Assembly (NCBI GenBank): GCA_947175645.1
Contig: CAMWNP010000013.1
Coordinates: 1 to 64,000, forward strand
DNA: 64,000 nt
Origin: an uncultured Porphyromonadaceae bacterium
GTDB taxonomy: Bacteria; Bacteroidota; Bacteroidia; Bacteroidales; Muribaculaceae
Direction of reading: 5' to 3'
Both the position numbers and the translations under genes were made by a program. Each line of letters begins with the position of its first letter. Position 1 is the stretch's first letter. Below are positions 1 through 64,000 of this stretch, in pieces. The notes beneath the pieces were generated by a model. It did not search any database. It was not told the DNA's origin and was given only the letters and a program-made list of their open reading frames with translations.

Positions 1-509
1 AACGTATCCTTTTGATCCTTTGATATAATTAACTTTTTTATCCCGAACTCGCGTTGAAAGTTAAGCCCGTCAGCCAGCGAACATGCACTGACAAGGTCAA
101 AAATCTTCGATGGAACAACGTTCACCAATGACGAACTCACCCTTCGCCGCATCTCGCTCTTATTACCTGTCACGACTACCTGATCAAGCAGAAAAGCATC
201 CTGACTCAGAGTGAAATCAACCGTTGCCGACTCTCCATCGCTAACGGTTACCTGCTGCTGTTCCACCTTATATTCTATGAATGAAGCCTCCAACCTGTAT
301 GTTCCCGGCTTTATGTTTTCGAATACGTAAAATCCGGCGGTATCGGTGGCCACGGCCCGGTCTTGCCCTATCAGTTTCACTGTGGCATAACCTATCGGTT
401 CTCCGTTTTGGCTATCCCTTACCCATCCTTTTATTTGAGTAGGTGATGAGGCTGAGTATAATATACCTATTGAAAAAGTTATAACAGTTGAAAGAATTTT
501 GCAAAGCAT
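1..509 (-). CDS. TonB-dependent outer-membrane receptor, N-terminal part (continues past left edge)
   Basis: Reading from the ATG at 509 gives about 169 residues without a stop before the window edge. Residues 1-20 are a signal peptide. Residues 26-104 form a carboxypeptidase-regulatory-like domain (IKGWVRDSQNGEPIGYATV, then GFYVFENIKPGTYRLEA). The plug domain starts at about 110 with QVVVTGNKSEM. The stretch KIFDLVSACSLADGLNFQ (135-152) matches the plug of CirA-like Bacteroidota receptors, which usually continue NFQPG(L/V)RVE. Here the reading after Q152 is REFGIKKLIISKDQKDT, which does not fit the family, so the gene may be frameshifted or disrupted at positions 1-56. Its role would be uptake of a large ligand across the outer membrane; the substrate cannot be told. 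Confidence 0.8.
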   Translation of the reverse strand, partial: MLCKILSTVITFSIGILYSASSPTQIKGWVRDSQNGEPIGYATVKLIGQDRAVATDTAGFYVFENIKPGTYRLEASFIEYKVEQQQVTVSDGESATVDFTLSQDAFLLDQVVVTGNKSEMRRRVSSSLVNVVPSKIFDLVSACSLADGLNFQREFGIKKLIISKDQKDT

Positions 510-537
510 GACGTTTTTTTACCTGATTTTCATGCTG

Positions 538-569
538 CAAAATTAGTTAATCATCAGAGTTATAACAAA
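538..569 (-). promoter_or_regulatory. Bacteroidota sigma-ABfr-type promoter of the TonB receptor
   Basis: On the minus strand a TTTG box (566-569) lies 20 nt upstream of TAATTTTG (538-545), close to the TTTG-N19-TAnnTTTG consensus. The ATG at 509 follows 28 nt downstream. Confidence 0.6.
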
Positions 570-586
570 TTGTGCTCATAAAGTAA

Positions 587-606
587 AATACTCATATTTG
601 AGTATT
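587..606 (-). terminator. Possible terminator of the MFS gene
   Basis: A perfect 7-bp inverted repeat (AATACTC, 6-nt loop, GAGTATT) is followed on the minus strand by a T-rich run. It lies about 60 nt past the MFS stop. The stem is AT-rich and weak, so the call is tentative. Confidence 0.4.
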
Positions 607-669
607 GCGGATATTTAAAGAGATGAATCAGAACCGTTTTACCCTCACGGGAATTCACAATACTTAACA

Positions 670-1866
670 TTAATTGTGTAATTTTCGCTTTCCGAAAAAT
701 CTTGCAGTTGAAACCACAAACAGAACCGAGCCAGCAACCTGCACACAGGCCACCATAATGAATGCTGTAACATACCCGGTGTACTGAGCGACAAATCCAC
801 CCAGCAAGATTCCAAGGCCCATACCCAGATCCCATGAAATCAATATAGAGGAATTGGCAGTTCCACGCTGATCATGCCGGGCAACCTGTATAAACATATT
901 CAGGAACGCCGGATACATCTGCCCATTACCCAGACCCACGAACAGTGCTGAAAGATAATAACTCCATGCTCCCAGATACATGGACATTGCGAACAGCGTG
1001 TACCCGATGCTTGACAATGCGACACCCACCGTGCAACTCTGCGTTATCTGACCTGAACGCAACTGCCTGCGCCCAATAACACGGGCCGCCATAAGTCCCC
1101 CCGACAAAATCATAAAGAACATGCCGGTCCCATCAGTGATGTCAAGCATTTCCTGACCATAGATGGCGACATAGTTTCCAAGAACACCCCAGCAAAGGCC
1201 AAACAAAGAGATGTTGACAGCCATAAGCCATGCCCTCGACAAGAAGAAATGGTCAAGACTCATCACCGGTTTGTTGGCCACAATCTCACGCTGAGGAATC
1301 TTCACCCAGGTGGTGAAAAGGAATCCCACCATAGCAATAGCCAGGGAAATCCAGAAAAGCAGAGTGAAGTTATCTGTCAATGAATATATCCATATACCCG
1401 TACTCGGCGCGATAGCCATGGCAAGATTATTGCTCAATCCGTAGAACCCTATACCTTCGTTACGCCTCGAAGAGGGCAACACATCAATGGCAACCGTACT
1501 GTTAGCCACCGTGGAAGCACCGAACGGAACACCGTGTACAGTCCTGACAATGGCGAACATCAGGAGCGTGCCCGCGCCAATATATCCGGCAAAAACGATA
1601 AAAAAGATAAAGAAACAGATTGTGAGAACCTTCCTGCGGTTGAAACTATCAACGATGAAACCGCTGAACGGACGAACAAGCAAGGTTGCCACAACATAGC
1701 CCGAGAGGACAAGCCCTATCACATCCTTATCTGCATGAAACTGTGCGTCGAGATAAATTGGCAGAAGCGGCGTCAACAGATAAAAGGCAAAAAAGAGCAG
1801 GAAATTACAGGTGAGCACCTTCAGATAATTGCTGTTCCATAATTTTTCATCCTTTGCATCAGTCAT
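670..1866 (-). CDS. Major facilitator superfamily transporter
   Basis: A 398-residue polytopic protein with about 12 hydrophobic segments. After TM2 it has the MFS A-like motif GFIVDSFNRRK, preceded by VVATLLVRPFS. The length is usual for drug/sugar efflux type MFS carriers (about 390-410). It acts in the inner membrane as a secondary transporter; the substrate cannot be told. A minus-strand TAATTTTG at 1895-1902 is a plausible -7 element. The gene is divergent from rplS and monocistronic, with no regulator beside it. Confidence 0.85.
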   Translation of the reverse strand: MTDAKDEKLWNSNYLKVLTCNFLLFFAFYLLTPLLPIYLDAQFHADKDVIGLVLSGYVVATLLVRPFSGFIVDSFNRRKVLTICFFIFFIVFAGYIGAGTLLMFAIVRTVHGVPFGASTVANSTVAIDVLPSSRRNEGIGFYGLSNNLAMAIAPSTGIWIYSLTDNFTLLFWISLAIAMVGFLFTTWVKIPQREIVANKPVMSLDHFFLSRAWLMAVNISLFGLCWGVLGNYVAIYGQEMLDITDGTGMFFMILSGGLMAARVIGRRQLRSGQITQSCTVGVALSSIGYTLFAMSMYLGAWSYYLSALFVGLGNGQMYPAFLNMFIQVARHDQRGTANSSILISWDLGMGLGILLGGFVAQYTGYVTAFIMVACVQVAGSVLFVVSTARFFGKRKLHN

Positions 1867-1944
1867 AATTCAGATCATTTTGATAACGGCAGCGCAAAAT
1901 TACAAAATTTCCTCCTTACAAAGAGTGCAAATAGGGCTTAAAGT

Positions 1945-1975
1945 TTTGTCGTATGAAAAAAATTAGTTAACTTTG
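1945..1975 (+). promoter_or_regulatory. Promoter of rplS
   Basis: TTTG at 1945-1948, a 19-nt spacer, then TAACTTTG at 1968-1975: an exact Bacteroidota housekeeping promoter. It leaves an untranslated leader of about 75 nt before the rplS ATG. Confidence 0.75.
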
Positions 1976-1996
1976 CACCCGATTTCGTAATCTCTG

Positions 1997-2016
1997 ACGG
2001 GACGAGTGGAGCCCGT
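1997..2016 (+). promoter_or_regulatory. Hairpin in the rplS 5' leader
   Basis: ACGGG (1997-2001) and CCCGT (2012-2016) pair around a 10-nt loop in the rplS leader. Ribosomal-protein leaders are often autoregulatory, and L19 leaders are known in other groups. Whether this short stem has such a role is inference. Confidence 0.3.
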
Positions 2017-2057
2017 GAATATTGCGAGTAATGTTAACATTAAATTATCTATAGAAA

Positions 2058-2414
2058 ATGGACTTGATTAAAATTGCTGAAGAAGCATTTGCTACCGGCA
2101 AACAACACCCTGATTTCCAGCCCGGCGATACAATCACCGTTGCTTACCGAATCAAAGAAGGTAACAAAGAACGTATCCAGCAGTATCGTGGCGTGGTTAT
2201 CCGCATCTCAGGCGAAGGTAACAAAAAACGTTTCACCGTACGCAAAATGAGCGATAACATTGGTGTTGAGCGTATCTTCCCCATTGAATCACCCTTTATT
2301 GATTCAATCACCATCAACAAATATGGTAAGGTACGTCGCGCAAAACTTTACTATCTGCGTGGCCTGACCGGTAAGAAAGCCCGTATCAAAGAACGTCGCG
2401 TAGTCAACAAATAA
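2058..2414 (+). CDS. rplS: 50S ribosomal protein L19
   Basis: 118 residues covering the full L19 family length. Family blocks are easy to see: [16 protein letters not shown] near residue 19, [14 protein letters not shown] near 39, and [20 protein letters not shown] followed by [16 protein letters not shown] at the C-terminus. L19 sits at the interface of the 30S and 50S subunits. The gene is monocistronic, with its own exact promoter upstream and a strong intrinsic terminator right after the stop. Nothing is unusual apart from the short structured leader. Confidence 0.98.
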
Positions 2415-2434
2415 TTGTTGATACCAACAGTTTT

Positions 2435-2466
2435 AGAGCATACTCTTCGGGGTGTGCTCTTTTTTT
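2435..2466 (+). terminator. Intrinsic terminator of rplS
   Basis: AGAGCATAC (2435-2443) pairs with GTGTGCTCT (2452-2460), one G-T pair, and is followed by six T residues. It begins 20 nt after the rplS stop. Confidence 0.85.
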
Positions 2467-2484
2467 ATCTTTAGTATATGCAAT

Positions 2485-2527
2485 AAAAATGCGGTTGTCG
2501 GACAAATGTCGCGACAACCGCATTTTT
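2485..2527. terminator. Bidirectional terminator between rplS and the thioredoxin-like gene
   Basis: A perfect 16-bp stem: AAAAATGCGGTTGTCG (2485-2500) and its complement (2512-2527), with an A-run on one side and a T-run on the other. It abuts the stop of the minus-strand gene at 2529, so it most likely serves that gene and backs up the rplS terminator. Confidence 0.85.
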
Positions 2528-2528
2528 A

Positions 2529-3035
2529 TCAGTTACTCATAATTTTGGTCAGGCTTTCTTCATCAGGATTGACTGAAACTATCCTGCCTGAAGGATCAAT
2601 GAGATAACTTTTTAACCCATTGTTCAGATTGTAAGCCTTTGAAATTTGCTTGATCTCATTTTCATTTACATAATACTGTGAGTCCGGGTCAAGATTGTCG
2701 TAACGTACGAGTTCCTTGAAAAGAACATGATTCTTGTCAAAGTTGACAGCCACGAACTCAATCTTGTTCTGCATATCCTCTTCGTTCGAAAAACGCTTGA
2801 ATAAGGAATCATATTGATTACATTTCACCCGTGAATGACCATCCTGCGATGACCAGAACGTAAGAAGCATATACTTTCCTCTGAAGTCCTCAGTTGTAGA
2901 CGGCTCAACACCGTTTTCCATTTTTACCTTGGGAGCATATTTACCAATTGCGGCCACAGTGCCCTCTACAGAGAATGAGGTGGAAAAGAACAGCAGAATC
3001 ACCACGCTCACAAAGAGCATAATTGTTTTCTTCAT
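2529..3035 (-). CDS. Exported thioredoxin-fold protein lacking the CxxC motif
   Basis: 168 residues with a signal peptide (1-25) and a TlpA/ResA-like thioredoxin fold from about 33: FRGKYMLLTFWSS (51-63), VAVNFD, and the C-terminal strand pair YLIDPSGRIVSV. At the place of the redox-active WCxxC the sequence reads W-S-S-Q-D-G-H-S (61-68), so both cysteines are replaced (D65, S68) and it cannot be a classic disulfide reductase. The fold is well supported; the function is unknown. It has its own promoter (3182-3213) and a leader of about 140 nt with small hairpins. Confidence 0.8.
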   Translation of the reverse strand: MKKTIMLFVSVVILLFFSTSFSVEGTVAAIGKYAPKVKMENGVEPSTTEDFRGKYMLLTFWSSQDGHSRVKCNQYDSLFKRFSNEEDMQNKIEFVAVNFDKNHVLFKELVRYDNLDPDSQYYVNENEIKQISKAYNLNNGLKSYLIDPSGRIVSVNPDEESLTKIMSN

Positions 3036-3538
3036 TACCTTAGTTTAATGTTATCAATAAGAACTGAGGGAAAGATGAGTGAACACCTAACCCAGGTCGC
3101 ACTCTCATTTCATTCTTCAGTCCTTCGCCGTGTTTCGGCTTCACAATGACTCTTCATTGCGGGTTCCCTCTGAAACCGCTGCAAAGATACTGAAATATAT
3201 CGTGTATGACAAATATTATCTGTTAATTTAACCAAACCGGGGAGGTTCCCATTGGTTAATTTATCAAAATGTGATGCCATAGTGTTTCGCATAATTGTAA
3301 TGTGTTTGTAATGATTTTCATTTGTTTAACAGATATAAACCAAAAAAGGTTTAAATTGTATGAATTTTTTGTTACATTTTTATTACATCGCGCTATTTTT
3401 ATTAGCATAAACCAATCGGAACAAACCTTTTTAAGGGTGCAAATAAAGATAGCGATTAAAAAATAATGTAAAGCATACTTGTCATTTTGTAAATATTTAT
3501 TTACCTTTGCAGTGAAAAAAATCAAAAAACTTTTTATC
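3036..3538. other. 503-nt non-coding gap with structured leader and divergent promoters
   Basis: No credible gene. The left half is the leader of the thioredoxin-like gene. It holds three adjacent small inverted repeats: GCCG/CGGC at 3127-3139, CAATGA/TCATTG at 3144-3159 and GGTT/AACC at 3162-3177. The right half (about 3214-3500) is AT-rich and carries a promoter-like TACCTTTG at 3502-3509 for the plus-strand cassette. ORFs across this gap show no domain and look fortuitous. Confidence 0.6.
3182..3213 (-). promoter_or_regulatory. Promoter of the thioredoxin-like gene
   Basis: On the minus strand TTTG (3210-3213), a 20-nt spacer, then TATCTTTG (3182-3189). This places the transcript start about 140 nt upstream of the ATG at 3035. 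Confidence 0.6.
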
Positions 3539-3946
3539 ATGCATAACTTACTGTTTCCACATCGATTCCAACTCATAGGATGGATTCTGTTCATTCCGGC
3601 ATTGATATGCGGAGTATTTGCATACTATGAGACTCCTGCCTTACCCGACTGGGCTTTCACAGCAGTCAATGACATTATTATAATAGGCATAACCCTGGGT
3701 TCAGTTTTCATCGTATGCTCAAAAGAGCGTGACGAGGATGAGATGATAAGCGCCATACGCCTGTCATCGCTTCTGAACTCAGTTTACATCTATACCGCCA
3801 TACTGATTACCGGCACACTGCTTGTCAACGGGTCGGAATTTATAAAATTCATGATGTTCAACATGGTGCTTATGCCTATCATATTCGTAATTAACTTCAG
3901 ATTGGAAATTCGCCGCCACCACAAACAGGCTGAAGATGAAGAATAG
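3539..3946 (+). CDS. Small four-helix membrane protein, partner of an XRE regulator
   Basis: 135 residues from the ATG at 3539 (MHNLLFPHRF). An upstream in-frame ATG exists, but its extension overlaps the promoter TACCTTTG at 3502-3509, so the inner start is chosen. Four hydrophobic segments are visible: about 10-29, 38-58, 79-98 and 103-122. The tail is charged and His/Glu-rich. Its last 11 bases overlap the XRE gene, so the two are probably translationally coupled. Comparable membrane-protein/HTH pairs are common in Bacteroidota, with no assigned function. Confidence 0.75.
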   Translation: MHNLLFPHRFQLIGWILFIPALICGVFAYYETPALPDWAFTAVNDIIIIGITLGSVFIVCSKERDEDEMISAIRLSSLLNSVYIYTAILITGTLLVNGSEFIKFMMFNMVLMPIIFVINFRLEIRRHHKQAEDEE

Positions 3947-4136
3947 GATAAAAGTAGAAAGGGCGGAAATGGGGGTTACCCAGCAACAACTTGCCGATGC
4001 CGTTGGGGTGAGCCGACAGACTATTGTGGCTATTGAGAAAGGTCACTTTCTTCCATCCACGCCGCTGGCATTGAAAATAGCACGGCATTTCAACAAAAGT
4101 GTAGAATCAATATTCATTCTTGAAGATAACGACTAA
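3936..4136 (+). CDS. XRE-family helix-turn-helix regulator
   Basis: 66 residues, nearly all of them one Cro/C1-type HTH. LADAVGVSRQTIVAIE is the helix-turn-helix core, and LALKIARHFNKSVESIF is the usual fourth and fifth helix pattern. There is no effector domain. It overlaps the preceding membrane-protein gene by 11 bp and is 11 bp upstream of the PH-domain gene. It probably binds its own promoter region (inference). Confidence 0.9.
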   Translation: MKNRIKVERAEMGVTQQQLADAVGVSRQTIVAIEKGHFLPSTPLALKIARHFNKSVESIFILEDND

Positions 4137-4147
4137 ATACAATTATA

Positions 4148-4621
4148 ATGAAAAGTAAAGTAAAATTCAGTGTGTTAAGCATAGGACTGACAGTATTTAC
4201 AATAGGTATAATAGCCGTAGGAATAATATGCTCATGGGGAAATCCTGAAAAGGTGACCATAGGGAGCGTGATACTTACCGGGATATTATTATCAGGAATG
4301 TTCTATGCGCCGATAAGCATAGAAGCCACATCAGGAGGAGTGGTAATACACCGTATACTCAAGAAAAAACGTATAGTCTGCACCGATATAGCCAAAGTAG
4401 AAAGATGTTACCCCTCAGGAGGAGGGATCCGATTGTGCGGCAGTGGCGGATTCATGGGCTACTGGGGATATTTCCATGACATTGTAATAGGCACGTATTT
4501 CGGCTTTTACGGCGATCGCAGCCAGTGCATACTGCTTAAACTGAAAAGCGGTAAACAATATGTTATCAGTTGCGAGAAGCCTGATGAGATGCTGGTGGAG
4601 ATTGAGAAGAATATAAACTAA
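4148..4621 (+). CDS. Membrane-anchored bacterial PH-domain protein
   Basis: 157 residues. Two hydrophobic segments (about 10-29 and 38-57) are followed by a bacterial pleckstrin-homology-like domain (about 60-155). The signature GSGGFMGYWGYF and the end LLKLKSGKQYVIS match the bPH family seen in many Bacteroidota. It is the last gene of the membrane protein/XRE/PH cassette and is transcribed in the same direction. The function is unknown; the fold assignment is from motif resemblance. Confidence 0.75.
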   Translation: MKSKVKFSVLSIGLTVFTIGIIAVGIICSWGNPEKVTIGSVILTGILLSGMFYAPISIEATSGGVVIHRILKKKRIVCTDIAKVERCYPSGGGIRLCGSGGFMGYWGYFHDIVIGTYFGFYGDRSQCILLKLKSGKQYVISCEKPDEMLVEIEKNIN

Positions 4622-4758
4622 TCTGTAAAAATCAGAAAAACAATCGCGATCAGTCAGTGACTCTCTTTATGGCAATCTGATTTTCCCTATTTACATCAAT
4701 CCTGTATAATGATCACAATGTAGCCTTTACGAAAAATGTCAGGTGTTGTCTCAAATTA

Positions 4759-5343
4759 TTATTCTGTATATTCATCAATGTCAGCAACCATTTCATCGTT
4801 GATGTTGTCGAGTTTTTTCATGATGACAATAACAACAATCAGCGCCGCGATGACTGATACTCCTACAATTATTGAAAATGCAATATTGAAGACATCATCA
4901 TTGAAATTGAACAGATTCCCGAGGTGGAACCATTCATAATAAGCCCATATCAGCCACAGGATTACAACTACGGATGAAATAATTGTCTGAATCCTGCGCA
5001 ATTTCTTTTGCCTGACAATGAACTGTTTAAGTTCAATGAGCGTGTATTCGCTCATCTTCCGCGCTCCAATCCTGATGGTTTTGAAGTCCGCGAGAGTGTC
5101 AGCGGTAGCCAGAAGCAGGAAACACCATGCCACCCAAAAACTGCTGTGGAAAATGTAACATAACCCTAAAATCATCAGAAACAAGAACGGAAGCGACACA
5201 CATTCCCAAAACACAATACGGTTAAGCGCGGTTGCCTTACCTTTCATTATTTTCATCATCAGTTTTTTGCTGACAATCTGTGACTTATCAAGACTCTCTT
5301 TCATAGCCGCCATTTGACGGCGCATTTCGTTAAGTTCATCCAT
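4759..5343 (-). CDS. Membrane protein encoded with an ECF sigma factor
   Basis: 194 residues. A charged cytosolic N-terminus (about 1-42, DELNEMRRQMAAMKESLDK) is followed by two hydrophobic pairs at about 43-82 and 119-175, giving four likely helices, and an acidic tail. The start lies 3 bp past the sigma-factor stop, so they are almost certainly co-transcribed. By position it could be an anti-sigma factor or membrane sensor, but no zinc-binding anti-sigma motif (HxxxCxxC) is present. The role stays inferred. Confidence 0.7.
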   Translation of the reverse strand: MDELNEMRRQMAAMKESLDKSQIVSKKLMMKIMKGKATALNRIVFWECVSLPFLFLMILGLCYIFHSSFWVAWCFLLLATADTLADFKTIRIGARKMSEYTLIELKQFIVRQKKLRRIQTIISSVVVILWLIWAYYEWFHLGNLFNFNDDVFNIAFSIIVGVSVIAALIVVIVIMKKLDNINDEMVADIDEYTE

Positions 5344-5346
5344 AGG

Positions 5347-5826
5347 TTATTCAGGATTAGAGATTTTCTTCAACTTTTCTTTAATTCTCACAAGGCGCAC
5401 ACCTATAGCCTTGGCACTCATGCCAACAATAGCACCTATTTCATCATACGGGAGATTCTCGAGCCAGAGGAGTATGATTGCACGATCCATAGGCCCGAGT
5501 TGATATATCCGGTCATGCAGCATCTTGTTCTGCCGTCCTTCGGCACTCTCCTCGCTGAAAGCCTCCGGAGAGATATCTACAGGCACTGTACGGACACGCT
5601 TCTTGCGTTTATACGATATGCAGGTATTAAGCGTGACGCGGTAAATCCAGGATTTCAGACTGCTTTCGCCACGGAACCTGTCACATCCCTGCCATAGGTT
5701 GATCAGCGCTTCCTGGAAAAGGTCATCAGCCTCATCACGGTTTTCCGCGAACATATAGCACACCGAATAGATAGTGCTCTTATTCTCCTTTACAAGAATC
5801 TCGAAGGCTTGTTGCGGTCCATTCAT
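5347..5826 (-). CDS. ECF-type RNA polymerase sigma factor
   Basis: 159 residues with both ECF domains. Region 2 (about 10-75) has AENRDEADDLFQEALINLW and FRGESSLKSWIYRVTLNTC. Region 4 (about 105-155) has LENLPYDEIGAIVGMSAKA and VRLVRIKEKLKK. The length is typical for the family. It directs RNA polymerase to a small regulon, normally held off by a membrane or periplasmic partner; the membrane gene 3 bp downstream is the obvious candidate. Confidence 0.93.
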   Translation of the reverse strand: MNGPQQAFEILVKENKSTIYSVCYMFAENRDEADDLFQEALINLWQGCDRFRGESSLKSWIYRVTLNTCISYKRKKRVRTVPVDISPEAFSEESAEGRQNKMLHDRIYQLGPMDRAIILLWLENLPYDEIGAIVGMSAKAIGVRLVRIKEKLKKISNPE

Positions 5827-5904
5827 TTTCAGACAAATTAGTTATCGTTCTGAGTATATGACGCAACAACCGCCATGAAAACTACAGCGCGGTTGAAAAT
5901 TTTT

Positions 5905-6822
5905 TCAGTGTTTTTCTTCACACTCGTTTTTCCTTTCATTGGGTTCCATGTGTATATTCACAAACGAGGAGTGCACGAACTTTTTGTGAAGTTCAATCTC
6001 AATTGCAGTTGCTATGCTATGAGCCTCCCGGAGTGAAATATCGCCGTTCATCTTCACATGGAAATCCATGGCTACGTTGTTGCCTATACGACGCGTGCGG
6101 AGATTGTGTATTTGCTCCGCTCCATTGACCCCGAGGACAATACGGTGAATCTCCTCCTCTTCCTCCTTGCTCAGAGAACCCTCGAGAAGTTCGTTTATAC
6201 AGGGCCGCATGATGTCCCAACCGCTTTTAATGATGAACAGGCTGACAAGGATGGCGGCGATAGGGTCGAGAATACGCCATCGTTCACCAAGAAACATGGC
6301 TCCGGCAACACCTATCAGTGTTCCGGCTGAAGATATGGCATCACTCCGGTGATGCCAGGCATTGGCACACACCGCCTGACTTTTCACCTCGTTGCCTATC
6401 CTTAACGTCACCCTGTAAAGAATTTCCTTGGAAACTATTGAAACAACGGCTATTATCAACGCAAGCATAGTAGGTCGTTCCAGACTCTCGCCATGCAGGC
6501 TGCGCCATACATGTTCCCCACCCTCTATCATCAAACCAATGCCGGCGGCGGCAAGCAGTGCTCCAATTATAAATGTTGCAAAGGTTTCATACTTTCCGTG
6601 ACCATATTCATGATCTGAATCCCGCGGTTTGCCTGAAATTTTTACAAAAATCACGACAATCACATCCGTAGCGAAGTCCGTCAGAGAATGGACGGCATCT
6701 GCAAGCATTGCGCTACTCTTACCGAAAATTCCCGCAAGGAATTTCAGCACAATCAACACCAGATTAACTACTGATCCGGCAAGTGTAATCCTGTAAATCC
6801 TCTTCTCACGCAAATCTGTCAT
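5905..6822 (-). CDS. Cation diffusion facilitator (CDF) metal exporter
   Basis: 305 residues: six TM helices in the first about 210 residues, then a cytoplasmic CDF dimerisation domain. Metal-site motifs are HSLTDFATD in TM2 and HHRSDAISS in TM5. The conserved YGHGKYETFA loop lies between TM2 and TM3. It exports divalent metal (Zn, Fe, Mn or Co) by proton antiport; the ion cannot be told. A minus-strand TAAATTTG (6855-6862) is its likely -7 element and touches a 14-bp palindrome that may be an operator. Confidence 0.92.
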   Translation of the reverse strand: MTDLREKRIYRITLAGSVVNLVLIVLKFLAGIFGKSSAMLADAVHSLTDFATDVIVVIFVKISGKPRDSDHEYGHGKYETFATFIIGALLAAAGIGLMIEGGEHVWRSLHGESLERPTMLALIIAVVSIVSKEILYRVTLRIGNEVKSQAVCANAWHHRSDAISSAGTLIGVAGAMFLGERWRILDPIAAILVSLFIIKSGWDIMRPCINELLEGSLSKEEEEEIHRIVLGVNGAEQIHNLRTRRIGNNVAMDFHVKMNGDISLREAHSIATAIEIELHKKFVHSSFVNIHMEPNERKNECEEKH

Positions 6823-6861
6823 AAGAAATAACTTTCATAATTTTATTATGCCGACAAATTT

Positions 6862-6875
6862 AACGAAATTTCGTT
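6862..6875. promoter_or_regulatory. 14-bp perfect palindrome between divergent CDF and Ntn-hydrolase genes
   Basis: AACGAAATTTCGTT is its own reverse complement. It starts at the edge of the TAAATTTG -7 element of the CDF gene and lies 32-45 nt before the TATTTTTG at 6907-6914 facing the other gene. This is a good position for a repressor operator; the regulator is unknown. Confidence 0.4.
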
Positions 6876-6951
6876 TAAATCCATACCATGATTAAAAAAG
6901 AATTACTATTTTTGCATAGTATTATCAACAATTTTTTACCCTAAACCTACC

Positions 6952-8028
6952 ATGTTACGATTTTCAACTACCATCATATCCTTTTTTTGCATTTTCTCCC
7001 TTTACCCCTGCACCTCTGCCATTGTAAGCGGAGAACTGACCCGCGACGGACGTCCCATGATGTGGAAGCACCGTGACACAGGCACGGAACACAACTTCAT
7101 AACGCGAGTTGAACCTCATGACACACTCATGGGCTACATAGCACTCTTCAACGGTGGAGACTCTCTTCTTACCGAGGCATGGACAGGTTTGAACGATGCA
7201 GGTTTCGCCATAATGAATACAGCATCATACAACCTCATGCCCGACACTTGTAAACTCGCTGACCGTGAAGGAGAACTCATGAAACTTGCATTGGAAAGGT
7301 GTCGCACCCTTTCTGATTTCGAGCAACTGCTTGAGAGCCATCCCAAACCAATGGGTGTTCAGACTAATTTCGGAGTGATTGACTGCAACGGGGAAGCCGC
7401 ATATTACGAAACCGATGACCACACCTTCCGTCGCTTTCTTCTTGCCGATGAGCCGTCAGGGATTCTTTTCCGTGCCAACTATTCAACATGTGGCGAGGAA
7501 GGTTGTGGCTACGGATACATCCGCGAAAAGAACGCTCGTCAGCAACTCGCTGAAGCCATAGCGGCAAAGGAGATCACGCCTGAGATGTTCACCGAGAAAC
7601 TGTCATGCAACTTCTATCATTCCCTGCTCGGGCATGACTACACTGAAAGTGATGAACAATGGCTCATCGACCAGGACTTCATACCACGCCGCAGTTCAGC
7701 CGCATCAATAGTGATCGAGGGTAGGAAACCGGGAGAACCGGTTGAGGCCATCACAATGTGGACGGTGCTTGGATATCCTCCGGTGTCACATGTTGTTCCT
7801 GCAACCATAAACAATATACCTGTTGAACTGCAGCCCACCGAAGATGGCATGCGTGCCAGGGCATGTAATGAGGCTATAGCACGCAAACAAGAGGTATTTC
7901 CTCTTTCCTATGGTAACGGAAGTCACTACATTTATCTCCCCGCAGTCAAAAAATTCGCTTCAGATCAACGTCGACAAAGCAGAGAATCCTACGCAGAACG
8001 CAGAATTCAAAGAGATAGCAAAATTTAA
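6952..8028 (+). CDS. Secreted C45/AAT-family Ntn-hydrolase
   Basis: 358 residues with an N-terminal hydrophobic signal (1-19), followed at once by C20-T-S-A-I-V-S-G. This is the expected N-terminal nucleophile cysteine of acyl-coenzyme A:6-aminopenicillanate acyltransferase-like (C45) Ntn-hydrolases. WKHRDTG (about 38-44), TGLNDAGFAIMNTAS and FGVIDCNGEAAYYE are family-like blocks. Members cleave amide bonds of N-acyl amino acids or peptides; the substrate is unknown. It faces lipB tail to tail with a 4-bp gap, so any terminator must lie inside the coding DNA. A TATTTTTG at 6907-6914 is its likely -7 box. Confidence 0.82.
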   Translation: MLRFSTTIISFFCIFSLYPCTSAIVSGELTRDGRPMMWKHRDTGTEHNFITRVEPHDTLMGYIALFNGGDSLLTEAWTGLNDAGFAIMNTASYNLMPDTCKLADREGELMKLALERCRTLSDFEQLLESHPKPMGVQTNFGVIDCNGEAAYYETDDHTFRRFLLADEPSGILFRANYSTCGEEGCGYGYIREKNARQQLAEAIAAKEITPEMFTEKLSCNFYHSLLGHDYTESDEQWLIDQDFIPRRSSAASIVIEGRKPGEPVEAITMWTVLGYPPVSHVVPATINNIPVELQPTEDGMRARACNEAIARKQEVFPLSYGNGSHYIYLPAVKKFASDQRRQSRESYAERRIQRDSKI

Positions 8029-8032
8029 GAGT

Positions 8033-8707
8033 TCATCGGAGCAAAGTCAGGAGTTCAGCCACAAACCGTTTTTTCACTTCCGCCATATCAACTTCCCCGC
8101 CAACCTCTTTCTTGATTGAGGTAACACCTTTGTCAACAAACCCGCAGGGGTTGATAAGACCGAATTTTGACAGGTCTGTGTTAACATTCAGAGCCAATCC
8201 GTGCATGGTGATGTACCGGCTGCAACGGATTCCTATGGCACAAATTTTCCGCTCTGCCGTCGTCCCCTTCCCAATCCACACACCGGTGGCATCATCAACC
8301 CTTTCACCGTTAATATTCCAGTGGGCAAGCGTGCGTATCACTGCCTCTTCAAGCGTCGCTACATAGTCTTTGACACCCATGGAGCGACGTGACAGGTCTA
8401 TGATGGGATACACCACAAGTTGTCCCGGTCCGTGATATGTGACATCACCGCCACGTTCAATCTCTACAGTGGGAATACCTTCATGCTGCAGGAACGCTGA
8501 GGAAGCAAGAATATTACCATGACGGGCATGTCGTCCAAGTGTTATGACATCAGGATGTTCAACAAGGAGCAGATATTCCTCTGATATAGGCTTGCCCGCA
8601 CGCTTACATGCGACAAGCGCTTCAAAAAGATCACGCTGACGGATAAGCATGGACTCATAGTCAACCATGCCGCAGTCGCTTACCACAATATTCGGTTCAG
8701 AGCACAT
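8033..8707 (-). CDS. lipB: Octanoyltransferase LipB
   Basis: Transfers octanoate from acyl-carrier protein to lipoyl domains. The start chosen is the ATG at 8707 (MCSEPNIVV), giving 224 residues, near the usual size. An upstream in-frame ATG at 8797 would lie deep inside lipA, and one at 8719 is possible. Motifs: VITLGRHARHGN, GGDVTYHGPGQLVVYP, the catalytic Lys in KICAIGIRCSR, and the catalytic Cys in INPCGFVDKGVTS. It overlaps lipA by 11 bp, so the pair is one transcription unit. Confidence 0.95.
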   Translation of the reverse strand: MCSEPNIVVSDCGMVDYESMLIRQRDLFEALVACKRAGKPISEEYLLLVEHPDVITLGRHARHGNILASSAFLQHEGIPTVEIERGGDVTYHGPGQLVVYPIIDLSRRSMGVKDYVATLEEAVIRTLAHWNINGERVDDATGVWIGKGTTAERKICAIGIRCSRYITMHGLALNVNTDLSKFGLINPCGFVDKGVTSIKKEVGGEVDMAEVKKRFVAELLTLLR

Positions 8708-9548
8708 GTTTCTCCGCATGATAACTTGATCGCACCAACGGAGCGCTCTCAATGTGACGGAAGCCCTTCTCCTTACCAATTTGCGCATACTCCGCAAAAA
8801 CTTCAGGAGTGATATAATCCTGTACAGGATAATGATTTTCTGTTGGCTGAAGATACTGTCCGATTGTCATCACCTGACACCCCACGGAAAGCAGATCGTC
8901 CATGGTCTGCAGAATTTCGTCACGCGTCTCGCCCAAACCGAGCATTATTCCGGATTTAGAGCGGATTCCTGACGCAGCAATATGCCGGATTACTTCGAGC
9001 GAAGTGTCATAAGTGGCAACAGAACGGACCATTGGAGTAAGCCGTCGGACGGTTTCAAGATTATGGGAAATCACATCAGGCTTCTCGGCTATAACCCTAT
9101 CCACAAGGTCAAGACGTCCGCGAAAATCCGGTATGAGGACTTCCATGGTTACTCCCGGACAATTCAAGTGTAGTTCAGAAATCATACGGGCCCAGTGTGA
9201 TGCACCTCCGTCAGTCAGGTCATCGCGGTCAACCGAAGTTATCACAACATGTCTGAGCCCCAGTTCTTTAACTGATTTGACAATATCGTCAATCTCGGCA
9301 TTATCAAGTGACGCAGGCCGGCCGGTCTTAACATTGCAGAATCGGCAATTTCGGGTACAGACATCGCCTCCTATCATAAACGTGGCTGTTCCCCGTCCCC
9401 AACACTCACCTTTATTAGGACACATTCCGCTTGAACAGATAGTGTGGAGACAATGCTCATTAAGCAGACCAACAACATGGGCAGCCTTGACCCCACGCGG
9501 CAATTTTATCTTCAGCCAGTCAGGCTTACGACGGAAATCTGCGCCCAT
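8697..9548 (-). CDS. lipA: Lipoyl synthase LipA
   Basis: 283 residues. Radical SAM enzyme that inserts two sulfurs into the octanoyl chain. It has the auxiliary cluster motif CSSGMCPNKGEC (CX4CX5C), the radical SAM motif CTRNCRFC (CX3CX2C), and the C-terminal RSSYHA that ligates the auxiliary cluster. It starts on the base next to the stop of the Crp/Fnr gene and overlaps lipB, so regulator and both lipoylation enzymes appear to be one operon. Confidence 0.97.
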   Translation of the reverse strand: MGADFRRKPDWLKIKLPRGVKAAHVVGLLNEHCLHTICSSGMCPNKGECWGRGTATFMIGGDVCTRNCRFCNVKTGRPASLDNAEIDDIVKSVKELGLRHVVITSVDRDDLTDGGASHWARMISELHLNCPGVTMEVLIPDFRGRLDLVDRVIAEKPDVISHNLETVRRLTPMVRSVATYDTSLEVIRHIAASGIRSKSGIMLGLGETRDEILQTMDDLLSVGCQVMTIGQYLQPTENHYPVQDYITPEVFAEYAQIGKEKGFRHIESAPLVRSSYHAEKHVL

Positions 9549-10247
9549 TTATCCAAATTTTGAAATCTTGCGTAACATAGGTTCGTTCAGAATCTTTATT
9601 CTTCGACCATCTACGGTGATGATTTTCTCTGTCACGAAACCCGAGAGCGTACGTATGGCGTTCGAGGTGGTCATATTCGACAAGTTGGCAAGATCTTCAC
9701 GAGCCATAAATATGTTCAGAGTGGAGTTATCATCCTCATACCCGTAATTGTCACGAAGCAGAATCAATGCTTCAGCCAAGCGTCCGCGAATATGTTTTTG
9801 AGTAAGGTTAATGATCTTAGTGTCAGAACTACCGAGATTCCTGGAGAGTTCGTGGATGAAGAACCATGCCAACTGATTGTTGTTTGTAATCATTTCAGAT
9901 ACGAGCGACATGGGGAGACAACCGAGTGTTGAAGGTTCAAATGCGGCAGCGGAAGAAACATAAGGCTCATCAGCGAAATAGGCACGGTAACCGAAATACT
10001 GCACCGGACGAATCAGGCGTAGAATCTGAGGACGACCGCCCAGCCCATCCTTATAGAGTTTAACCTTACCTTTGAGAAGACACCACAGATGTTCCGGAGC
10101 CTCCTTTTCGGCATAGATTATCTGGTTTTTCTTGAAATTCTGCAATGTAAATGCATCAACAATCCTGCGTTTCTCATCAGAATCAAGAATCTTCCAGATT
10201 CCTGCCATATCATCACTGATTACCCTCTCTATTACACTCTTAATCAT
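9549..10247 (-). CDS. Crp/Fnr-family transcription regulator
   Basis: 232 residues. A cyclic-nucleotide-binding-type beta-roll covers about 25-120 (AEKEAPEHLWCLLKGKVKLY) and a Crp-type winged helix about 150-220 (MAREDLANLSNMTTSNAIRT). No N-terminal cysteine cluster of the Fnr iron-sulfur type is present, so it is more Crp-like in sensing; the ligand is unknown. The stop touches the lipA start with no gap, which suggests coupling to lipoate synthesis. A TAACTTTG on the minus strand at 10340-10347 is its likely -7 element. Confidence 0.9.
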   Translation of the reverse strand: MIKSVIERVISDDMAGIWKILDSDEKRRIVDAFTLQNFKKNQIIYAEKEAPEHLWCLLKGKVKLYKDGLGGRPQILRLIRPVQYFGYRAYFADEPYVSSAAAFEPSTLGCLPMSLVSEMITNNNQLAWFFIHELSRNLGSSDTKIINLTQKHIRGRLAEALILLRDNYGYEDDNSTLNIFMAREDLANLSNMTTSNAIRTLSGFVTEKIITVDGRRIKILNEPMLRKISKFG

Positions 10248-10668
10248 CCTGTTCTAAACTATTAGGTGGAAGGTAAACAATTCAAATAAAACCGTGAGAA
10301 ATTGCTTAAAACATCCACGTATAATTATGTTTTACAACACAAAGTTATAAAAAATTTAATAGTATAAAAAATTTTTTGCGATTTTTGTGGATTAAACCTA
10401 TAAAATATAAAAGGGGGGCTTCTCACAAAGTCCCCTTTCAGTTTCCAATAGGTACAATTTCTAAGGTAAAAAAGATTGTTTTAGGTTTGCGATACAAAGT
10501 TCCTAAATAATTTTTGCTCTACCAAATATTTTTTTATGTTATGCAACATAATTTTATAATATCTTTTGGATTATTTTGGCCATCTTATCACACAACTCAT
10601 TATCAATCAATGACATACAAGACCAGCCAACCTCCTGTTTTTTACTTACAATTTGTAAGTAATCAATT
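10248..10668. other. 421-nt AT-rich gap with several inverted repeats, no gene
   Basis: Contains the Crp/Fnr promoter box (10340-10347), an AAAGGGG/CCCCTTT hairpin around 10410-10438, a TTATGTT/AACATAA inverted repeat near 10535-10553, a plus-strand TAGGTTTG (about 10484-10491), and a 21-nt palindrome at 10642-10662. No ORF or recognised RNA family is visible. A small RNA is possible but unsupported. Confidence 0.5.
10642..10662. repeat. 21-nt perfect palindrome beside lpxH stop
   Basis: TTACTTACAA and TTGTAAGTAA flank a single T. It begins 7 nt past the lpxH stop on the minus strand. There is no T-run after it in the lpxH direction, so it is not a classic intrinsic terminator; it could be a protein-binding site or a 3' stabilising hairpin. 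Confidence 0.5.
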
Positions 10669-11415
10669 TTATTTGTAGAATTGAAGGGTCAATGTTCCAT
10701 TTGAATAGCGTGCATAAGAGAAAAGGGATATCCAGTCGCCTAACACCAGCACCCTGGCCGATGCATTCTTAACATATTGATCCACAGCAATATGCCGGTG
10801 CCCGAATATAAAATAGTCAACTTTTTCCGTGCAGTTAACCTCATTGTACTCAACTGCGAACTTAACAAATATATCATCGGATGGATCAAATGGCTGTTCG
10901 GGTTCTCCGGTGGCACGGCTGTGACTTGACCATTTATGTGCGAAAGGCACAGTCCAGCGAGGATGTATCGCTGAAAAAAGCATCTGGCAGAATCTGTTCC
11001 TGAAGACACTTCTGATGATGCGGAATCCGGTCGGCAACTTACCCACAGCATCACCATGGGCCAAGTAGAAGCGCTGTTCGCCTATGGCTGTGACATAATC
11101 ACCGTCAATAACCTCAATCCCGATCTCATCACGGAGATAATCAAACAACCAGATATCATGATTGCCTGTCAGCCAGGTGATTCTGACTCCCGCATCGACC
11201 AGTTCCGAAAGCACCCCGAAAAACCTTATATGTCCCCTGGGTACCACAGTCCGATACTCATACCAGTAGTCAAGCACATCACCCAGCAGGAAAACCTGCG
11301 ATGCCGTATGCTTCAATGACCTCAGGAACTCCACAACCTTACGTTCATGCTTACGCCGGTCCGTGATATAGGAGGCTCCTAAGTGCAGGTCTGAAAGGAA
11401 ATAAGTATCTTTCAT
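10669..11415 (-). CDS. lpxH: UDP-2,3-diacylglucosamine pyrophosphatase LpxH
   Basis: 248 residues, a calcineurin-like metallophosphoesterase. Metal ligands stand in order: FLSDLHLG (N-terminus), LLGDVLDYW, TGNHDIW, AHGDAVG and FGHRHIA. It hydrolyses UDP-diacylglucosamine to lipid X in lipid A synthesis at the inner membrane. The next step, LpxB, is encoded at 26705-27829 of this window. It lies 19 bp after the SufT-like gene in a minus-strand series with engB. Confidence 0.9.
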   Translation of the reverse strand: MKDTYFLSDLHLGASYITDRRKHERKVVEFLRSLKHTASQVFLLGDVLDYWYEYRTVVPRGHIRFFGVLSELVDAGVRITWLTGNHDIWLFDYLRDEIGIEVIDGDYVTAIGEQRFYLAHGDAVGKLPTGFRIIRSVFRNRFCQMLFSAIHPRWTVPFAHKWSSHSRATGEPEQPFDPSDDIFVKFAVEYNEVNCTEKVDYFIFGHRHIAVDQYVKNASARVLVLGDWISLFSYARYSNGTLTLQFYK

Positions 11416-11434
11416 TCAGGAACGGGTTAATCTG

Positions 11435-11755
11435 TCAAAGAAATCCGAGTTCAAGTTTTGCTTCTTCACTCATCATATCTTTAGTCCATTCAGGCTCGAA
11501 TACAATATTAATAGTAACTGAGTTCAATTCTTTAATGGATTCAAGTTTGATACGCGCATCATCCACGATGAAGTCCGCCATGGGACAGTTAGGAGCAGTC
11601 ATGGTCATGTCAACCACAAGGTCGGCATTGTCGTTTATGTCAATCTTGTATACGAGTCCGAGGCTATAGATGTCAACAGGTATTTCCGGGTCGAACACCG
11701 TCTTAAGCATTTCAACAACCTTTTCCTCAAGTTTGAGTTTCTCTTCAGCAGTCAT
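11435..11755 (-). CDS. MIP18/DUF59 family iron-sulfur assembly protein (SufT-like)
   Basis: 106 residues matching the DUF59 fold: DPEIPVDIYSLGLVYKIDI (22-40) and TAPNCPMADFIVDD with the conserved cysteine, then a C-terminal EPEW. Members help mature Fe-S proteins. The start codon shares a base with the engB stop, indicating translational coupling. The link to LipA, which needs Fe-S clusters, is only by neighbourhood. Confidence 0.9.
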   Translation of the reverse strand: MTAEEKLKLEEKVVEMLKTVFDPEIPVDIYSLGLVYKIDINDNADLVVDMTMTAPNCPMADFIVDDARIKLESIKELNSVTINIVFEPEWTKDMMSEEAKLELGFL

Positions 11756-12357
11756 TATTCTACAGGGAGTTTATTGAGTGATTCAATGTAGTCAAGCAAT
11801 TCTATCCGTCCGCGCTTATCCTCGCTGGATGTCTTGAATATCGGAGGTAGTTCATCCCAGGATTCCAGAAGGAAATCACAATATACCTGAATGGACTTCT
11901 TCGCCGCTCCGGAAGTAAGTTTATCAAGTTTAGTGAACACAATGGCAAACGGAACGGAGTTCTCACCCAGCCAGTTCATAAACTCGATATCAATCTTCTG
12001 TGGCTTGTGACGAACGTCAATAAGCAGAAAAAGATTGGTCATCTGCGGACGTTCAAGAATATATGATCTGATTATACGGTCAATTTCAACACGAGCCTCT
12101 TTACCGCGACGTGCATATCCATACCCCGGCAAATCCACTATATACCATTCATCATTAATCAGGAAGTGATTGATAAGCAGGGTTTTACCGGGAGTAGATG
12201 AGGTCTTGGCAAGGTCTTTCTTACCGGTTAGCATATTAATCAGCGAGGATTTGCCCACGTTGCTTCGCCCTATGAAGGCATATTCATGCTTTTTATCATC
12301 AGGGCATTTCTTTACGTCAGTATTGCTGACCACGAATCGTGCTGCATTGACTATCAT
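11755..12357 (-). CDS. engB: Ribosome-biogenesis GTPase EngB/YsxC/YihA
   Basis: 200 residues. GTPase motifs in order: G1 [12 protein letters not shown] (31-42), G2 region [12 protein letters not shown]3 DLPGYGYA, G4 TKLDK, and G5-like TSS. The length and the [10 protein letters not shown] block are those of the EngB family, which acts in large-subunit assembly. It is followed by the DUF59 gene with a 1-bp overlap, and preceded by aguB 31 bp upstream. Confidence 0.96.
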
Positions 12358-12388
12358 AGATTCAGAGTTTTAGTTACCTAACTGATGC

Positions 12389-13279
12389 TCAGTCCTTTAA
12401 AAAACGTTTTGTAAGTCCGGAATATGCGTCGATACGGCGATCGCGCAGAAATGGCCACCATCTTCTGACCTGTTCCGAACGGTTCATATCTATGTCTATA
12501 ACAACCGTCTCCTCAGAACTGTTTGACGCTTTATAAAGGATTTCACCCTGAGGACCTGCAACAAAGGAGTTACCCCAGAACAGGATGCCGTTGGTCATTC
12601 CTGAAGGATCAGGTTCATGCCCCACTCTGTTGACCGAAACCACAGGCAGCCCGTTAGCCACTGCATGACCGCGCTGCACGGTTTCCCATGCCTGCAACTG
12701 GCGTTGTTTCTCACTTTCAGTGTCACTGCTCTCCCACCCTATTGCAGTTGGATAAATCAGCAATTCGGCTCCTCGGAGAGCCATCAGCCTGGCTGCTTCC
12801 GGGAACCATTGGTCCCAGCAAACAAGAACCCCCAGGGTTCCCACTGACGTTTTAACAGGCTCGAACCCTATATCACCGGGAGTGAAATAGAACTTCTCGT
12901 AATAGGCCGGATCATCAGGAATATGCATTTTCCGGTATACTCCTGCCACCGATCCGTCGTTCTCATATACTACGGCAGTATTATGATAAAGCCCGGGGGC
13001 ACGGTGCTCGAAAACGGATGTGACCAACACCACACCAAGTTCGGCTGCCAGACTGCTGTAAATTTGATTTGATTCCGAGTCAAGGGGTAAAGCGAGATTA
13101 CAGTTGTCGACAGACTCAACCTGACAGAAATAGAGGGAGTCATGCAACTCCTGATTGACTATCAGTTGGGCTCCGTCTGCCGCAAGTTGACGCATTTTTT
13201 CAATCAGACGACGACGGTTGTCCGCAATGTCAGCGGTGTTGTGCTGTTGAATAAATCCAACCTTTAAAGTTCTTTCCAT
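12389..13279 (-). CDS. aguB: N-carbamoylputrescine amidase (carbon-nitrogen hydrolase)
   Basis: Converts N-carbamoylputrescine to putrescine, CO2 and ammonia. 296 residues from the ATG at 13279 (MERTLKVGFIQQH). The frame is open further upstream to 13405, but that part belongs to a dispersed repeat and is not family sequence. The nitrilase Glu-Lys-Cys triad is visible: E in VNQELHDSLYF, K in VYRKMHIPDDP, C in LVCWDQWFPEAARL. PDDPAYYEKFYFTPGD is typical of AguB. speA lies about 42 kb away in the same window; the intermediate enzyme aguA is not seen. Confidence 0.92.
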   Translation of the reverse strand: MERTLKVGFIQQHNTADIADNRRRLIEKMRQLAADGAQLIVNQELHDSLYFCQVESVDNCNLALPLDSESNQIYSSLAAELGVVLVTSVFEHRAPGLYHNTAVVYENDGSVAGVYRKMHIPDDPAYYEKFYFTPGDIGFEPVKTSVGTLGVLVCWDQWFPEAARLMALRGAELLIYPTAIGWESSDTESEKQRQLQAWETVQRGHAVANGLPVVSVNRVGHEPDPSGMTNGILFWGNSFVAGPQGEILYKASNSSEETVVIDIDMNRSEQVRRWWPFLRDRRIDAYSGLTKRFLKD

Positions 13280-13296
13280 AACAGAGATAATATGAC

Positions 13297-13454
13297 GGTG
13301 TGTCATAATAAGCCATCTGCGGCGTTGCTTTCGGTATTCGGCTTCGGTCACATACTTAGGTATGCTCCCATCAGCCTCATCCTCAGAGCCTTGCATCTGA
13401 CCCATTCTGACAAACCTTAAGAGGGTGTGTCAAAATTAAATTTCGACACACCCT
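13297..13454 (-). repeat. Dispersed hairpin-ended repeat, copy A
   Basis: In element orientation (minus strand) it starts with a hairpin, AGGGTGTGTC/GACACACCCT in element terms (13422-13454). About 120 bp of body follow, and it ends TTATGACACACC (13297-13308), so the ends are inverted repeats of GGTGTGTC. It matches copy B at 21306-21466 with about 20 mismatches over about 145 aligned bases. It fills the gap between nagB and aguB, with the hairpin placed as a terminator just after the nagB stop. The body is open in one frame, but substitutions between copies change many residues, so it is not a conserved gene. Confidence 0.85.
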
Positions 13455-13465
13455 TAGAAATTTGG

Positions 13466-14275
13466 TTAAAGTTGTGATTCAGGATCGAGGTTGTTTTTTT
13501 CGATATCCTTGAAATAGCGGTAGGTTGAAACCTTCAGTTCCATACATGCATTCTCGTCAGCGACAATGATAGCCTTGGGATGCATCTGCAGGGCGGAGAT
13601 AGTCCACATCTGAGAGATGCCACCTTCCACACCATGTTTCAAGGCACGCGCCTTGTTGTAGCCGTTCACAATGAGGAGGACGCTTTTGGCAGCCATTACT
13701 GTGCCAACGCCAACGGTGAGAGCGGTTTTGGGAACCAGGTCCACGTTATTCTCAAAAAAACGTGAGTTTGCGATGATGGTGTCCTGAGTGAGGGTTTTCA
13801 TGCGGGTTTTGGATGTAAGGGAAGATCCCGGTTCATTGAACGCAATGTGACCGTCAGGACCAACGCCACCCATGAAAAGATCTATGCCGCCGTAAGATTC
13901 TATCTTGGCTTCGTAACGCGCACATTCCTCTTCAGGATTTTCAGCATTACCGTTGAGAATGTTCACATTTTCAGGAAGTATATCAATCTGGTTGAAGAAA
14001 TTCGTCCACATGAAGGTGTGGTAACTCTGCTCATGGTCACGGGGTATACCGCAGTATTCATCCATATTGAAAGTTACTACATTGCGGAACGACACTTTAC
14101 CCTCCTTGTTCAGACGGATGAGTTCACGGTACATTCCTAAAGGGGAACTACCTGTGGGACAACCGAGCACGAAAGGATGTTCGGGAGTGGGATTTGCCTC
14201 ATTGATGCGGGCTGCAACATAGTGAGCCGCCCAGCGTGAAACATTTTCGTAGTCCGGTTCGATAATTAATCTCAT
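13466..14275 (-). CDS. nagB: Glucosamine-6-phosphate deaminase
   Basis: Converts glucosamine-6-phosphate to fructose-6-phosphate and ammonia. 269 residues from the ATG at 14275 ([12 protein letters not shown]), the family length; the longer frame to 14389 adds a non-family hydrophobic stretch that overlaps the promoter. Motifs: [22 protein letters not shown] with the catalytic Asp, [16 protein letters not shown], and [11 protein letters not shown]. Expected product length and residues are all present. Confidence 0.97.
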
Positions 14276-14323
14276 AGAAATTGTTTTTGGGGTTATTATG
14301 TAAGAAGATGTTAAATTTATTTG

Positions 14324-14354
14324 CAAAAATAATGAAAAAACGGTAAACAAGCAA
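14324..14354 (-). promoter_or_regulatory. Promoter of nagB
   Basis: Minus-strand TATTTTTG (14324-14331) with a TTG (14352-14354) about 20 nt upstream. It lies about 50 nt before the ATG at 14275. Confidence 0.5.
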
Positions 14355-14419
14355 GAAAAAAAAGAAAGACCTTGCCAAATGTAAGGCAAAGTCTTTGAAT
14401 GTTTATTATGGGAACTGCT

Positions 14420-14962
14420 TTATTTCTGCTTGCGCTCCGGTTTCACCTGACGGTCGCCGTCGCCCTTGCGTCGGTCATCTTTTTTGAACCCTTTGTGATC
14501 TTTGTGACCACGCTTGTCCATTTTGGCTGACTTATTGTGTCCGGCGGGAGAATTCACCACCATGTTTTCAAGGAATGAAACATACTGTTCAGGAGTAAGA
14601 ATTTCCTTTACCTGATTAAGGTAGTCACGCTTGGCCTGCTTACGCTGCTTTATGAGTTCCTCACGGCTTGGACGGTTCGCTTTGTCATCTTTGTTCACCT
14701 CTGATTTCTGCTTACGATCCATCTTGCAGTTTTGTTTCAGTGCGTCAAGTTTGGTCTGCTGCTCCTGAGTCAGTTGAATACCTTCAAAAGGATTGAATGC
14801 CGCACACTGCTGTTTGCTCTCACATTTTCTTTCTTTATCACCCTTGCAACATTTTTCAGTTTTCACTTTATCGCACTGCTTCTGATCCTGCTGTTGAGCA
14901 AAAGCGCTGAATCCGAAAAGTGTTACTAATGCCATTGATAAGGTTACGATTGATTTCTTCAT
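14420..14962 (-). CDS. Cys-rich periplasmic Spy/CpxP-like LTxxQ protein
   Basis: 180 residues from the ATG at 14962 (MKKSIVTLSMAL); the signal peptide ends near AFAQQ. Two LTxxQ motifs mark the Spy/CpxP-like repeat: LTQEQQTKLDALKQ and LTPEQYVSFLENM. The N-terminal mature part has five Cys in about 35 residues (QCDK, KCCKG, KCESK, QCAAF), and the tail is Lys/Arg/Asp-rich. Spy-type proteins are periplasmic chaperones or metal/stress sensors. The clustered cysteines suggest metal binding (inference). Confidence 0.75.
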   Translation of the reverse strand: MKKSIVTLSMALVTLFGFSAFAQQQDQKQCDKVKTEKCCKGDKERKCESKQQCAAFNPFEGIQLTQEQQTKLDALKQNCKMDRKQKSEVNKDDKANRPSREELIKQRKQAKRDYLNQVKEILTPEQYVSFLENMVVNSPAGHNKSAKMDKRGHKDHKGFKKDDRRKGDGDRQVKPERKQK

Positions 14963-15301
14963 AGTCAATTATTGTTTTAAAGTTTTTGAATAAATCCGTT
15001 TTCTAATATTGTTTGTATCTATGACACCTGAAAAAGTCAAAAGTTTAAACAGAGAACCTCTAATTAACTTAATTTAAATAATTATAATCATTCTCACTCC
15101 AGCGTAGTGGTTTAAAGTTTAGATAACGATTCATGAGATTGATGGCAATCAACAAACAGTAATTCCGGCGCGTCTGCCCCCACCACTTTCCTTACGATAG
15201 TCGTGCCAATTCACGAAACAAGACAGCATAAAAAAAAAGGTGTAATCAAAAAAATTTTGACACACCCTAAAATGTAATTCTATTATTTTCAGTCTATCAT
15301 A
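14963..15301. other. Gap between Spy-like gene and LRR pseudogene
   Basis: No gene supported. It holds the 15238-15268 hairpin and AT-rich sequence. An ORF across it reads on from the decayed LRR tail and shows no conserved family. Confidence 0.5.
15238..15268 (-). terminator. Hairpin related to the dispersed repeat, after the LRR pseudogene
   Basis: TTTTGACACACCCT (15255-15268) pairs imperfectly with AGGTGTAATCAAAA (15238-15251). On the minus strand an eight-T run follows, so it fits an intrinsic terminator. The arm AGGGTGTGTCAAAA is the same as in repeat copies A and B, but the repeat body is absent. Confidence 0.6.
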
Positions 15302-15783
15302 TTTTACAACAATTTTTTCACAAGATTTTCCCTGACGGATAATATACATTCCTGGCGCAAGATTTTCTGTAATATCACTTACCTTAATGCCATAAAATTA
15401 TATATTTCCTTGGGAAAGTTCGAATAATCCTGACTATCAGCTATCACATCTTCAACACCGGACTCAACAAAGAAGAACTCCTTCTACTGATCTGCCGCCC
15501 TATAGTCATCTAAACTATGCTCGGGCACTAACAATTTGCATTCCCACTTGTTGATATCATACAGTGCTTGAGATCCGCATGTTGGTGGTGTTGCAGCCAA
15601 TGATGTAAAAGAGGTGAGTGCAGTGCAATCCGAGAAAGCCTCTTTCCCTATTGATTTCACCTCCGTGCCTGACGTATAAGACCCAATCGAAGAGCAGCCT
15701 GCCAACGCGAATATTTCGATATTTTGTAAATTATCAGGTATAAAACTCATTAAACAATTACAATTCTTTGAAACAGTAGATAC
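15302..15783 (-). pseudogene. Decayed BspA-like leucine-rich-repeat surface protein with T9SS-type tail
   Basis: On the minus strand a remnant of LRR_5 repeats is readable: IPDNLQNIEIFALAGCSSI, then VKSIGKEAFSDCTALTSFTS, then LLVPEHSLDDYRAADQ. An in-frame TAG (15484-15486) replaces what is normally Trp before KEFFFVES. The frame goes on to about 15390, where a one-base shift is needed to reach VSDITENLAPGMYIIRQ and EKIVVK, a C-terminal motif of T9SS-exported LRR proteins. The left end also lacks a start and meets TGA at 15784-15786. There are thus several lesions in one reading. Confidence 0.8.
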
Positions 15784-16185
15784 TCAAAATGATGAATGAT
15801 TCCGTCGTCAACGGGGTTAAAATTATCTTTGCAGTCGTATTCAAACTATCATGATTCAACCTCGCTGGGATTTCTTCTTATTATCTATATTTGTAAGCAT
15901 GAGGAATTCAATTATCTTGCCCATCACTTGACGGCAATAGGAGCCTCCGGGGCTTCACGGGGGTGGAATGAGTTACTTATGAGCATACAGTAGATAATTT
16001 TTAAGATTTTATAGTGTTATTTGTATTATTTTGTGGATTCCGATTTCGGTATCTCAAAAATAATCCTTATCTTTGTAAATGGATAATTATGAATTGTCCG
16101 GACCTGCTGATAAAGCAGGAGTTATATTAATCCACAGGTTATTTATTGATTGCAAAATACAATACCAATCAGAATCAATTACTAT
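15784..16185. other. Gap between LRR pseudogene and fimbrillin operon
   Basis: Left part: degraded sequence with no recognisable protein. Right part: promoter and leader of the fimbrillin operon, including a CCTGC/GCAGG hairpin at 16103-16119. A 65-codon ORF here shows no family signature. Confidence 0.5.
16044..16075 (+). promoter_or_regulatory. Promoter of the fimbrillin operon
   Basis: TATCTTTG at 16068-16075 matches TAnnTTTG. The upstream box is imperfect (TTTC at 16044-16047, 20-nt spacer). The leader to the ATG at 16186 is about 105 nt. Confidence 0.5.
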
Positions 16186-17229
16186 ATGAAATATCATACA
16201 CTTCTATTAAAAATGCCCATAATTTGCTGTATGCTGTGTTTCTATGCATGCAGTTCCGACTCCGATTACGAGCAGGAGGCTGACAGGGGTATAGAAATGT
16301 CGTTTGACGTGCCATCCGAGTCACGTGCGATAACGACATCTATTGACGAATTTTCGGTTTATGGTGACATGAAATTACTCTCAGGCGTGCAAGATCCAAT
16401 CGTGATTTTCAATAAAACTACAGTTGTCAATCGTGATGGAGCCTGGTGTTATGACGGAACCCAATATTGGTTTCCGAAGCATGAGCATTCTTTTGTTGCA
16501 GTAAGTCCGTCATCAGCGCTTGAGTCAGAAGTTTCGCCACAATATTATGGTTCAGAACTTTCCTTCGCTTATACGTTCCCGACGTACTCAGACAAGGAAA
16601 TGCAGGAAACTCAAGACAAAAGTGATATTATTGATATTGTCGCAGCTACTCATCGGCGGTCATATAACGAAGATGATAAGGTTGATGTAATATCTTTAAG
16701 ATTCGGACACCTGTTGTCTATGATAAATTTCGCTCCCAAACTTGACGACAAAACCATAAGGGGCGATGATTACATACAGTTTCACAAATTAGAAATTTCA
16801 GGATTAAGAAAAAAGGCTAGGATCGCTGTCACTCCGGCTCCGTTAATGGAGAATCCGCGGACCGATGACCGCCTGATAGAATTTTCCGAGTATGAGGGCA
16901 ATGACAATCTGACTATTACCTTCAACAGTTCTAAAACTGTTTATAACGGTCAGCAAATCAACATCTTTGCCAATGACGACGCCATCGTAATGCTCCCCCA
17001 GTTCTTTGAGGCTTCATCAGAGGCAACTGTCAGATTCACATATTCATTTAAGGATGATCCCGAGAATCTGAGAGTGGGGACCCTCTCTCTAAGAGGTCAG
17101 GAGTGGAAGCCCGCAACCGCGTACACCTACAATTTTACAGTGGATAAAATAGGTCTGAATTTAGTAACAACTACCATCAAAAAATGGGATTCAGTGTATA
17201 TTTCCGATATTATTTGGACGGTTGAGTAA
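16186..17229 (+). CDS. Fimbrillin family lipoprotein (Mfa-like), first of three
   Basis: 347 residues from the ATG at 16186 (MKYHTLLLKM). Residues 1-22 form a lipoprotein signal with its Cys in CFYACSSDSD. The body has the Mfa-like 1 pattern: ESRAITTSIDEFSVYG early, and GAWCYDGTQYWFPKHEHSF, the W...Y.WP-type block followed by FVAVSPS. The C-terminus is AYTYNFTVDKIGLN then KKWDS. Such proteins are stalk, anchor or tip subunits of type V pili, exported as lipoproteins and trimmed by a protease before assembly. It is the first gene of a three-gene operon and lacks the lectin-like C-terminal domain of the other two, so it may be anchor or stalk. Confidence 0.8.
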   Translation: MKYHTLLLKMPIICCMLCFYACSSDSDYEQEADRGIEMSFDVPSESRAITTSIDEFSVYGDMKLLSGVQDPIVIFNKTTVVNRDGAWCYDGTQYWFPKHEHSFVAVSPSSALESEVSPQYYGSELSFAYTFPTYSDKEMQETQDKSDIIDIVAATHRRSYNEDDKVDVISLRFGHLLSMINFAPKLDDKTIRGDDYIQFHKLEISGLRKKARIAVTPAPLMENPRTDDRLIEFSEYEGNDNLTITFNSSKTVYNGQQINIFANDDAIVMLPQFFEASSEATVRFTYSFKDDPENLRVGTLSLRGQEWKPATAYTYNFTVDKIGLNLVTTTIKKWDSVYISDIIWTVE

Positions 17230-17279
17230 TCACGAACGAATATCCATTCGATAAAATGCGCAAATTAAAAGAATCGAAT

Positions 17280-19265
17280 ATGAAGAAATACAATAAATAT
17301 ATATTACGGACAATCAAAGTGCTGATGCTTTCAGTCTTTGTCGCGTCATGCTCGCAGGATGACGTTGAACAGAGCATGCCATTGCCTGACGGACAATATC
17401 CGCTGGATCTTACAGTTTCCGTCGAAGGAATGAAGAGCCGTGCCGGCGGTAAGGATAACTGGAAAGATGGTGATGAAATTGGAGTTCGGATAGGGTCTGA
17501 TAAGGAGATAGGACGTTATACCTTGAATCCTGACGGCAGTGTAAATATTGAAGAATCAGCTAATCTCCTTCATTGGAGGACAACCTCACCCGCCACCGTG
17601 CAGGCCTGGTTTCCGTTTGAACCGCAGACCGATGTTTCAATTGCTGACCAGTCTGAACTCTCAGATTTCTCCTCAATCGACTATCTGGCAGCCACCGCTG
17701 AAAATCAGAACTACAAGAATACGGTAGGATTGACTTTCAAGCACCAGATGGCTAAAGTAATATGTGTGCTCAGAACCTTAGATTCTAGTGTCATATCCGA
17801 CGAAGAACTGCACAATGCTACCGTTACCTTCAACGGCTATACCGTAGCCACATTTGCCGAGGGAGAACTCTCCGGTGATGTTTTCGGTAAAATTGTCCCC
17901 ATCAAAAACGACCGCACCCATGAGGCCCTCCTTGTGCCTGCAGATATGGCGGGCCAGGAACTGTTCCATATCGATTTCAATGTGGGTGGCTATGACAAAA
18001 GTTTCAGTTACATCCCGGGGGCCAATTGTGAAAACCTGCAGCCGGGCAAATCGTATACTTTCTACGTAACTTTGAGACGAGATAAGGTGGTTGTCAATGA
18101 AATCTCTGCCTCATGGGATGGCGAAGCAGAAGAAATATTCTCCGAGGCGATACCCTTGAACGTATATTTCTCTGATGATTTACCTGAAGGATTTTTTGAT
18201 GGCTATGCCGAATTTAGCGAGAGTTTTCAGGGTTGGGATGATGAAGACGAGTGTTATAAAGTAAAGGGCAACACCTTCACCATCAGCCTCACGCTTGATG
18301 AGGACGGAGGAAACTTTATGAAGGGTTTTACCGTGACAGAAGGTATAGCATCGGTCAACCGCGTCAGGATTGAGAACCGTCATGTGTTCATATTCAAGGT
18401 GAATACCGAGAGTGTGCGTCTTGAATATGGCGATTACATGCAGGTGGGAGATTTTCTATACACCAACGGGAAGTGGCGCCCTGACATATATAATAACACA
18501 AACGTCATTGGGGGCGGCGATGTAGAAGACCCCGAAGTAAGCGACAGCGATTTAGTAGATCTCAATAAGAACCCCAACTTCGGCTATGGCTACGATGACA
18601 ATGGTGAAATATGGGAATGTATCGGCGTCATTTTCAAGGTTGGCCCTGGCAATGGTGATTCGGTAGAGAATTATGGCGGACGTCTTAAAACTATCCACGG
18701 CTATGCAGTGGCCCTTCACGACGTTTCAGTCCCTGCCGAAATCGGCAATTGGGGAGGAGGTTTTGATTTTTTAGATGAAGAAATGAAGTTCGGAGTATAT
18801 GATAGTTATGTCTATGTTTACGATGGCTATACGAATACTCAGAACATGTTGCCAATCGCAATCGCAAATAAGACACTAAATGATAGACAAGGTGAGGAGG
18901 CTTATTGGGCATTTAACAGGTTGAATAAATATAATGAGACTGTGAAAGTGCCCGACTACTTCAGCACATGGTATATACCTTCCATCGGACAGCTCTCCGA
19001 CCTGTATAAATTCGTCGGGCGACGCGATCGTCTCGTCATGGCAGGCGGCGAGGAACTCATATTGAGTGACGTGGGTATTTTTCCTTCCAACTCGGTAAGA
19101 TTTGACTCATTCGGCGCAAAATACTGGTCATCGACTCAGGCATCAAGGGATGCTGTATGGGTTTTTAGATTTCAGACCGGACAAGCTGCACATTCAAACA
19201 AACTTGGGGTGTCTATAAGTAGCCGAAGCAGCCTAAGTCGTATGCGTGCGGTTTTGACATTCTAA
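17280..19265 (+). CDS. Fimbrillin lipoprotein with C-terminal Lcl/DUF1566-like domain
   Basis: 661 residues from the ATG at 17280 (MKKYNKYILRT); an upstream ATG at 17256 is possible. Signal with lipobox VASC-SQDD. The N-terminal half is Mfa-like: KSRAGGKDNWKDGDEIGVRI, ATVQAWFPFEP, and FKHQMAKVICVLR. An all-beta middle region follows. The last about 110 residues have WYIPSIGQLSDLYKF, AKYWSSTQAS and end in SRMRAVLTF, the pattern of Lcl/FimTip-like C-terminal domains. That points to a pilus tip adhesin (inference). 50 bp after the first fimbrillin gene and 12 bp before the third. Confidence 0.8.
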   Translation: MKKYNKYILRTIKVLMLSVFVASCSQDDVEQSMPLPDGQYPLDLTVSVEGMKSRAGGKDNWKDGDEIGVRIGSDKEIGRYTLNPDGSVNIEESANLLHWRTTSPATVQAWFPFEPQTDVSIADQSELSDFSSIDYLAATAENQNYKNTVGLTFKHQMAKVICVLRTLDSSVISDEELHNATVTFNGYTVATFAEGELSGDVFGKIVPIKNDRTHEALLVPADMAGQELFHIDFNVGGYDKSFSYIPGANCENLQPGKSYTFYVTLRRDKVVVNEISASWDGEAEEIFSEAIPLNVYFSDDLPEGFFDGYAEFSESFQGWDDEDECYKVKGNTFTISLTLDEDGGNFMKGFTVTEGIASVNRVRIENRHVFIFKVNTESVRLEYGDYMQVGDFLYTNGKWRPDIYNNTNVIGGGDVEDPEVSDSDLVDLNKNPNFGYGYDDNGEIWECIGVIFKVGPGNGDSVENYGGRLKTIHGYAVALHDVSVPAEIGNWGGGFDFLDEEMKFGVYDSYVYVYDGYTNTQNMLPIAIANKTLNDRQGEEAYWAFNRLNKYNETVKVPDYFSTWYIPSIGQLSDLYKFVGRRDRLVMAGGEELILSDVGIFPSNSVRFDSFGAKYWSSTQASRDAVWVFRFQTGQAAHSNKLGVSISSRSSLSRMRAVLTF

Positions 19266-19277
19266 AAAAATTTAAAT

Positions 19278-21005
19278 ATGAACAGACTGATTTTACCATA
19301 TATTTTTATCCTTTCCTGCATTCTATGTGCGTGTCAAGATATAGATGACATTCCCACACAGGCAGGTAAAGTCGATGCAGACATTATTTCACTCAACGTC
19401 ACTGTTGCCGACAATATTACCTCAGGCAATCCGGCCTCCCGTACTATAAATCACGGCAAGTCAACATTCTTTGAGCCGGGCGACTCGGTCGGTGTCATCG
19501 TTCTCGACAAAGACGGCAATTTTATCGTGAATAATGCCTTGTTTTTTTTAAATGACAATTACAAATGGACATTCCAGGGTGAAAATGTTCCCCTCTACGA
19601 CAGCGAGATGCAAACATACATCGTCTACTTCCCCTACCACGAGTCAGTAACTGCGAAAGAGTGCAAGAGTGCTGAGGAAATCTTGTCCTTGCCTGCCTTC
19701 AATCACCATGAGGACCAAACGTCTAAAGCCGCATACCGCAACTCCGACGTTATGGCATGGGAGTCGTCTGATGGCCCTTTTAAGGATATTAAAGCCGAAC
19801 TGCGGCATCTGCGCAACTGCGTATCGCTCGACATTACCGTCCAGTGGGAACTTCTCACCGGTGAGAAAATCACCTTTAAGAATCCCAACGAGGCTGCCAT
19901 TAGAGATAATGAAGGTAAACTCCTCAAGACTTATCAGGCAGAAGACGGAACCTTCCGATACATTCTTCCCGATGGATATGAGGGTGATATAGCCTACTTC
20001 TACAACTATCGTGAGTCGATGTTCAAAGGACTATTCAATGTTCAATCCTCTGAGACCGGCATACTCTATTCCAGATTCGAGACTGTAGATATGAATGTTT
20101 ACACCTTTGACAAGGTGATTGTCGGTGATTTTTATTGTAAGAATTCCGAAAATTACGGCTTTATTCTCCCTTACGAGGCTACCGAATATTTGGATGATGA
20201 TAACCACCGTTGTATAGGACTGGTGTTCTTCATCGGTCAAAATGAAAACGATGGAGTCGAATATGAGGGAAGTTATGACTACAGTGAGACAGGTATAGAA
20301 GATAGTAGTTGCCATGGTTATGTCTTGGCACTGACCGATGTTCAAAACGACCTTAACAACATGTTTGAGTGGGAGTTGGATAATAACTACGATCCGTATG
20401 AGGGAGAAGAGATACGAACGCGGATGGGTGCCAATGTATACTCCGGCGATTGGGGCGGATATCATAATACTCTTAAGATTCTGGATACTTGCAAGGATAA
20501 CGAGTGGTACAAGAATTTTTATCCGGCTGCATACGCTGCATACTATTACGGCAATCTTGCCACCGGGACAGTTGAAGTCACGTACGAAGAGAATGTTACG
20601 GTCAAAAAAACTATTCTATTCAATAGCCGTGACAATACGCCGAGCGACGGAGTACGGGATGAACTCAATCCCTACGAATGGCAGGAACCTCTGCAGGCTC
20701 CTGATAATACCTCCGGCTGGTACCTGCCGGGTAACGGCATGCTTCTCGAGATTCGGCAACATCAATTCCTTTTTGAGCAGCGCTATGAAGAGATAAAAAG
20801 GAAACTGGCTGACGAGGTTCCCTACAAGGAACACATAGGTTGGATAAAATATGTCCACAATTATCGCGGCGCTCCCTATTACTGGTCTTCCACTGAGAGT
20901 AATTATGAGGGACGAGCGCTATCACATGAATACTCCATCGAAAACAATACTTATCCTTCCCACAAATCAAAAGCATTCGCTGTGCGGGCAGTACTTTCCT
21001 ACTGA
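19278..21005 (+). CDS. Fimbrillin-like lipoprotein with C-terminal Lcl/DUF1566-like domain
   Basis: 575 residues. Lipoprotein signal with Cys in ILCACQDIDD. N-terminal Mfa-like block: ASRTINHGKSTFFEPGDSV, then MQTYIVYFPYHE. The C-terminal end has SGWYLPGNGMLLEIRQHQF, APYYWSSTESNY and finishes KAFAVRAVLSY, so it shares the tip-type domain of the preceding gene. The middle carries a Tyr/Asp/Gly-rich stretch near residue 360. It closes the operon. A long hairpin at 21026-21063 follows its stop, with no T-run. Confidence 0.78.
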   Translation: MNRLILPYIFILSCILCACQDIDDIPTQAGKVDADIISLNVTVADNITSGNPASRTINHGKSTFFEPGDSVGVIVLDKDGNFIVNNALFFLNDNYKWTFQGENVPLYDSEMQTYIVYFPYHESVTAKECKSAEEILSLPAFNHHEDQTSKAAYRNSDVMAWESSDGPFKDIKAELRHLRNCVSLDITVQWELLTGEKITFKNPNEAAIRDNEGKLLKTYQAEDGTFRYILPDGYEGDIAYFYNYRESMFKGLFNVQSSETGILYSRFETVDMNVYTFDKVIVGDFYCKNSENYGFILPYEATEYLDDDNHRCIGLVFFIGQNENDGVEYEGSYDYSETGIEDSSCHGYVLALTDVQNDLNNMFEWELDNNYDPYEGEEIRTRMGANVYSGDWGGYHNTLKILDTCKDNEWYKNFYPAAYAAYYYGNLATGTVEVTYEENVTVKKTILFNSRDNTPSDGVRDELNPYEWQEPLQAPDNTSGWYLPGNGMLLEIRQHQFLFEQRYEEIKRKLADEVPYKEHIGWIKYVHNYRGAPYYWSSTESNYEGRALSHEYSIENNTYPSHKSKAFAVRAVLSY

Positions 21006-21025
21006 TTCATGTAGTCTGTACCTCA

Positions 21026-21063
21026 TGTCAGTCAACGATAATGCACATTATCCGTGACTGACA
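21026..21063 (+). terminator. Long hairpin after the fimbrillin operon
   Basis: TGTCAGTCA-ACGATAATG pairs with CATTATCCGTGACTGACA across a 2-nt loop, with one mismatch. It starts 20 nt past the last fimbrillin stop. There is no T-run, so termination or mRNA protection are both possible. Confidence 0.5.
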
Positions 21064-21305
21064 TAATTGCGACGATTCTCAGTAATAAAGGGAGTTTCAA
21101 GCACGCAGTCGGTAACCAAAAATAATCCGGAAATGCAGTACCGATTGTATGTAAGTTGGCGAATCAGCATAATGCGCAGCACTCCTTCTCAGTTTGCTGA
21201 CGAAAAAATCCGCCTTTTTTTGGCGAAAATACCACGCCGGACAAAAACTTCATTTTCCCTTCGGTGAATTATGGCTAACCGTAGGGTAGATTAGGATACC
21301 ACATG

Positions 21306-21466
21306 AGGGTGTGTCAAAACAAAAATTTTGGCACACCCTCTTAAGGTGTGTTAGAATAGGTCAGATGTTAGGCGCTGAAGATGAGGACAATAGGAGCATA
21401 CTTAAGTATGTGACTGAGTCCGAATTCAGAAAGCAACGACACAGATGGCCTATTATGACACACCGC
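21306..21466 (+). repeat. Dispersed hairpin-ended repeat, copy B
   Basis: Starts AGGGTGTGTC, pairing with GCACACCCT (21306-21339), then CTTAAGG and a body of about 110 bp. The body has an internal perfect palindrome CATACTTAAGTATG; the copy ends TTATGACACACCG. It is inverted relative to copy A (13297-13454), with both hairpin ends facing the 7.9-kb interval between them. Target-site duplications are not evident. Confidence 0.85.
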
Positions 21467-21678
21467 CATGCTATCCGTCAAGTCTGACACCAACCATACA
21501 AAGTCGGGGTAGACCGATAAAGTGTATCCTTACAATTCCACCCTTGGCAAATTTACGGGAGGTAGGAAGAGTATGTAGAATAACTCTCCGGCTTAGGCGA
21601 GGAACATAACTTAAAGAACTAATTTTCCCGGAACCTCCGGTGGATCCTGTACTGCAAAAAGACGGTCCGGACGCCGAA

Positions 21679-22461
21679 TCACTCGGCATCATGGACAGTG
21701 AGGGAGGCGAGTTTGTGCTCTAGATCGGCTGAGGACAATCGGGTAATAATCTTGCCACGGTTGGCTATGGATATATTTCCGGTTTCTTCCGAGACTACCA
21801 CCGCTACCGCATCTGTGGCTTGAGAGATGCCGAGCGCTGAGCGGTGACGCAGACCCATGGAACGGGGAATGTTGGTGTCATGACTGACCGGGAGAATGCA
21901 TCCGGCTGCAACTATCTTGCCGTGGGCAATGATCATGGCACCGTCATGAAGTGGTGAGTTTTTGAAAAAAATATTCTCTATGAGTCGGGAATTTATGGTG
22001 GCGTTGATGAGATCGCCGGTCTTTTCATAGGATTCCAGCGGGACATTCCGCTCAATTACAATCAGCGCGCCGGTCTTTGATTTAGACATGTTCATGCACG
22101 CATATACGATCGGCATGATCCATTGATGCCGTTCCTCATGTGCGTCTGATTTCTTGTGGTGGAAAATATCTTTAATGAATTTCCAACGTTTCTGCGATCC
22201 CAGTTCCACAAGGAATCTCTTTAACTGATCCTGAAATATGATGACGAGAATAAGCAGACCTATGCTCATGAACTTATCAAGAATGGTTCCGAGCATTTTC
22301 ATCTCAAGAATTTCGGAAGTCACCACCCACACCACAATGAACGCCAGCACACCGAAGAAAATGTTAATGGTGCCTGACTCCTTCATAATGCGATAGAGGT
22401 AATACAGCATTATAGCAACCAGGATGATGTCGATGATGTCCTTTATTCCGAATGAGAGCAT
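21679..22461 (-). CDS. dacA: Diadenylate cyclase (CdaA/DacA type)
   Basis: 260 residues: three TM helices (about 8-75), then a DisA_N domain. The catalytic motifs are intact: HDGAMII (DGA) and GLRHRSALGIS (RHR). It makes cyclic di-AMP from two ATP at the inner membrane. The start is 3 bp after the folP stop, an arrangement common in Bacteroidota. No CdaR-like regulator gene is adjacent in this window. Confidence 0.95.
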   Translation of the reverse strand: MLSFGIKDIIDIILVAIMLYYLYRIMKESGTINIFFGVLAFIVVWVVTSEILEMKMLGTILDKFMSIGLLILVIIFQDQLKRFLVELGSQKRWKFIKDIFHHKKSDAHEERHQWIMPIVYACMNMSKSKTGALIVIERNVPLESYEKTGDLINATINSRLIENIFFKNSPLHDGAMIIAHGKIVAAGCILPVSHDTNIPRSMGLRHRSALGISQATDAVAVVVSEETGNISIANRGKIITRLSSADLEHKLASLTVHDAE

Positions 22462-22464
22462 TGT

Positions 22465-23310
22465 TCAGGATTTGAGGATGTTACAATAAAGATCAGCGGC
22501 CTGACGTGCCTCTTTTACGTCATGCACCCGGAGAATGTCGGCACCCCGGTCAAGTGCATAGGCATTTAGTGCTGTTGTGGCAGCCAATGCTTGGTCAGTG
22601 GCGATACCGAGCGTACGTGTAATCATTGACTTGCGCGACATTCCTACAAGCAGCGGCATACGCAATTCACGGAACACCCCAAGGTCACGCATAAGTGTGA
22701 AATTCTGTTCAGGAGTTTTGGCGAATCCGAAACCGGGGTCTATGATAACATCGTTGACACCCAAAAGTGCCAGTTGGTTAAGCCGGCATGCAAGGTCGTC
22801 AAGCACAGAGGCCGTCACTCCCCGGGGACCATAATCCGTGAACTGTTGCATGGTTTCGGGAGTGCCGCGAGTGTGCATCAATATGTATGGCACATTGAGG
22901 TCAGCAACCGTTTCAAACATTTCCTTGTCAAGCGAACCACCGGAAATGTCATTTATGATATTGACAGTGTGGTTACGGACAAGTTCACGGGCGACATCGG
23001 CACGGAAGGTGTCCACACTGAGCGGTACGTCAGGCGCTACGGAGCGCAGAGCCTCTATGGCCGGTTCAAGTCTTCGCAGTTCCTCAGCAGGTGACACGGA
23101 CTGTGAGCCGGGTCGGGTGGAACAGGCACCGATATCGATTATATCCACCCCATTCTCAAGCATATCGCGCACTACAGCAGTCACCTCGCCACGATTGCAA
23201 CAACGTGACCCGGAATAAAACGAATCCGGAGTAACATTCAGGATTCCCATTACCACTGGACGTGTGTAACAGACGAGCCTGCCGTTGATATTGAGCGAGA
23301 AAGGGGTCAT
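22465..23310 (-). CDS. folP: Dihydropteroate synthase
   Basis: 281 residues from the ATG at 23310 (MTPFSLNINGR); a longer frame to 23337 adds nine residues of no family value. Motifs: MGILNVTPDSFYSG, DIGACSTRPGSQ, NIINDISGG, MHTRGTPETMQ, IIDPGFGFAKT, and SRKSMI. It condenses p-aminobenzoate with hydroxymethyl-dihydropterin diphosphate in folate synthesis and is the sulfonamide target. folC for a later folate step is at 51746. Co-transcribed with dacA. Confidence 0.96.
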   Translation of the reverse strand: MTPFSLNINGRLVCYTRPVVMGILNVTPDSFYSGSRCCNRGEVTAVVRDMLENGVDIIDIGACSTRPGSQSVSPAEELRRLEPAIEALRSVAPDVPLSVDTFRADVARELVRNHTVNIINDISGGSLDKEMFETVADLNVPYILMHTRGTPETMQQFTDYGPRGVTASVLDDLACRLNQLALLGVNDVIIDPGFGFAKTPEQNFTLMRDLGVFRELRMPLLVGMSRKSMITRTLGIATDQALAATTALNAYALDRGADILRVHDVKEARQAADLYCNILKS

Positions 23311-23370
23311 AATAAAAATAAGAGGAGGAGAGCACACGGGCGCAACTCCTCCTATAAAAATCAGTTATTA

Positions 23371-23937
23371 TCAGGCTTTGATACGTTCAACGTAAGAACC
23401 GTCACGAGTGTCGACTTTCACCTTGTCGCCGATGTTGCAGAACAGGGGAACACGAATTTCAGCACCTGTTTCCAGAGTAGCGGGCTTGAGGGTGTTGGTT
23501 GCGGTATCGCCTTTGATTCCGGGTTCGGTATAGGTGATTTCAAGGACAACGTTAACGGGCATCTCGCAAGTGAGGATGGTGTCAGAAGCAGCGTGAACCA
23601 TTGCTTCACAGATGTCACCTTCCTTGAGGAACTGTACACCTTCGATACCTTCGCCGGGGATAGCCACCTGTTCGAATGTTTCGGTATGCATGAAGTTGTA
23701 GCCCATATCATCTTTGTAAAGATACTGGTAGGGACGGCGTTCGATGCGTACTTCATCGACTTTCACACCAGAGTTCCATGTCTTATCAAGGATACGTCCG
23801 GTTTTAACATTTTTGAGTTTGGTGCGAACGAAAGCCGGACCTTTACCGGGTTTAACGTGAAGGAATTCCACGATGAAATAGTACTGGCCGTCGATGTCAA
23901 GGCACATGCCGTTCTTAAAATCTGCTGTAGTTGCCAT
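23371..23937 (-). CDS. efp: Elongation factor P
   Basis: 188 residues with the three beta-barrel domains of EF-P. The tip loop reads [10 protein letters not shown], with the modifiable Lys at about 33. Other blocks are [18 protein letters not shown], and the C-terminal [17 protein letters not shown]. It relieves ribosome stalling at polyproline. Which modification pathway is used cannot be told from this window. It has an exact housekeeping promoter. Confidence 0.97.
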
Positions 23938-24006
23938 AAATGGTTTATAAGATGTTTATTTTATTGATATTCTGATTGTTATAGTGTACCCTTCCGAATA
24001 ACTTTG

Positions 24007-24037
24007 CAAAGTTACTAATTTTGGATGAATCTGCAAA
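24007..24037 (-). promoter_or_regulatory. Promoter of efp
   Basis: Minus-strand TTTG (24034-24037), exact 19-nt spacer, TAACTTTG (24007-24014); about 70 nt before the efp ATG. Confidence 0.75.
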
Positions 24038-24079
24038 GTGTTGTTCCGGTATTTTAAGACCCGGTGCTTGATCCGGCGA

Positions 24080-24760
24080 TTATTTTATACGGAACATATA
24101 GCCTAAAGTGACGGCTATGCTTACGTTGCGTGATGCGCTGAAGGTATCTTTCTTCGTTGATGGGAAGATATTGCCGAGTCCGTAATAGAAACGAGCCTCA
24201 ATCATAACGGAGTGACGGCGACGGATGATTCCTTCACATCCCAGTCCGGCTGTTATTCCGTAGTCAAATTTATTCTTTACAGGCATCGCCAACTGTTCGG
24301 TCATGCGGAATGTAGTCGGAAAAGAAGGATTGGAGGTTGGATCCTCATAGTTGAAATTGGAGGAAATACTGCTCCCGATCATATAACTTATCTGCGGGCC
24401 AAGGTTGATGAATCCCTTGAAATTGCGTCCGCCGAAGAAAATATGTGTCATCACAGGCAGGTCCACGTAGTTGAGCGTGCGTGAATAATTCAAAGGTGAT
24501 TCCTCGAATTTCTCAGCCCATCCTCTTTGTGAGAAGTTCAATTCCGCTATCAGTCCCACATGACGTTCCTCGGCATATCTTATAGCCACGCCGGCCGTGA
24601 TTCCTTGCGTGAATTTTTGTTTCACCGAGGGGGCGAATGACATTTCGGACATGGTTATACCCGCATGTCCCCCCACATGCACATGTGACTCATAATGTTT
24701 CTGTGCATGAGTGGCAAAAATCCAGGGAGCAAGTATCAGGAATAACAGGAATTTCTTCAT
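24080..24760 (-). CDS. Outer-membrane beta-barrel protein, PorT-like superfamily
   Basis: 226 residues with a signal peptide (cut near THAQ) and alternating amphipathic strands: HVGGHAGITMSEMSFAP, LIAELNFSQRGWAEKF, YVDLPVMTHIFFGG, FINLGPQISYMIGS, FDYGITAGLGCEG, MIEARFYYGLGNIF, and the final VTLGYMFRIK with an aromatic end region. This is the eight-stranded OMP_b-brl type fold. The start overlaps the LysM-protein stop by 4 bp (ATGA), so the two are probably functionally linked at the envelope. Function not known. Confidence 0.8.
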   Translation of the reverse strand: MKKFLLFLILAPWIFATHAQKHYESHVHVGGHAGITMSEMSFAPSVKQKFTQGITAGVAIRYAEERHVGLIAELNFSQRGWAEKFEESPLNYSRTLNYVDLPVMTHIFFGGRNFKGFINLGPQISYMIGSSISSNFNYEDPTSNPSFPTTFRMTEQLAMPVKNKFDYGITAGLGCEGIIRRRHSVMIEARFYYGLGNIFPSTKKDTFSASRNVSIAVTLGYMFRIK

Positions 24761-26661
24761 AGGCGTTTTTTTGCGAGGTTTCCTCCCGGGAGGTATTCAA
24801 TCAGGTAGAGGTTTTCATTGACAAGACCGCCCCCGGGAATATCCTCGAGAGAGTAGCCCATCTGCACTCCATCGTAGTCCATAGAACTGTCAGAGAAGCG
24901 TCCGTCATTATTCCTGAGTGAAGTTATGACAAAGCGTGCGGTGTCGTAGCCAATGAGAGCCTGCATAGGCACGGCTTCCTCCATTTCTTCTCCATATAGC
25001 CTTTTATATGTGGCCGCGGCTTCTTTAACTTCCGGGAACTCGGGGAGTGATAGATAGCGGGAGTAGATCGTGGTGTTCAGATTATGAAGCAACTCCTGGT
25101 TATCGCCTCGTAATATAATATATTCAGGGTAACCGTAGAGAACGACATTGTCATGAATGAGTGCGGAATTACGCAGATTTTTCAGCGCCGGAGCAAACTT
25201 TGTGAATTCCTGACGGCTGCCACTGCCCGGAACAAAAACGTAGGCCAGAGAGTCAGGGTTAATATCCTCAAGATTGTCACGACCAAGGAAATTCTTGAAG
25301 TTTATCTCCTTATATTCACGACCGAGTGCTGACAGACGTGCTTTCAGCGAATCAGTAAACTCGATTTTCTCACCACTACCTCCGACTCGTGAAATGAAAA
25401 CAGGTATGCGGTCGGAATAACGTTCCACAAAAGAGTCTATTGCCTTACGATACATGGCAGGGTGCGGGATATTTGCCTGGATAACAGATGGATTGGTCAG
25501 GTAACTGTCATCCTTGACCGCAAAAATGTTCAACAGATACGAATCATCGTTCTGCTTCGCATGCTCGGCCATAAGGTTCAACTGTTGCTGATTATCAGGA
25601 GCAATGATAATGTTTACATGCTCAAGTTCCGGCTTTCCGAGCAGGTCTGAAACATTTTCCTCAGAGTCACGTGTATCGAACACGCTGATATTGACCGGTG
25701 TACCATTATGACTCATTTCTTCCGCTCCCATAAGGAAGCCACGGTAGAACTCTGTGTATAACTGTGCCATTCTTGAAGGTTCTTCCACATCAAGCATAAA
25801 GGGGAACATAATGGCAATTGAGAGAGGTTGTTCAAGTTGTTCCTGCTCGTAGGGAAGAATGTTTCGGATTTCGGTTGAATCAGAAATCTGTTCCTTAATC
25901 TCCATCACTTCATCCTGTGGAACTACTGTTTCCGGAAGGTCTTCCTGAACCAGAGATTCGGAGACTGCGTGAACCTTTCCAATACGTTTCTCTGAAGGTT
26001 CAAGCGACTGAATCTGAGGAACAAACACCATTTCCCCTACTTCAAGATGATCAAAATCCGTGTCAGGATTCACCTGCTGTATCGACTCCGGAGTAACATC
26101 ATGATTGAGTGCGATTTTGGACAAAGTGTCTCCAACCTTAACAAGATATGGGAAGCATCCGGCGGGAATCGGTTTATTTGTATTTCCGGTAACTGTCTCG
26201 TGAACAGAGGGAACAACCTCGGATGTCACCTCATCAGCCTTATGCAAAGGAATTGTCAGTGTCATACCCTTTATTCCCGTTTTAGCAGCGGGATTGAAAC
26301 TTATGAGCAGATCAAGCGGAACTTTGAACATATTCGCAACTCCATAAATCGACTCATTATTATCCACCTTATAATCAGTCACATAATAGCCATCCTTAAC
26401 CGTAGCATCAATAGTAACAGGAAAGGTTATAACCGTTCCGGGTATAATGCCATCGGCTATCTGAGGATTATATTCAACCAATTGTGAGCGTGTAACCCCT
26501 ATCCGTTCGGCAAGGTTATTGAGTTTGTCCCCCCTGACGGTGGTGTAATAATAGAGAATTTGACCATGGATATTCTTTACCGGCAGATTCAAGGCATCTG
26601 CAGTTGTGGAAGAGAGTAACATGGCCACCCCACTCAAAAGATATAAGAGGCTCTTCTTCAT
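24757..26661 (-). CDS. LysM peptidoglycan-binding protein fused to a periplasmic-binding-type domain
   Basis: 634 residues from the ATG at 26661 (MKKSLLYLLSG). The signal peptide is followed by three LysM repeats: GDKLNNLAERIGVTRSQL, NNESIYGVANMFKVPLDLL, and KVGDTLSKIALNHDVTPESI, spanning about residues 35-205. An acidic linker (EDLPETVVPQDEV) leads to a type-1 periplasmic-binding fold from about 280 to the end (LSIAIMFPFMLDV, YRGFLMGAEEM, IIIAPDNQQQLN, MQALIGYDTARF). The combination would tether a ligand- or protein-binding lobe to peptidoglycan; LpoA-like activation of cell-wall synthases is one analogy (inference). Minus-strand TAACTTTG at 26686-26693 is the likely -7 box. Confidence 0.82.
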   Translation of the reverse strand: MKKSLLYLLSGVAMLLSSTTADALNLPVKNIHGQILYYYTTVRGDKLNNLAERIGVTRSQLVEYNPQIADGIIPGTVITFPVTIDATVKDGYYVTDYKVDNNESIYGVANMFKVPLDLLISFNPAAKTGIKGMTLTIPLHKADEVTSEVVPSVHETVTGNTNKPIPAGCFPYLVKVGDTLSKIALNHDVTPESIQQVNPDTDFDHLEVGEMVFVPQIQSLEPSEKRIGKVHAVSESLVQEDLPETVVPQDEVMEIKEQISDSTEIRNILPYEQEQLEQPLSIAIMFPFMLDVEEPSRMAQLYTEFYRGFLMGAEEMSHNGTPVNISVFDTRDSEENVSDLLGKPELEHVNIIIAPDNQQQLNLMAEHAKQNDDSYLLNIFAVKDDSYLTNPSVIQANIPHPAMYRKAIDSFVERYSDRIPVFISRVGGSGEKIEFTDSLKARLSALGREYKEINFKNFLGRDNLEDINPDSLAYVFVPGSGSRQEFTKFAPALKNLRNSALIHDNVVLYGYPEYIILRGDNQELLHNLNTTIYSRYLSLPEFPEVKEAAATYKRLYGEEMEEAVPMQALIGYDTARFVITSLRNNDGRFSDSSMDYDGVQMGYSLEDIPGGGLVNENLYLIEYLPGGNLAKKRL

Positions 26662-26704
26662 AATTATATATTTAGATGAACTCGGCAAAGTTACGAAATA
26701 ATTT

Positions 26705-27829
26705 TCAATTTCCTTTCAAATCAGAGATAATGTGTGATGCTGTGGTTTGCGCGGCATCGGTCTCGCCTATGATCTGACGCAATTCTTCATACTGTTTCTG
26801 CTGAGCCTCACGTCCCTCCCCTCCGGGCAAGAGCCGCTTCAGTTCCCGACAGATATTATCCGGGGTACACTGATGCAGGAGAAGTTCGGGAACTATCATT
26901 CTGTCCATTATGAGATTAGGCAACGAAACATATTTTACCTTAAGGATATGTTTGAAAATGTTATATACCAGTCTGGAACCCACGGCACGATATGTGACAA
27001 TCTGAGGAGTGCCAATTAATGCGGCCTCCAAAGTAGCAGTGCCGCTCGTCACAAGAGCAACCACGGAATGGTATTCCAGAGCAAAAGTATCAGTACAAAG
27101 AGCAACTCCTGGTGCGATGGCTGCATATAATTCAGCAGGAACAGCAGGGGCAGCGGCTATCACAGGCTGATAATTTCCTGATTCTTTCAATGCCTCCATC
27201 ATGACCGGCAGATTTTTCTTTATCTCAGATATTCTGCTGCCGGGCACGAGTGCGATAATCGGTTGTTCTCCCAATCCGAAGGTTTTAAGAAACGTTTCAC
27301 GGTCTGTCATTTCCTTCAACTTTCTATCAACCTCATTCTTTGACGGATTTCCAACGTAAGTCACATCATAGTCATGTTTTTTGAACCAGTCTACCTCAAA
27401 AGGAAGAATGGAATAGACTTTGCGGACTACCTTCTTCATTTTCTTTACCCTATGTTCTTTCCAGGCCCACACCTTGGGCGAGATGTAGTAGAACACGGGG
27501 ATACCTCTTTTATGTGCGAACTCGGCAAGTTTAAGGTTGAATGAAGGATAATCAACCAAAATAAGTGCATCCGGTTGAAAATCCGTTATGCCCTGTTTGG
27601 CCGTTTTAAGATTTCCCAGAACTGTGCGAAGATTCATCAGAACATCGACGAATCCCATAAAAGCCATCTGTTTGTAATGAACCAATGGTTTTCTGTCCGC
27701 GCTTATTTCCATGAGATCACCCCCGAGGAAGCAAAATTCGGCTTCCGGGTCCTTTGTTCTCAGGGCTGAAATGAGGAAAGACGCATGGAGATCACCTGAG
27801 GCTTCCCCCGCAGAAATGAAATATTTCAT
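26705..27829 (-). CDS. lpxB: Lipid-A-disaccharide synthase
   Basis: 374 residues. Motifs: GEASGDLHASFL at the N-terminus, MGFVDVLMNL, SPKVWAWKEHRV, LPFEVDWFKKH, VPGSRISEIKKNLPVM and VTSGTATLEAALIGTPQIV. It joins lipid X and UDP-diacylglucosamine at the inner membrane and follows LpxH (10669) in the pathway. It starts inside the last codons of the glycoside hydrolase gene (ATGA overlap), an unusual partner for a lipid A enzyme. Confidence 0.96.
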   Translation of the reverse strand: MKYFISAGEASGDLHASFLISALRTKDPEAEFCFLGGDLMEISADRKPLVHYKQMAFMGFVDVLMNLRTVLGNLKTAKQGITDFQPDALILVDYPSFNLKLAEFAHKRGIPVFYYISPKVWAWKEHRVKKMKKVVRKVYSILPFEVDWFKKHDYDVTYVGNPSKNEVDRKLKEMTDRETFLKTFGLGEQPIIALVPGSRISEIKKNLPVMMEALKESGNYQPVIAAAPAVPAELYAAIAPGVALCTDTFALEYHSVVALVTSGTATLEAALIGTPQIVTYRAVGSRLVYNIFKHILKVKYVSLPNLIMDRMIVPELLLHQCTPDNICRELKRLLPGGEGREAQQKQYEELRQIIGETDAAQTTASHIISDLKGN

Positions 27830-30066
27830 AGAGGTAATACATTCATGCAGTCAATAATTGCATGATTTGTTCCCAGGTTCATATTTTCATCAGAATGCAG
27901 GAACTCGATGGTTACCAGATGATCACCTTCTGTAAGTTTCATGTGGAGTGAATTGGTCTGACCCCAGTCGTTCCAGTTACCGACTCCTCGCTGTGGCATC
28001 ACAATTGAACCTATACGTTTGCCGTCAACCAGAACTGAGCGGATAGCGCACTTGTTCTCGGTGTTGACCGGACCGTTACCATTGGCATAGGTGAAATTGA
28101 CGGCGTATTCTCCGGTTTTATCGACAGAGAATGGAATGACAACCGGAGAAGTTGAGTGATCAAGTTCAAGGAAACCGCCTGAGAATCCTTCAACAGGTGA
28201 CTCAGGTGCGTAGGCAACTTCGGATGAAGTCATTACTGTTTTCTCATCAGGCATTTGAACCGTTACTTTTGGCGATACGTTGCGCGGTTCGGATGCAAAG
28301 GATTGTATGCCGTCTGCTGATACGCCTATCACCTGATATTCACCGGAAGTTACGGGGTAGCGTGTCTGACGGGTTTCAGCCACCGGCTTTCCGTTGTTGA
28401 GGACAATATAATGACCGATGTATTCAATCGGGTTCCATCGCAGGAAACCATCTTCAACCCATGTTATAGGAGTCAGGGGAGCCTTTTTGTTGGGCTGACG
28501 GTTAACCGTCAGATCATGTTGGAATGAGTCATTGAGGGTGATTGTCACATTGTAAGTCTCCCCTTTCTTCAGACCGGATGCATTGATGAACGGTTCGGAT
28601 TTTTTACCGTTAATCTCACATGCGGCCACTTTGTCGCCATAGCCGTTGACAGTAATATTCAGAATTGCATCACGATAGGGGAAGTTTTCAAGTGTTCGAG
28701 ATCCGGCAAGTGCGCGTGGTACAAAGGGTTCAAACCGGAGGCCGTCTGCTTCAAATTCTATACCGAAAAGGATTCGTGTGGTTATGGCTATGTTTCCTGC
28801 CAGACACCACAACATATTCGAAGAGTTGAGTTCTGTGGCGATATCGCCATTGTCAAGATTAAGATTCTCCTTGTTCGTACAGAACAGAGCCGCCGGACGG
28901 AACACGGAACCGATAGCATCAAGCACACCTTGCTCGTTGCCGGCCTTTTTATTGGCAATAGCCCAGTAGGCTGCAACCCAAGGCCACAATCCATTGTTGT
29001 GGTAAGATGGCATGTCGCTTATCTGCGGGTAGAAGATTGCAGAACCGAAGGGTGTAACAGGATTGGACTCAGTAATCCGTCGTGCCTTCTGATCGTCGGC
29101 GATACCATAAATTACTGCGAGAGATTCACCGAGAGTTTCAGCCCGAGGGTTAAGAATGGGGAAGTCACGTCCGTAGAGATACATTCCGTAGTATCCCTTG
29201 TCATCCATCCAGAATTTCTCGTTTATTGCATGTTTAAGATCATCGGCCTTCGCTGAATATTTCTTTGAAGCCGCATTATCGCCTAATTCACCGGCCATCT
29301 CTGCAAGCATGTCAAGTGCAACGGCATGAACCATGGCGGTATTCATGGCCTCGCTGTTATAGATATCCGCGGTCTGCATCCATTTGGGATAACTTTGTTC
29401 ACGCCAGTCGATAAATGATGTCTCACCTTTCACGAGTCCTGATTCCCTGTCATAGACTGTGGCGAAATCATCCTCAAAAGAATCGCGTATCACCGGGTAG
29501 ATGTACTCAAGCCACTGACGGTCGCCGGTAACTTTATACAGTTCGTAAGCGGCAACAGCCCATATCATGCGGTCAGAACTTACAGGCCAAGCGCCGCCTG
29601 ATCCGGTGTCCTGAATAATTCTGCCGTTCGGGTTCACCTTCTTCATCAATGAGACTTTTGATGCCAGCGGCTGCATATAAGCCATCGATCCTATAATAGA
29701 ATAACTTACATCGCGTGTCCAGACACCGGCCCACTCCTTGCCTGTACGGAGTGTAGTATCCGGCTCCACGGCATTAACCATTTCATCAAGCGCCATATTA
29801 TAAAGGGCGGTATGAAGTTTATTGTCAGTTGTAAGACGGGGGTAAGCGGATATGTCGTTCTTCAGCATCCATTCCTTTTCAATGGGCATAAAATAGTGCG
29901 GCTGGGCTGCATAGTCCGAAACAATATGTGTCGGGGATTCGGCATAAGCCTTGTATGGGCCCTGAATGATAGAGTCATTTGACCAACGGTAAACCGAGTT
30001 TTCGTAGATATTGCCGGCTACAACAGTTGAAGCGGCGGAAAGACACAGAAGCGTCAGCAGTTTCAT
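27826..30066 (-). CDS. Secreted glycoside hydrolase, (alpha/alpha)6-barrel type, with C-terminal CBM-like domain
   Basis: 746 residues from the ATG at 30066 (MKLLTLLCLSAA); the frame to 30369 adds about 100 residues that overlap the promoter and are not used. Signal peptide, then a six-hairpin glycosidase domain: KEWAGVWTRDVSYSIIGS, TGSGGAWPVSSDRMIWAVAA, ETSFIDWREQSYPKWM and YHNNGLWPWVAAYWA. These are typical of MGH1/GH63-like or glycogen-debranching-like proteins. A beta-sandwich resembling CBM6/35 ends the protein (GFLELDHSTSPVVIPFSV, GNWNDWGQTNSLHMKL). It removes sugar residues from an unknown glycan. The acid in WTRD and those near IDWRE are catalytic candidates (inference). Confidence 0.8.
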   Translation of the reverse strand: MKLLTLLCLSAASTVVAGNIYENSVYRWSNDSIIQGPYKAYAESPTHIVSDYAAQPHYFMPIEKEWMLKNDISAYPRLTTDNKLHTALYNMALDEMVNAVEPDTTLRTGKEWAGVWTRDVSYSIIGSMAYMQPLASKVSLMKKVNPNGRIIQDTGSGGAWPVSSDRMIWAVAAYELYKVTGDRQWLEYIYPVIRDSFEDDFATVYDRESGLVKGETSFIDWREQSYPKWMQTADIYNSEAMNTAMVHAVALDMLAEMAGELGDNAASKKYSAKADDLKHAINEKFWMDDKGYYGMYLYGRDFPILNPRAETLGESLAVIYGIADDQKARRITESNPVTPFGSAIFYPQISDMPSYHNNGLWPWVAAYWAIANKKAGNEQGVLDAIGSVFRPAALFCTNKENLNLDNGDIATELNSSNMLWCLAGNIAITTRILFGIEFEADGLRFEPFVPRALAGSRTLENFPYRDAILNITVNGYGDKVAACEINGKKSEPFINASGLKKGETYNVTITLNDSFQHDLTVNRQPNKKAPLTPITWVEDGFLRWNPIEYIGHYIVLNNGKPVAETRQTRYPVTSGEYQVIGVSADGIQSFASEPRNVSPKVTVQMPDEKTVMTSSEVAYAPESPVEGFSGGFLELDHSTSPVVIPFSVDKTGEYAVNFTYANGNGPVNTENKCAIRSVLVDGKRIGSIVMPQRGVGNWNDWGQTNSLHMKLTEGDHLVTIEFLHSDENMNLGTNHAIIDCMNVLPL

Positions 30067-30104
30067 AATCAGTATCTGGAAAAGTTTATGTAAGATGATG
30101 AGTC

Positions 30105-30136
30105 CAAAATTAATACAATTTATTTGAATATGCAAA
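30105..30136 (-). promoter_or_regulatory. Promoter of glycoside hydrolase-lpxB unit
   Basis: Minus-strand TTTG (30133-30136), 20-nt spacer, TAATTTTG (30105-30112), 39 nt before the ATG at 30066. Confidence 0.65.
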
Positions 30137-30175
30137 TTTGAAATCATAGGGGCATTAATGGAACTTTCCGGAAGG

Positions 30176-30207
30176 TTTGCACAATAATAAAAAAAAACGT
30201 AAATTTG
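30176..30207 (+). promoter_or_regulatory. Promoter of the Smr-domain gene
   Basis: TTTG (30176-30179), 20-nt spacer, TAAATTTG (30200-30207). It lies only 16 nt before the ATG at 30223, so the leader is very short. Confidence 0.65.
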
Positions 30208-30222
30208 CGTAAAAATAGAAGT

Positions 30223-31314
30223 ATGGCCCAGATAGGAGATAAAGTAAGATATTTGAACAGTGTGGGAGGTGGAGAAATAACCCGCATTGAAGGTAACATA
30301 GCATACGTAGAGGATGAAGATGGCTTTGAGTCGCCCGTTCTCGTAAAGGAACTTGTTGTTGTAGGTCATGCCGCCCCCAAAGAGCAGAAGAAAGGACCAG
30401 AAGCGGTTCGGCAGACATCACAGAATACCGCAGTGGGAAAACCCGAGGTGCATAGCGCTGCCGCTCCTGCCAATGAGGAACCGCTGAATATTTCAGAGAC
30501 AGAAGATGGCGACAAACTTAATGTCGTACTGGCGTACGAGCCTATTGACATCAAGCAGATAAGCCACACAGGCTATGACACTTATCTGGTCAATGACTCC
30601 AATTATTACCTCTATTTCACTTACCTCTCCCGGACCGATGAGGAGAAAGAGTGGACCGCACGATATACCGGTGTGGTGGAACCTAACATCCAACTTTTCC
30701 TCGGAGAGATTGCTCCGGAGGAAGTGGCTTTGCTGGACAATGTTGCCATTCAGTATGTTGCATTCAAGCAAGACAAGATTTTCAGTTTGAAAAAGCCCGG
30801 AGACGTGCAACACCATATAGACACAACCAAGTTCTTTAAACTTCATTGCTTCCGCGACTCACTTTATTTTGACGCTCCGGTACTTGAATTTGAGATTGTA
30901 CATAATGATGTCCCTTATCTCCGTCAGTCGCTAAAGAATAAGGAGGAACTCCGAAAAGAGGAACAGCGCAAACGCAACTTCGACAGAAAACCGGTGCGAA
31001 AGCCCGTAATGAAAAAAGCGCGTAAGAACGGAGATGTAATCGAAGTAGACCTCCATATAGCGGAACTGATCGATAACACCCGAGGTCTGTCGGCTGCCGA
31101 TATGCTTAACCTGCAGGTCGACCACTTCCGGCAGGTAATGGATGAGAATCTGAAGAACCACGGTCAGAAGATTGTGTTCATTCATGGTAAGGGCGAGGGT
31201 GTGCTCCGTAACGCACTTATGAAAGAATTGAACTACCGCTACAAAGGGCATGACGTGCAGGATGCATCGTTCAGGGAATATGGCTTCGGAGCAACGCAAG
31301 TTACCATAAGATGA
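30223..31314 (+). CDS. DUF2027/Smr-domain protein (MutS2-like C-terminus)
   Basis: 363 residues from the ATG at 30223 (MAQIGDKVRYL); an earlier ATG at 30205 overlaps the promoter. Order of parts: N-terminal small beta domain (GDKVRYLNSVGGGEITRIEG), a low-complexity Ala/Lys/Glu linker (about 55-95), a central beta-rich domain of the DUF2027 type, a basic stretch (FDRKPVRKPVMKKARKNG), and a C-terminal Smr domain (EVDLHIAEL, QKIVFIHGKGEGVLRNAL, FGFGATQV-like end). Smr domains bind or nick nucleic acids; the cellular task of this combination is not known. It overlaps the next gene by 4 bp. Confidence 0.88.
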   Translation: MAQIGDKVRYLNSVGGGEITRIEGNIAYVEDEDGFESPVLVKELVVVGHAAPKEQKKGPEAVRQTSQNTAVGKPEVHSAAAPANEEPLNISETEDGDKLNVVLAYEPIDIKQISHTGYDTYLVNDSNYYLYFTYLSRTDEEKEWTARYTGVVEPNIQLFLGEIAPEEVALLDNVAIQYVAFKQDKIFSLKKPGDVQHHIDTTKFFKLHCFRDSLYFDAPVLEFEIVHNDVPYLRQSLKNKEELRKEEQRKRNFDRKPVRKPVMKKARKNGDVIEVDLHIAELIDNTRGLSAADMLNLQVDHFRQVMDENLKNHGQKIVFIHGKGEGVLRNALMKELNYRYKGHDVQDASFREYGFGATQVTIR

Positions 31315-32093
31315 TTATATTTTTCAGCGGTACAGGCAACAGCCGACATGTTGCCCAAGCCTTAGGTAAAGAATTAGGGGAGAGCAACATCGTTGAACTG
31401 ACAGGTGACTTTCTGCGTTATCCCGAGCAATTGCGACTGGAAAGCGAAGAGGGCGGACGCGTGATATGGGTATTCCCCACTTACTCATGGGGAGTGCCAC
31501 CCGTTGTGGCGGAGGTCATCTCCAAAGTAAATATTGACGGAGGCGAACGGGCGGATCACTACATGGTGACGACCTGTGGTGACGACATAGGTAAATGTCA
31601 CATGCAGTGGCGCAACCTTATATCAGGCCGCCGTTGGAAACCGTTAGCGACGTTCTCTGTTCAGATGCCCAACACCTACGTGTGCATGAAAGGATTTGAC
31701 GTTGATCCGGAGCAAGTCGCCATGGAGAAAATCCATGAGTCGGTGATGCGTGTTCATTCCATAGCGGAGTTCATAAAACAACGTTATAAGATTGATGATG
31801 TTGTTGAAGGAAGATGGCCGAAAATAAAGACCCGTTACATTTACCCTTATTTCAAGAAACATTACATGAATCCTTCAGGATTCCACGTAAGTGAAACCAC
31901 ATGCATTTCATGCGGCAAGTGCTCGCGCAACTGCCCTATGGATAACATTGAACTCAAAGGGAAATTTCCTGTATGGGGAGCGGTATGTGCGTTCTGTCTG
32001 CGTTGCTATCACGGATGTCCTGTGCATGCCATAGAGTACGGGAACAGTACAGTGGGTAAAGGTCAGTATATGTTCCCGAAAAAAGAGAAATAG
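31311..32093 (+). CDS. EFR1-type flavodoxin/ferredoxin fusion protein
   Basis: 260 residues. Flavodoxin-like N-terminus with the FMN phosphate loop FFSGTGNSRHVA (4-15) and VFPTYSWGVPPVV. C-terminal 2[4Fe-4S] ferredoxin: CISCGKCSRNCP and CAFCLRCYHGCP, both CX2CX2CX3CP. It is probably a cytosolic electron carrier or small oxidoreductase; the partner is unknown. Its ATG lies within the stop region of the Smr gene (4-bp overlap). Confidence 0.93.
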   Translation: MIIFFSGTGNSRHVAQALGKELGESNIVELTGDFLRYPEQLRLESEEGGRVIWVFPTYSWGVPPVVAEVISKVNIDGGERADHYMVTTCGDDIGKCHMQWRNLISGRRWKPLATFSVQMPNTYVCMKGFDVDPEQVAMEKIHESVMRVHSIAEFIKQRYKIDDVVEGRWPKIKTRYIYPYFKKHYMNPSGFHVSETTCISCGKCSRNCPMDNIELKGKFPVWGAVCAFCLRCYHGCPVHAIEYGNSTVGKGQYMFPKKEK

Positions 32094-32139
32094 ATTAGTG
32101 AAATGATAGTTTTGCGCCGAGTATTACCCTTTAGCCAGT

Positions 32140-32805
32140 CTACTCAGCAGTTGCACGTAGAATTTCGCGCTTGCCGCACGGGGGTCCGGGCAAACGTTCC
32201 ACAGTAAAGCCGGCCGACTGTAAGCGGCGGCGAATTATCCCTTTTGCACAATAGGTTGAAAGAACGCCTCTATCAATCATGTGTGAGCGGATTCTTTCAA
32301 TGCAACCACTACTCCACATCTCCGGCTGTTTTTCCGGTGCGAAAGCGTCATAATACACCGCATTGATTCCATCAGGAAGATTCATGGTTAGGAAATTGTC
32401 AGCAAGTTTTATCAGAATGAAATAAGGGTGGATTTCAACCGGTATCCCCCACTCCGCTTTTATGATTTCAGCATGGAACGGAGTGTGTGAACTATAGTCA
32501 AGTGCACTGATAACGGAAGGATTCAACGGGTGGAGTTCCGCTGAAAAATACACGGTGGGGATTTTTTCATTGAATGCTACGGCTGCTGTAAGAGCGGCAT
32601 TGAGTCCGGTTCCGAATCCTACTTCAAACAGACGGACTTGTCCGAATTCAACTGCTGCTTTCCGCCAACAAGTGTCAATGTAGACATGGTTGCTTTCCGC
32701 CAGTGCACCCTTTATGGAATGATAATGTTCGTCAATTGACGGTATGTACAGGGTATGCGACCCATCGGCCGTGGCTTCTATCAGAATCTCTTCCTGCTTA
32801 TCCAT
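32140..32805 (-). CDS. mnmD: tRNA 5-methylaminomethyl-2-thiouridine methyltransferase (MnmD)
   Basis: 221 residues from the ATG at 32805 (MDKQEEILIEATADGS); a longer frame to 32853 overlaps surE. The MnmD-type Rossmann fold shows FEVGFGTGLNAALTAA for S-adenosylmethionine binding and YYDAFAPEKQPEMWSS as the active block. GPPCGKREILRA closes the domain. It lacks the FAD-oxidase half (MnmC-N) of the enterobacterial fusion. It makes mnm5s2U34 in tRNA. Last gene of the oxidoreductase-surE unit, 4 bp from surE. Confidence 0.9.
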   Translation of the reverse strand: MDKQEEILIEATADGSHTLYIPSIDEHYHSIKGALAESNHVYIDTCWRKAAVEFGQVRLFEVGFGTGLNAALTAAVAFNEKIPTVYFSAELHPLNPSVISALDYSSHTPFHAEIIKAEWGIPVEIHPYFILIKLADNFLTMNLPDGINAVYYDAFAPEKQPEMWSSGCIERIRSHMIDRGVLSTYCAKGIIRRRLQSAGFTVERLPGPPCGKREILRATAE

Positions 32806-32809
32806 CAGG

Positions 32810-33577
32810 TCAGTCCATATTAAGAAGAGCCGATGTGGAATCAATATGGTCAATAGCGTTCTGATTCACTCGCGCCGGGACAATCGTGGCAAAGTTCCGG
32901 TCAAGCCAGTAGAGATCTGTGTCAGAAGCCTCAGGTTCCTCATTGATAATCTTTCCTTTCAGCCAATAGAAAGGTTTGCCGTGCGGGTCAAGATATTCCT
33001 GATATTCCTCAGTCCAGTGACTTGTGGCAGCCCTCACAACCTTTATTCCCTCAATTTTTACTTTGGCAGGAAAGTTTACGTTCAGGCATATTCCGGCCGG
33101 CAGACCGTTCTTCAGAACTATTGAGGTTATGTGCTTGATGAAAGGCTCAGTTTCAGAGAAGTCGGCCGAGGGTGAATGTGAAAGGAGTGAATAGCCTACA
33201 GCGGGTACGCCAACCGTAGTTGCTTCCATCACCGCCCCCATCGTACCGGAATAAATTATTGAATTACCTGCATTGGAGCCATGGTTTATGCCACATAGCA
33301 TTATGTCAGGGACTCGTGGAAGAATAGTGTGGTAGGCAAGTTTAACACAATCTACCGGAGTTCCGGTTACGGCAAACATTCTTGCTGAATTATAGTCAGG
33401 TTTACTGATGATGCGGAGCGGAGCATTCACTGTCATTGCTGATGACTGTCCGGAGTGAGGTTTATCAGGTGCGACAACCCACACCTCTCCGAAATCCTTT
33501 ACATAGTCAACCAGACGGTGAATCCCCGCGGACTCGATACCATCATCGTTACTGATCAGTATTATTGGCTTTCCCAT
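32810..33577 (-). CDS. surE: 5'/3'-nucleotidase SurE
   Basis: 255 residues from the ATG at 33577 (MGKPIILIS); an ATG four codons earlier overlaps the preceding gene. Motifs: ILISNDDGIESAGI with the metal-binding DD, PHSGQSSAMT, GTPVDCVKLAYH, and CGINHGSNAGNSIIYSGT. SurE is a metal-dependent phosphatase acting on nucleoside monophosphates. It follows the oxidoreductase gamma gene by 4 bp and is probably in the same mRNA. Confidence 0.95.
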   Translation of the reverse strand: MGKPIILISNDDGIESAGIHRLVDYVKDFGEVWVVAPDKPHSGQSSAMTVNAPLRIISKPDYNSARMFAVTGTPVDCVKLAYHTILPRVPDIMLCGINHGSNAGNSIIYSGTMGAVMEATTVGVPAVGYSLLSHSPSADFSETEPFIKHITSIVLKNGLPAGICLNVNFPAKVKIEGIKVVRAATSHWTEEYQEYLDPHGKPFYWLKGKIINEEPEASDTDLYWLDRNFATIVPARVNQNAIDHIDSTSALLNMD

Positions 33578-33581
33578 GAGG

Positions 33582-34118
33582 TCAGTCAACGAGTTCCATC
33601 CCTTTCAAAAGGGCTTGTTCATTAGCGGGAAGGAGATGGTGATGACGCTCCGGAAGCACTTTTTTCAGGCCTTTCAGAACATCATCAACCGACACTGTGG
33701 GAGCAGCCTTGATCAGTGCTCCAAGCAGTATCATATTGTAACTTTTGGCATTACCCATTTCAATGGTTTTATCCATCGCATTCACAGGGATTATGCGTAT
33801 GTCGGTACGTTCGGGCATTCGGTGTATTCCGTAAGGATCGAAAATCAGGATACCTCCCGGACGAACGGCATGTTCAAACTTGTCGAGACTCTGCTGATTA
33901 AGAATTACGGCCACATCAAACGTATCAACGATGGGCGAACTGATTTCCTGATCGCTGATTACCACTGTTACGTTTGCTGTTCCTCCACGCTGCTCCGGAC
34001 CATAGGAGGGCATCCAGGTAACCTCAAGATTATCCATGAGAGCGGCGTAAGCGAGAATCTTACCCATTGAGAGGACACCTTGCCCTCCGAAACCTGCTAT
34101 AATGATTTCCTGTTTCAT
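33582..34118 (-). CDS. 2-oxoacid:ferredoxin oxidoreductase, gamma subunit
   Basis: 178 residues with the gamma-subunit start EIIIAGFGGQGVLSMGKILA and YGPEQRGGTANVTVVIS. Part of a four-subunit enzyme (delta, alpha, beta, gamma; 36211 to 33582) that decarboxylates a 2-oxoacid to an acyl-CoA and reduces ferredoxin. The substrate (2-oxoisovalerate or 2-oxoglutarate) cannot be fixed from the sequence. Overlaps the beta gene by 4 bp. Confidence 0.93.
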   Translation of the reverse strand: MKQEIIIAGFGGQGVLSMGKILAYAALMDNLEVTWMPSYGPEQRGGTANVTVVISDQEISSPIVDTFDVAVILNQQSLDKFEHAVRPGGILIFDPYGIHRMPERTDIRIIPVNAMDKTIEMGNAKSYNMILLGALIKAAPTVSVDDVLKGLKKVLPERHHHLLPANEQALLKGMELVD

Positions 34119-34882
34119 TCCTCTATGTTTTTTAAATCACCGACCGGATATTTTTCCTTCATGTGTTCCTCCATCCAGAGGTTTGACTGGTGGGGGGTCA
34201 TTTTCCAGCCGGAACTGCATGTGCCAAGAATTTCCACCACCGAACAACCCCTTCGGTTAACAGAGTTCTCAAAGGCACGGCGAATGGCTTTCTTGGCCTG
34301 ACGGACGGCAGCAGGTTTATGAACCGACTGACGTGTCACATAGCATGTGCCGTCAAGTTGCGCCAGAAGTTTTGTTATATCAAGGGGATACCCGTTCAGT
34401 TCAACGTTACGTCCGTAGGGAGTTGTGGCTGTTTTCATTCCTTCGAGAGTGGTGGGAGCCATCTGACCTCCGGTCATACCGTAAATTCCGTTGTTAATGA
34501 AAATTATGGCGATATTCTCACCTCGGTTCGCTGCATGGATTGATTCTGCGGTACCTATGGCAGCGAAATCACCGTCACCCTGATATGTGAACACCAGACG
34601 GTCAGGGTTCAGACGTTTGGCAGCAGTTGCAAGAGCAGGAGCACGTCCGTGAGCGGCTTCTATCCAGTCAACATCGATATATTTATAGGCGAACACAGCG
34701 CACCCGACGGGGGCGATGCCTATGGCATTGTGTTCCAACCCCATTTCATCAATTACCTCGGCAACAAGTTTATGTACCACACCATGGCTGCAACCGGGGC
34801 AGTAGTGCATGGTTGAATCATTGAGCAGACGGGGTGATGAGTAAACCTTGTTTTCCGGTTTGATAATATCTTGAATATCCAT
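34115..34882 (-). CDS. 2-oxoacid:ferredoxin oxidoreductase, beta (thiamine diphosphate) subunit
   Basis: 255 residues. YCPGCSHGVVHKL near the N-terminus supplies cluster cysteines. The thiamine diphosphate motif is GDGDFAAIGTAESIHA with the downstream FINNGIYGMTGGQMAPTT. EILGTCSSGWKM near the C-terminus is family-like. It binds thiamine diphosphate and forms the catalytic interface with the alpha subunit. 7 bp after alpha and overlapping gamma by 4 bp. Confidence 0.95.
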   Translation of the reverse strand: MDIQDIIKPENKVYSSPRLLNDSTMHYCPGCSHGVVHKLVAEVIDEMGLEHNAIGIAPVGCAVFAYKYIDVDWIEAAHGRAPALATAAKRLNPDRLVFTYQGDGDFAAIGTAESIHAANRGENIAIIFINNGIYGMTGGQMAPTTLEGMKTATTPYGRNVELNGYPLDITKLLAQLDGTCYVTRQSVHKPAAVRQAKKAIRRAFENSVNRRGCSVVEILGTCSSGWKMTPHQSNLWMEEHMKEKYPVGDLKNIEE

Positions 34883-34889
34883 TTTGCAA

Positions 34890-35981
34890 TTATGATTCGT
34901 GGTTCATTAACCGGTTAAGTGCCGCTGAAATCTCGGATGGATTGGGAACTATACCGCCCATACGTCCGAAGTGCCGTATATCCATGGTGGGATCAGCCAC
35001 AGCCAGACGCACATCCTCTATCATCTGACCGGCATTGAGTTCAACAACAAGTATTCCTTTTGTATGTCGGGAAGCCTCCCGGATTGCATCATAGGGGAAA
35101 GGCCAGAGGGTAATGGGACGTATCAGACCAACCTTGATACCCTTTTCCCTGGCATCCTCAATGGCTTTAAGGCATATTCGTGCTATGGAGCCGAAAGCCA
35201 CTACGAGATATTCAGCGTCTTCTATATGATAAGCCTGATAGCGGACCTCATTCTTTTCAATCAGCCTGTAAGTTTCCTGGAAACGCTCGTTATTTTTTTC
35301 CATAAGAGCGGAATCAAGTTCAAGGGATGTCACCACATTCGGCTTTCTGCCTTTTGAATGACCGGTGGCCGCCCAAGGACATTCACGCGCGATCTGTTCC
35401 TCAGTACGGCGCGGACGTTGTTCCGGAAGAACAACTTTTTCCATCATCTGTCCAACTACACCGTCGGCAAGAATCATGGCCGGTGTGCGGTATTTGAACG
35501 CCAGGTCAAAACCGAGGCCCACGAAGTCAGCCATTTCCTGCACTGAGGATGGAGCAAGGACTATCAGATGATAATCGCCGTGACCGCCTCCCTTGGTAGC
35601 CTGGAAATAGTCACTCTGTGATGGATGTATAGTACCCAGACCGGGACCTCCGCGCATTACATTGACAATAAGTGCCGGAAGTTCAGAAGCAGCGAGATAT
35701 GATATACCTTCCTGCATAAGACTTATGCCGGGGCTTGAGGATGATGTCATAACCGCTTTACCGGTGGCGGCGCCTCCGTAAACCATGTTTATGGAAGAGA
35801 CTTCACTTTCAGCCTGAAGAACAACCATTCCGGTTGTTTTCCAAGGCATCTCTGCCTCAAGCGTTTCCAATACTTCAGACTGCGGGGTGATAGGGTAGCC
35901 GAAGTAGCCGTCAACTCCGTAGAGGATAGCGGCATGGGCTATTGCCTCATTACCCTTCATCAGTTTAACTTCTTGACTCAT
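34890..35981 (-). CDS. vorB: 2-oxoacid:ferredoxin oxidoreductase, alpha subunit (VorB-like)
   Basis: 363 residues from the ATG at 35981 (MSQEVKLMKGNEAIAHAA); a TTG two codons earlier is possible. Family blocks: GYFGYPITPQSEVLETL, TSSSSPGISLMQEGISYLAA, NVMRGGPGLGTIHPSQSDYF, and KGIKVGLIRPITLWPFPYD. Close to proteins named 3-methyl-2-oxobutanoate dehydrogenase subunit VorB in Bacteroidota, so 2-oxoisovalerate is the first guess for substrate. 2 bp after the ferredoxin gene. Confidence 0.93.
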   Translation of the reverse strand: MSQEVKLMKGNEAIAHAAILYGVDGYFGYPITPQSEVLETLEAEMPWKTTGMVVLQAESEVSSINMVYGGAATGKAVMTSSSSPGISLMQEGISYLAASELPALIVNVMRGGPGLGTIHPSQSDYFQATKGGGHGDYHLIVLAPSSVQEMADFVGLGFDLAFKYRTPAMILADGVVGQMMEKVVLPEQRPRRTEEQIARECPWAATGHSKGRKPNVVTSLELDSALMEKNNERFQETYRLIEKNEVRYQAYHIEDAEYLVVAFGSIARICLKAIEDAREKGIKVGLIRPITLWPFPYDAIREASRHTKGILVVELNAGQMIEDVRLAVADPTMDIRHFGRMGGIVPNPSEISAALNRLMNHES

Positions 35982-35983
35982 AA

Positions 35984-36211
35984 TCAAATCATTACTTTAA
36001 AAACCTCAATGCATGCGTCAGGACAGACAAGAGCGCATGAGGCGCAACCTATACAGTTTTCAGGGGCAATGACATGGGCGAATCTGTAACCACGGTTGTT
36101 TACCTCCTTTTTCTGCAGTTCAAGGCAGTCTGTAGGACAAGCCACAACACACAGGTCACAACCTTTGCATCTTTCCGTGTCAATGATAACAGCACCTTTA
36201 GGCTTAGGCAT
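35984..36211 (-). CDS. 2[4Fe-4S] ferredoxin-type delta subunit of the oxidoreductase
   Basis: 75 residues with two cluster motifs: CKGCDLCVVACPTDC and CIGCASCALVCPDAC. First gene of the oxidoreductase unit; it passes electrons from the catalytic subunits to free ferredoxin. Preceded by a leader of about 120 nt with a long-range hairpin (36259-36311). Confidence 0.95.
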   Translation of the reverse strand: MPKPKGAVIIDTERCKGCDLCVVACPTDCLELQKKEVNNRGYRFAHVIAPENCIGCASCALVCPDACIEVFKVMI

Positions 36212-36258
36212 ATCTGTAAATATTATTGCGTTAAATGTTACATTAAACCAGATGACAA

Positions 36259-36311
36259 GTGATAGCGAGATGACCGCATCGGACGGTTTCGTACGTAAAT
36301 AACGCTATCAC
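36259..36311 (-). promoter_or_regulatory. Structured 5' leader of the oxidoreductase operon
   Basis: A 9-bp stem GTGATAGCG (36259-36267) / CGCTATCAC (36303-36311) encloses a smaller stem ACCG/CGGT (36273-36287). It lies between the promoter and the first gene. A cis-acting RNA is possible; I do not recognise a known family. Confidence 0.4.
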
Positions 36312-36336
36312 AATGAGGCGACACCTGATTTTTCTA

Positions 36337-36367
36337 CAAAAATAGTAAAAATTCCATTTACTGCAAT
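36337..36367 (-). promoter_or_regulatory. Promoter of the oxidoreductase operon
   Basis: Minus-strand TATTTTTG (36337-36344) with an ATTG (36364-36367) 19 nt upstream. It gives a leader of about 120 nt. Confidence 0.5.
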
Positions 36368-36448
36368 GAAATTTCACTACATTAACTTATTGCACATGGG
36401 GGAAAATATGAGCAAAATAAGGCTATTTAACTGATATATTAATACTTA

Positions 36449-36484
36449 CGGGATTGTGCAGATTACATTATCAGCACAATCCCG
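36449..36484 (-). terminator. Hairpin downstream of gldN
   Basis: CGGGATTGTGC and its perfect complement GCACAATCCCG around a 14-nt loop. It begins 56 nt past the gldN stop. No T-run follows, so it may terminate or protect the T9SS mRNA. Confidence 0.55.
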
Positions 36485-36539
36485 GTTAATGCGATGAAAG
36501 AAAGAGAGGGGTTAAGCCTATCTGTGAATATGTGCAGGC

Positions 36540-37676
36540 TTATTTTCTGCGACGTACAGAGCGTACGGCGTTGCCACTGGATTTTGCGGAAGATTTGGGT
36601 TTGGACTGCTTAACCTGCTTGGGTTTGCGTGAGCCACGGGTAGAGCGTTTTGCCGCAGGTTTTTCCTGTTCGGCGGCAGTAACGGCGGTTTCACCATTGT
36701 CATCGCGTGATTCCACGGTGATATTGTCACCTCGCTGTTCAGCCTCCCGTTTTTCCCTGGCCGCTATAACTTCTTCACGTGTGGGTACCCAAAGTTTATC
36801 ATTGAATGTTTCCAGACGGTTCTGAATGCTGTCCTGAGCACGTTTCAGATCATCCGGATCAGGATAGAGTTGCATCAGTGATTTGTTCCTGAGATTTCGG
36901 GTTTTGTAAATATCCCCCTTGTACATAGCCATCCGGAAGAAATCATCATAAGTGTATTTTGCCAGATTATTGTCATCATCAGTGAAGATTGACTGCTGTG
37001 CAAGATAGGGACGGAGAGCGTCAAGTTTAATCCAGAACATGGGATAACGTACGGCCTCACCCCCGAAGTCACCTGCCCTATGAAGAACAGGACAGATTGC
37101 TTCTACAACCGGACGCGCTTTGTTTTCACGGGTATCGAATTCCCAGCGCTCAAGGATGTAATATGAAAGGACCTCGTTTGCAGGCACATCACTCTCCTCG
37201 ATGGTGAATTTTGGATTCTTTTCAGTAGAACCTTTGGCATCAGAATAAAGGATGTGGAAACGGTCAAGCATATCCTTGACCTTTATTTTATAATCATCCG
37301 TGAAAATTTCGCGTCCATCAAGATACTCATAAGCCGGCACCTGATTAGATGCGAGCAGACGCATGATTATCCGGAAGAGATTCTCCTGACCTTCAGCCGG
37401 TTCTTCAGGGAAATACAATGGAGCGTTCTTGACATCCTCAAGATCAAGTTGACGATAAATTACCCTCATCCACTGCAGATCGGCGTCGTGCGACGGGTCT
37501 TCCTCATAGAACGACTGCATACGTTGTGTGACACCGGTTGCCTTCTCGGTGTTACGTTCGTTTTTGTCGCGCTTACGGATCACTGAGGATGACTGAGAGT
37601 CATTCTGTGAAAAGGCCGGAATAGCGGTTGCTGCAACCAGAACGGCAGAAAGTAGATATTTTGATATAAGTTTCAT
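36540..37676 (-). CDS. gldN: T9SS periplasmic ring protein GldN/PorN
   Basis: 378 residues with a signal peptide (cut after AFSQ). Core family sequence: LQWMRVIYRQLDLEDVKN, NAPLYFPEEP, EYLDGREIFTDDYKIKVKD, VLSYYILERWEFD, RYPMFWIKLDALRPYL. The last about 70 residues are a Lys/Arg/Ser-rich, low-complexity tail. GldN forms the ring complex with GldK under the outer membrane. Last gene of the porT-porP-gldKLMN series, 54 bp after gldM. Confidence 0.93.
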   Translation of the reverse strand: MKLISKYLLSAVLVAATAIPAFSQNDSQSSSVIRKRDKNERNTEKATGVTQRMQSFYEEDPSHDADLQWMRVIYRQLDLEDVKNAPLYFPEEPAEGQENLFRIIMRLLASNQVPAYEYLDGREIFTDDYKIKVKDMLDRFHILYSDAKGSTEKNPKFTIEESDVPANEVLSYYILERWEFDTRENKARPVVEAICPVLHRAGDFGGEAVRYPMFWIKLDALRPYLAQQSIFTDDDNNLAKYTYDDFFRMAMYKGDIYKTRNLRNKSLMQLYPDPDDLKRAQDSIQNRLETFNDKLWVPTREEVIAAREKREAEQRGDNITVESRDDNGETAVTAAEQEKPAAKRSTRGSRKPKQVKQSKPKSSAKSSGNAVRSVRRRK

Positions 37677-37730
37677 CTTTTAGATGTTGGTTTGTTCTTT
37701 ATTGACAGGAAAAATCAAGTGTGTCTGCCA

Positions 37731-39296
37731 TCAGTTTACGATGACTTCAAGTGGAGCGAGTTCTCGGGTAATTCCATCAGGTCCTACCGCCTTGACACGT
37801 GAAATGTAGAAACGCTTGCCACGTTGCAAACGACGGAATGAGTCTTTCTGACGTTGCGAGAAATTTGCTCCGTCACTCACCTCCGGAATGGCGTTACCCA
37901 TTGAATCGAAGAAAACGGTTTCAAAACTCAGTACCTTGAATGATATGTTGAGAAGTTCATCATCGATGGCAGCCTCTATACCGGGTGACTGGAGCAGCAA
38001 TGTCTTTGCCAACGGACGTCCTCCTTTGTATCGGTCGGTATTCCCTTTGCTGTCCTTGAACGGTATGAAAGGTGAGGGGTCAGGGAGTTTGCGCACACGG
38101 AATTTGGTTGATGCCACCTCCTGGCGGCGACCGTCAATTTCCGCTGTCACGGTTACTGTGGCTTCCTCGCCAACTTTGGCAGGACGTGCTATCCATTTAT
38201 CACCGTTTCGTGTGAGAGTTCCATTGGTCATTGTGGCCGTCACGGAACCGGGAGAAACGCCGGGAACTGAAATACTCATAGGGTTGTCGATTCCGGCATA
38301 CAGAACATTCATCATGGTAGCCGAAACTGTAGCGGAGGGTTCGATAACGGTGTAGGAGGAGGTGAAATCCTGTCGGGTCATGGAACCATCTCCACGAGGC
38401 ACTTCAATGTATCCGGAGTAATCGAACGTACCTACAGAGGATGCAGGAGTCTCGAAAAGCCCCCGGTCATTATCAAGTTGATGACCGTTGATAAATACAA
38501 CGGGACGCTGAGTGGTGTCCACCGCCGCCATTACAATGTTTGCCTGGTATTTACCACCACGCATGACCAATCGGCTTTGTGGAATTACGAATGCATTCAG
38601 TTCATTCACCCTTACGTCGTGAGCGTCCACATTGTCAAGGATAGAAGTGAGCACCTCACCTTCAGCATAACGGATATCACTCTGAAGTTTGGTGAGCAGA
38701 GTCACCGCCGCCACAACAGGTTTATTGTCGAAATTCATCTCTTCCCACGATGATTCGCCGAGTGAGCCATCTTTTCGCAGAGGCTGAGTCGACAAGGCCG
38801 TCTCAACGCTGTTACGACGGACTGAATCGGGCATGAGGGACGCTATGAAATTACGGTAGTCATCAATGGCACCACGCAGTTTTTCACCACCCCTGTTTGT
38901 AGGAGACAGCATTATAACGGATGCCGCCTCAAGATCATCGCGGCTCTGGATATTGTCGACATCGCCATTTGCACCGTCGGCCTTGATAACGATCTCTTTC
39001 TTGAAGGAATCCACGAGTGCATAAATATTTTCGGTTGCATTACGCACTTCGAGCGCCTTCCGGTACCAGGCCTCTCCCTTATCGGGGTTCTGCTGGCTGA
39101 AGTCACGCAGAGTAGTCAGTATAGCCGAGTTACGCTGCTCCACATTACCGTTTGAGCGAGTGAGACCGTCCTCCACCTGCGTGAAGCCGTCAAGTACGTC
39201 GCTCGAAACGTTAAGCGCGAGCATCGCTGTCAGGACGATATACATAAGGTTTATCATCTTCTGACGTGGTGAAAGGCGGTTGTTGTTTGAACTCAT
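37731..39296 (-). CDS. gldM: T9SS motor/stalk protein GldM/PorM
   Basis: 521 residues. A single N-terminal TM follows SPRQKMINLMYIVLTAMLAL, the GldM signature. Then come a helical domain (about 60-210) and several beta-sandwich domains with PVVFINGHQL and PGVSPGSVTATM, ending LAPLEVIVN. GldM spans the periplasm and couples the GldL proton motor to the GldK/N ring. 79 bp after gldL. Confidence 0.95.
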   Translation of the reverse strand: MSSNNNRLSPRQKMINLMYIVLTAMLALNVSSDVLDGFTQVEDGLTRSNGNVEQRNSAILTTLRDFSQQNPDKGEAWYRKALEVRNATENIYALVDSFKKEIVIKADGANGDVDNIQSRDDLEAASVIMLSPTNRGGEKLRGAIDDYRNFIASLMPDSVRRNSVETALSTQPLRKDGSLGESSWEEMNFDNKPVVAAVTLLTKLQSDIRYAEGEVLTSILDNVDAHDVRVNELNAFVIPQSRLVMRGGKYQANIVMAAVDTTQRPVVFINGHQLDNDRGLFETPASSVGTFDYSGYIEVPRGDGSMTRQDFTSSYTVIEPSATVSATMMNVLYAGIDNPMSISVPGVSPGSVTATMTNGTLTRNGDKWIARPAKVGEEATVTVTAEIDGRRQEVASTKFRVRKLPDPSPFIPFKDSKGNTDRYKGGRPLAKTLLLQSPGIEAAIDDELLNISFKVLSFETVFFDSMGNAIPEVSDGANFSQRQKDSFRRLQRGKRFYISRVKAVGPDGITRELAPLEVIVN

Positions 39297-39375
39297 ATCA
39301 GTTATTATCAGCGTGGAATTTGATATATGGGGTCAATAAAGAGAACCCTGTTTACCCCACGGTGTTGTTACTTAA

Positions 39376-40341
39376 TTATTCTTTTGATGAGTCGGAGGGA
39401 TTACCCACGTTGGCACCTCCACCCATCATAGGGTTATACATGTTGATTGTCATGGCCGTAATCATCTTTTCATAAACAGCGTTCAACTGTTGCATGTAGC
39501 GAGCCATGCGCTCTGTTTCCTCGGCGTAACGTGCAGACTGTACCGAACTTTTCTCATACATGTCGCGGATATCCTTTATACCCCGGTTGACACGGTCAAT
39601 GGAATCAAGTTGAGATGAAATGCTCTTTAACTGGATTTCATAGATAGTGTTCAGACCGCCTATGTTACGGCTTAGATTCTGCATTTCATCAGCATAGCCT
39701 GATGCAGCCTTGGAAATAGTTTCGGAGTTATCAGTTATGGCTTTGTAACTGTTAAGGAGCACATCACTGACCTGATTGAGTTGATTCGTTGTTTCGCGTA
39801 GATGGGTCATTTCCTGTGCGATACCGGCCATCTGGTCAAGATAAGTCTGTGTGGCGGAAGTCAGTTCAGCCATACGTGCCAACTGGTCGCTTGCGGCAGC
39901 CATTTTGGCTATGCTTTCAGAGAGAGAACGTGTGTCCTCCTCGGAAAGATTGATGTTGTCAGGCACACCGGCTGCCTTACGGGCCTGCGATTCCGATACC
40001 TGATGACGTGCTGAAACCGATGAGCCTCCGGCAAATCCTCCTCCGGCAAAATTTGACCCTGTTATACCCTCTTCATCAGGATTATCAAGAGCCGGAAACA
40101 CATTCTCCCAGTTATAAGTTCTTGGAGGACGGTCAAAAGCAGTGAGGACGAACATGAGCACCTCGGTTCCCATACCGATCGAGAGCAGCATGTTACCTCC
40201 CGGAAGGTGAAGGATTTTGAAGAGGGCACCCCAGATTACTATAGCGGCGCCGATACTATATGCAAAGTTGAAGAACCGCTGTCCGTTGTCACTTGCAATG
40301 AAGCGTGAGACAGCATTACGGTATCCTTTGATTTTTCCCAT
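39376..40341 (-). CDS. gldL: T9SS inner-membrane motor protein GldL/PorL
   Basis: 321 residues. Two N-terminal TM helices (about 22-40 and 53-70) contain AIVIWGALFKILHLPGG and LMFVLTAFDRPPR; the family's motor Glu lies in TM2 (GTEVLMF). The rest is an extended coiled coil (about 130-290) rich in Ser/Gln/Asn, and the tail is Met/Gly/Asn-rich. GldL uses the proton gradient to drive GldM. Gap of 49 bp to gldK. Confidence 0.95.
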   Translation of the reverse strand: MGKIKGYRNAVSRFIASDNGQRFFNFAYSIGAAIVIWGALFKILHLPGGNMLLSIGMGTEVLMFVLTAFDRPPRTYNWENVFPALDNPDEEGITGSNFAGGGFAGGSSVSARHQVSESQARKAAGVPDNINLSEEDTRSLSESIAKMAAASDQLARMAELTSATQTYLDQMAGIAQEMTHLRETTNQLNQVSDVLLNSYKAITDNSETISKAASGYADEMQNLSRNIGGLNTIYEIQLKSISSQLDSIDRVNRGIKDIRDMYEKSSVQSARYAEETERMARYMQQLNAVYEKMITAMTINMYNPMMGGGANVGNPSDSSKE

Positions 40342-40390
40342 TGTTCAATTATTCTTGACTGTTTAATCTATGGTGATGGTGTGCTTGGAT

Positions 40391-41836
40391 TTACTTCCCT
40401 GCTTTCTGTCCTTTGGCAAAACCAACCTGAGAGCGGACGCATCGGAAGCCGATGTAACTGCGCTGTTCATTCTGATATTCCCACATGCGGATGTCAGAAC
40501 GTATGTTGTGGGCGACATCTTTCCATGAACCGCCACGAACAATCTTACGCTTCATCTTGTAGGGATCCTCCTCCGCGGCATTGTAACGGTATTCAGGATT
40601 CATGTCAGATGTCAGTCGGTCAATACTTTCGGTGAAAGCGGTGGATGTCCACTCGCTTACGTTACCAGCCATGTCATAAAGACCGAAATCATTGGGAGCA
40701 TAAGTACCTACACGTGACGTGATCAGGTGACCATCCTTGACATAGTTTCCGTCGTTAGGTTTAAAGTTGGCATAGAAGCATCCCTTGTCATCGCTGAGAG
40801 TGAGATCACCTTCCCAGGGATACATATTTTCATTCACACCTGCACGTGCGGCAAACTCCCACTCAGCCTCAGTTGGCAGACGATATGGTTCAACGTACAC
40901 GCCCTCACGTCCGATTGAACGACGCAGAAAATCGGTACGCCAGTTTGCAAAGGCGGTGGCCTGTTCCCAACTTACTCCGACAACAGGATAGTCGTTGTAG
41001 CCGCCATGAGAGAAGTACAGGCGCACATAGGGTTCATTATAAGCATTGTCAAAATCATTGATCCATGCAGTGGTGTCGGGGTAGACATTAACAATGTATG
41101 TATTGACAAAGTCGTAGTCACCGGTGAGTCCGCGTGTTATAGTCTGACGGATGATTTCACCGTCATCGTTGATGAAAGCCGTATCCTTTGATATCACCGG
41201 AATATCTGTGGGGACGGGCTTATCAGTGTTGTACTCACGACGTTTGGGATTAAGGCGGTATTTGCGTTTTGCCGCGTCAGTGTGGTTATACACCTCGTAG
41301 CGGTAGTTCAACTGCTCCGGGTCAAGTTCACGCGCACCGGTAATGGGGTTAGTGCGGTAGAGACTTTCAATGGCGCGTGCCTCATCCTCATTTGGATTTC
41401 GCCAGGGAATCGGTTTATTCCAGTTGAGATGGGGCGTGATGGGGTTACCGTCACGGTCCTCCTCAATCTTATATTCCTCGTTACCACCGTAAGCCGGGTC
41501 AGCAAGACGTTCACGGATAATGGAGTCACGTACCCAGAACACGAATTGTTTGTACTTAGAATTGGTGATTTCTGTTTCATCCATCCAGAAAGCGTCAACT
41601 GACATTCCTCTGGGTGAAGCGGCCAGATTCCATACGCTGTCGGCTTTCTGAGGTCCGGTCTGCATGGATCCACGTGAAACCAGAACCATACCGTAGGGAG
41701 TAGGTTCAGACCAGGAGGATGCACTGATGCCGGTTACTTCACCACCGGCAGAACTATGACCTCCGGAGGCACATGAAACGGCTGCCAGACCGAGGGCTAA
41801 TGACAATGGTAAGGTATATAATGATTTTGTCTTCAT
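40391..41836 (-). CDS. gldK: T9SS lipoprotein GldK/PorK
   Basis: 481 residues from the ATG at 41836 (MKTKSLYTLPL); a GTG at 41842 overlaps porP. Lipobox AAVSC-ASGG. The formylglycine-generating-enzyme-like (SUMF1) domain shows VDAFWMDETEITNSKYKQF, VVGVSWEQATAFANWR, LPTEAEWEFAARAG, FGLYDMAGNVSEW, and RGGSWKDVAHNIR. In T9SS this fold is structural, forming the periplasmic ring with GldN. It begins 2 bp after the porP stop. Confidence 0.96.
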   Translation of the reverse strand: MKTKSLYTLPLSLALGLAAVSCASGGHSSAGGEVTGISASSWSEPTPYGMVLVSRGSMQTGPQKADSVWNLAASPRGMSVDAFWMDETEITNSKYKQFVFWVRDSIIRERLADPAYGGNEEYKIEEDRDGNPITPHLNWNKPIPWRNPNEDEARAIESLYRTNPITGARELDPEQLNYRYEVYNHTDAAKRKYRLNPKRREYNTDKPVPTDIPVISKDTAFINDDGEIIRQTITRGLTGDYDFVNTYIVNVYPDTTAWINDFDNAYNEPYVRLYFSHGGYNDYPVVGVSWEQATAFANWRTDFLRRSIGREGVYVEPYRLPTEAEWEFAARAGVNENMYPWEGDLTLSDDKGCFYANFKPNDGNYVKDGHLITSRVGTYAPNDFGLYDMAGNVSEWTSTAFTESIDRLTSDMNPEYRYNAAEEDPYKMKRKIVRGGSWKDVAHNIRSDIRMWEYQNEQRSYIGFRCVRSQVGFAKGQKAGK

Positions 41837-41838
41837 AA

Positions 41839-42837
41839 TCACATTATTCTAATGCTCTTGTGTTTGTTTTTATTTTTTTCAGAGAGATCTAATTTAAGAG
41901 CGTAGCCGAGAAAAATTTCGTGGCTACCAGAAGAAGCCTTGGCTATGTCACTTACGGGATAATCGTAACTGTACCCAAGGTAGAAGTTTTTGAATTCGGC
42001 TCCGATAATGGCGGTCACCGCATCCTTGTATCTGTACCCTACTCCGGCGTAAAGAAACTTGTTATATCGCAAGCGGGCATCAATTTCACCGGTAGTGAAA
42101 GTAAAGTCGGTCCTTGCCATGAAAGAGGGTATCACTTCAAATAACGTATTTTTTATTGGAATATTGCACCCCCCCATAAAATATAAGGTTCTTCCGGCCT
42201 TGAATTCATAGTTTTTTTCGTTGGTACCCGCTCCGCTCTCGGCATTGAAAGTAATTACCGGGCTGTTGAGATGTCGGCCGGAAATCCCTAACCAGAAGAG
42301 TTTGTGAGTGTAATAAATTCCTAATCCGAGGTCAAGCGATGTGCCGTTCAGATCCTGCGTGGGAATTGCATCATCCGTTCCTTCATGATAGTCATCATCA
42401 TCCGGGATGAACACTTCTGAACCCTTGAATGACTCATTGATAAATCCGACTTCGGCTCCAACAGAGAAAACTCCCTTAAAGAGTTTAAGTTTATAGGATA
42501 TCTGTGCGTCAAGATTCAGATTTTTGTACAAACCCATGCTCTCCTGCTGAATCACCAAACCTGTTCCGAAGCGTTTATTCATGAGTTTGAACGGCATGTC
42601 ACCCGTAGCCACGAATGTTTTGGGAGCATTATCTATTCCCACCCATTGCAGCCTGGCGCCGCCACGGATTCGTATGTTATCTGTGGCTCCGGTGGCTCCG
42701 GCATTGTAATAGGTAGGCACCGCCCAGTACTGCGAGAACTGGGCATCGACCTGTGCGTTAACGCGCAAAACAGACAGTGAGCCAAGCAATGCAGCAACAA
42801 TCAGCGGCAGGTAGTATTTCAGGAATCGTGGTGTCAT
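41839..42837 (-). CDS. porP: PorP/SprF family T9SS outer-membrane protein
   Basis: 332 residues from the ATG at 42837 (MTPRFLKYYLPLI); the longer frame overlaps porT. Signal peptide ends VNAQVDAQ. Family hallmark: FSQYWAVPTYYNAGATGA near the mature N-terminus, then GIYYTHKLFWLGISGRHL and YSYDYPVSDIAKASSGSHEI. A beta-barrel that links the GldK ring to the outer membrane. 10 bp after porT. Confidence 0.94.
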   Translation of the reverse strand: MTPRFLKYYLPLIVAALLGSLSVLRVNAQVDAQFSQYWAVPTYYNAGATGATDNIRIRGGARLQWVGIDNAPKTFVATGDMPFKLMNKRFGTGLVIQQESMGLYKNLNLDAQISYKLKLFKGVFSVGAEVGFINESFKGSEVFIPDDDDYHEGTDDAIPTQDLNGTSLDLGLGIYYTHKLFWLGISGRHLNSPVITFNAESGAGTNEKNYEFKAGRTLYFMGGCNIPIKNTLFEVIPSFMARTDFTFTTGEIDARLRYNKFLYAGVGYRYKDAVTAIIGAEFKNFYLGYSYDYPVSDIAKASSGSHEIFLGYALKLDLSEKNKNKHKSIRIM

Positions 42838-42847
42838 CTGAATTATA

Positions 42848-43573
42848 TCATTCGAAATAGAATGTGAGTACCACCATTGAGGAAGTGGCTTTCTTGAGAG
42901 ATTGGGTGAACTTAAGTTTCGATGGGTCATCGGCCAGATCAGGGCGGTTATGACCGATTACATCAGTTAGTCCGAAGCAGAATTTCAGTTCAGGAATGAG
43001 TTTGAAATAAGGGAGATAAAAATCGCAGCCAAGCCCTATGGTCAGGTAGAAATCCGTGGGGTTGAGTTTAAGAATCTCATTACGTTTTTTGGTCACATCA
43101 AATGCCGGCATCACACCTCCGATCATGTAGGGACGAGCGTTGCGGTAGCGAAGTGCGGAATATTTCAATTCCACCGGAAGCACCACGAATGCCGACTTGA
43201 TATTCTGTTTCTCGGTATTTTCTCCTGACGTATTGACCATCTTAATCAAACGGTTTCCGAAATACATTCCGGGAGTCACACGGAGGTTGAAATAATTGTT
43301 CAGACGCAAGTCAAACAGACCGTTGACACAAAATCCGGGAGAGAAGTCGGGCTGATCCATGAACCATGTCTCACCATCTTCCGTCACAAAACCATTGTGA
43401 GTAAACTGAAGGTCCTGTACATGCAGACCCACACCGAAACCGAGATGCCAACTGCGGAGATCGGCATACGGGCGGTTCATCAGTTTATCATTCATCTGCT
43501 GGCCCGTCACGGTTATCGACAGGGCAAAGAAGAAAGTCAGAAATATGAGTATTTTGGCTGGTACAATTTTCAT
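42848..43573 (-). CDS. porT: PorT-family outer-membrane protein
   Basis: 241 residues from the ATG at 43573 (MKIVPAKILIFL). Signal peptide to about residue 24 (TVTGQQ). Beta-barrel with the PorT pattern: RSWHLGFGVGLHVQDLQF, FSPGFCVNGLFDLRLN, NLRVTPGMYFGNR, VLPVELKYSALRYRNARPY and the end FKLIPELKFCFGLTDVIGH. PorT is needed for T9SS. First gene of the cluster. Its own promoter is not obvious; the region upstream is shared with the divergent lipid-kinase gene. Confidence 0.88.
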   Translation of the reverse strand: MKIVPAKILIFLTFFFALSITVTGQQMNDKLMNRPYADLRSWHLGFGVGLHVQDLQFTHNGFVTEDGETWFMDQPDFSPGFCVNGLFDLRLNNYFNLRVTPGMYFGNRLIKMVNTSGENTEKQNIKSAFVVLPVELKYSALRYRNARPYMIGGVMPAFDVTKKRNEILKLNPTDFYLTIGLGCDFYLPYFKLIPELKFCFGLTDVIGHNRPDLADDPSKLKFTQSLKKATSSMVVLTFYFE

Positions 43574-43604
43574 TATTATATATAACGCGGTACTTAGTCC
43601 AATA

Positions 43605-43635
43605 TTGTGTATGTGAGAAAATATTCCTAACTTTG
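43605..43635 (+). promoter_or_regulatory. Promoter of the lipid-kinase operon
   Basis: TAACTTTG (43628-43635) with TTG (43605-43607) 20 nt upstream. The ATG at 43661 follows 25 nt downstream. Confidence 0.55.
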
Positions 43636-43660
43636 CCCTCCTAACCTTCAACTCAAGGTG

Positions 43661-44620
43661 ATGAAAAAAATATTGCTGATAATAAACCCTATTGCCGGAA
43701 CGGGCAGAAAAGATGACATTGCTTTTCTGACTAAGTCGCGCCTTGAAGCGGCAGGAGCCTCTGTTGACGTCCGTCTGACTGAAAAAAAAGGTGACGCCAC
43801 AGACTTTGCCGAATCGGCTGTGAGAGAGGGATATTACGGGGTTGTAGCGGCCGGCGGCGACGGCACTATAAATGAAACGGCAATGGCTTTATGTGAGACG
43901 GATGTGGTCTTGGGAATCATCCCCTGCGGGTCAGGAAACGGACTTGCAAGACACTTCGGCATACATGTCGACACGGAAGCGGCCATAGATGTTATTTCGC
44001 ATGACAATATTATGGAGGTGGATTACGGGACAGTGAACAAACGTCCTTTTTTCTGCACATGCGGAGTAGGTTTTGACGCCGCTGTAAGCGACCGGTTCGC
44101 GCGACAGAATCATCGGGGTATGCTGATGTATATCAAAAGTGCCATAGAAGCGTATCTTCACTTCAAGCCAACGGACTACGTGATTTATGCCAACGGTAAG
44201 GCCCTGACGGAACGTGCTTTTCTTGTGGCATGCTGCAACACAACACAATATGGGAACAATGCCTATATAGCACCCAAGGCCGACATTACCGACGGATTAC
44301 TTGATGTCACCATAATGCATGCGGGAAACATCTTCCAGGATGCCATAGCAGGGATTGACCTGATGTCGGGTCAGATAGACAACAACATCAAGATTGACAC
44401 ATTCAAGGCTTCGGAGATAAGGATAGTAAGGAAAAATGATGGTCCTGCACATATTGACGGGGAGCCGGTGGACTTGACTGACGACCTGAACGTTAAATGT
44501 CATCACAAAGGGCTCAAGGTGTTTACACCGCTCTACATAGAGCCTGTGATGCCGTTTGTCACACCGATTATGAGCCGCTGGGAAGAATTTGTAACCTCCA
44601 TAAACCATTTGTTGAGATGA
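43661..44620 (+). CDS. Diacylglycerol kinase family lipid kinase (DagK/YegS-like)
   Basis: 319 residues from the ATG at 43661 (MKKILLIINPIAGTGR). A GTG one codon earlier is possible. Nucleotide-binding motif VAAGGDGTINETAMAL, then GIIPCGSGNGLARHFGI, and the C-terminal lobe GEPVDLTDDLNVKCHHKGLKV-type strands. It phosphorylates a lipid such as diacylglycerol or a sphingoid base at the inner membrane; which one is not fixed by sequence. First of three plus-strand genes with 33-bp and 12-bp gaps. Confidence 0.92.
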   Translation: MKKILLIINPIAGTGRKDDIAFLTKSRLEAAGASVDVRLTEKKGDATDFAESAVREGYYGVVAAGGDGTINETAMALCETDVVLGIIPCGSGNGLARHFGIHVDTEAAIDVISHDNIMEVDYGTVNKRPFFCTCGVGFDAAVSDRFARQNHRGMLMYIKSAIEAYLHFKPTDYVIYANGKALTERAFLVACCNTTQYGNNAYIAPKADITDGLLDVTIMHAGNIFQDAIAGIDLMSGQIDNNIKIDTFKASEIRIVRKNDGPAHIDGEPVDLTDDLNVKCHHKGLKVFTPLYIEPVMPFVTPIMSRWEEFVTSINHLLR

Positions 44621-44653
44621 ATTGTTAAATCATTAAATTAAAATGACTTAAAT

Positions 44654-45205
44654 ATGTTCATCGCATCAGAAAAAAGAAAGCAAAACATAGCGGAGTATCT
44701 GCTTTACATGTGGCAGATAGAAGATATCATACGTGCCAACGCCCTTGACCTTGACAAACTTGAGGAGAATGTCATCAGAAAATTCAATCTGGATCCCGAG
44801 CCACACAAACAGATGCACGAATGGTATGAAAGCCTTATCGACATGATGCGGCGCGAAGGGGTAGCCGAACATGGCCACCTGCAAATCAACAAAAATACGC
44901 TCTCTCAGTTAGTGGACCTGCACCAGGAACTGCTTAAAGATCCCAAGTATGCCGATTACAGTGCGGAATTCTACAAAACTCTCCCCTACATAGTGGAACT
45001 CCGAGCCAAAGCAGCAGAAAATGCCGTCGGTGAGATAGAAACCTGTTTTACTGCACTTTATGGCTATCTCATGCTCCGTCTGGCCGGGAAAGAAATCAAT
45101 CCGGAAACGGAAAAAGCAATGAAACAAATTTCGCGTTTCGTGGCACTCCTGGCTCACTACTATAAGGTAAAACAAGAGGAAGAAGAACAGGTTATAAACG
45201 GTTAA
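44654..45205 (+). CDS. DUF4924 family protein
   Basis: 183 residues, helical and soluble, no signal or TM. FIASEKRKQNIAEYLLYMW and QIEDIIRAN at the N-terminus, and LLKDPKYADYSAEFYKTLPY in the middle, are the recognisable blocks of DUF4924, found in Bacteroidota. Function unknown. Placed between a lipid kinase and a DUF3108 envelope protein. Confidence 0.88.
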   Translation: MFIASEKRKQNIAEYLLYMWQIEDIIRANALDLDKLEENVIRKFNLDPEPHKQMHEWYESLIDMMRREGVAEHGHLQINKNTLSQLVDLHQELLKDPKYADYSAEFYKTLPYIVELRAKAAENAVGEIETCFTALYGYLMLRLAGKEINPETEKAMKQISRFVALLAHYYKVKQEEEEQVING

Positions 45206-45217
45206 CCATTAATTTAG

Positions 45218-45991
45218 ATGAAGAAAAGTGTAACTTTGGGTATTCTGACCCTTCTCATAGGGTTATGCTCGTTGAATGCAGTTGCCTCAGGAAAGATAAA
45301 GAATGAAAATATAAAATACCGGGTGATGTACAAATGGGGGCTTATCAACAAACGGGCCGGAACTGTAACCGTCAACACACGGCATAATGCTGATGGGACA
45401 TTTTCATCCACATTAATAGGTCATTCGGCGAAATGGGCGGACAAATTCTATGCCGTCCGTGACACACTCCGCGGAACTATAATCAGCGAAGGCATCCATC
45501 CTCTGTTCTATGAAAAAATCTCACACGAAGGGGGTGATTTCAAACATGACATCATCAGATATGAACGTCATGAAGGTGATAATGTTATCGCTTTCTGCGA
45601 CAGGTATCGCCGGAAAAAAAAATCAGACAGTATTGATTTTTCCCAAAAGGAACTGCAGGCGAGCGGATACACTGTCGACATGCTCAGCGCATTCTATTAC
45701 ATGCGCTATATGGATTTTGACAAAATGAAAGTGGGTGAACACAAAACAATGAACATATTCTCCGGAAAACGAAAGGAGATTTTGAAAATCACATATCAAG
45801 GAACTGAAGATGTGAATGTTGACGGCAAGTCATACCACTGTTATCACATTACATTTTCATTCACTTCCGACGGAAAAAAGAAATCATCTGACGACCTTCA
45901 GGCATGGATTGAGACAGGTGGAAGCAGAATTCCTGTCAAGATGGAAGGAAAACTTCCCGTGGGGTCAGTCAAATGTTTCTATGAGCCATAA
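45218..45991 (+). CDS. DUF3108 family exported protein
   Basis: 257 residues. Signal peptide (1-23, NAVASGK), then a beta-rich DUF3108 domain: IKYRVMYKWGLINKRAGTV, HPLFYEKISHEGGDFK, and YTVDMLSAFYYMRYMDF. It ends VKCFYEP. A periplasmic envelope-linked protein of unknown task. It ends 6 bp before the hairpin array. Confidence 0.88.
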   Translation: MKKSVTLGILTLLIGLCSLNAVASGKIKNENIKYRVMYKWGLINKRAGTVTVNTRHNADGTFSSTLIGHSAKWADKFYAVRDTLRGTIISEGIHPLFYEKISHEGGDFKHDIIRYERHEGDNVIAFCDRYRRKKKSDSIDFSQKELQASGYTVDMLSAFYYMRYMDFDKMKVGEHKTMNIFSGKRKEILKITYQGTEDVNVDGKSYHCYHITFSFTSDGKKKSSDDLQAWIETGGSRIPVKMEGKLPVGSVKCFYEP

Positions 45992-45996
45992 AGGGG

Positions 45997-46221
45997 CGGA
46001 GTTTGCCCCCAAACTCCGTAAAAACATAGAGTGGAGTGATCTTGCCTCCACTTTTTTTGTATGTTGTCATATTCCTCGGTCACGGAGCGGAGGTCTCCGG
46101 CCTCCGCCATTATAGGGCTGGTTTCGATTGCTGATGTGGCGGAGCCCGGAGAACTCCGCTCCATAATTCCACGGAGGATGAGGACATCCTCCGTCCCGTG
46201 GGGTGGCAGCGTCCCGCTGCC
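45997..46221. repeat. REP/BIME-like cluster of GC-rich hairpins
   Basis: Perfect stems in order: CGGAGTTTG/CAAACTCCG (45997-46018, CCCC loop); GCGGAGG/CCTCCGC (46087-46107); GCGGAG/CTCCGC (46139-46159); ACGGAGGATG/CATCCTCCGT (46171-46194, 4-nt loop); GGCAGCG/CGCTGCC (46205-46221, 3-nt loop). The 26-nt blocks 46084-46109 and 46137-46162 are inverted copies of each other with two differences, both of which keep or wobble-pair the inner stem. Confidence 0.75.
46030..46058 (+). terminator. Intrinsic terminator after the DUF3108 gene
   Basis: AGTGGAG (46030-46036) pairs with CTCCACT (46046-46052) and is followed by a seven-T run. Confidence 0.85.
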
Positions 46222-46261
46222 TTATGTAATAATGGATGCAGGCTGCCTCCACTCCATAATA

Positions 46262-46296
46262 AAAGGAGGCAGCCCGGGGTGCGGGATGCCTCCTTT
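46262..46296 (-). terminator. Terminator of the GDPD gene
   Basis: AAAGGAGGCA (46262-46271) pairs perfectly with TGCCTCCTTT (46287-46296). On the minus strand the stem ends in a T-rich run, 21 nt past the stop. Confidence 0.75.
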
Positions 46297-46316
46297 GTAT
46301 CTTATTATGAGGGGTA

Positions 46317-47069
46317 TTAGAGTTTGTTGGTGGTGATGAAATCAACACCCATCTCGGTGAGATTGGCAGCGGTTTCAGGCGAGTCAATGGTCCATACGTT
46401 GACTTTCAGCCCCATGTCATGAAGCATGGCCACATCCTCAGGTTGTACGGCAGTCCATATAAGGTCAACGTCAATGTTCTGATCTTTTATCCAGTCAAGA
46501 CTATCCTTCCACTTGGCGCCACCCAGGAACTGACGTTTCACATGTGGAAAGTCACGACCGATGACTTCCAGACATTTTTTCATTGAGGTCAACATGATTA
46601 CATTCTCGGTCATCCCGGCCTTATCTATTTCCGCCATAAGAGCGGGTATCATTGACTGGTCATCATTGTTCACACCCGGAGTCCATTTCATCTCAACCAC
46701 ACATCCCACTCCGGCATCCTTACACTGTTGGAGATATTCCGCTAAGGTACTGATCTGTCCTACGTATACAATATCACCACGGGTCTGAATGTATTGTTCT
46801 GCTTTAAGGTCTGCAAGGGGAGTCTGTGCGATAACTTTGCCGCCTCCCAGACGCTCGGTATTTTCATCATGAGATATAACGAATACAGAGTCAGCGGTAA
46901 GACGTACGTCACATTCAATCAGAGGATAGCGTTTCACGCCGTTTGCGAACGCAGCGCGTGTGTTCTCCACACCCCATATTGAACCACGGTGTCCCACCTT
47001 GACCGGTTCGGTGGCTGATAGTGAAAATACTGCAAACAAAGCAGTAACAAGTGATAATGCTGTTTTCAT
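46317..47069 (-). CDS. Exported glycerophosphodiester phosphodiesterase
   Basis: 250 residues from the ATG at 47069 (MKTALSLVTALFA). Signal peptide ends near SLSATEP. GDPD catalytic blocks: VGHRGSIWGVENTRAAF, IECDVRLTADSVFVISHD, VEMKWTP, VNVWTIDSPETAANL and the end MGVDFITTN. It hydrolyses glycerophosphodiesters to glycerol-3-phosphate. A longer frame to 47114 adds a non-signal stretch and is not used. Confidence 0.92.
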   Translation of the reverse strand: MKTALSLVTALFAVFSLSATEPVKVGHRGSIWGVENTRAAFANGVKRYPLIECDVRLTADSVFVISHDENTERLGGGKVIAQTPLADLKAEQYIQTRGDIVYVGQISTLAEYLQQCKDAGVGCVVEMKWTPGVNNDDQSMIPALMAEIDKAGMTENVIMLTSMKKCLEVIGRDFPHVKRQFLGGAKWKDSLDWIKDQNIDVDLIWTAVQPEDVAMLHDMGLKVNVWTIDSPETAANLTEMGVDFITTNKL

Positions 47070-47110
47070 CTTAAGAATTAGATTTAAATTGTTGATGTTA
47101 GTGTCCTGAT

Positions 47111-48031
47111 TCAAACCATGCCGTCAAACGATGCGGGTACGGGAGTAGTGAAATTCATATCCTTACCTGTAATAGGATGTACGAACCGGAGAGTCTGAGC
47201 GTGGAGAGCCAACCTATGGATTGGACTTGACTTCGCACCATAACGACGGTCTCCCGCTATGGGGTGACCCAGATCCTTCATGTGAACACGGATCTGATTC
47301 TTACGTCCGGTATCAAGCGAAACCTCCATCAAGGTATAACCCTTCCGTGAACGGATCTTACGCCATCGGGTCACGGCGAGTTGTCCTTCCTTGGGATTGT
47401 CTGTGGAATACACCTCATGCTGAGAATTTTCAGCAAGATATGAGCGGACAGTACCCTCATCCTCATCAACCTTTCCCTCTACAACTGCCAGGTACTTACG
47501 CTCCATAACCATATTGTTCCAGTTATGCTGCATCCTTTCCTTAGCCTCGATTGATTTAGCAAACATCATCAGGCCGGAGGTGTCGCGGTCAAGGCGATGT
47601 ATGATGAAAATTTTGTTTCGGGGATCTTTCCATTTAAGGTACTCGCGCAGGATGGAATAAGCGGTTCCCTCCTTTACCCTGTCAGTGCCCATGGAAAGTA
47701 ACCCATATCCTTTTTCCACCACTATGATGTCATCATCCTCGTAGACGAGTTTCATTCTCCGGTTGTAGAACACCGGGAACTCACGCGTGAGGTTTACCTT
47801 TACTTCATCACCCGGTTCCAATGGGAGGTTGAACTGCGTGGTTACAGTTCCGTTAACCATCACCTGATTATGACCAAGGAGTTCCTTGATGTTAGTGCGT
47901 TTGCGATGAGGCATCACTGCAATCAGAAACTCGAGCAACCCTGAGGGTTCGGTAACGGTATAGTTTTCTATCACGTCAGGGCGGAACGAACGACGTTCCG
48001 CCCCGGGTTTTGCTTTAAATTGCTTTGCCAT
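47111..48031 (-). CDS. RluA-family RNA pseudouridine synthase
   Basis: 306 residues. An S4-type RNA-binding region near 30-85 (RTNIKELLGHNQVMVNG) is followed by the catalytic domain with the Asp motif IHRLDRDTSGLMMFAKS. Downstream: LMEVSLDTGRKNQIRVHMKDL and GHPIAGDRRYG. It isomerises uridine to pseudouridine in rRNA or tRNA; the exact target cannot be given. Between topA and the GDPD gene on the minus strand. Confidence 0.93.
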   Translation of the reverse strand: MAKQFKAKPGAERRSFRPDVIENYTVTEPSGLLEFLIAVMPHRKRTNIKELLGHNQVMVNGTVTTQFNLPLEPGDEVKVNLTREFPVFYNRRMKLVYEDDDIIVVEKGYGLLSMGTDRVKEGTAYSILREYLKWKDPRNKIFIIHRLDRDTSGLMMFAKSIEAKERMQHNWNNMVMERKYLAVVEGKVDEDEGTVRSYLAENSQHEVYSTDNPKEGQLAVTRWRKIRSRKGYTLMEVSLDTGRKNQIRVHMKDLGHPIAGDRRYGAKSSPIHRLALHAQTLRFVHPITGKDMNFTTPVPASFDGMV

Positions 48032-48060
48032 ATTTTTATGAATCCGTGTTCAAGGAAGCA

Positions 48061-50403
48061 TCACTTGCGCGCTGACTTCCCTTTTCGCGGAGTTTTCTTA
48101 GGTTTTTCTTCCTGCGATTTCACTATTTCCATACACTCGGCGTAGGTAAGTGCTGCGGGGTCAGAAACTGTTTTAGGAATTTTGAAGTTATCTTTTTTGT
48201 AAGATATATAGACCCCATACCTGCCGTTGAGAATCTGCATATCGGAATCCTCGCTGAAGGTTTTGACCACACGCTGCTTCTCCTGACTGCGCTTCTCGTC
48301 AATCAATTTAATCGCTTCTTCAAGAGTTATCTCCGTTGGAGCGATATCCTTGGGTATGGAAACGAATTTGTTCTGATGTCTTATATAAGGGCCGAACCTA
48401 CCTACGGCTACCGTAACATCCGCTCCCTCATACTCACCTATGCATCTGGGAAGTTCAAAAAGTTTCAGTGCTTCCTCCAATGTTATGGTTCCAACGGACT
48501 GACCCTTCAGAAGAGATGCAAACTGTGGTTTCACTTCACTGTCTGTTTCGCCAAGTTGCACCATAGGACCGTACCGACCGATCTTAACCGAAACAGGCTT
48601 GCCGGAAACAGGATCTGTGCCAAGTGAACGTTCCCCAACCCTACGCTCCAGACGTACCTGCAGCGCATTTTCAACCGATGGATGGAACTGTCCGTAAAAC
48701 TCCTTTATCTGATCGTTCCAGCCAAGTTCACCTTCGGCTATTGCATCAAACTGTTCCTCAACGTTTGCTGTGAAATTCAAATCAAGAATTTCGGGGAAAT
48801 ATTCAGTGAGATAAGTATTTACAATAACACCTATGTCAGTGGGAGCGAGTTTACCCTTATCTCCCCCTACTGTCTCAGTTTTGGTTGTCTTCTTAATCTT
48901 ACCTTTGGCGAGCGTGAGTATGGAATAGTTTCGCTTCACCCCTTCCTTCTCGGTTTTCACAACGTAATCACGCTGCTGGATGGTAGATATCGTAGGAGCA
49001 TAAGTGGAAGGACGCCCTATTCCAAGTTCCTCCATTTTCTTCACAAGAGAAGCCTCGGAATAGCGTGGGGGATGCTGAGTATAACGTTGAGTGGCGGTAA
49101 TCTCCTTCATGGCAAGCATATCATTCTTGCTCACTGCGGGAAGAAGGGTGTCATTGTTTTCCACATCTGCCACATCATCCTGACCCTCGATATACAGTTT
49201 CAGGAAACCGTCGAACTTTATTACCTCACCTGTTGCTACAAAATATTCCTGTCGATCCGAAACGGAAATGTCAACCGTAGTTTTTTCAAGTTGTGCATCA
49301 GCCATCTGTGAAGCCACCGTACGTTTCCAAATCAGATTATACAGACGTTTTTCCTGTGCGGTACCTTCAATACTATGCTTATTCAGATATGTGGGACGAA
49401 TAGCCTCGTGCGCTTCCTGGGCTCCTTTCGAAGATGTGTGGTAATGGCGTATCTTAAGATATTCTTCACCCATCTGTTCACGAATTTCTTTAGATATTGC
49501 ACCCAAAGCGAGTTGCGACAGGTTGACCGAGTCAGTACGCATGTAAGTTATGTGTCCTTCTTCATAAAGACGCTGTGCAACCATCATGGTCTGCGACACG
49601 GTCATTCCGAGTTTGCGGGCGGCTTCCTGCTGAAGTGTGGAGGTAGTGAAAGGTGGTGCAGGAGTCTTCACTGTAGGACGAACATTCACTTCCGCCACCT
49701 TAAACTCCGCTTTCCTGCATGCTTCAAGAAACTCGGCAGCATCCTTTTCAGAGCCGATCCTCTTATTGAGTTCGGCGCGCATCTGCACTGAATCGCCATG
49801 CTCGAAAGTCCCGGCAATCCTGAAATATTCCTCCGGAACAAAATTATTTATTTCCTCCTCGCGGTCCACAATCAGTCGCACGGCAACTGACTGTACTCGT
49901 CCGGCGGAAAGCGATGGCTTGATTTTTTTCCATAGCACAGGCGAGAGTTCAAATCCCACTATTCGGTCAAGCACACGGCGGGCCTGCTGCGCATCCACTC
50001 TGTTAAGGTCAATTCCACGTGGATTTTCTATTGCATTGAGAATGGCAGGTTTGGTAATTTCGTGGAAAACAATCCTTCTTGTATTCTCAGGCTTCAGACC
50101 GAGAACCTCGTAAAGATGCCATGCGATAGCCTCCCCTTCGCGGTCCTCATCGGAAGCGAGCCAGACCATATCGGCTTTATCGGCCGCCTGACGTAAATCA
50201 TCAACCAATTGCTGCTTGTCATCAGGAATTTCATATATGGGTTCAAAATTGTTTTCAACGTCAATACTGAAGTTCTTTGAGCGCAGGTCGCGGATATGAC
50301 CGTAACTTGACATGACCTTATAGTCCTTCCCCAGGAATTTTTCTATCGTCTTAGCCTTTGCCGGGGATTCCACAATCACCAGATTCTTCAGTTTTCCACT
50401 CAT
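48061..50403 (-). CDS. topA: DNA topoisomerase I
   Basis: 780 residues from the ATG at 50403 (MSGKLKNLVIVESPAKAK); the frame upstream to 50487 is not family sequence. Toprim domain at the N-terminus (VIVESPAKAKTIEKFLG, DEDREGEAIAWH), and the catalytic Tyr in GHITYMRTDSVNLS. The C-terminus carries topo I C-terminal beta repeats (GRYGPMVQLG, GRFGPYIRHQ, GRYGVYISYK) in place of zinc fingers. It relaxes negative supercoils. A minus-strand TACTTTTG at 50445-50452 is a likely -7 box. A second type IA enzyme, topB, lies 6 kb away. Confidence 0.97.
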   Translation of the reverse strand: MSGKLKNLVIVESPAKAKTIEKFLGKDYKVMSSYGHIRDLRSKNFSIDVENNFEPIYEIPDDKQQLVDDLRQAADKADMVWLASDEDREGEAIAWHLYEVLGLKPENTRRIVFHEITKPAILNAIENPRGIDLNRVDAQQARRVLDRIVGFELSPVLWKKIKPSLSAGRVQSVAVRLIVDREEEINNFVPEEYFRIAGTFEHGDSVQMRAELNKRIGSEKDAAEFLEACRKAEFKVAEVNVRPTVKTPAPPFTTSTLQQEAARKLGMTVSQTMMVAQRLYEEGHITYMRTDSVNLSQLALGAISKEIREQMGEEYLKIRHYHTSSKGAQEAHEAIRPTYLNKHSIEGTAQEKRLYNLIWKRTVASQMADAQLEKTTVDISVSDRQEYFVATGEVIKFDGFLKLYIEGQDDVADVENNDTLLPAVSKNDMLAMKEITATQRYTQHPPRYSEASLVKKMEELGIGRPSTYAPTISTIQQRDYVVKTEKEGVKRNYSILTLAKGKIKKTTKTETVGGDKGKLAPTDIGVIVNTYLTEYFPEILDLNFTANVEEQFDAIAEGELGWNDQIKEFYGQFHPSVENALQVRLERRVGERSLGTDPVSGKPVSVKIGRYGPMVQLGETDSEVKPQFASLLKGQSVGTITLEEALKLFELPRCIGEYEGADVTVAVGRFGPYIRHQNKFVSIPKDIAPTEITLEEAIKLIDEKRSQEKQRVVKTFSEDSDMQILNGRYGVYISYKKDNFKIPKTVSDPAALTYAECMEIVKSQEEKPKKTPRKGKSARK

Positions 50404-50583
50404 TATATAATAGGTATTATCAGTTGTATTCTTGTTTTGCGCCACAAAAGTAGTAAAATTATTTCCGTATGATAAAACAATTAACAAATTTTTTTAGTTG
50501 ATGATTTAAAGAATTTTTAACCCTGATATGTTCCACTACACAAATATTGAGTAAATTTGCATGGAAAAACCAAGAAGAAAGGC

Positions 50584-51183
50584 ATGAATATATATTTAAG
50601 TTTATTCACCACATTTTTTAAGATAGGGCTGTTCACTTTCGGTGGCGGATGGGCCATGATTTCAATCATAGAACGTGAAATTGTCGACAAGCACAAATGG
50701 ATTGACCGTAACGACTTTCTTGATCTTCTCGCCGTTGCCCAATCACTGCCCGGAATACTTGCAGTTAACATCTCTGTTGCCATTGGCGACCGTCTCAAGG
50801 GTGTCAAAGGGAGCATGGCTGCGGCTACAGGCACCATCCTGCCTTCGTTTCTGATAATTCTTGCAATAGCAATATTCCTGACACCTGACGTGATAAAAGA
50901 GAACGCAGTGGTAAGCGCTATCTTCAAAGGAATACGTCCTGCAGTTGTCGCGCTGATTGTGGCACCGGTAATCAGTAGTGCGCGTGCAGCGAAAATTGGC
51001 TGGAAAACATTCTGGATACCGGTGGCGGTGGCCCTGCTTATATGGAGTAAGATTCCTGTGGTGTCAAATCCCATTATCTATATCGTTCTCGGTGGCTTGG
51101 GAGGCTACTTTTGGTATGTAAACCGGGTGATTAAAACTAAAACGGAAGATAACAGATTGGGAAGAAAGGAGGATAAACGATGA
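50584..51183 (+). CDS. Chromate transporter, half-size subunit 1
   Basis: 199 residues from the ATG at 50584 (MNIYLSLFTTFFKIG), with AAGAAAGG just upstream. CHR family blocks: FKIGLFTFGGGWAMISIIER and AVAQSLPGILAVNISVAIG. About six TM helices. Half-size CHR proteins work as pairs in the inner membrane; chromate is the namesake substrate but the natural one may differ. Overlaps the second half gene by 4 bp. TAAATTTG at 50552-50559 is a probable -7 box. Confidence 0.9.
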   Translation: MNIYLSLFTTFFKIGLFTFGGGWAMISIIEREIVDKHKWIDRNDFLDLLAVAQSLPGILAVNISVAIGDRLKGVKGSMAAATGTILPSFLIILAIAIFLTPDVIKENAVVSAIFKGIRPAVVALIVAPVISSARAAKIGWKTFWIPVAVALLIWSKIPVVSNPIIYIVLGGLGGYFWYVNRVIKTKTEDNRLGRKEDKR

Positions 51184-51743
51184 TTTATCTTAAACTTATA
51201 TGGAGTTATCTGAAAATAGGGCTGTTCGGATTTGGAGGAGGTTACGCCATGCTCGCTCTCATTGAACGTGAAATCGTAGGTTCCGGATGGATTACGGAAC
51301 AGATTTTCACCGATATTGTCGCAATCTCACAAATGACTCCCGGACCTATCGGCATAAACTCAGCGACCTACATAGGCTATGTGGCCCCCGGACTTGCAGG
51401 ATTCCAAGGTGTTTTATGGGGATTGTTAGGTTCCGTTTTATGCACTTTAGCGGTTGTCCTGCCACCCTACGTCCTTTGTCTTTATGCAAGTCACTTCATA
51501 AGCCGCCATAAGGAAAGCGCATACGTCAAGGGGGTGTTCAGCGGACTACGTCCGGTGGTAGTAGGATTGATAGCATCGGCAGCACTTCTGTTGATGAACT
51601 CCGCCAATTTCGGAACGGAATCACGTGATGTTATTATAAGCATCGCCATTTGCATAGCATCGTTCTGCACTGTTTATTTCACGAAAATTCACCCTATTGC
51701 GGTTATTATAGCCGCCGGCATAGCAGGGTTTTGCCTATTCTGA
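51180..51743 (+). CDS. Chromate transporter, half-size subunit 2
   Basis: 187 residues. FGFGGGYAMLALIEREIVG and AISQMTPGPIGINSATYIG are the paired equivalents of the motifs in the first subunit, and the two proteins are diverged paralogues. Six predicted TM helices. Translationally coupled to the first by a 4-bp overlap and followed 2 bp later by folC. Confidence 0.9.
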   Translation: MIYLKLIWSYLKIGLFGFGGGYAMLALIEREIVGSGWITEQIFTDIVAISQMTPGPIGINSATYIGYVAPGLAGFQGVLWGLLGSVLCTLAVVLPPYVLCLYASHFISRHKESAYVKGVFSGLRPVVVGLIASAALLLMNSANFGTESRDVIISIAICIASFCTVYFTKIHPIAVIIAAGIAGFCLF

Positions 51744-51745
51744 AC

Positions 51746-53044
51746 ATGAACTACAAAGATGCCATAACCTTCCTCTATAATCAGACTCCGCAGTTTGAGA
51801 AAATAGGAGCAGCCGCATATAAACCCGGACTATCCACCACTCACAGACTGGATGATTCCTTCGGCAATCCTCACACTCGTTATAAAACCATTCATATAGC
51901 GGGGACAAACGGGAAGGGTTCTACCGCCCACACTTTAGCGGCAATCCTGCAGGAAGCGGGATACAAAACGGGACTCTATACTTCTCCTCACCTTGTTTCT
52001 TTCCGTGAAAGGATGAGAGTCAACGGCACGATGATTTCGGAGGATGAGGTGGTAGACTTCCTTAAACGTTACGAAGAACTCGGTTTTGATGGCAAGCCCT
52101 CGTTCTTTGAACTGACAACCATCATGGCATTTGACTTCTTTGCCCGGCATAATGTTGATGTGGCAGTTATCGAAACGGGTTTGGGAGGTAGACTTGACAG
52201 CACTAACATTATCGATCCCGTGTTATCCGTAATCACCAACATCTCCAAGGACCATACAGCCCAGTTAGGTGAGACTCTCCGGCAAATTGCTGCTGAGAAA
52301 GCCGGGATAATCAAGACGGGAAAACCTGTGGTATTGGGCGGCATAAACGAAGATCTGCGTGTCATTTTCCGGAGGAATGCCGATGAGTGCCGATCAGAGT
52401 TACGCACCTCAGATGAGGTATTCAATCATCTGGTATATAAGAATATAACCAGGGGTGGCAAAACATACGCCGAGTATAAAAACACACCTTACGGCACCCT
52501 TCTCAGCGAACTCACCGGCATTTATCAGCCTGAAAACATGGCCACCGTTCTAACCGCTGTTGTCACTCTCAATGAATTAGGGTGGCGGATTCCCGCCGGG
52601 GCGGTCGGAAAAGGAATGGAGAATGTATGCTCAATTACCGGATTGGCAGGACGTTGGATGACTGTTCCCGGAACTCCGTCATTAATATTGGACACCGGAC
52701 ATAACCTTGGAGGATGGGAGAAAATCTCTGAACAAATTGCCGGTATCAAGGACATTATCATAGGATTCGTCAAGGATAAGGATGTCAGGGCCATACTGGA
52801 ACTTCTTCCTAAGGATCATCGTTACTACTTCACCGCCCCGTCAATACCACGCGGACTGCCTGCTCAAGAACTGGCAGTCATGGGCTCCGAGGTAGGTCTG
52901 AACGGTATAATTTGTCCAAATGTCAGAGATGCTATCGCTGCTGCTCTTCTGAACGGAAGAGATGAAAAAAGCGTATTCCTGGGGGGAAGCAACTATCTTG
53001 TGGGAGAAGCACTTGAGTATCTGTCAGACACCACTGAAGGATGA
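51746..53044 (+). CDS. folC: Folylpolyglutamate/dihydrofolate synthase
   Basis: 432 residues from the ATG at 51746 (MNYKDAITFLYNQ); the longer frame lies inside the transporter gene. Mur-ligase-like motifs: HIAGTNGKGSTAHTLAAIL (ATP), TSPHLVSFRERMRVNG, ETGLGGRLDSTNI, and LDTGHNLGGWEKI. It adds glutamate to folates. The gene follows the transporter with a 2-bp gap and overlaps the next gene by 4 bp. folP is at 22465. Confidence 0.94.
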   Translation: MNYKDAITFLYNQTPQFEKIGAAAYKPGLSTTHRLDDSFGNPHTRYKTIHIAGTNGKGSTAHTLAAILQEAGYKTGLYTSPHLVSFRERMRVNGTMISEDEVVDFLKRYEELGFDGKPSFFELTTIMAFDFFARHNVDVAVIETGLGGRLDSTNIIDPVLSVITNISKDHTAQLGETLRQIAAEKAGIIKTGKPVVLGGINEDLRVIFRRNADECRSELRTSDEVFNHLVYKNITRGGKTYAEYKNTPYGTLLSELTGIYQPENMATVLTAVVTLNELGWRIPAGAVGKGMENVCSITGLAGRWMTVPGTPSLILDTGHNLGGWEKISEQIAGIKDIIIGFVKDKDVRAILELLPKDHRYYFTAPSIPRGLPAQELAVMGSEVGLNGIICPNVRDAIAAALLNGRDEKSVFLGGSNYLVGEALEYLSDTTEG

Positions 53045-53370
53045 AAATTATTAGAAACCGTTTCGTTCCCTTCGGGAAGTTCTCGGCTATCAATCTTCTC
53101 GGCATCATGTTTGTAAAGAGTGATGTCAGCATCACTCCACGATTGATAAATCACGAAAGCATCCACACAGCCCAGATGCGGGAACTGTTCTATATACCTT
53201 TCTACGTCTTGTATCTGGTTGAATGGGTAATACGCCTGCTTCAGACCGGAAATTTCCTTAAGGCATATTATGCCGTTTCATTTGAAAAAGAAGCGTATGA
53301 AAACGACGGGAACCGCGACTATCTCTCCATAAGAAAGCCCTATGCACAGTGGCGGCGTGATCAACGGTGA
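53041..53370 (+). CDS. Small HExxH-motif protein of unknown family
   Basis: 109 residues. N-terminal basic segment KIIRNRFVPFGKFSAINLLG, then NHESIHTAQMRELFY with an HExxH that could bind zinc, and a hydrophobic stretch (about 52-70, FYVLYLVEWVIRLL). FEKEAYENDGNRDYLSIRK could supply a third Glu ligand. Similar small proteins occur in Bacteroidota without assigned function; metallopeptidase activity is inference. It overlaps folC by 4 bp and the convergent truA by 10 bp. Confidence 0.7.
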   Translation: MKIIRNRFVPFGKFSAINLLGIMFVKSDVSITPRLINHESIHTAQMRELFYIPFYVLYLVEWVIRLLQTGNFLKAYYAVSFEKEAYENDGNRDYLSIRKPYAQWRRDQR

Positions 53371-54116
53371 ACAGGATAAGGATATGTAACACTGTGGAGA
53401 AACAGTGCATGCGCCGGCATGGATGTACCTGCGGCACAACGATCCTTCTTTTCTATGATTTTCCTGAACTCATCGATAGATATTTTGCCGCGACCGACGT
53501 CAACGAGCGTACCGACGACAGCACGGACCATATTCCTGAGGAAACGATCGGCAGTGATTACAAACACCCACGTGTCTTCCCCGTCACGCACCCATCTTGC
53601 CTCGGTCACCTTGCATATATTGGTCTTTACATCAGTATGGAGTTTTGAAAAGGATGTGAAGTCACTCGTTTCAAGCAGAACAGCGGCGGCCTCATTCATT
53701 TTGTCAAAGTCAAGAGAAGTTGGAGCCTGCCAACTGAGGGGGTAACTGAAAGGCGATTTTACGGTGTGCGCATGATAATGATACGTTCGGCTCGTCGCAT
53801 CGAACCTGGCATGAGCGGTGTCATGGACGGGAAAAATATCATACACGGCTATATTCCTACCTAACAATGAGTTAAGGCCACGGATAATGTCTGACGGGTC
53901 ATCCGGAAGAGGTTCGGCAATATCAAAATGCGCCATCATCTGCGAGGCATTCACCCCTGTGTCTGTCCGCCCCGCACCTACAACCGGGACCACTCCACAC
54001 CGCAGAATCTTGCCAAGAGCCTCCTCAACTGTCTGCTGGACCGAAACATCATGAGGCTGCCGTTGCCATCCATGGAACGGCTCACCCCTGTATGCGAGCG
54101 TCATGAAGTAACGCAT
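53361..54116 (-). CDS. truA: tRNA pseudouridine synthase A
   Basis: 251 residues. TruA blocks: LAYRGEPFHGWQRQPHDVSV, AGRTDTGVNASQMMAHFDI with the catalytic Asp (D in GRTDTGV), HARFDATSRTYHYHA, and RFLRNMVRAVVGTLVDVGRG. It makes pseudouridine 38-40 in tRNA anticodon arms. Its ATG overlaps the speA stop by one base. Confidence 0.96.
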   Translation of the reverse strand: MRYFMTLAYRGEPFHGWQRQPHDVSVQQTVEEALGKILRCGVVPVVGAGRTDTGVNASQMMAHFDIAEPLPDDPSDIIRGLNSLLGRNIAVYDIFPVHDTAHARFDATSRTYHYHAHTVKSPFSYPLSWQAPTSLDFDKMNEAAAVLLETSDFTSFSKLHTDVKTNICKVTEARWVRDGEDTWVFVITADRFLRNMVRAVVGTLVDVGRGKISIDEFRKIIEKKDRCAAGTSMPAHALFLHSVTYPYPVHR

Positions 54117-56014
54117 TATTCCTTTTCCAGATATGTATACCCATAAAGACCTGACCGGTAATTGCTGACAAACTCCCTACCCTCTTCAGGCGAGATAATT
54201 CCGGCTTTCATGGATGAAGTAACCCAGGTCTCCACATTTTTGACCATCTTCTTGGGATTGAACTGCACGTAGTCAAGGACATCGGCCACTGACTCGCCGT
54301 CGTAAACCTGATCAATTTCATAATGGTCCTTGTATACACTGATATGAACGGCATTGGTATCACCGAAAAGATTGTGCATGTCACCGAGAATCTCCTGATA
54401 GGCCCCCACAAGGAACACACCAATATAATATGGCTCACCCGGGCGCAACTGATGAACCGGAAGTGAAGGCTGTGCCCCATGGTCCGATATAAACATTGAT
54501 ATCTTTCCGTCAGAGTCACAGGTGATATCCTGAATGGTACAGGTGCGCGTGGGTTTCTCGTCAAGGCGCTGAATGGGTATTATGGGGAAAATCTGATCGA
54601 TTGCCCATGAGTCAGGAAGCGACTGGAAAAGGGAGAAATTGCAGAAATATTTATCAGGAATCATCTTACTTATCTTGCGCATTTCCTCCGGCGGATGCTT
54701 CATTGTGTCGGCTATCTCACCAACCTCACGTGCAATAGACCAGAAGAGTTTCTCCATTATTGCGCGTGAACGCAGGTCAAACAGACCCAGACTGAACAAG
54801 TCGAGAGCCTCCTCACGAATCTGAAGAGCATCATGCCAACTCTCAAACAGACGTTGCTGATCAAGTTTATCCCAGATGTCGTAAAGTTCACGGATAAGTT
54901 CATGCTCATTCTCCTGTATTTCTTCATTGTCCTTGAACAAAGGAAGTGACGAGGATGCAAGGACATCCAGAATAAGCAGCGAGTGGTGGGCCGTAAGCGA
55001 TCGCCCGCTCTCATTGATTATATTGGGTTGTTTCAGGCCATTCTTCTCACAAGCATCAACCAGTGTTGAAACGGCATCATTGGCATATTCCTGGATTGAA
55101 TAGTTCATGGAACTTTCATTGGCGGAGTTGCGGGTACCGTCATAGTCCACCCCTAATCCGCCTCCAATGTCCACGAAGTCAATGTTAAAGCCGAGTTTCG
55201 ACAACTGAACATAGAACTGCATGGCCTCACGCAAGGCATTCTTGATTCTGCGTATCTTGGTGATCTGACTGCCTATGTGGAAATGGATAAGTTTCAGACA
55301 ATCTGTCATGTCACGCTTCTTGAGGTGATCGATAGCCTCAAGGAGTTCACTGGAGTTCAAGCCGAACTTCGACTGATCGCCGCCCGACATCTCCCATTTT
55401 CCTGAACCTGAACTTGCAATTTTAATCCGGAAGCCAATATTAGGCTTGATTTTCAAGCGTTTGGCAATGTCAGAAATCAAACGGAGTTCATTAGGTTTCT
55501 CAACCACGAGATAAATACGGCGTCCCATTTTCTGGGCGAGCAATGCCAGTTCAATGTAGTTGGCATCCTTGTAGCCGTTACAAATTATTATGGCGTTGGC
55601 GGCAATATTGGTTGCGAGCACTGCGTGGAGTTCCGGCTTTGAACCCGCTTCCAGTCCTATGTTGAATTTCTTGCCATGGCTGACAATTTCCTCGACAACC
55701 GGACGCATCTGATTGACCTTTATGGGATAAATGATGAAGTTTTCACCCTTATAGCCATACTGGTCCGAGGCAATCTTGAAACATCTGGAAATCTTTTCAA
55801 CACGGTTGTCAAGGATATCAGGGAAACGCAACAGCACGGGACATGTTATGTCACGAACCTGGAGTTCATCCACAACCTCCTTCAGGTCAACGGGAAAAGA
55901 ATCCTCACGTGGGGTCACTATCACATGCCCCTTGTCATTAATGGAGAAATATTTCATTCCCCATCCATTGATGTTATACAGTTCGGCACTGTCTTCAACT
56001 CGCCATTTTCTCAT
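54116..56014 (-). CDS. speA: Biosynthetic arginine decarboxylase
   Basis: 632 residues. Opens WRVEDSAELYNINGWGMKYF, the usual SpeA start. The PLP lysine is in FIIYPIKVNQMRPVVEEI, followed by NIGLEAGSKPELHAVLA, FHIGSQITKIRRIK and FVDIGGGLGVDYDGT. It converts arginine to agmatine. aguB (12389) does the last step to putrescine. A minus-strand TAAATTTG at 56046-56053 is a possible -7 box. It sits inside the tiny gene upstream. Confidence 0.96.
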   Translation of the reverse strand: MRKWRVEDSAELYNINGWGMKYFSINDKGHVIVTPREDSFPVDLKEVVDELQVRDITCPVLLRFPDILDNRVEKISRCFKIASDQYGYKGENFIIYPIKVNQMRPVVEEIVSHGKKFNIGLEAGSKPELHAVLATNIAANAIIICNGYKDANYIELALLAQKMGRRIYLVVEKPNELRLISDIAKRLKIKPNIGFRIKIASSGSGKWEMSGGDQSKFGLNSSELLEAIDHLKKRDMTDCLKLIHFHIGSQITKIRRIKNALREAMQFYVQLSKLGFNIDFVDIGGGLGVDYDGTRNSANESSMNYSIQEYANDAVSTLVDACEKNGLKQPNIINESGRSLTAHHSLLILDVLASSSLPLFKDNEEIQENEHELIRELYDIWDKLDQQRLFESWHDALQIREEALDLFSLGLFDLRSRAIMEKLFWSIAREVGEIADTMKHPPEEMRKISKMIPDKYFCNFSLFQSLPDSWAIDQIFPIIPIQRLDEKPTRTCTIQDITCDSDGKISMFISDHGAQPSLPVHQLRPGEPYYIGVFLVGAYQEILGDMHNLFGDTNAVHISVYKDHYEIDQVYDGESVADVLDYVQFNPKKMVKNVETWVTSSMKAGIISPEEGREFVSNYRSGLYGYTYLEKE

Positions 56015-56054
56015 TTTTAAAACATATCGTTAATTTTTGACGCTACAAATTTAA

Positions 56055-56219
56055 TCAAAACTTTTTATTATTCTTTTTCTTATTGCAATTATCTTTTAAT
56101 TCGCAGGAACAACACTCTCCGTCGCGCATGTTTCTGCGTATTCTTCTGACTGCATACGCCACTGCCAACGCAATCACCACTCCCACCGTTATCCATTGTA
56201 TGATATCATAAACCATCAT
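56055..56219 (-). CDS. 54-residue Cys-rich membrane protein, FeoB-associated type
   Basis: Reads MMVYDIIQWITVGVVIALAV, then a basic turn (VRRIRRNMRD), then GECCSCELKDNC, then a Lys/Asn-rich tail, with TGA at 56055-56057. It has one TM helix and four Cys as C-C-x-C-x5-C. This is the layout of FeoB-associated Cys-rich membrane proteins, although no feoB is near. It starts with an ATG that overlaps the topB stop (ATGA), so it is translated after topB. Too short to be called by length alone; supported by overlap and composition. Confidence 0.7.
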   Translation of the reverse strand: MMVYDIIQWITVGVVIALAVAYAVRRIRRNMRDGECCSCELKDNCNKKKNNKKF

Positions 56220-58279
56220 TTCGAGAGTTTTTTAAGTTGTGATGCAAGACGAGCAGGCGTGAGATCGGCTGGATATTTGTCAAAGGTAAAAAGCACTTTG
56301 CAGCCTGATGCATATTCACTGCATCCGAAAGCCGTCTTTCCTTTTACGATATGCCCCTTTCCACATGCCGGACACACAATCTGGTCGAATGATTTTATGG
56401 ACACTCTTTTTTTCTTCTCCACTCCCGTGGCCGGTTTGCTCTTTCGGTCTCCTGATTTTTTTGGGGATTGTTTATTCTCCTCCTGATGCGTTTCAATCCG
56501 TCGGGCATTGTTATCCTTAAGCACAGTTGTAACAATTTCCGTAATCTGGCTTTTCAGTTCCGATATAAACTCTGCCGCCGAGTAGTCACCACGTTCAATT
56601 CTGCGGAGTTTGTTTTCCCAGATACCCGTCAGACGCGCACTCTTCAGCAGTTCTTCGTGAATTGTAGCGATAAGGTCAATTCCGGCCTGGGCAGCCATGA
56701 TATTCTTGCGCTCGCGGTAAATGTAACGACGTTTGAAAAGGGTTTCAATAATTGCAGCGCGTGTTGAAGGACGTCCTATGCCGTTTTCCTTCATGGCATC
56801 ACGCAAGTCCTCATCGTCAATATTTTTCCCGGCTGTTTCCATTGCGCGGAGCAGCGTACCCTCAGTGTAATACTTGGGGGGCTGCGTGGTTTTGGTGACG
56901 AGCGATGGTGTATGTTCGCCGGATTCTCCCACTGTGAATGGAGGGAGAATGCTGTCATCAGGGTCACGTTCCCCACTTTCCGTATTGTTATTTTCCGGCT
57001 GAAGCACCTTGCGCCATCCCGGATCAGTTATGACTTTACCGGTTGCCTTGAATTCCTGTTTCTCAACCTTGCCCAAAACGGTTGTCTGCATGAACTGACA
57101 ATCCGGGTAAAAGGCTGCTATAAAACGTGTTGCAATCAGATGATAGAGTTTACGTTCATCCCCGACAAGATTCGACGGTGATTCCCCTGTGGGAATTATG
57201 GCATGGTGGTCGGTGACCTTGCTATTGTCAAACACCTTCTTGCTCTTAGGTATCTTCGCTGCCAGAACCGGAGCGGTAAGTGCGGCATACGGGGTCATCT
57301 TTTTCAGTATGGCAGGTACCTTCGGGTAGATATCATCACTCAGATAAGTTGTATCTACGCGTGGATAAGTCGTCACTTTCTTCTCATAAAGCGACTGAAT
57401 CAGGCGGAGCGTCTCTTCCGCCGTCATACCCCAACGTTTGTTACATTCCACCTGCAATGAAGTGAGGTCAAACAGGCGCGGAGGTGCCTCTCGTCCTTTT
57501 TTTTCCGTCACATCAGTAATTACAAACGGCTTACCTGCAACTTCCTCAAGAGCCTGCCGTGCGTTCTCTATATCTTTGTAACGGCCAGAAGTGGCATTGA
57601 AAGTGACGTCACGATACACTGTTTTAAGTTCCCAGAAGTTTTCAGGAACGAAATTGGCTATCTCATGATGACGCTGAACAATAAGTGCAAGAGTGGGAGT
57701 CTGCACTCGTCCTATTGACAGAACATTTCCACTCAATCCATATTTGAGGGTATATAATCGGGTGGCATTCATCCCGAGAATCCAGTCACCCATGGCTCGG
57801 GCCAGCCCCGCATGATAAAGATTGTTGAAATCTGACTCCGGCTTAAGTTCGCTGAACCCTTTGCGAATCGATTCATCGGTCAGAGAGGAAATCCATAACC
57901 GTTTAACAGGGCACTTCACTCCGGCTTTCTGCATCACCCACCGCTGGATCAATTCACCCTCCTGTCCGGCATCTCCGCAGTTTATAACCTCAGAAGCCTG
58001 GTTTATCAGACTTTCTATCACGGAGAACTGATGCTCGATACTTTTTTCAGGAATCAGTTTGATACCGAACTTCGGTGGAAGCATGGGAAGCGAGCCGAGC
58101 GACCATCGCTGCCATAAGGGGGTATAGTCCGCAGGCTCCTTAAGCGTGCACAAATGACCGAATGTCCACGTGATTCTATAGTCGCCTCCTTCAAAATATC
58201 CGTCTCGACGAACATTCGCACCGAGTATGGCTGCTATATCCTTCGCCACACTGGGTTTCTCAGTGATACATACAATCAC
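56216..58279 (-). CDS. topB: DNA topoisomerase III (type IA)
   Basis: 687 residues. Toprim MIVCITEKPSVAKDIAAILG and NCGDAGQEGELIQRW; active-site region TTYPRVDTTYLSDDIYP; SIGRVQTPTLALIVQRH. C-terminal zinc-finger-like CPACGKGHIVKGKTAFGC. A linker of Lys/Glu/Asn (about 595-640) precedes it. It resolves recombination and replication intermediates. It sits in a chain of 4-bp overlaps: secreted protein, topB, Cys-rich protein. Confidence 0.94.
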   Translation of the reverse strand: MIVCITEKPSVAKDIAAILGANVRRDGYFEGGDYRITWTFGHLCTLKEPADYTPLWQRWSLGSLPMLPPKFGIKLIPEKSIEHQFSVIESLINQASEVINCGDAGQEGELIQRWVMQKAGVKCPVKRLWISSLTDESIRKGFSELKPESDFNNLYHAGLARAMGDWILGMNATRLYTLKYGLSGNVLSIGRVQTPTLALIVQRHHEIANFVPENFWELKTVYRDVTFNATSGRYKDIENARQALEEVAGKPFVITDVTEKKGREAPPRLFDLTSLQVECNKRWGMTAEETLRLIQSLYEKKVTTYPRVDTTYLSDDIYPKVPAILKKMTPYAALTAPVLAAKIPKSKKVFDNSKVTDHHAIIPTGESPSNLVGDERKLYHLIATRFIAAFYPDCQFMQTTVLGKVEKQEFKATGKVITDPGWRKVLQPENNNTESGERDPDDSILPPFTVGESGEHTPSLVTKTTQPPKYYTEGTLLRAMETAGKNIDDEDLRDAMKENGIGRPSTRAAIIETLFKRRYIYRERKNIMAAQAGIDLIATIHEELLKSARLTGIWENKLRRIERGDYSAAEFISELKSQITEIVTTVLKDNNARRIETHQEENKQSPKKSGDRKSKPATGVEKKKRVSIKSFDQIVCPACGKGHIVKGKTAFGCSEYASGCKVLFTFDKYPADLTPARLASQLKKLSK

Positions 58280-58689
58280 TTTCTCTTTCCTCCGTTAACT
58301 TTACCTGTGAAATCACCGTATACAGTGTGGAATATAACCCTTGCTCCTTTCGTACTTTTCTGTAGAGGGAAGTCAACATCCACACTGATTTTGCCTTCAT
58401 CCTCCCACTGAAAGTAGCGTTTGAAGTCAATGCCGTCGATGTCACCTGCAAGATAACGGTGACCATCGCGGGTCACGAGAGTAACGGAGTCAACACGTGA
58501 GGATGTATTTGGCAGACTTACAAGGTTAACCGATATGCGGGTTACACCATCTGTGTTGGTGTTGTTCACTCCGGTCACATCCACAGTTACGGGGTGTGGC
58601 TGACGCCTGACGGTCTGCTGGGCATTCATTGTCATCACAAAAATGACTGTCAATGACAATGAAACTAATATTGACAGAATTTTTTTCAT
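58276..58689 (-). CDS. Small secreted protein of unknown function
   Basis: 137 residues, signal peptide to about residue 23 (MNAQQTV). The mature part is a single beta-rich domain: VTVDVTGVNNTNTDGVTRIS, SVTLVTRDGHRYLAGDIDGI and ARVIFHTVYGDFTGKV. No known family is recognised. It stops inside the topB start (4-bp overlap), an odd pairing of an exported protein with a topoisomerase. Confidence 0.7.
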   Translation of the reverse strand: MKKILSILVSLSLTVIFVMTMNAQQTVRRQPHPVTVDVTGVNNTNTDGVTRISVNLVSLPNTSSRVDSVTLVTRDGHRYLAGDIDGIDFKRYFQWEDEGKISVDVDFPLQKSTKGARVIFHTVYGDFTGKVNGGKRK

Positions 58690-58732
58690 CGGAATCTCAA
58701 GGGTTTATGCTGACACCCGGTGTCTACCGGCA

Positions 58733-59521
58733 TCAGAGACTCAGTTTCTTTGCTTCGGTCCAGAGCGCATCCATTTCAGCCAGAGTAAGGTCGCGGAGAT
58801 TGCGTCCTGCCTCCTTGGCCTTACGTTCTATGTAGTTAAAACGGGCTATAAACTTCTTATTTGTTCTCTCAAGGGCATTCTCCGGATTGATTTTATACAG
58901 ACGTGCGGCATTGACAAGCGCGAAGAAAAGATCACCCATCTCCTCCTCCATCCTCCCATGATCCATATTGTTGAGTTCGGCAGAGAATTCTGCTATTTCC
59001 TCCTGCACCTTACTCCAGACGTCGGCAGGTGTTTCCCAGTCAAAACCCACATTGGCTGCCTTTTCCTGGATTCGTTCCGCTTTGATCAGCGCGGGGAGTG
59101 CCGAGGGCACGCCGGATAGAACCGTTTTATTTCCGTCTTTCTCTTTCAGTTTGATCTGTTCCCAATTCAGTTCAACCTCGTGGGAATCCTTGACATTAAC
59201 CTCACCGAAAACGTGAGGATGACGGAAAATCAGTTTGTTGTTGAGCGCATCGCATACGTCAGCAATATCAAACGACTGCTTCTCCTCACCGATTTTGGAA
59301 TAAAACAGCACGTGAAGCAGAACATCGCCCAGTTCTTTCTTAATGTTCGCATCATCAGAATTTATCAGTGCGTCGCAGAGTTCGTAAACCTCTTCGATAG
59401 TATTCGGACGAAGCGATTCATTCGTTTGCTTGGCATCCCACGGACATTTCACGCGCAGAATGTCAAGAGTGTCTATTACTCTGCCGAGTGCCTCAATCTT
59501 TTCTTCTCTGGAATGACTCAT
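58733..59521 (-). CDS. mazG: Nucleoside triphosphate pyrophosphohydrolase MazG
   Basis: 262 residues with two MazG domains: N-terminal CPWDAKQTNESLRPNTIEE, KKELGDVLLHVLFYSKIG; C-terminal QEEIAEFSAELNN, MEEEMGDLFFALVNAARLY and FIARFNYIERKAKEAG. EExxE/ExxD Mg-binding motifs are intact in both. It hydrolyses NTPs to NMP and PPi. Its start overlaps the dsbD stop by 4 bp. Confidence 0.95.
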   Translation of the reverse strand: MSHSREEKIEALGRVIDTLDILRVKCPWDAKQTNESLRPNTIEEVYELCDALINSDDANIKKELGDVLLHVLFYSKIGEEKQSFDIADVCDALNNKLIFRHPHVFGEVNVKDSHEVELNWEQIKLKEKDGNKTVLSGVPSALPALIKAERIQEKAANVGFDWETPADVWSKVQEEIAEFSAELNNMDHGRMEEEMGDLFFALVNAARLYKINPENALERTNKKFIARFNYIERKAKEAGRNLRDLTLAEMDALWTEAKKLSL

Positions 59522-61488
59522 TTTTCAGAATATTTTTGCATACCATCCTGTAACCACAGGACAAACTCAGTGAGATTCTCATTGTAAGACCTTGACGGAG
59601 TGAGTGCATTGCCTTCATTGTCAAGAATTACGTAAAGGGGCTGGATATTGCCATGGAACTTGCTGCGTTCAAGGTAACTCCACTTGTCACCTATGGTTTC
59701 CAGGATAATTGTCTTACCGTTTTCAGTCACAGTCTCAGGCTGTGGCAGATACTTCTTATCGTCAACCATCAGACGGATCATAACAAAGTTTTCCTTGATT
59801 GTTCTCTCAACTTCCGGAGTGTCAAAAACCGCACCTTCCATCTTGCGGCAGTTGACACAACCGTATCCTGAGAAATCAATCAGCACCGGACGATGATTGT
59901 TACGTGCATACTCCATGCCGGCTTCATAGTCCTCAAACTCCTCGAAGTCTCCGCCGGCATACAGATTGAAATCCTGAGTGTAGAGCGGGGGCACGAATGC
60001 ACTTACTCCTTTGAGCGGTGCACCCCACAGACCGGGCAAAAGATATAACGCAAAACTGATTGAGGCGAGCGAAAGGAAGAATCGGGGAATTGACACAGTC
60101 TCCAGCGGTGAATCATGGCTGAACCGTATCTTACCAAGCAGATAAAGACCGAGCATCAGGAAGATCACCACCCACAGCGCCACGAAAACCTCACGATCAA
60201 GTATTCCCCATCCGTATGCAAGGTCAGCAACCGAGAGGAACTTGAGCGACAGCGCCAGTTCAAGGAATCCGAGGACCACTTTCACAGAGTTGAGCCAGCC
60301 TCCGGAACGTGGCATCTCCTTGAGCCATGATGGGAAGATAGCAAACAGAGTGAATGGCAACGCCAACGCTATGGCGAAACCGGCCATACCCACTGCCGGC
60401 CCTATCTTGTCACCGCTTGTGGCGGCTTCAACAAGAAGCGTTCCGATGATGGGTCCGGTGCAGGAGAAAGAAACCAGTGCCAGAGTGAACGCCATGAAGA
60501 ATATACTTATCATACCGGATGTGCTCACGGCCTGATTATCAACCTTGTTTCGCCAACTTTCGGGCAAGTCAATTGTGAACGCGCCGAAGAATGATACGGC
60601 GAACACAACCAGAAGAACGAAGAAAGCAAGATTGAATATGGCATTAGTTGCGAGTTCGTTCAACTTGCCGGCGCCATATATTCCTGTAATGGCAAGACCC
60701 AGAATAAGGTATATCACAACGATAGACACACCGTAGATGAAGGCATCACGGATTGAGCGCGCCTTGTTGTTGTTCTTCTTCAGGAAGAAACTTACGGTCA
60801 TGGGTATAAGGGGCCACACACAGGGAGTGAGCAGTGCTATGAGTCCGCCTGCAAATCCCATTGCGAAGATATACCACCAAGGCTGTGCCACCACTGACAC
60901 TATTGCATTGTCATCAGATTCAGGATAAGTTACCGGAGCCCACAGGTCAACAGTTGAACCGGTCACCACCTCAACAGGCTTGGATTCAGGCTGCCGCACG
61001 TCTGCCTCATGGTTCTCATCAACCGGAGCCGGAGCACCTGCTATTGCAACCGAGAACGGCTCCTTCGAGGGGGCGATACATGTCTCATCGTTACACCCCT
61101 GGAAAGTTATTGTTCCTGAGATAGGACCGGGGTTGGACGATGTAACCTTATACGGGGCGCTGAAACTGACATCACTGTTCCACCAACTTAATTTCAGATG
61201 GAATACCATGTCGACCTTTTCAATGGGCTTTCGCGAAGGTGTGATATCTCCTATCTCCACGCCGTCTGACGGATTAAACTGTATGGCAGTAGGACGCGGA
61301 CCTCCCGCAGGAAGCGAAAGTCCGTAGAGATGCCACCCGTCCTCGATTGAGGCATCGAAGTGAACCAGCCCTTCGGTGTCACTGATCTTCTCAAGGCGAA
61401 CGTTCCAGGTGATTGGGTCAACCATCTGGGCCGATGCACTTAAAACCAGTGTTATCAAAAGCGCAAACAGCAATAATATTCTTTTCAT
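59518..61488 (-). CDS. dsbD: Thiol:disulfide interchange protein DsbD
   Basis: 656 residues from the ATG at 61488 (MKRILLLFALLITLV). Signal peptide, then a periplasmic beta domain (about 20-190) with GTITFQGCNDETCIAPSKEP (its redox Cys pair). Eight TM helices follow, with CVWPLIPMTVSFFLKKNN and SFSCTGPIIGTLLVEAAT. A C-terminal thioredoxin domain has FSGYGCVNCRKMEG. It moves reducing power from the cytosol to the periplasm. Confidence 0.95.
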   Translation of the reverse strand: MKRILLLFALLITLVLSASAQMVDPITWNVRLEKISDTEGLVHFDASIEDGWHLYGLSLPAGGPRPTAIQFNPSDGVEIGDITPSRKPIEKVDMVFHLKLSWWNSDVSFSAPYKVTSSNPGPISGTITFQGCNDETCIAPSKEPFSVAIAGAPAPVDENHEADVRQPESKPVEVVTGSTVDLWAPVTYPESDDNAIVSVVAQPWWYIFAMGFAGGLIALLTPCVWPLIPMTVSFFLKKNNNKARSIRDAFIYGVSIVVIYLILGLAITGIYGAGKLNELATNAIFNLAFFVLLVVFAVSFFGAFTIDLPESWRNKVDNQAVSTSGMISIFFMAFTLALVSFSCTGPIIGTLLVEAATSGDKIGPAVGMAGFAIALALPFTLFAIFPSWLKEMPRSGGWLNSVKVVLGFLELALSLKFLSVADLAYGWGILDREVFVALWVVIFLMLGLYLLGKIRFSHDSPLETVSIPRFFLSLASISFALYLLPGLWGAPLKGVSAFVPPLYTQDFNLYAGGDFEEFEDYEAGMEYARNNHRPVLIDFSGYGCVNCRKMEGAVFDTPEVERTIKENFVMIRLMVDDKKYLPQPETVTENGKTIILETIGDKWSYLERSKFHGNIQPLYVILDNEGNALTPSRSYNENLTEFVLWLQDGMQKYSEK

Positions 61489-61524
61489 ATCATGTGGAAT
61501 GATTAATTTGTCATATTTAACATA

Positions 61525-61555
61525 CAAAGTTACGCATTTTGACGCTATCGGCAAA
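61525..61555 (-). promoter_or_regulatory. Promoter of dsbD-mazG
   Basis: Minus-strand TTTG (61552-61555), exact 19-nt spacer, TAACTTTG (61525-61532). Confidence 0.75.
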
Positions 61556-61584
61556 ATTCTTTTTCAAACATCCCGTTTTTTTGC

Positions 61585-61592
61585 TACCTTTG
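61585..61592 (+). promoter_or_regulatory. Promoter -7 element of ftsE
   Basis: TACCTTTG. The upstream box is poor (TTTC near 61562-61565). The element ends only 9 nt before the ATG at 61602 and 15 nt before the ATG at 61608, so the mRNA would be leaderless or nearly so. Confidence 0.5.
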
Positions 61593-61601
61593 CATCAAAA
61601 C

Positions 61602-62270
61602 ATGGGCATGGAATCTATTAATTACAGAAATGTTGAAATTCTCCGGAAGGAACTTGTGGTGCTGAAGCATGTCAACCTCAACGTGAACAGCGGTGAATTC
61701 GTGTACCTGATCGGCAAAGTCGGGAGTGGTAAAAGCAGCCTTATGAAATCAATGTATGCCGAGATTCCGGTGTTTGACGGGCAGGCGCATGTTCTCGGAT
61801 ATGATCTGATTGGTATCAAACGGTCAGATATACCGATGTTGCGCCGGAAAATTGGCATAGTGTTCCAGGATTTCCAATTGCTCACTGACCGCAATGTCTA
61901 TGAAAACCTCCGGTTTGTTCTTGATGCAACCGGATGGAAAAACGCTGCGGATATGGATTCCAGGATAGAGGAAGTCCTCAAGCAGGTGGGGATGGTCAAC
62001 AAGTCCTATAAAATGCCTCATGAACTTTCAGGGGGTGAACAGCAACGTATAGTAATAGCCAGGGCTTTGCTCAATAAACCCACTCTGATTCTCGCTGACG
62101 AACCCACTGGAAACCTTGACCCTGAAACAGGTGACAAAATCGTCGCACTCCTTCATGAGATTTCCGGACAAGGCACCGCAGTGGTCATGGCCACTCACAA
62201 TCACTCGTTCTCATCGCGCTTCCCAGGGCGCGTGATAATATGTGAGAACAAGCAGGTGACAGAAGTCTGA
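61602..62270 (+). CDS. ftsE: Cell-division ATP-binding protein FtsE
   Basis: 222 residues from the ATG at 61602 (MGMESINYRNVEIL); the ATG at 61608 is an equal candidate. ABC ATPase motifs: Walker A GKVGSGKSSLMKSMY, Q-loop GIVFQDFQLLTDRNVYENL, signature LSGGEQQRIVIARALL, Walker B LILADEPTGNLDPETG, switch His ATHNHSF. With FtsX it controls peptidoglycan hydrolases at the septum. No ftsX follows in this window; a minus-strand porin gene comes next. Confidence 0.92.
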   Translation: MGMESINYRNVEILRKELVVLKHVNLNVNSGEFVYLIGKVGSGKSSLMKSMYAEIPVFDGQAHVLGYDLIGIKRSDIPMLRRKIGIVFQDFQLLTDRNVYENLRFVLDATGWKNAADMDSRIEEVLKQVGMVNKSYKMPHELSGGEQQRIVIARALLNKPTLILADEPTGNLDPETGDKIVALLHEISGQGTAVVMATHNHSFSSRFPGRVIICENKQVTEV

Positions 62271-62306
62271 AAATTTATTGGTGCCTGTTATATTTAGACC
62301 CGGTTC

Positions 62307-63320
62307 TCAGAATCTCACCACAAGTTCCGCGGTAAGCATGTTGTCATAATATTTTTTGTATGGAGTGCCTGAATGATAGAAATATTTTTCATAGTTCAGG
62401 CGTACATCAGCGTGTACCCTTTTATAAAAATATGATAGCGTTCCACCTACGGTGATTCTGTTGGCCGCCGCATCGGAATAGGTTATCAATCCTTCAGCAT
62501 CAGGTCTACCGTTGCTGTTGTTGGACATTCCGTCGTATCGCCCCTGAACCGAAGCACGGTTGAACATTGCCCATTTCACAGGAAAATGATAATCAGTGAA
62601 CAGTACCCACGCATGTGTGTCACTTAACTGCGGAGCGCAACAATAATGCTTGAACATATATTCTCCCTGAACCCACCATCTTCCTGATTTCCAACCTACG
62701 GTGAGGTCAGCATTATTCATTCTCACGGCATACGGGGCTATGGTTTCAAATCCGGCGGTGACAGTGGTGTTGCTCAAATTTATTTTGCCCTGCGCTGAAT
62801 AAGACAGATGCTTTGACCACACGGTGTGGTCCTCCATAGTGGCGGAATTGAATGCTCCGAGGTCAAAACTCAGAGGCATCTTCGGGAGGGTATATGAAAA
62901 TTTGACTCCGGTGCCACGGAAATTACACACCTGCTTCCCTATGAACGATCGGTTATTGAAAACATACGTAGCGGGAGCGAACACCGGTTCAACACCGAAC
63001 GGAATAGTAAACTGACCCGCCTGAACATAAAATTCCTTAGTGAAATTCAGTCGGCCCCATACATCCAGAAACTGAATCTTCCCCTGGTTACATGCATCAA
63101 TCTGCACGTAATATACAATGGCCGGAGCAATATTTCCGTCAACCGTCAGACGGGTGTTTCTTACTTGAAAGCGTGATGCGTCATTATCTAAATCAGCCTC
63201 ATATCTGGCCCTCACTACACCATGAATATTTGGAAGATAATCTATCTTCTCCTCTGCACGAATCAGAAAAGCACAACCGAGGGTAAAAAGAATAAGAAGA
63301 GAAATTTTTCTTAATGACAT
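62307..63320 (-). CDS. Phosphate-selective porin O/P-like outer-membrane porin
   Basis: 337 residues from the ATG at 63320 (MSLRKISLLILF); an ATG two codons earlier is possible. Signal peptide ends near FLIRAEE. Strand pattern typical of the OprO/OprP family: IHGVVRARYEADLDND, FQVRNTRLTVDGNIAP, FYVQAGQFTIPFGVE, KVSGTGVKFSY-like FRGTGVKFSYTLP, ending LTAELVVRF with C-terminal Phe. It forms a diffusion channel; phosphate selectivity is only a family name. A minus-strand TAATTTTG at 63373-63380 is a likely -7 box. Confidence 0.85.
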   Translation of the reverse strand: MSLRKISLLILFTLGCAFLIRAEEKIDYLPNIHGVVRARYEADLDNDASRFQVRNTRLTVDGNIAPAIVYYVQIDACNQGKIQFLDVWGRLNFTKEFYVQAGQFTIPFGVEPVFAPATYVFNNRSFIGKQVCNFRGTGVKFSYTLPKMPLSFDLGAFNSATMEDHTVWSKHLSYSAQGKINLSNTTVTAGFETIAPYAVRMNNADLTVGWKSGRWWVQGEYMFKHYCCAPQLSDTHAWVLFTDYHFPVKWAMFNRASVQGRYDGMSNNSNGRPDAEGLITYSDAAANRITVGGTLSYFYKRVHADVRLNYEKYFYHSGTPYKKYYDNMLTAELVVRF

Positions 63321-63380
63321 GATCATGTGATAGGTGAGGATAACGTGATGAAAAAATTGCCAGCCGAAGAAACAAAATTA

Positions 63381-63414
63381 AAAAAGAAGGCATGCCGGAG
63401 CAGACCTTCTTTTT
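63381..63414 (-). terminator. Terminator of the small acidic lipoprotein gene
   Basis: AAAAAGAAGG (63381-63390) pairs with CCTTCTTTTT (63405-63414), and on the minus strand the second arm runs into more T residues. The stem is bidirectional in form, 36 nt past the stop at 63450. Confidence 0.75.
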
Positions 63415-63449
63415 TATACGTGCTGTTTTTTTTAAATTTCCGGGAGGAA

Positions 63450-63650
63450 TTAAGCCTTTACAGAGTCTTCTGCAACTTCTACTGCTTCTACAACTTCTGC
63501 AGAGTCAGGAGTTTCAGCAACAACTTCTTCAACTGCTTCAACTACTTCAGCAGCATTTTCTTCAGCGGCTGCTTCTTTGTTTTCTGCATTGTTGCAAGCA
63601 ACGAAAGAAAGACCTGCGAGAACAGCAAGAGATAAAACAAACTTTTTCAT
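63450..63650 (-). CDS. Small acidic lipoprotein with Glu/Val/Ala repeats
   Basis: 66 residues from the ATG at 63650 (MKKFVLSLAVLAGLSF). Lipobox LSFVAC, then a short mature chain with repeats of the type EVVEAVEEVVAE and EVVEAVEVAED. It is highly acidic and has no other domain. Longer frames to 63752 overlap the promoter. Similar short acidic lipoproteins are seen in Bacteroidales; their function is not known. Confidence 0.8.
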   Translation of the reverse strand: MKKFVLSLAVLAGLSFVACNNAENKEAAAEENAAEVVEAVEEVVAETPDSAEVVEAVEVAEDSVKA

Positions 63651-63699
63651 TTTCTTGTGAATTAAATAATAAAACAATAATTGAGTTTCAAAAACGCTA

Positions 63700-63731
63700 C
63701 AAAGGTAAGATAAAAAATACAATTCATCAAA
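63700..63731 (-). promoter_or_regulatory. Promoter of the small acidic lipoprotein
   Basis: Minus-strand TTTG (63728-63731), 20-nt spacer, TACCTTTG (63700-63707), about 50 nt before the ATG. Confidence 0.65.
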
Positions 63732-63775
63732 TTTTTTATAGTTTTTTTTCACTCTTACCTTAATTTTCTTTATTA

Positions 63776-64000
63776 TTACCCTTTTTCCGCTATTGAATTG
63801 GCCATTTTCACCGCTCCGCTGATATGGTCACAGATATGATCTGTTCCTATCAGGTGCTCGATGTTGGCGTTGATAAGAGATTGTCTTACGTTGGGGCGAA
63901 CACCTGAAAGTACAACCTGAATTCCCTCGCTTTGCGATGACTTGATGAGGATTTCAAGGTTGTGGATTGCAGTGGAGTCAATGAACGGAACCTTACGCAT
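63776..64000 (-). CDS. SulP-family transporter, C-terminal STAS domain (continues past right edge)
   Basis: The last 74 residues of a longer protein. MRKVPFIDSTAIHNLEIL matches the STAS beta-strand/helix with the D-S-T phosphorylation-like site; then GIQVVLSGVRPNVRQSLI and LIGTDHICDHISGAVKMA. The protein is an inorganic anion transporter of the SulP type; the membrane part lies outside the window. The Met here is internal, not the real start. Confidence 0.85.
   Translation of the reverse strand: MRKVPFIDSTAIHNLEILIKSSQSEGIQVVLSGVRPNVRQSLINANIEHLIGTDHICDHISGAVKMANSIAEKG

Follow-up and report, generated by a model that had tools for sequence, protein, structure and literature searches.

Copies A and B, two inverted repeats in the window (the whole stretch of 64,000 nucleotides of DNA that we analyzed), belong to a short, non-coding, multi-copy family that is dispersed through its genome in unrelated flanks. 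We think it probable that this family is MITE-like and moved in trans, that its insertions are tolerated at terminators and that its core is kept folded.

Copies A and B in the Window

Copy A occupies positions 13294 to 13455 on the minus strand, with its hairpin end 10 bp past the nagB stop codon. It comprises a short terminal hairpin (hairpin 1, 13421 to 13455, minus strand), delimited by sequence and pair counts, and a long imperfect hairpin (hairpin 2, 13297 to 13416, minus strand), delimited by sequence and model alignment, whose far end is GACACACC. Copy B lies at 21305 to 21467 on the plus strand and has the same two parts, hairpin 1 at 21305 to 21340 (plus strand; sequence and pair counts) and hairpin 2 at 21345 to 21464 (plus strand; sequence and a fold z-score of -6.8). 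Copy B starts 299 bp past the stop codon of the upstream fimbrillin-operon gene, an exception to the close-to-stop placement described below. Both full elements were recovered by sequence, repeat search, BLAST and covariance model, and by the covariance model they are the only full copies within the window. The original prediction had located both repeats correctly, the limits above being those given by the sequence, and the hairpin that it described at one end (AGGGTGTGTC ... GACACACCCT) and the inverted GACACACC at the other are found in both copies. It had also recognized a body between these ends, but had missed that the body is itself the long imperfect hairpin.

The repeat search reported A and B as an inverted pair of 152 nt, 84% complementary and separated by 7886 nt. 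That the pair is real and beyond chance follows from the use of copy B as a BLAST query, which found 41 places (B and A included) with E below 1e-22 in the 139-contig genome. From 47 full-length copies, 36 of this genome and 11 of relatives, we built a covariance model, which marked 60 places of at least 52 bits in the 3.17-Mb genome, some of them truncated; at E 0.1 it returned 144 rows, many of which are opposite-strand echoes of the short hairpin. Copies B and A scored 191.7 and 184.7 bits, respectively, both being among the 47 copies from which the model was built. Over the aligned element A and B are 83.2% identical, which is less than the best identity of either to other copies (up to 94.4% for A and 95.0% for B), and to judge from their sequences they represent different subfamilies of one dispersed family.

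On the plus strand a full copy begins with hairpin 1 (GAGGGTGTGTC...GACACACCCTC), a short hairpin of the perfect type made of the end motif, which is followed by a few bases (TTAAGG) and then by hairpin 2 of ~120 nt. Hairpin 2 closes with GG...GTCAGAATA / TATTATGACACACC, so that the right end is the left end motif, inverted. Terminal inverted repeats are present and, in this genome, imperfect (GAGGGTGTGTC / GACACACCGYC). There are also short hairpins standing alone, deletion derivatives, and decayed, truncated and tandem copies, and the flanks of the copies are non-homologous. A coding body was considered and rejected: a reading frame in copy A extends into the nitrilase gene, but stops in copy B argue against a protein, and body lengths differ by one base between copies, which breaks any frame. 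Contig C120 has a broken copy together with the beginning of an IS4-like frame, and the sequence upstream of that frame is unlike the element ends.

Folding and Covariation of Hairpin 2

The fold of hairpin 2 is strongly supported by the paired changes seen in our alignments. Plus-strand folds of four copies gave z-scores of -6.6, -6.8, -6.6 and -4.1 relative to shuffled sequence, and the one minus strand tested gave -1.3. In the structure tests, which use alignments of related sequences, shuffles that ignore relatedness and slid controls that favor the named structure, the 47-copy set had 93.7% of cells paired under a structure named from one copy, with two-sided change in 23 of 56 pairs and 71 two-sided cells where shuffling gave 19 on average (0 of 500 shuffles), and G-U outnumbered A-C in hairpin 2 by 204 to 45. 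A broader set was made by cutting hairpin 2 from one author-chosen copy per genome (two from this genome), giving 42 hairpins from 41 genomes that were realigned with MAFFT, and the fold was predicted afresh on the same alignment. In this set pairing reached 95.6%, all but one of the 34 pairs (33/34) showed two-sided change, two-sided cells numbered 302 against 80 in shuffles (0 of 300), and G-U and A-C were counted 130 and 20 times, respectively. The great excess of G-U over A-C points to the plus strand, as RNA or single-stranded DNA, as the structured one.

The unpaired positions of hairpin 2 are the conserved ones. Between the stems are near-fixed bases, often tandem GA, with G70 A71 opposite G155 A156, G83 A84 opposite G140 A141, and G100 A101 opposite G123 A124, each base being present in at least 44 of the 47 rows, and these positions may form sheared tandem G-A pairs.

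Distribution in the Bacteroidales

The original prediction had proposed a search for other copies in related genomes, and such copies were found. At most seven candidates were scored per genome in the family and order searches, so copy numbers are lower bounds. Matches at E 0.001 were obtained in 203 of 398 genomes of the organism's own bacterial family, many of them weak or to hairpin 1 only, and 29 of the 398 reached 1e-18; in the order, 32 of 393 genomes reached 1e-6, and 30 of these are outside that family. Among the closest members of the genus, some, for example G002, G005, G007 and G008, gave no match at E 0.001. The outer ends vary by lineage, being GGTGTGTC here and GGTTCGTC, GTTTTGTTA or GACTTTGCA elsewhere, and internal words such as GGGAG...TGACCGA are kept across lineages. 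As far as sequence comparison can tell, the folded shape is kept throughout the order while its sequence changes, and the family reaches well beyond its own bacterial family. Several matches were located at contig ends, and the element may explain a recurring cause of contig breaks.

No Rfam family matched the element at the gathering threshold in window positions 9000 to 26000 or at 11 loci, and the overlapping matches below threshold were to rivX (18.3 of 100 bits, copy A) and BcKCsr2 (19.8 of 40 bits, locus L180). Plasmids and phages yielded no match with copy B, and none of the viral contigs contained one exact core pattern. The element is not named in the literature that we found, in a search that excluded most subscription journals and all preprints.

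Evidence for Mobility

The MITE-like mobility put forward in the original prediction is supported by the dispersed multi-copy nature of the family, its inverted-repeat ends, near-identical copies in genome G074 and 5-bp duplications elsewhere. G074 has at least 25 copies in flanks that are unrelated, each with 98.3-100% identity to the reference copy, and this indicates recent spread. Two checks on mobility had been suggested, for target duplications and for a transposase with matching ends, and each gave a divided answer. We found no target duplication in the 47-copy set, and no direct target duplication at the 25 copies of G074, but in three genomes of another bacterial family there are exact 5-bp duplications at 9 of 11 copies (7/7 in G736, 1/3 in G584 and 1/1 in G671). 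The ends in these three genomes are near-perfect inverted repeats, perfect over 12 bases in most G736 and G584 copies, and the ends in the latter two (GAGACTGTTGCA...TGCAACAGTCTC) agree with the published ends of ISPg4 (IS5 family) in 12/12 and 11/12 bases (PMC4596501), and to judge in part from these ends G736 and G584 may be Porphyromonas. A scan of 20 small contigs of this genome gave no partner transposase with matching ends. For the lineage that shows 5-bp duplications there is good support for transposition driven in trans by a DDE enzyme, and we infer the same for this genome.

In G074 there is a tendency for the bases flanking the two ends to complement each other in inverted orientation (total run 76 versus 47.6 shuffled, 0/10000). 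The p-value of this complementarity was 0/5000 at 8 nt, 0.0012 at 12 nt and 0.023 at 16 nt, and the signal fades past about 16 nt (p = 0.12 at both 20 and 30 nt). In the 47-copy set, inverted complementarity of the flanks extends over two bases only (0.638 versus 0.497, p 0.0005). The idea that the insertion had split a native terminator stem was not supported in the 47-copy set (p 0.45-0.82), and in G074 nothing beyond the short complementarity just described was seen.

Position Behind Genes

With gene context taken from a rough caller that requires an ATG and 80 codons or more, and by which some neighbors are missed or misplaced, the 36 full copies of this genome were classed as 22 convergent, 8 co-directional sense, 1 antisense and 2 divergent, with the neighbor not found for 3. 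Where a full copy has a co-oriented upstream gene it usually starts 10-50 bp past the stop codon (27 of 31 copies, median 27 bp), and the same is true of 15 of 19 copies in G074 (median 33 bp); placement is less strict in the genomes that have 5-bp duplications, with 4 of 8 copies within 10-50 bp. Convergent sites cannot show orientation on their own; at 14 of 20 of them here, and at 8 of 10 in G074, the hairpin 1 end is the closer of the two. At co-directional sites sense exceeds antisense by 8 to 1 here and by 7 to 4 in G074, and a wider mixed set of 72 places, many of which are without hairpin 1, had 15 sense and 17 antisense.

Hairpin 1 probably acts as a 3′-end hairpin, a role that we regard as putative. 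Another strong hairpin follows nagB in all seven of its same-genus relatives (7/7). When the flanks of the 36 own copies were compared with those of 14 loci in the same-genus genome G004, one site only was clearly shared, and at this site hairpin 2 is largely kept and the sequence of hairpin 1 is new, with its pairing kept. A simple terminator scan marked neither A nor B. Hairpin 1 is followed in this genome by CTTAAGG, not a T run, and a clear T run after it is seen in the G074 type only.

The Interval Between the Copies

The original prediction held that A and B flank the accessory island, and this is not borne out; nor is there support for the inversion between the copies that it inferred. 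In G004 a single stretch of 3.9 kb carries the nitrilase gene, nagB, a Spy-like gene (62%) and dacA; both repeats are absent from it, and we found no match there to the three fimbrillin-operon genes or to the LRR fragment. This places nagB and the Spy-like gene outside the added block, which in the window would be at about 15-21 kb; copy A is likewise outside, separated from the block by nagB and the Spy-like gene, and so is not at its edge. We therefore give almost no credence to the explanation that the repeat pair bounds and inverts or mobilizes the fimbrillin island. A and B do face each other over the interval, but their assignment to different subfamilies, the existence of about 58 further places and the G004 comparison all count against it, and as an account of origin it is rejected because each repeat is closer to other copies and the G004 stretch has neither. 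The facing arrangement of A and B is coincidental.

Discussion

What brought these elements to their positions behind genes, and what keeps them folded? In our preferred explanation, the element is without a gene of its own and its ends would be recognized by DDE transposases acting in trans, with an IS5-type transposase as the probable mover where the 5-bp duplications occur. Insertions would survive at or in place of terminators, where hairpin 1 may substitute as a 3′-end hairpin, and some role would preserve hairpin 2 in its folded form on the plus strand, be it RNA or single-stranded DNA.

Could hairpin 2 instead be a functional host RNA or 3′-UTR element, concerned with stability, processing or termination, whose dispersal was retained mainly for its benefit and is not parasitic? 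The fixed position and orientation behind genes, the covarying stems with near-invariant internal bases, and the rewriting of hairpin 1 with pairing intact at the G004-shared site would all fit, but we consider this rather unlikely in view of the near-identical recent bursts, the decayed, truncated and tandem copies, and the 5-bp duplications, which have the look of a mobile element. It would also have to accommodate the single clearly shared site between 36 own copies and 14 G004 loci, and the lack of a match in some of the closest genus members.

Two other means of movement appear much less probable. Movement of a REP/REPIN-type element by a RAYT, a Y1 tyrosine transposase, would account for the hairpin repeats, the strand asymmetry and the lack of target duplication here, and there is one Y1 gene in this genome. 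However, its locus (L089) is without an element match and, as read by eye, has other hairpins of its own, 10 of the 29 genomes matching at E 1e-18 or better are not among the genomes with a Y1 match, and duplications of 5 bp occur elsewhere; a RAYT is thus an unlikely mover, and we regard this origin as very improbable. Group IIC introns choose sites downstream of terminators, and a non-autonomous retroelement whose RNA was reverse-transcribed into DNA at such sites would be in keeping with the RNA-like fold and wobble pairs, the fixed orientation behind genes, and the absence of target duplication here and in G074. Its weakness is that the family has inverted-repeat ends and, in another lineage, 5-bp duplications, and we consider it highly doubtful.

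How does the family compare with known repeats? Like REP/REPIN sequences and their RAYTs, it consists of short palindromic repeats scattered between genes, but its hairpin is much longer, its core is order-wide and it has no consistent Y1 gene. ERIC-type repeats are long imperfect palindromes, MITE-like and of 100-200 bp, that fold as one long hairpin, whereas our family has a second terminal hairpin, a fixed place behind stops and order-wide covarying stems. The attC sites of integrons are imperfect hairpins just behind a reading frame; ours differ in being dispersed one by one, most of them lying between convergent genes (22/36), and no cassette array was noticed. The MITEs of P. gingivalis (BrickBuilt, MITEPgRS/MITE464, MITE239 and MITE700), which have IS5-family ends and 10-20 copies, resemble our family in being non-coding and multi-copy and in sharing ends with full IS5-family elements, and the G736 and G584 elements have ends of the same ISPg4/MITEPgRS type (PMC4596501). 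Those MITEs are set apart by their descriptions, in the text consulted, with tandem repeats or other bodies, and the single orientation behind stop codons, a trait of our family, is absent from the descriptions given there (PMC4596501).

We conclude that the family is MITE-like and non-autonomous, and that its spread is of a known kind; what is new is the order-wide covarying core, the exchangeable ends and the place behind genes. MITE bodies have mostly been regarded as filler. That one body fold is kept across the order through paired changes points, in contrast, to selection on a single strand. More tentatively, it is possible, although we would not call it probable, that the family represents a mobile, structured nucleic acid found across the order, either RNA or single-stranded DNA, with conserved tandem G-A between its stems, in which the core persists, the ends are exchanged to suit the available transposase, and the whole is repeatedly installed as or near the 3′ ends of transcripts. 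If so, the core would itself be the functional module and not mere MITE filler. The element repeatedly occupies the place where transcripts end, and, were this reading true, the family would offer a natural system for testing whether mobile elements supply terminators or 3′-end RNAs, and for asking what lets a folded core persist longer than its ends.

The nitrilase reading frame of the window (12389-13405, minus strand) runs on into copy A of the hairpin-ended element. Because homology with G004, a relative of the same genus, begins only at residue 41 of this frame, the nitrilase probably starts in fact at the ATG at 13279. Elsewhere in the window (10408-10606, minus strand) a hit to BTnc060, an sRNA family of Bacteroides, stays below threshold, at 65.5 bits against a gathering value of 228.9.

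In the genome G265 a copy (L172, 1501-1670) starts, by eye, a few bases past the apparent 3′ end of a tRNA rather than of a protein gene, and in the single genome G235 (loci L178 and L220) copies of hairpin 2 are arrayed, all in one orientation. A single Y1/RAYT-like gene (L089, 1426-1851, minus strand; G000:C12) appeared on inspection to have hairpin repeats of its own nearby, and sequence resembling that at this gene adjoins, again by eye, hairpin 1 in loci L079 and L081.

Broken and shorter copies also occur. Two, at L310 1-120 (contig C120) and the end of L076 (C17), are interrupted in the apical loop by another sequence, the same in both, and both lie at contig ends. A 115-bp version (L084, 1381-1495; C3:116380-116495) has two right-type ends without hairpin 1, and is possibly an older form of the element.
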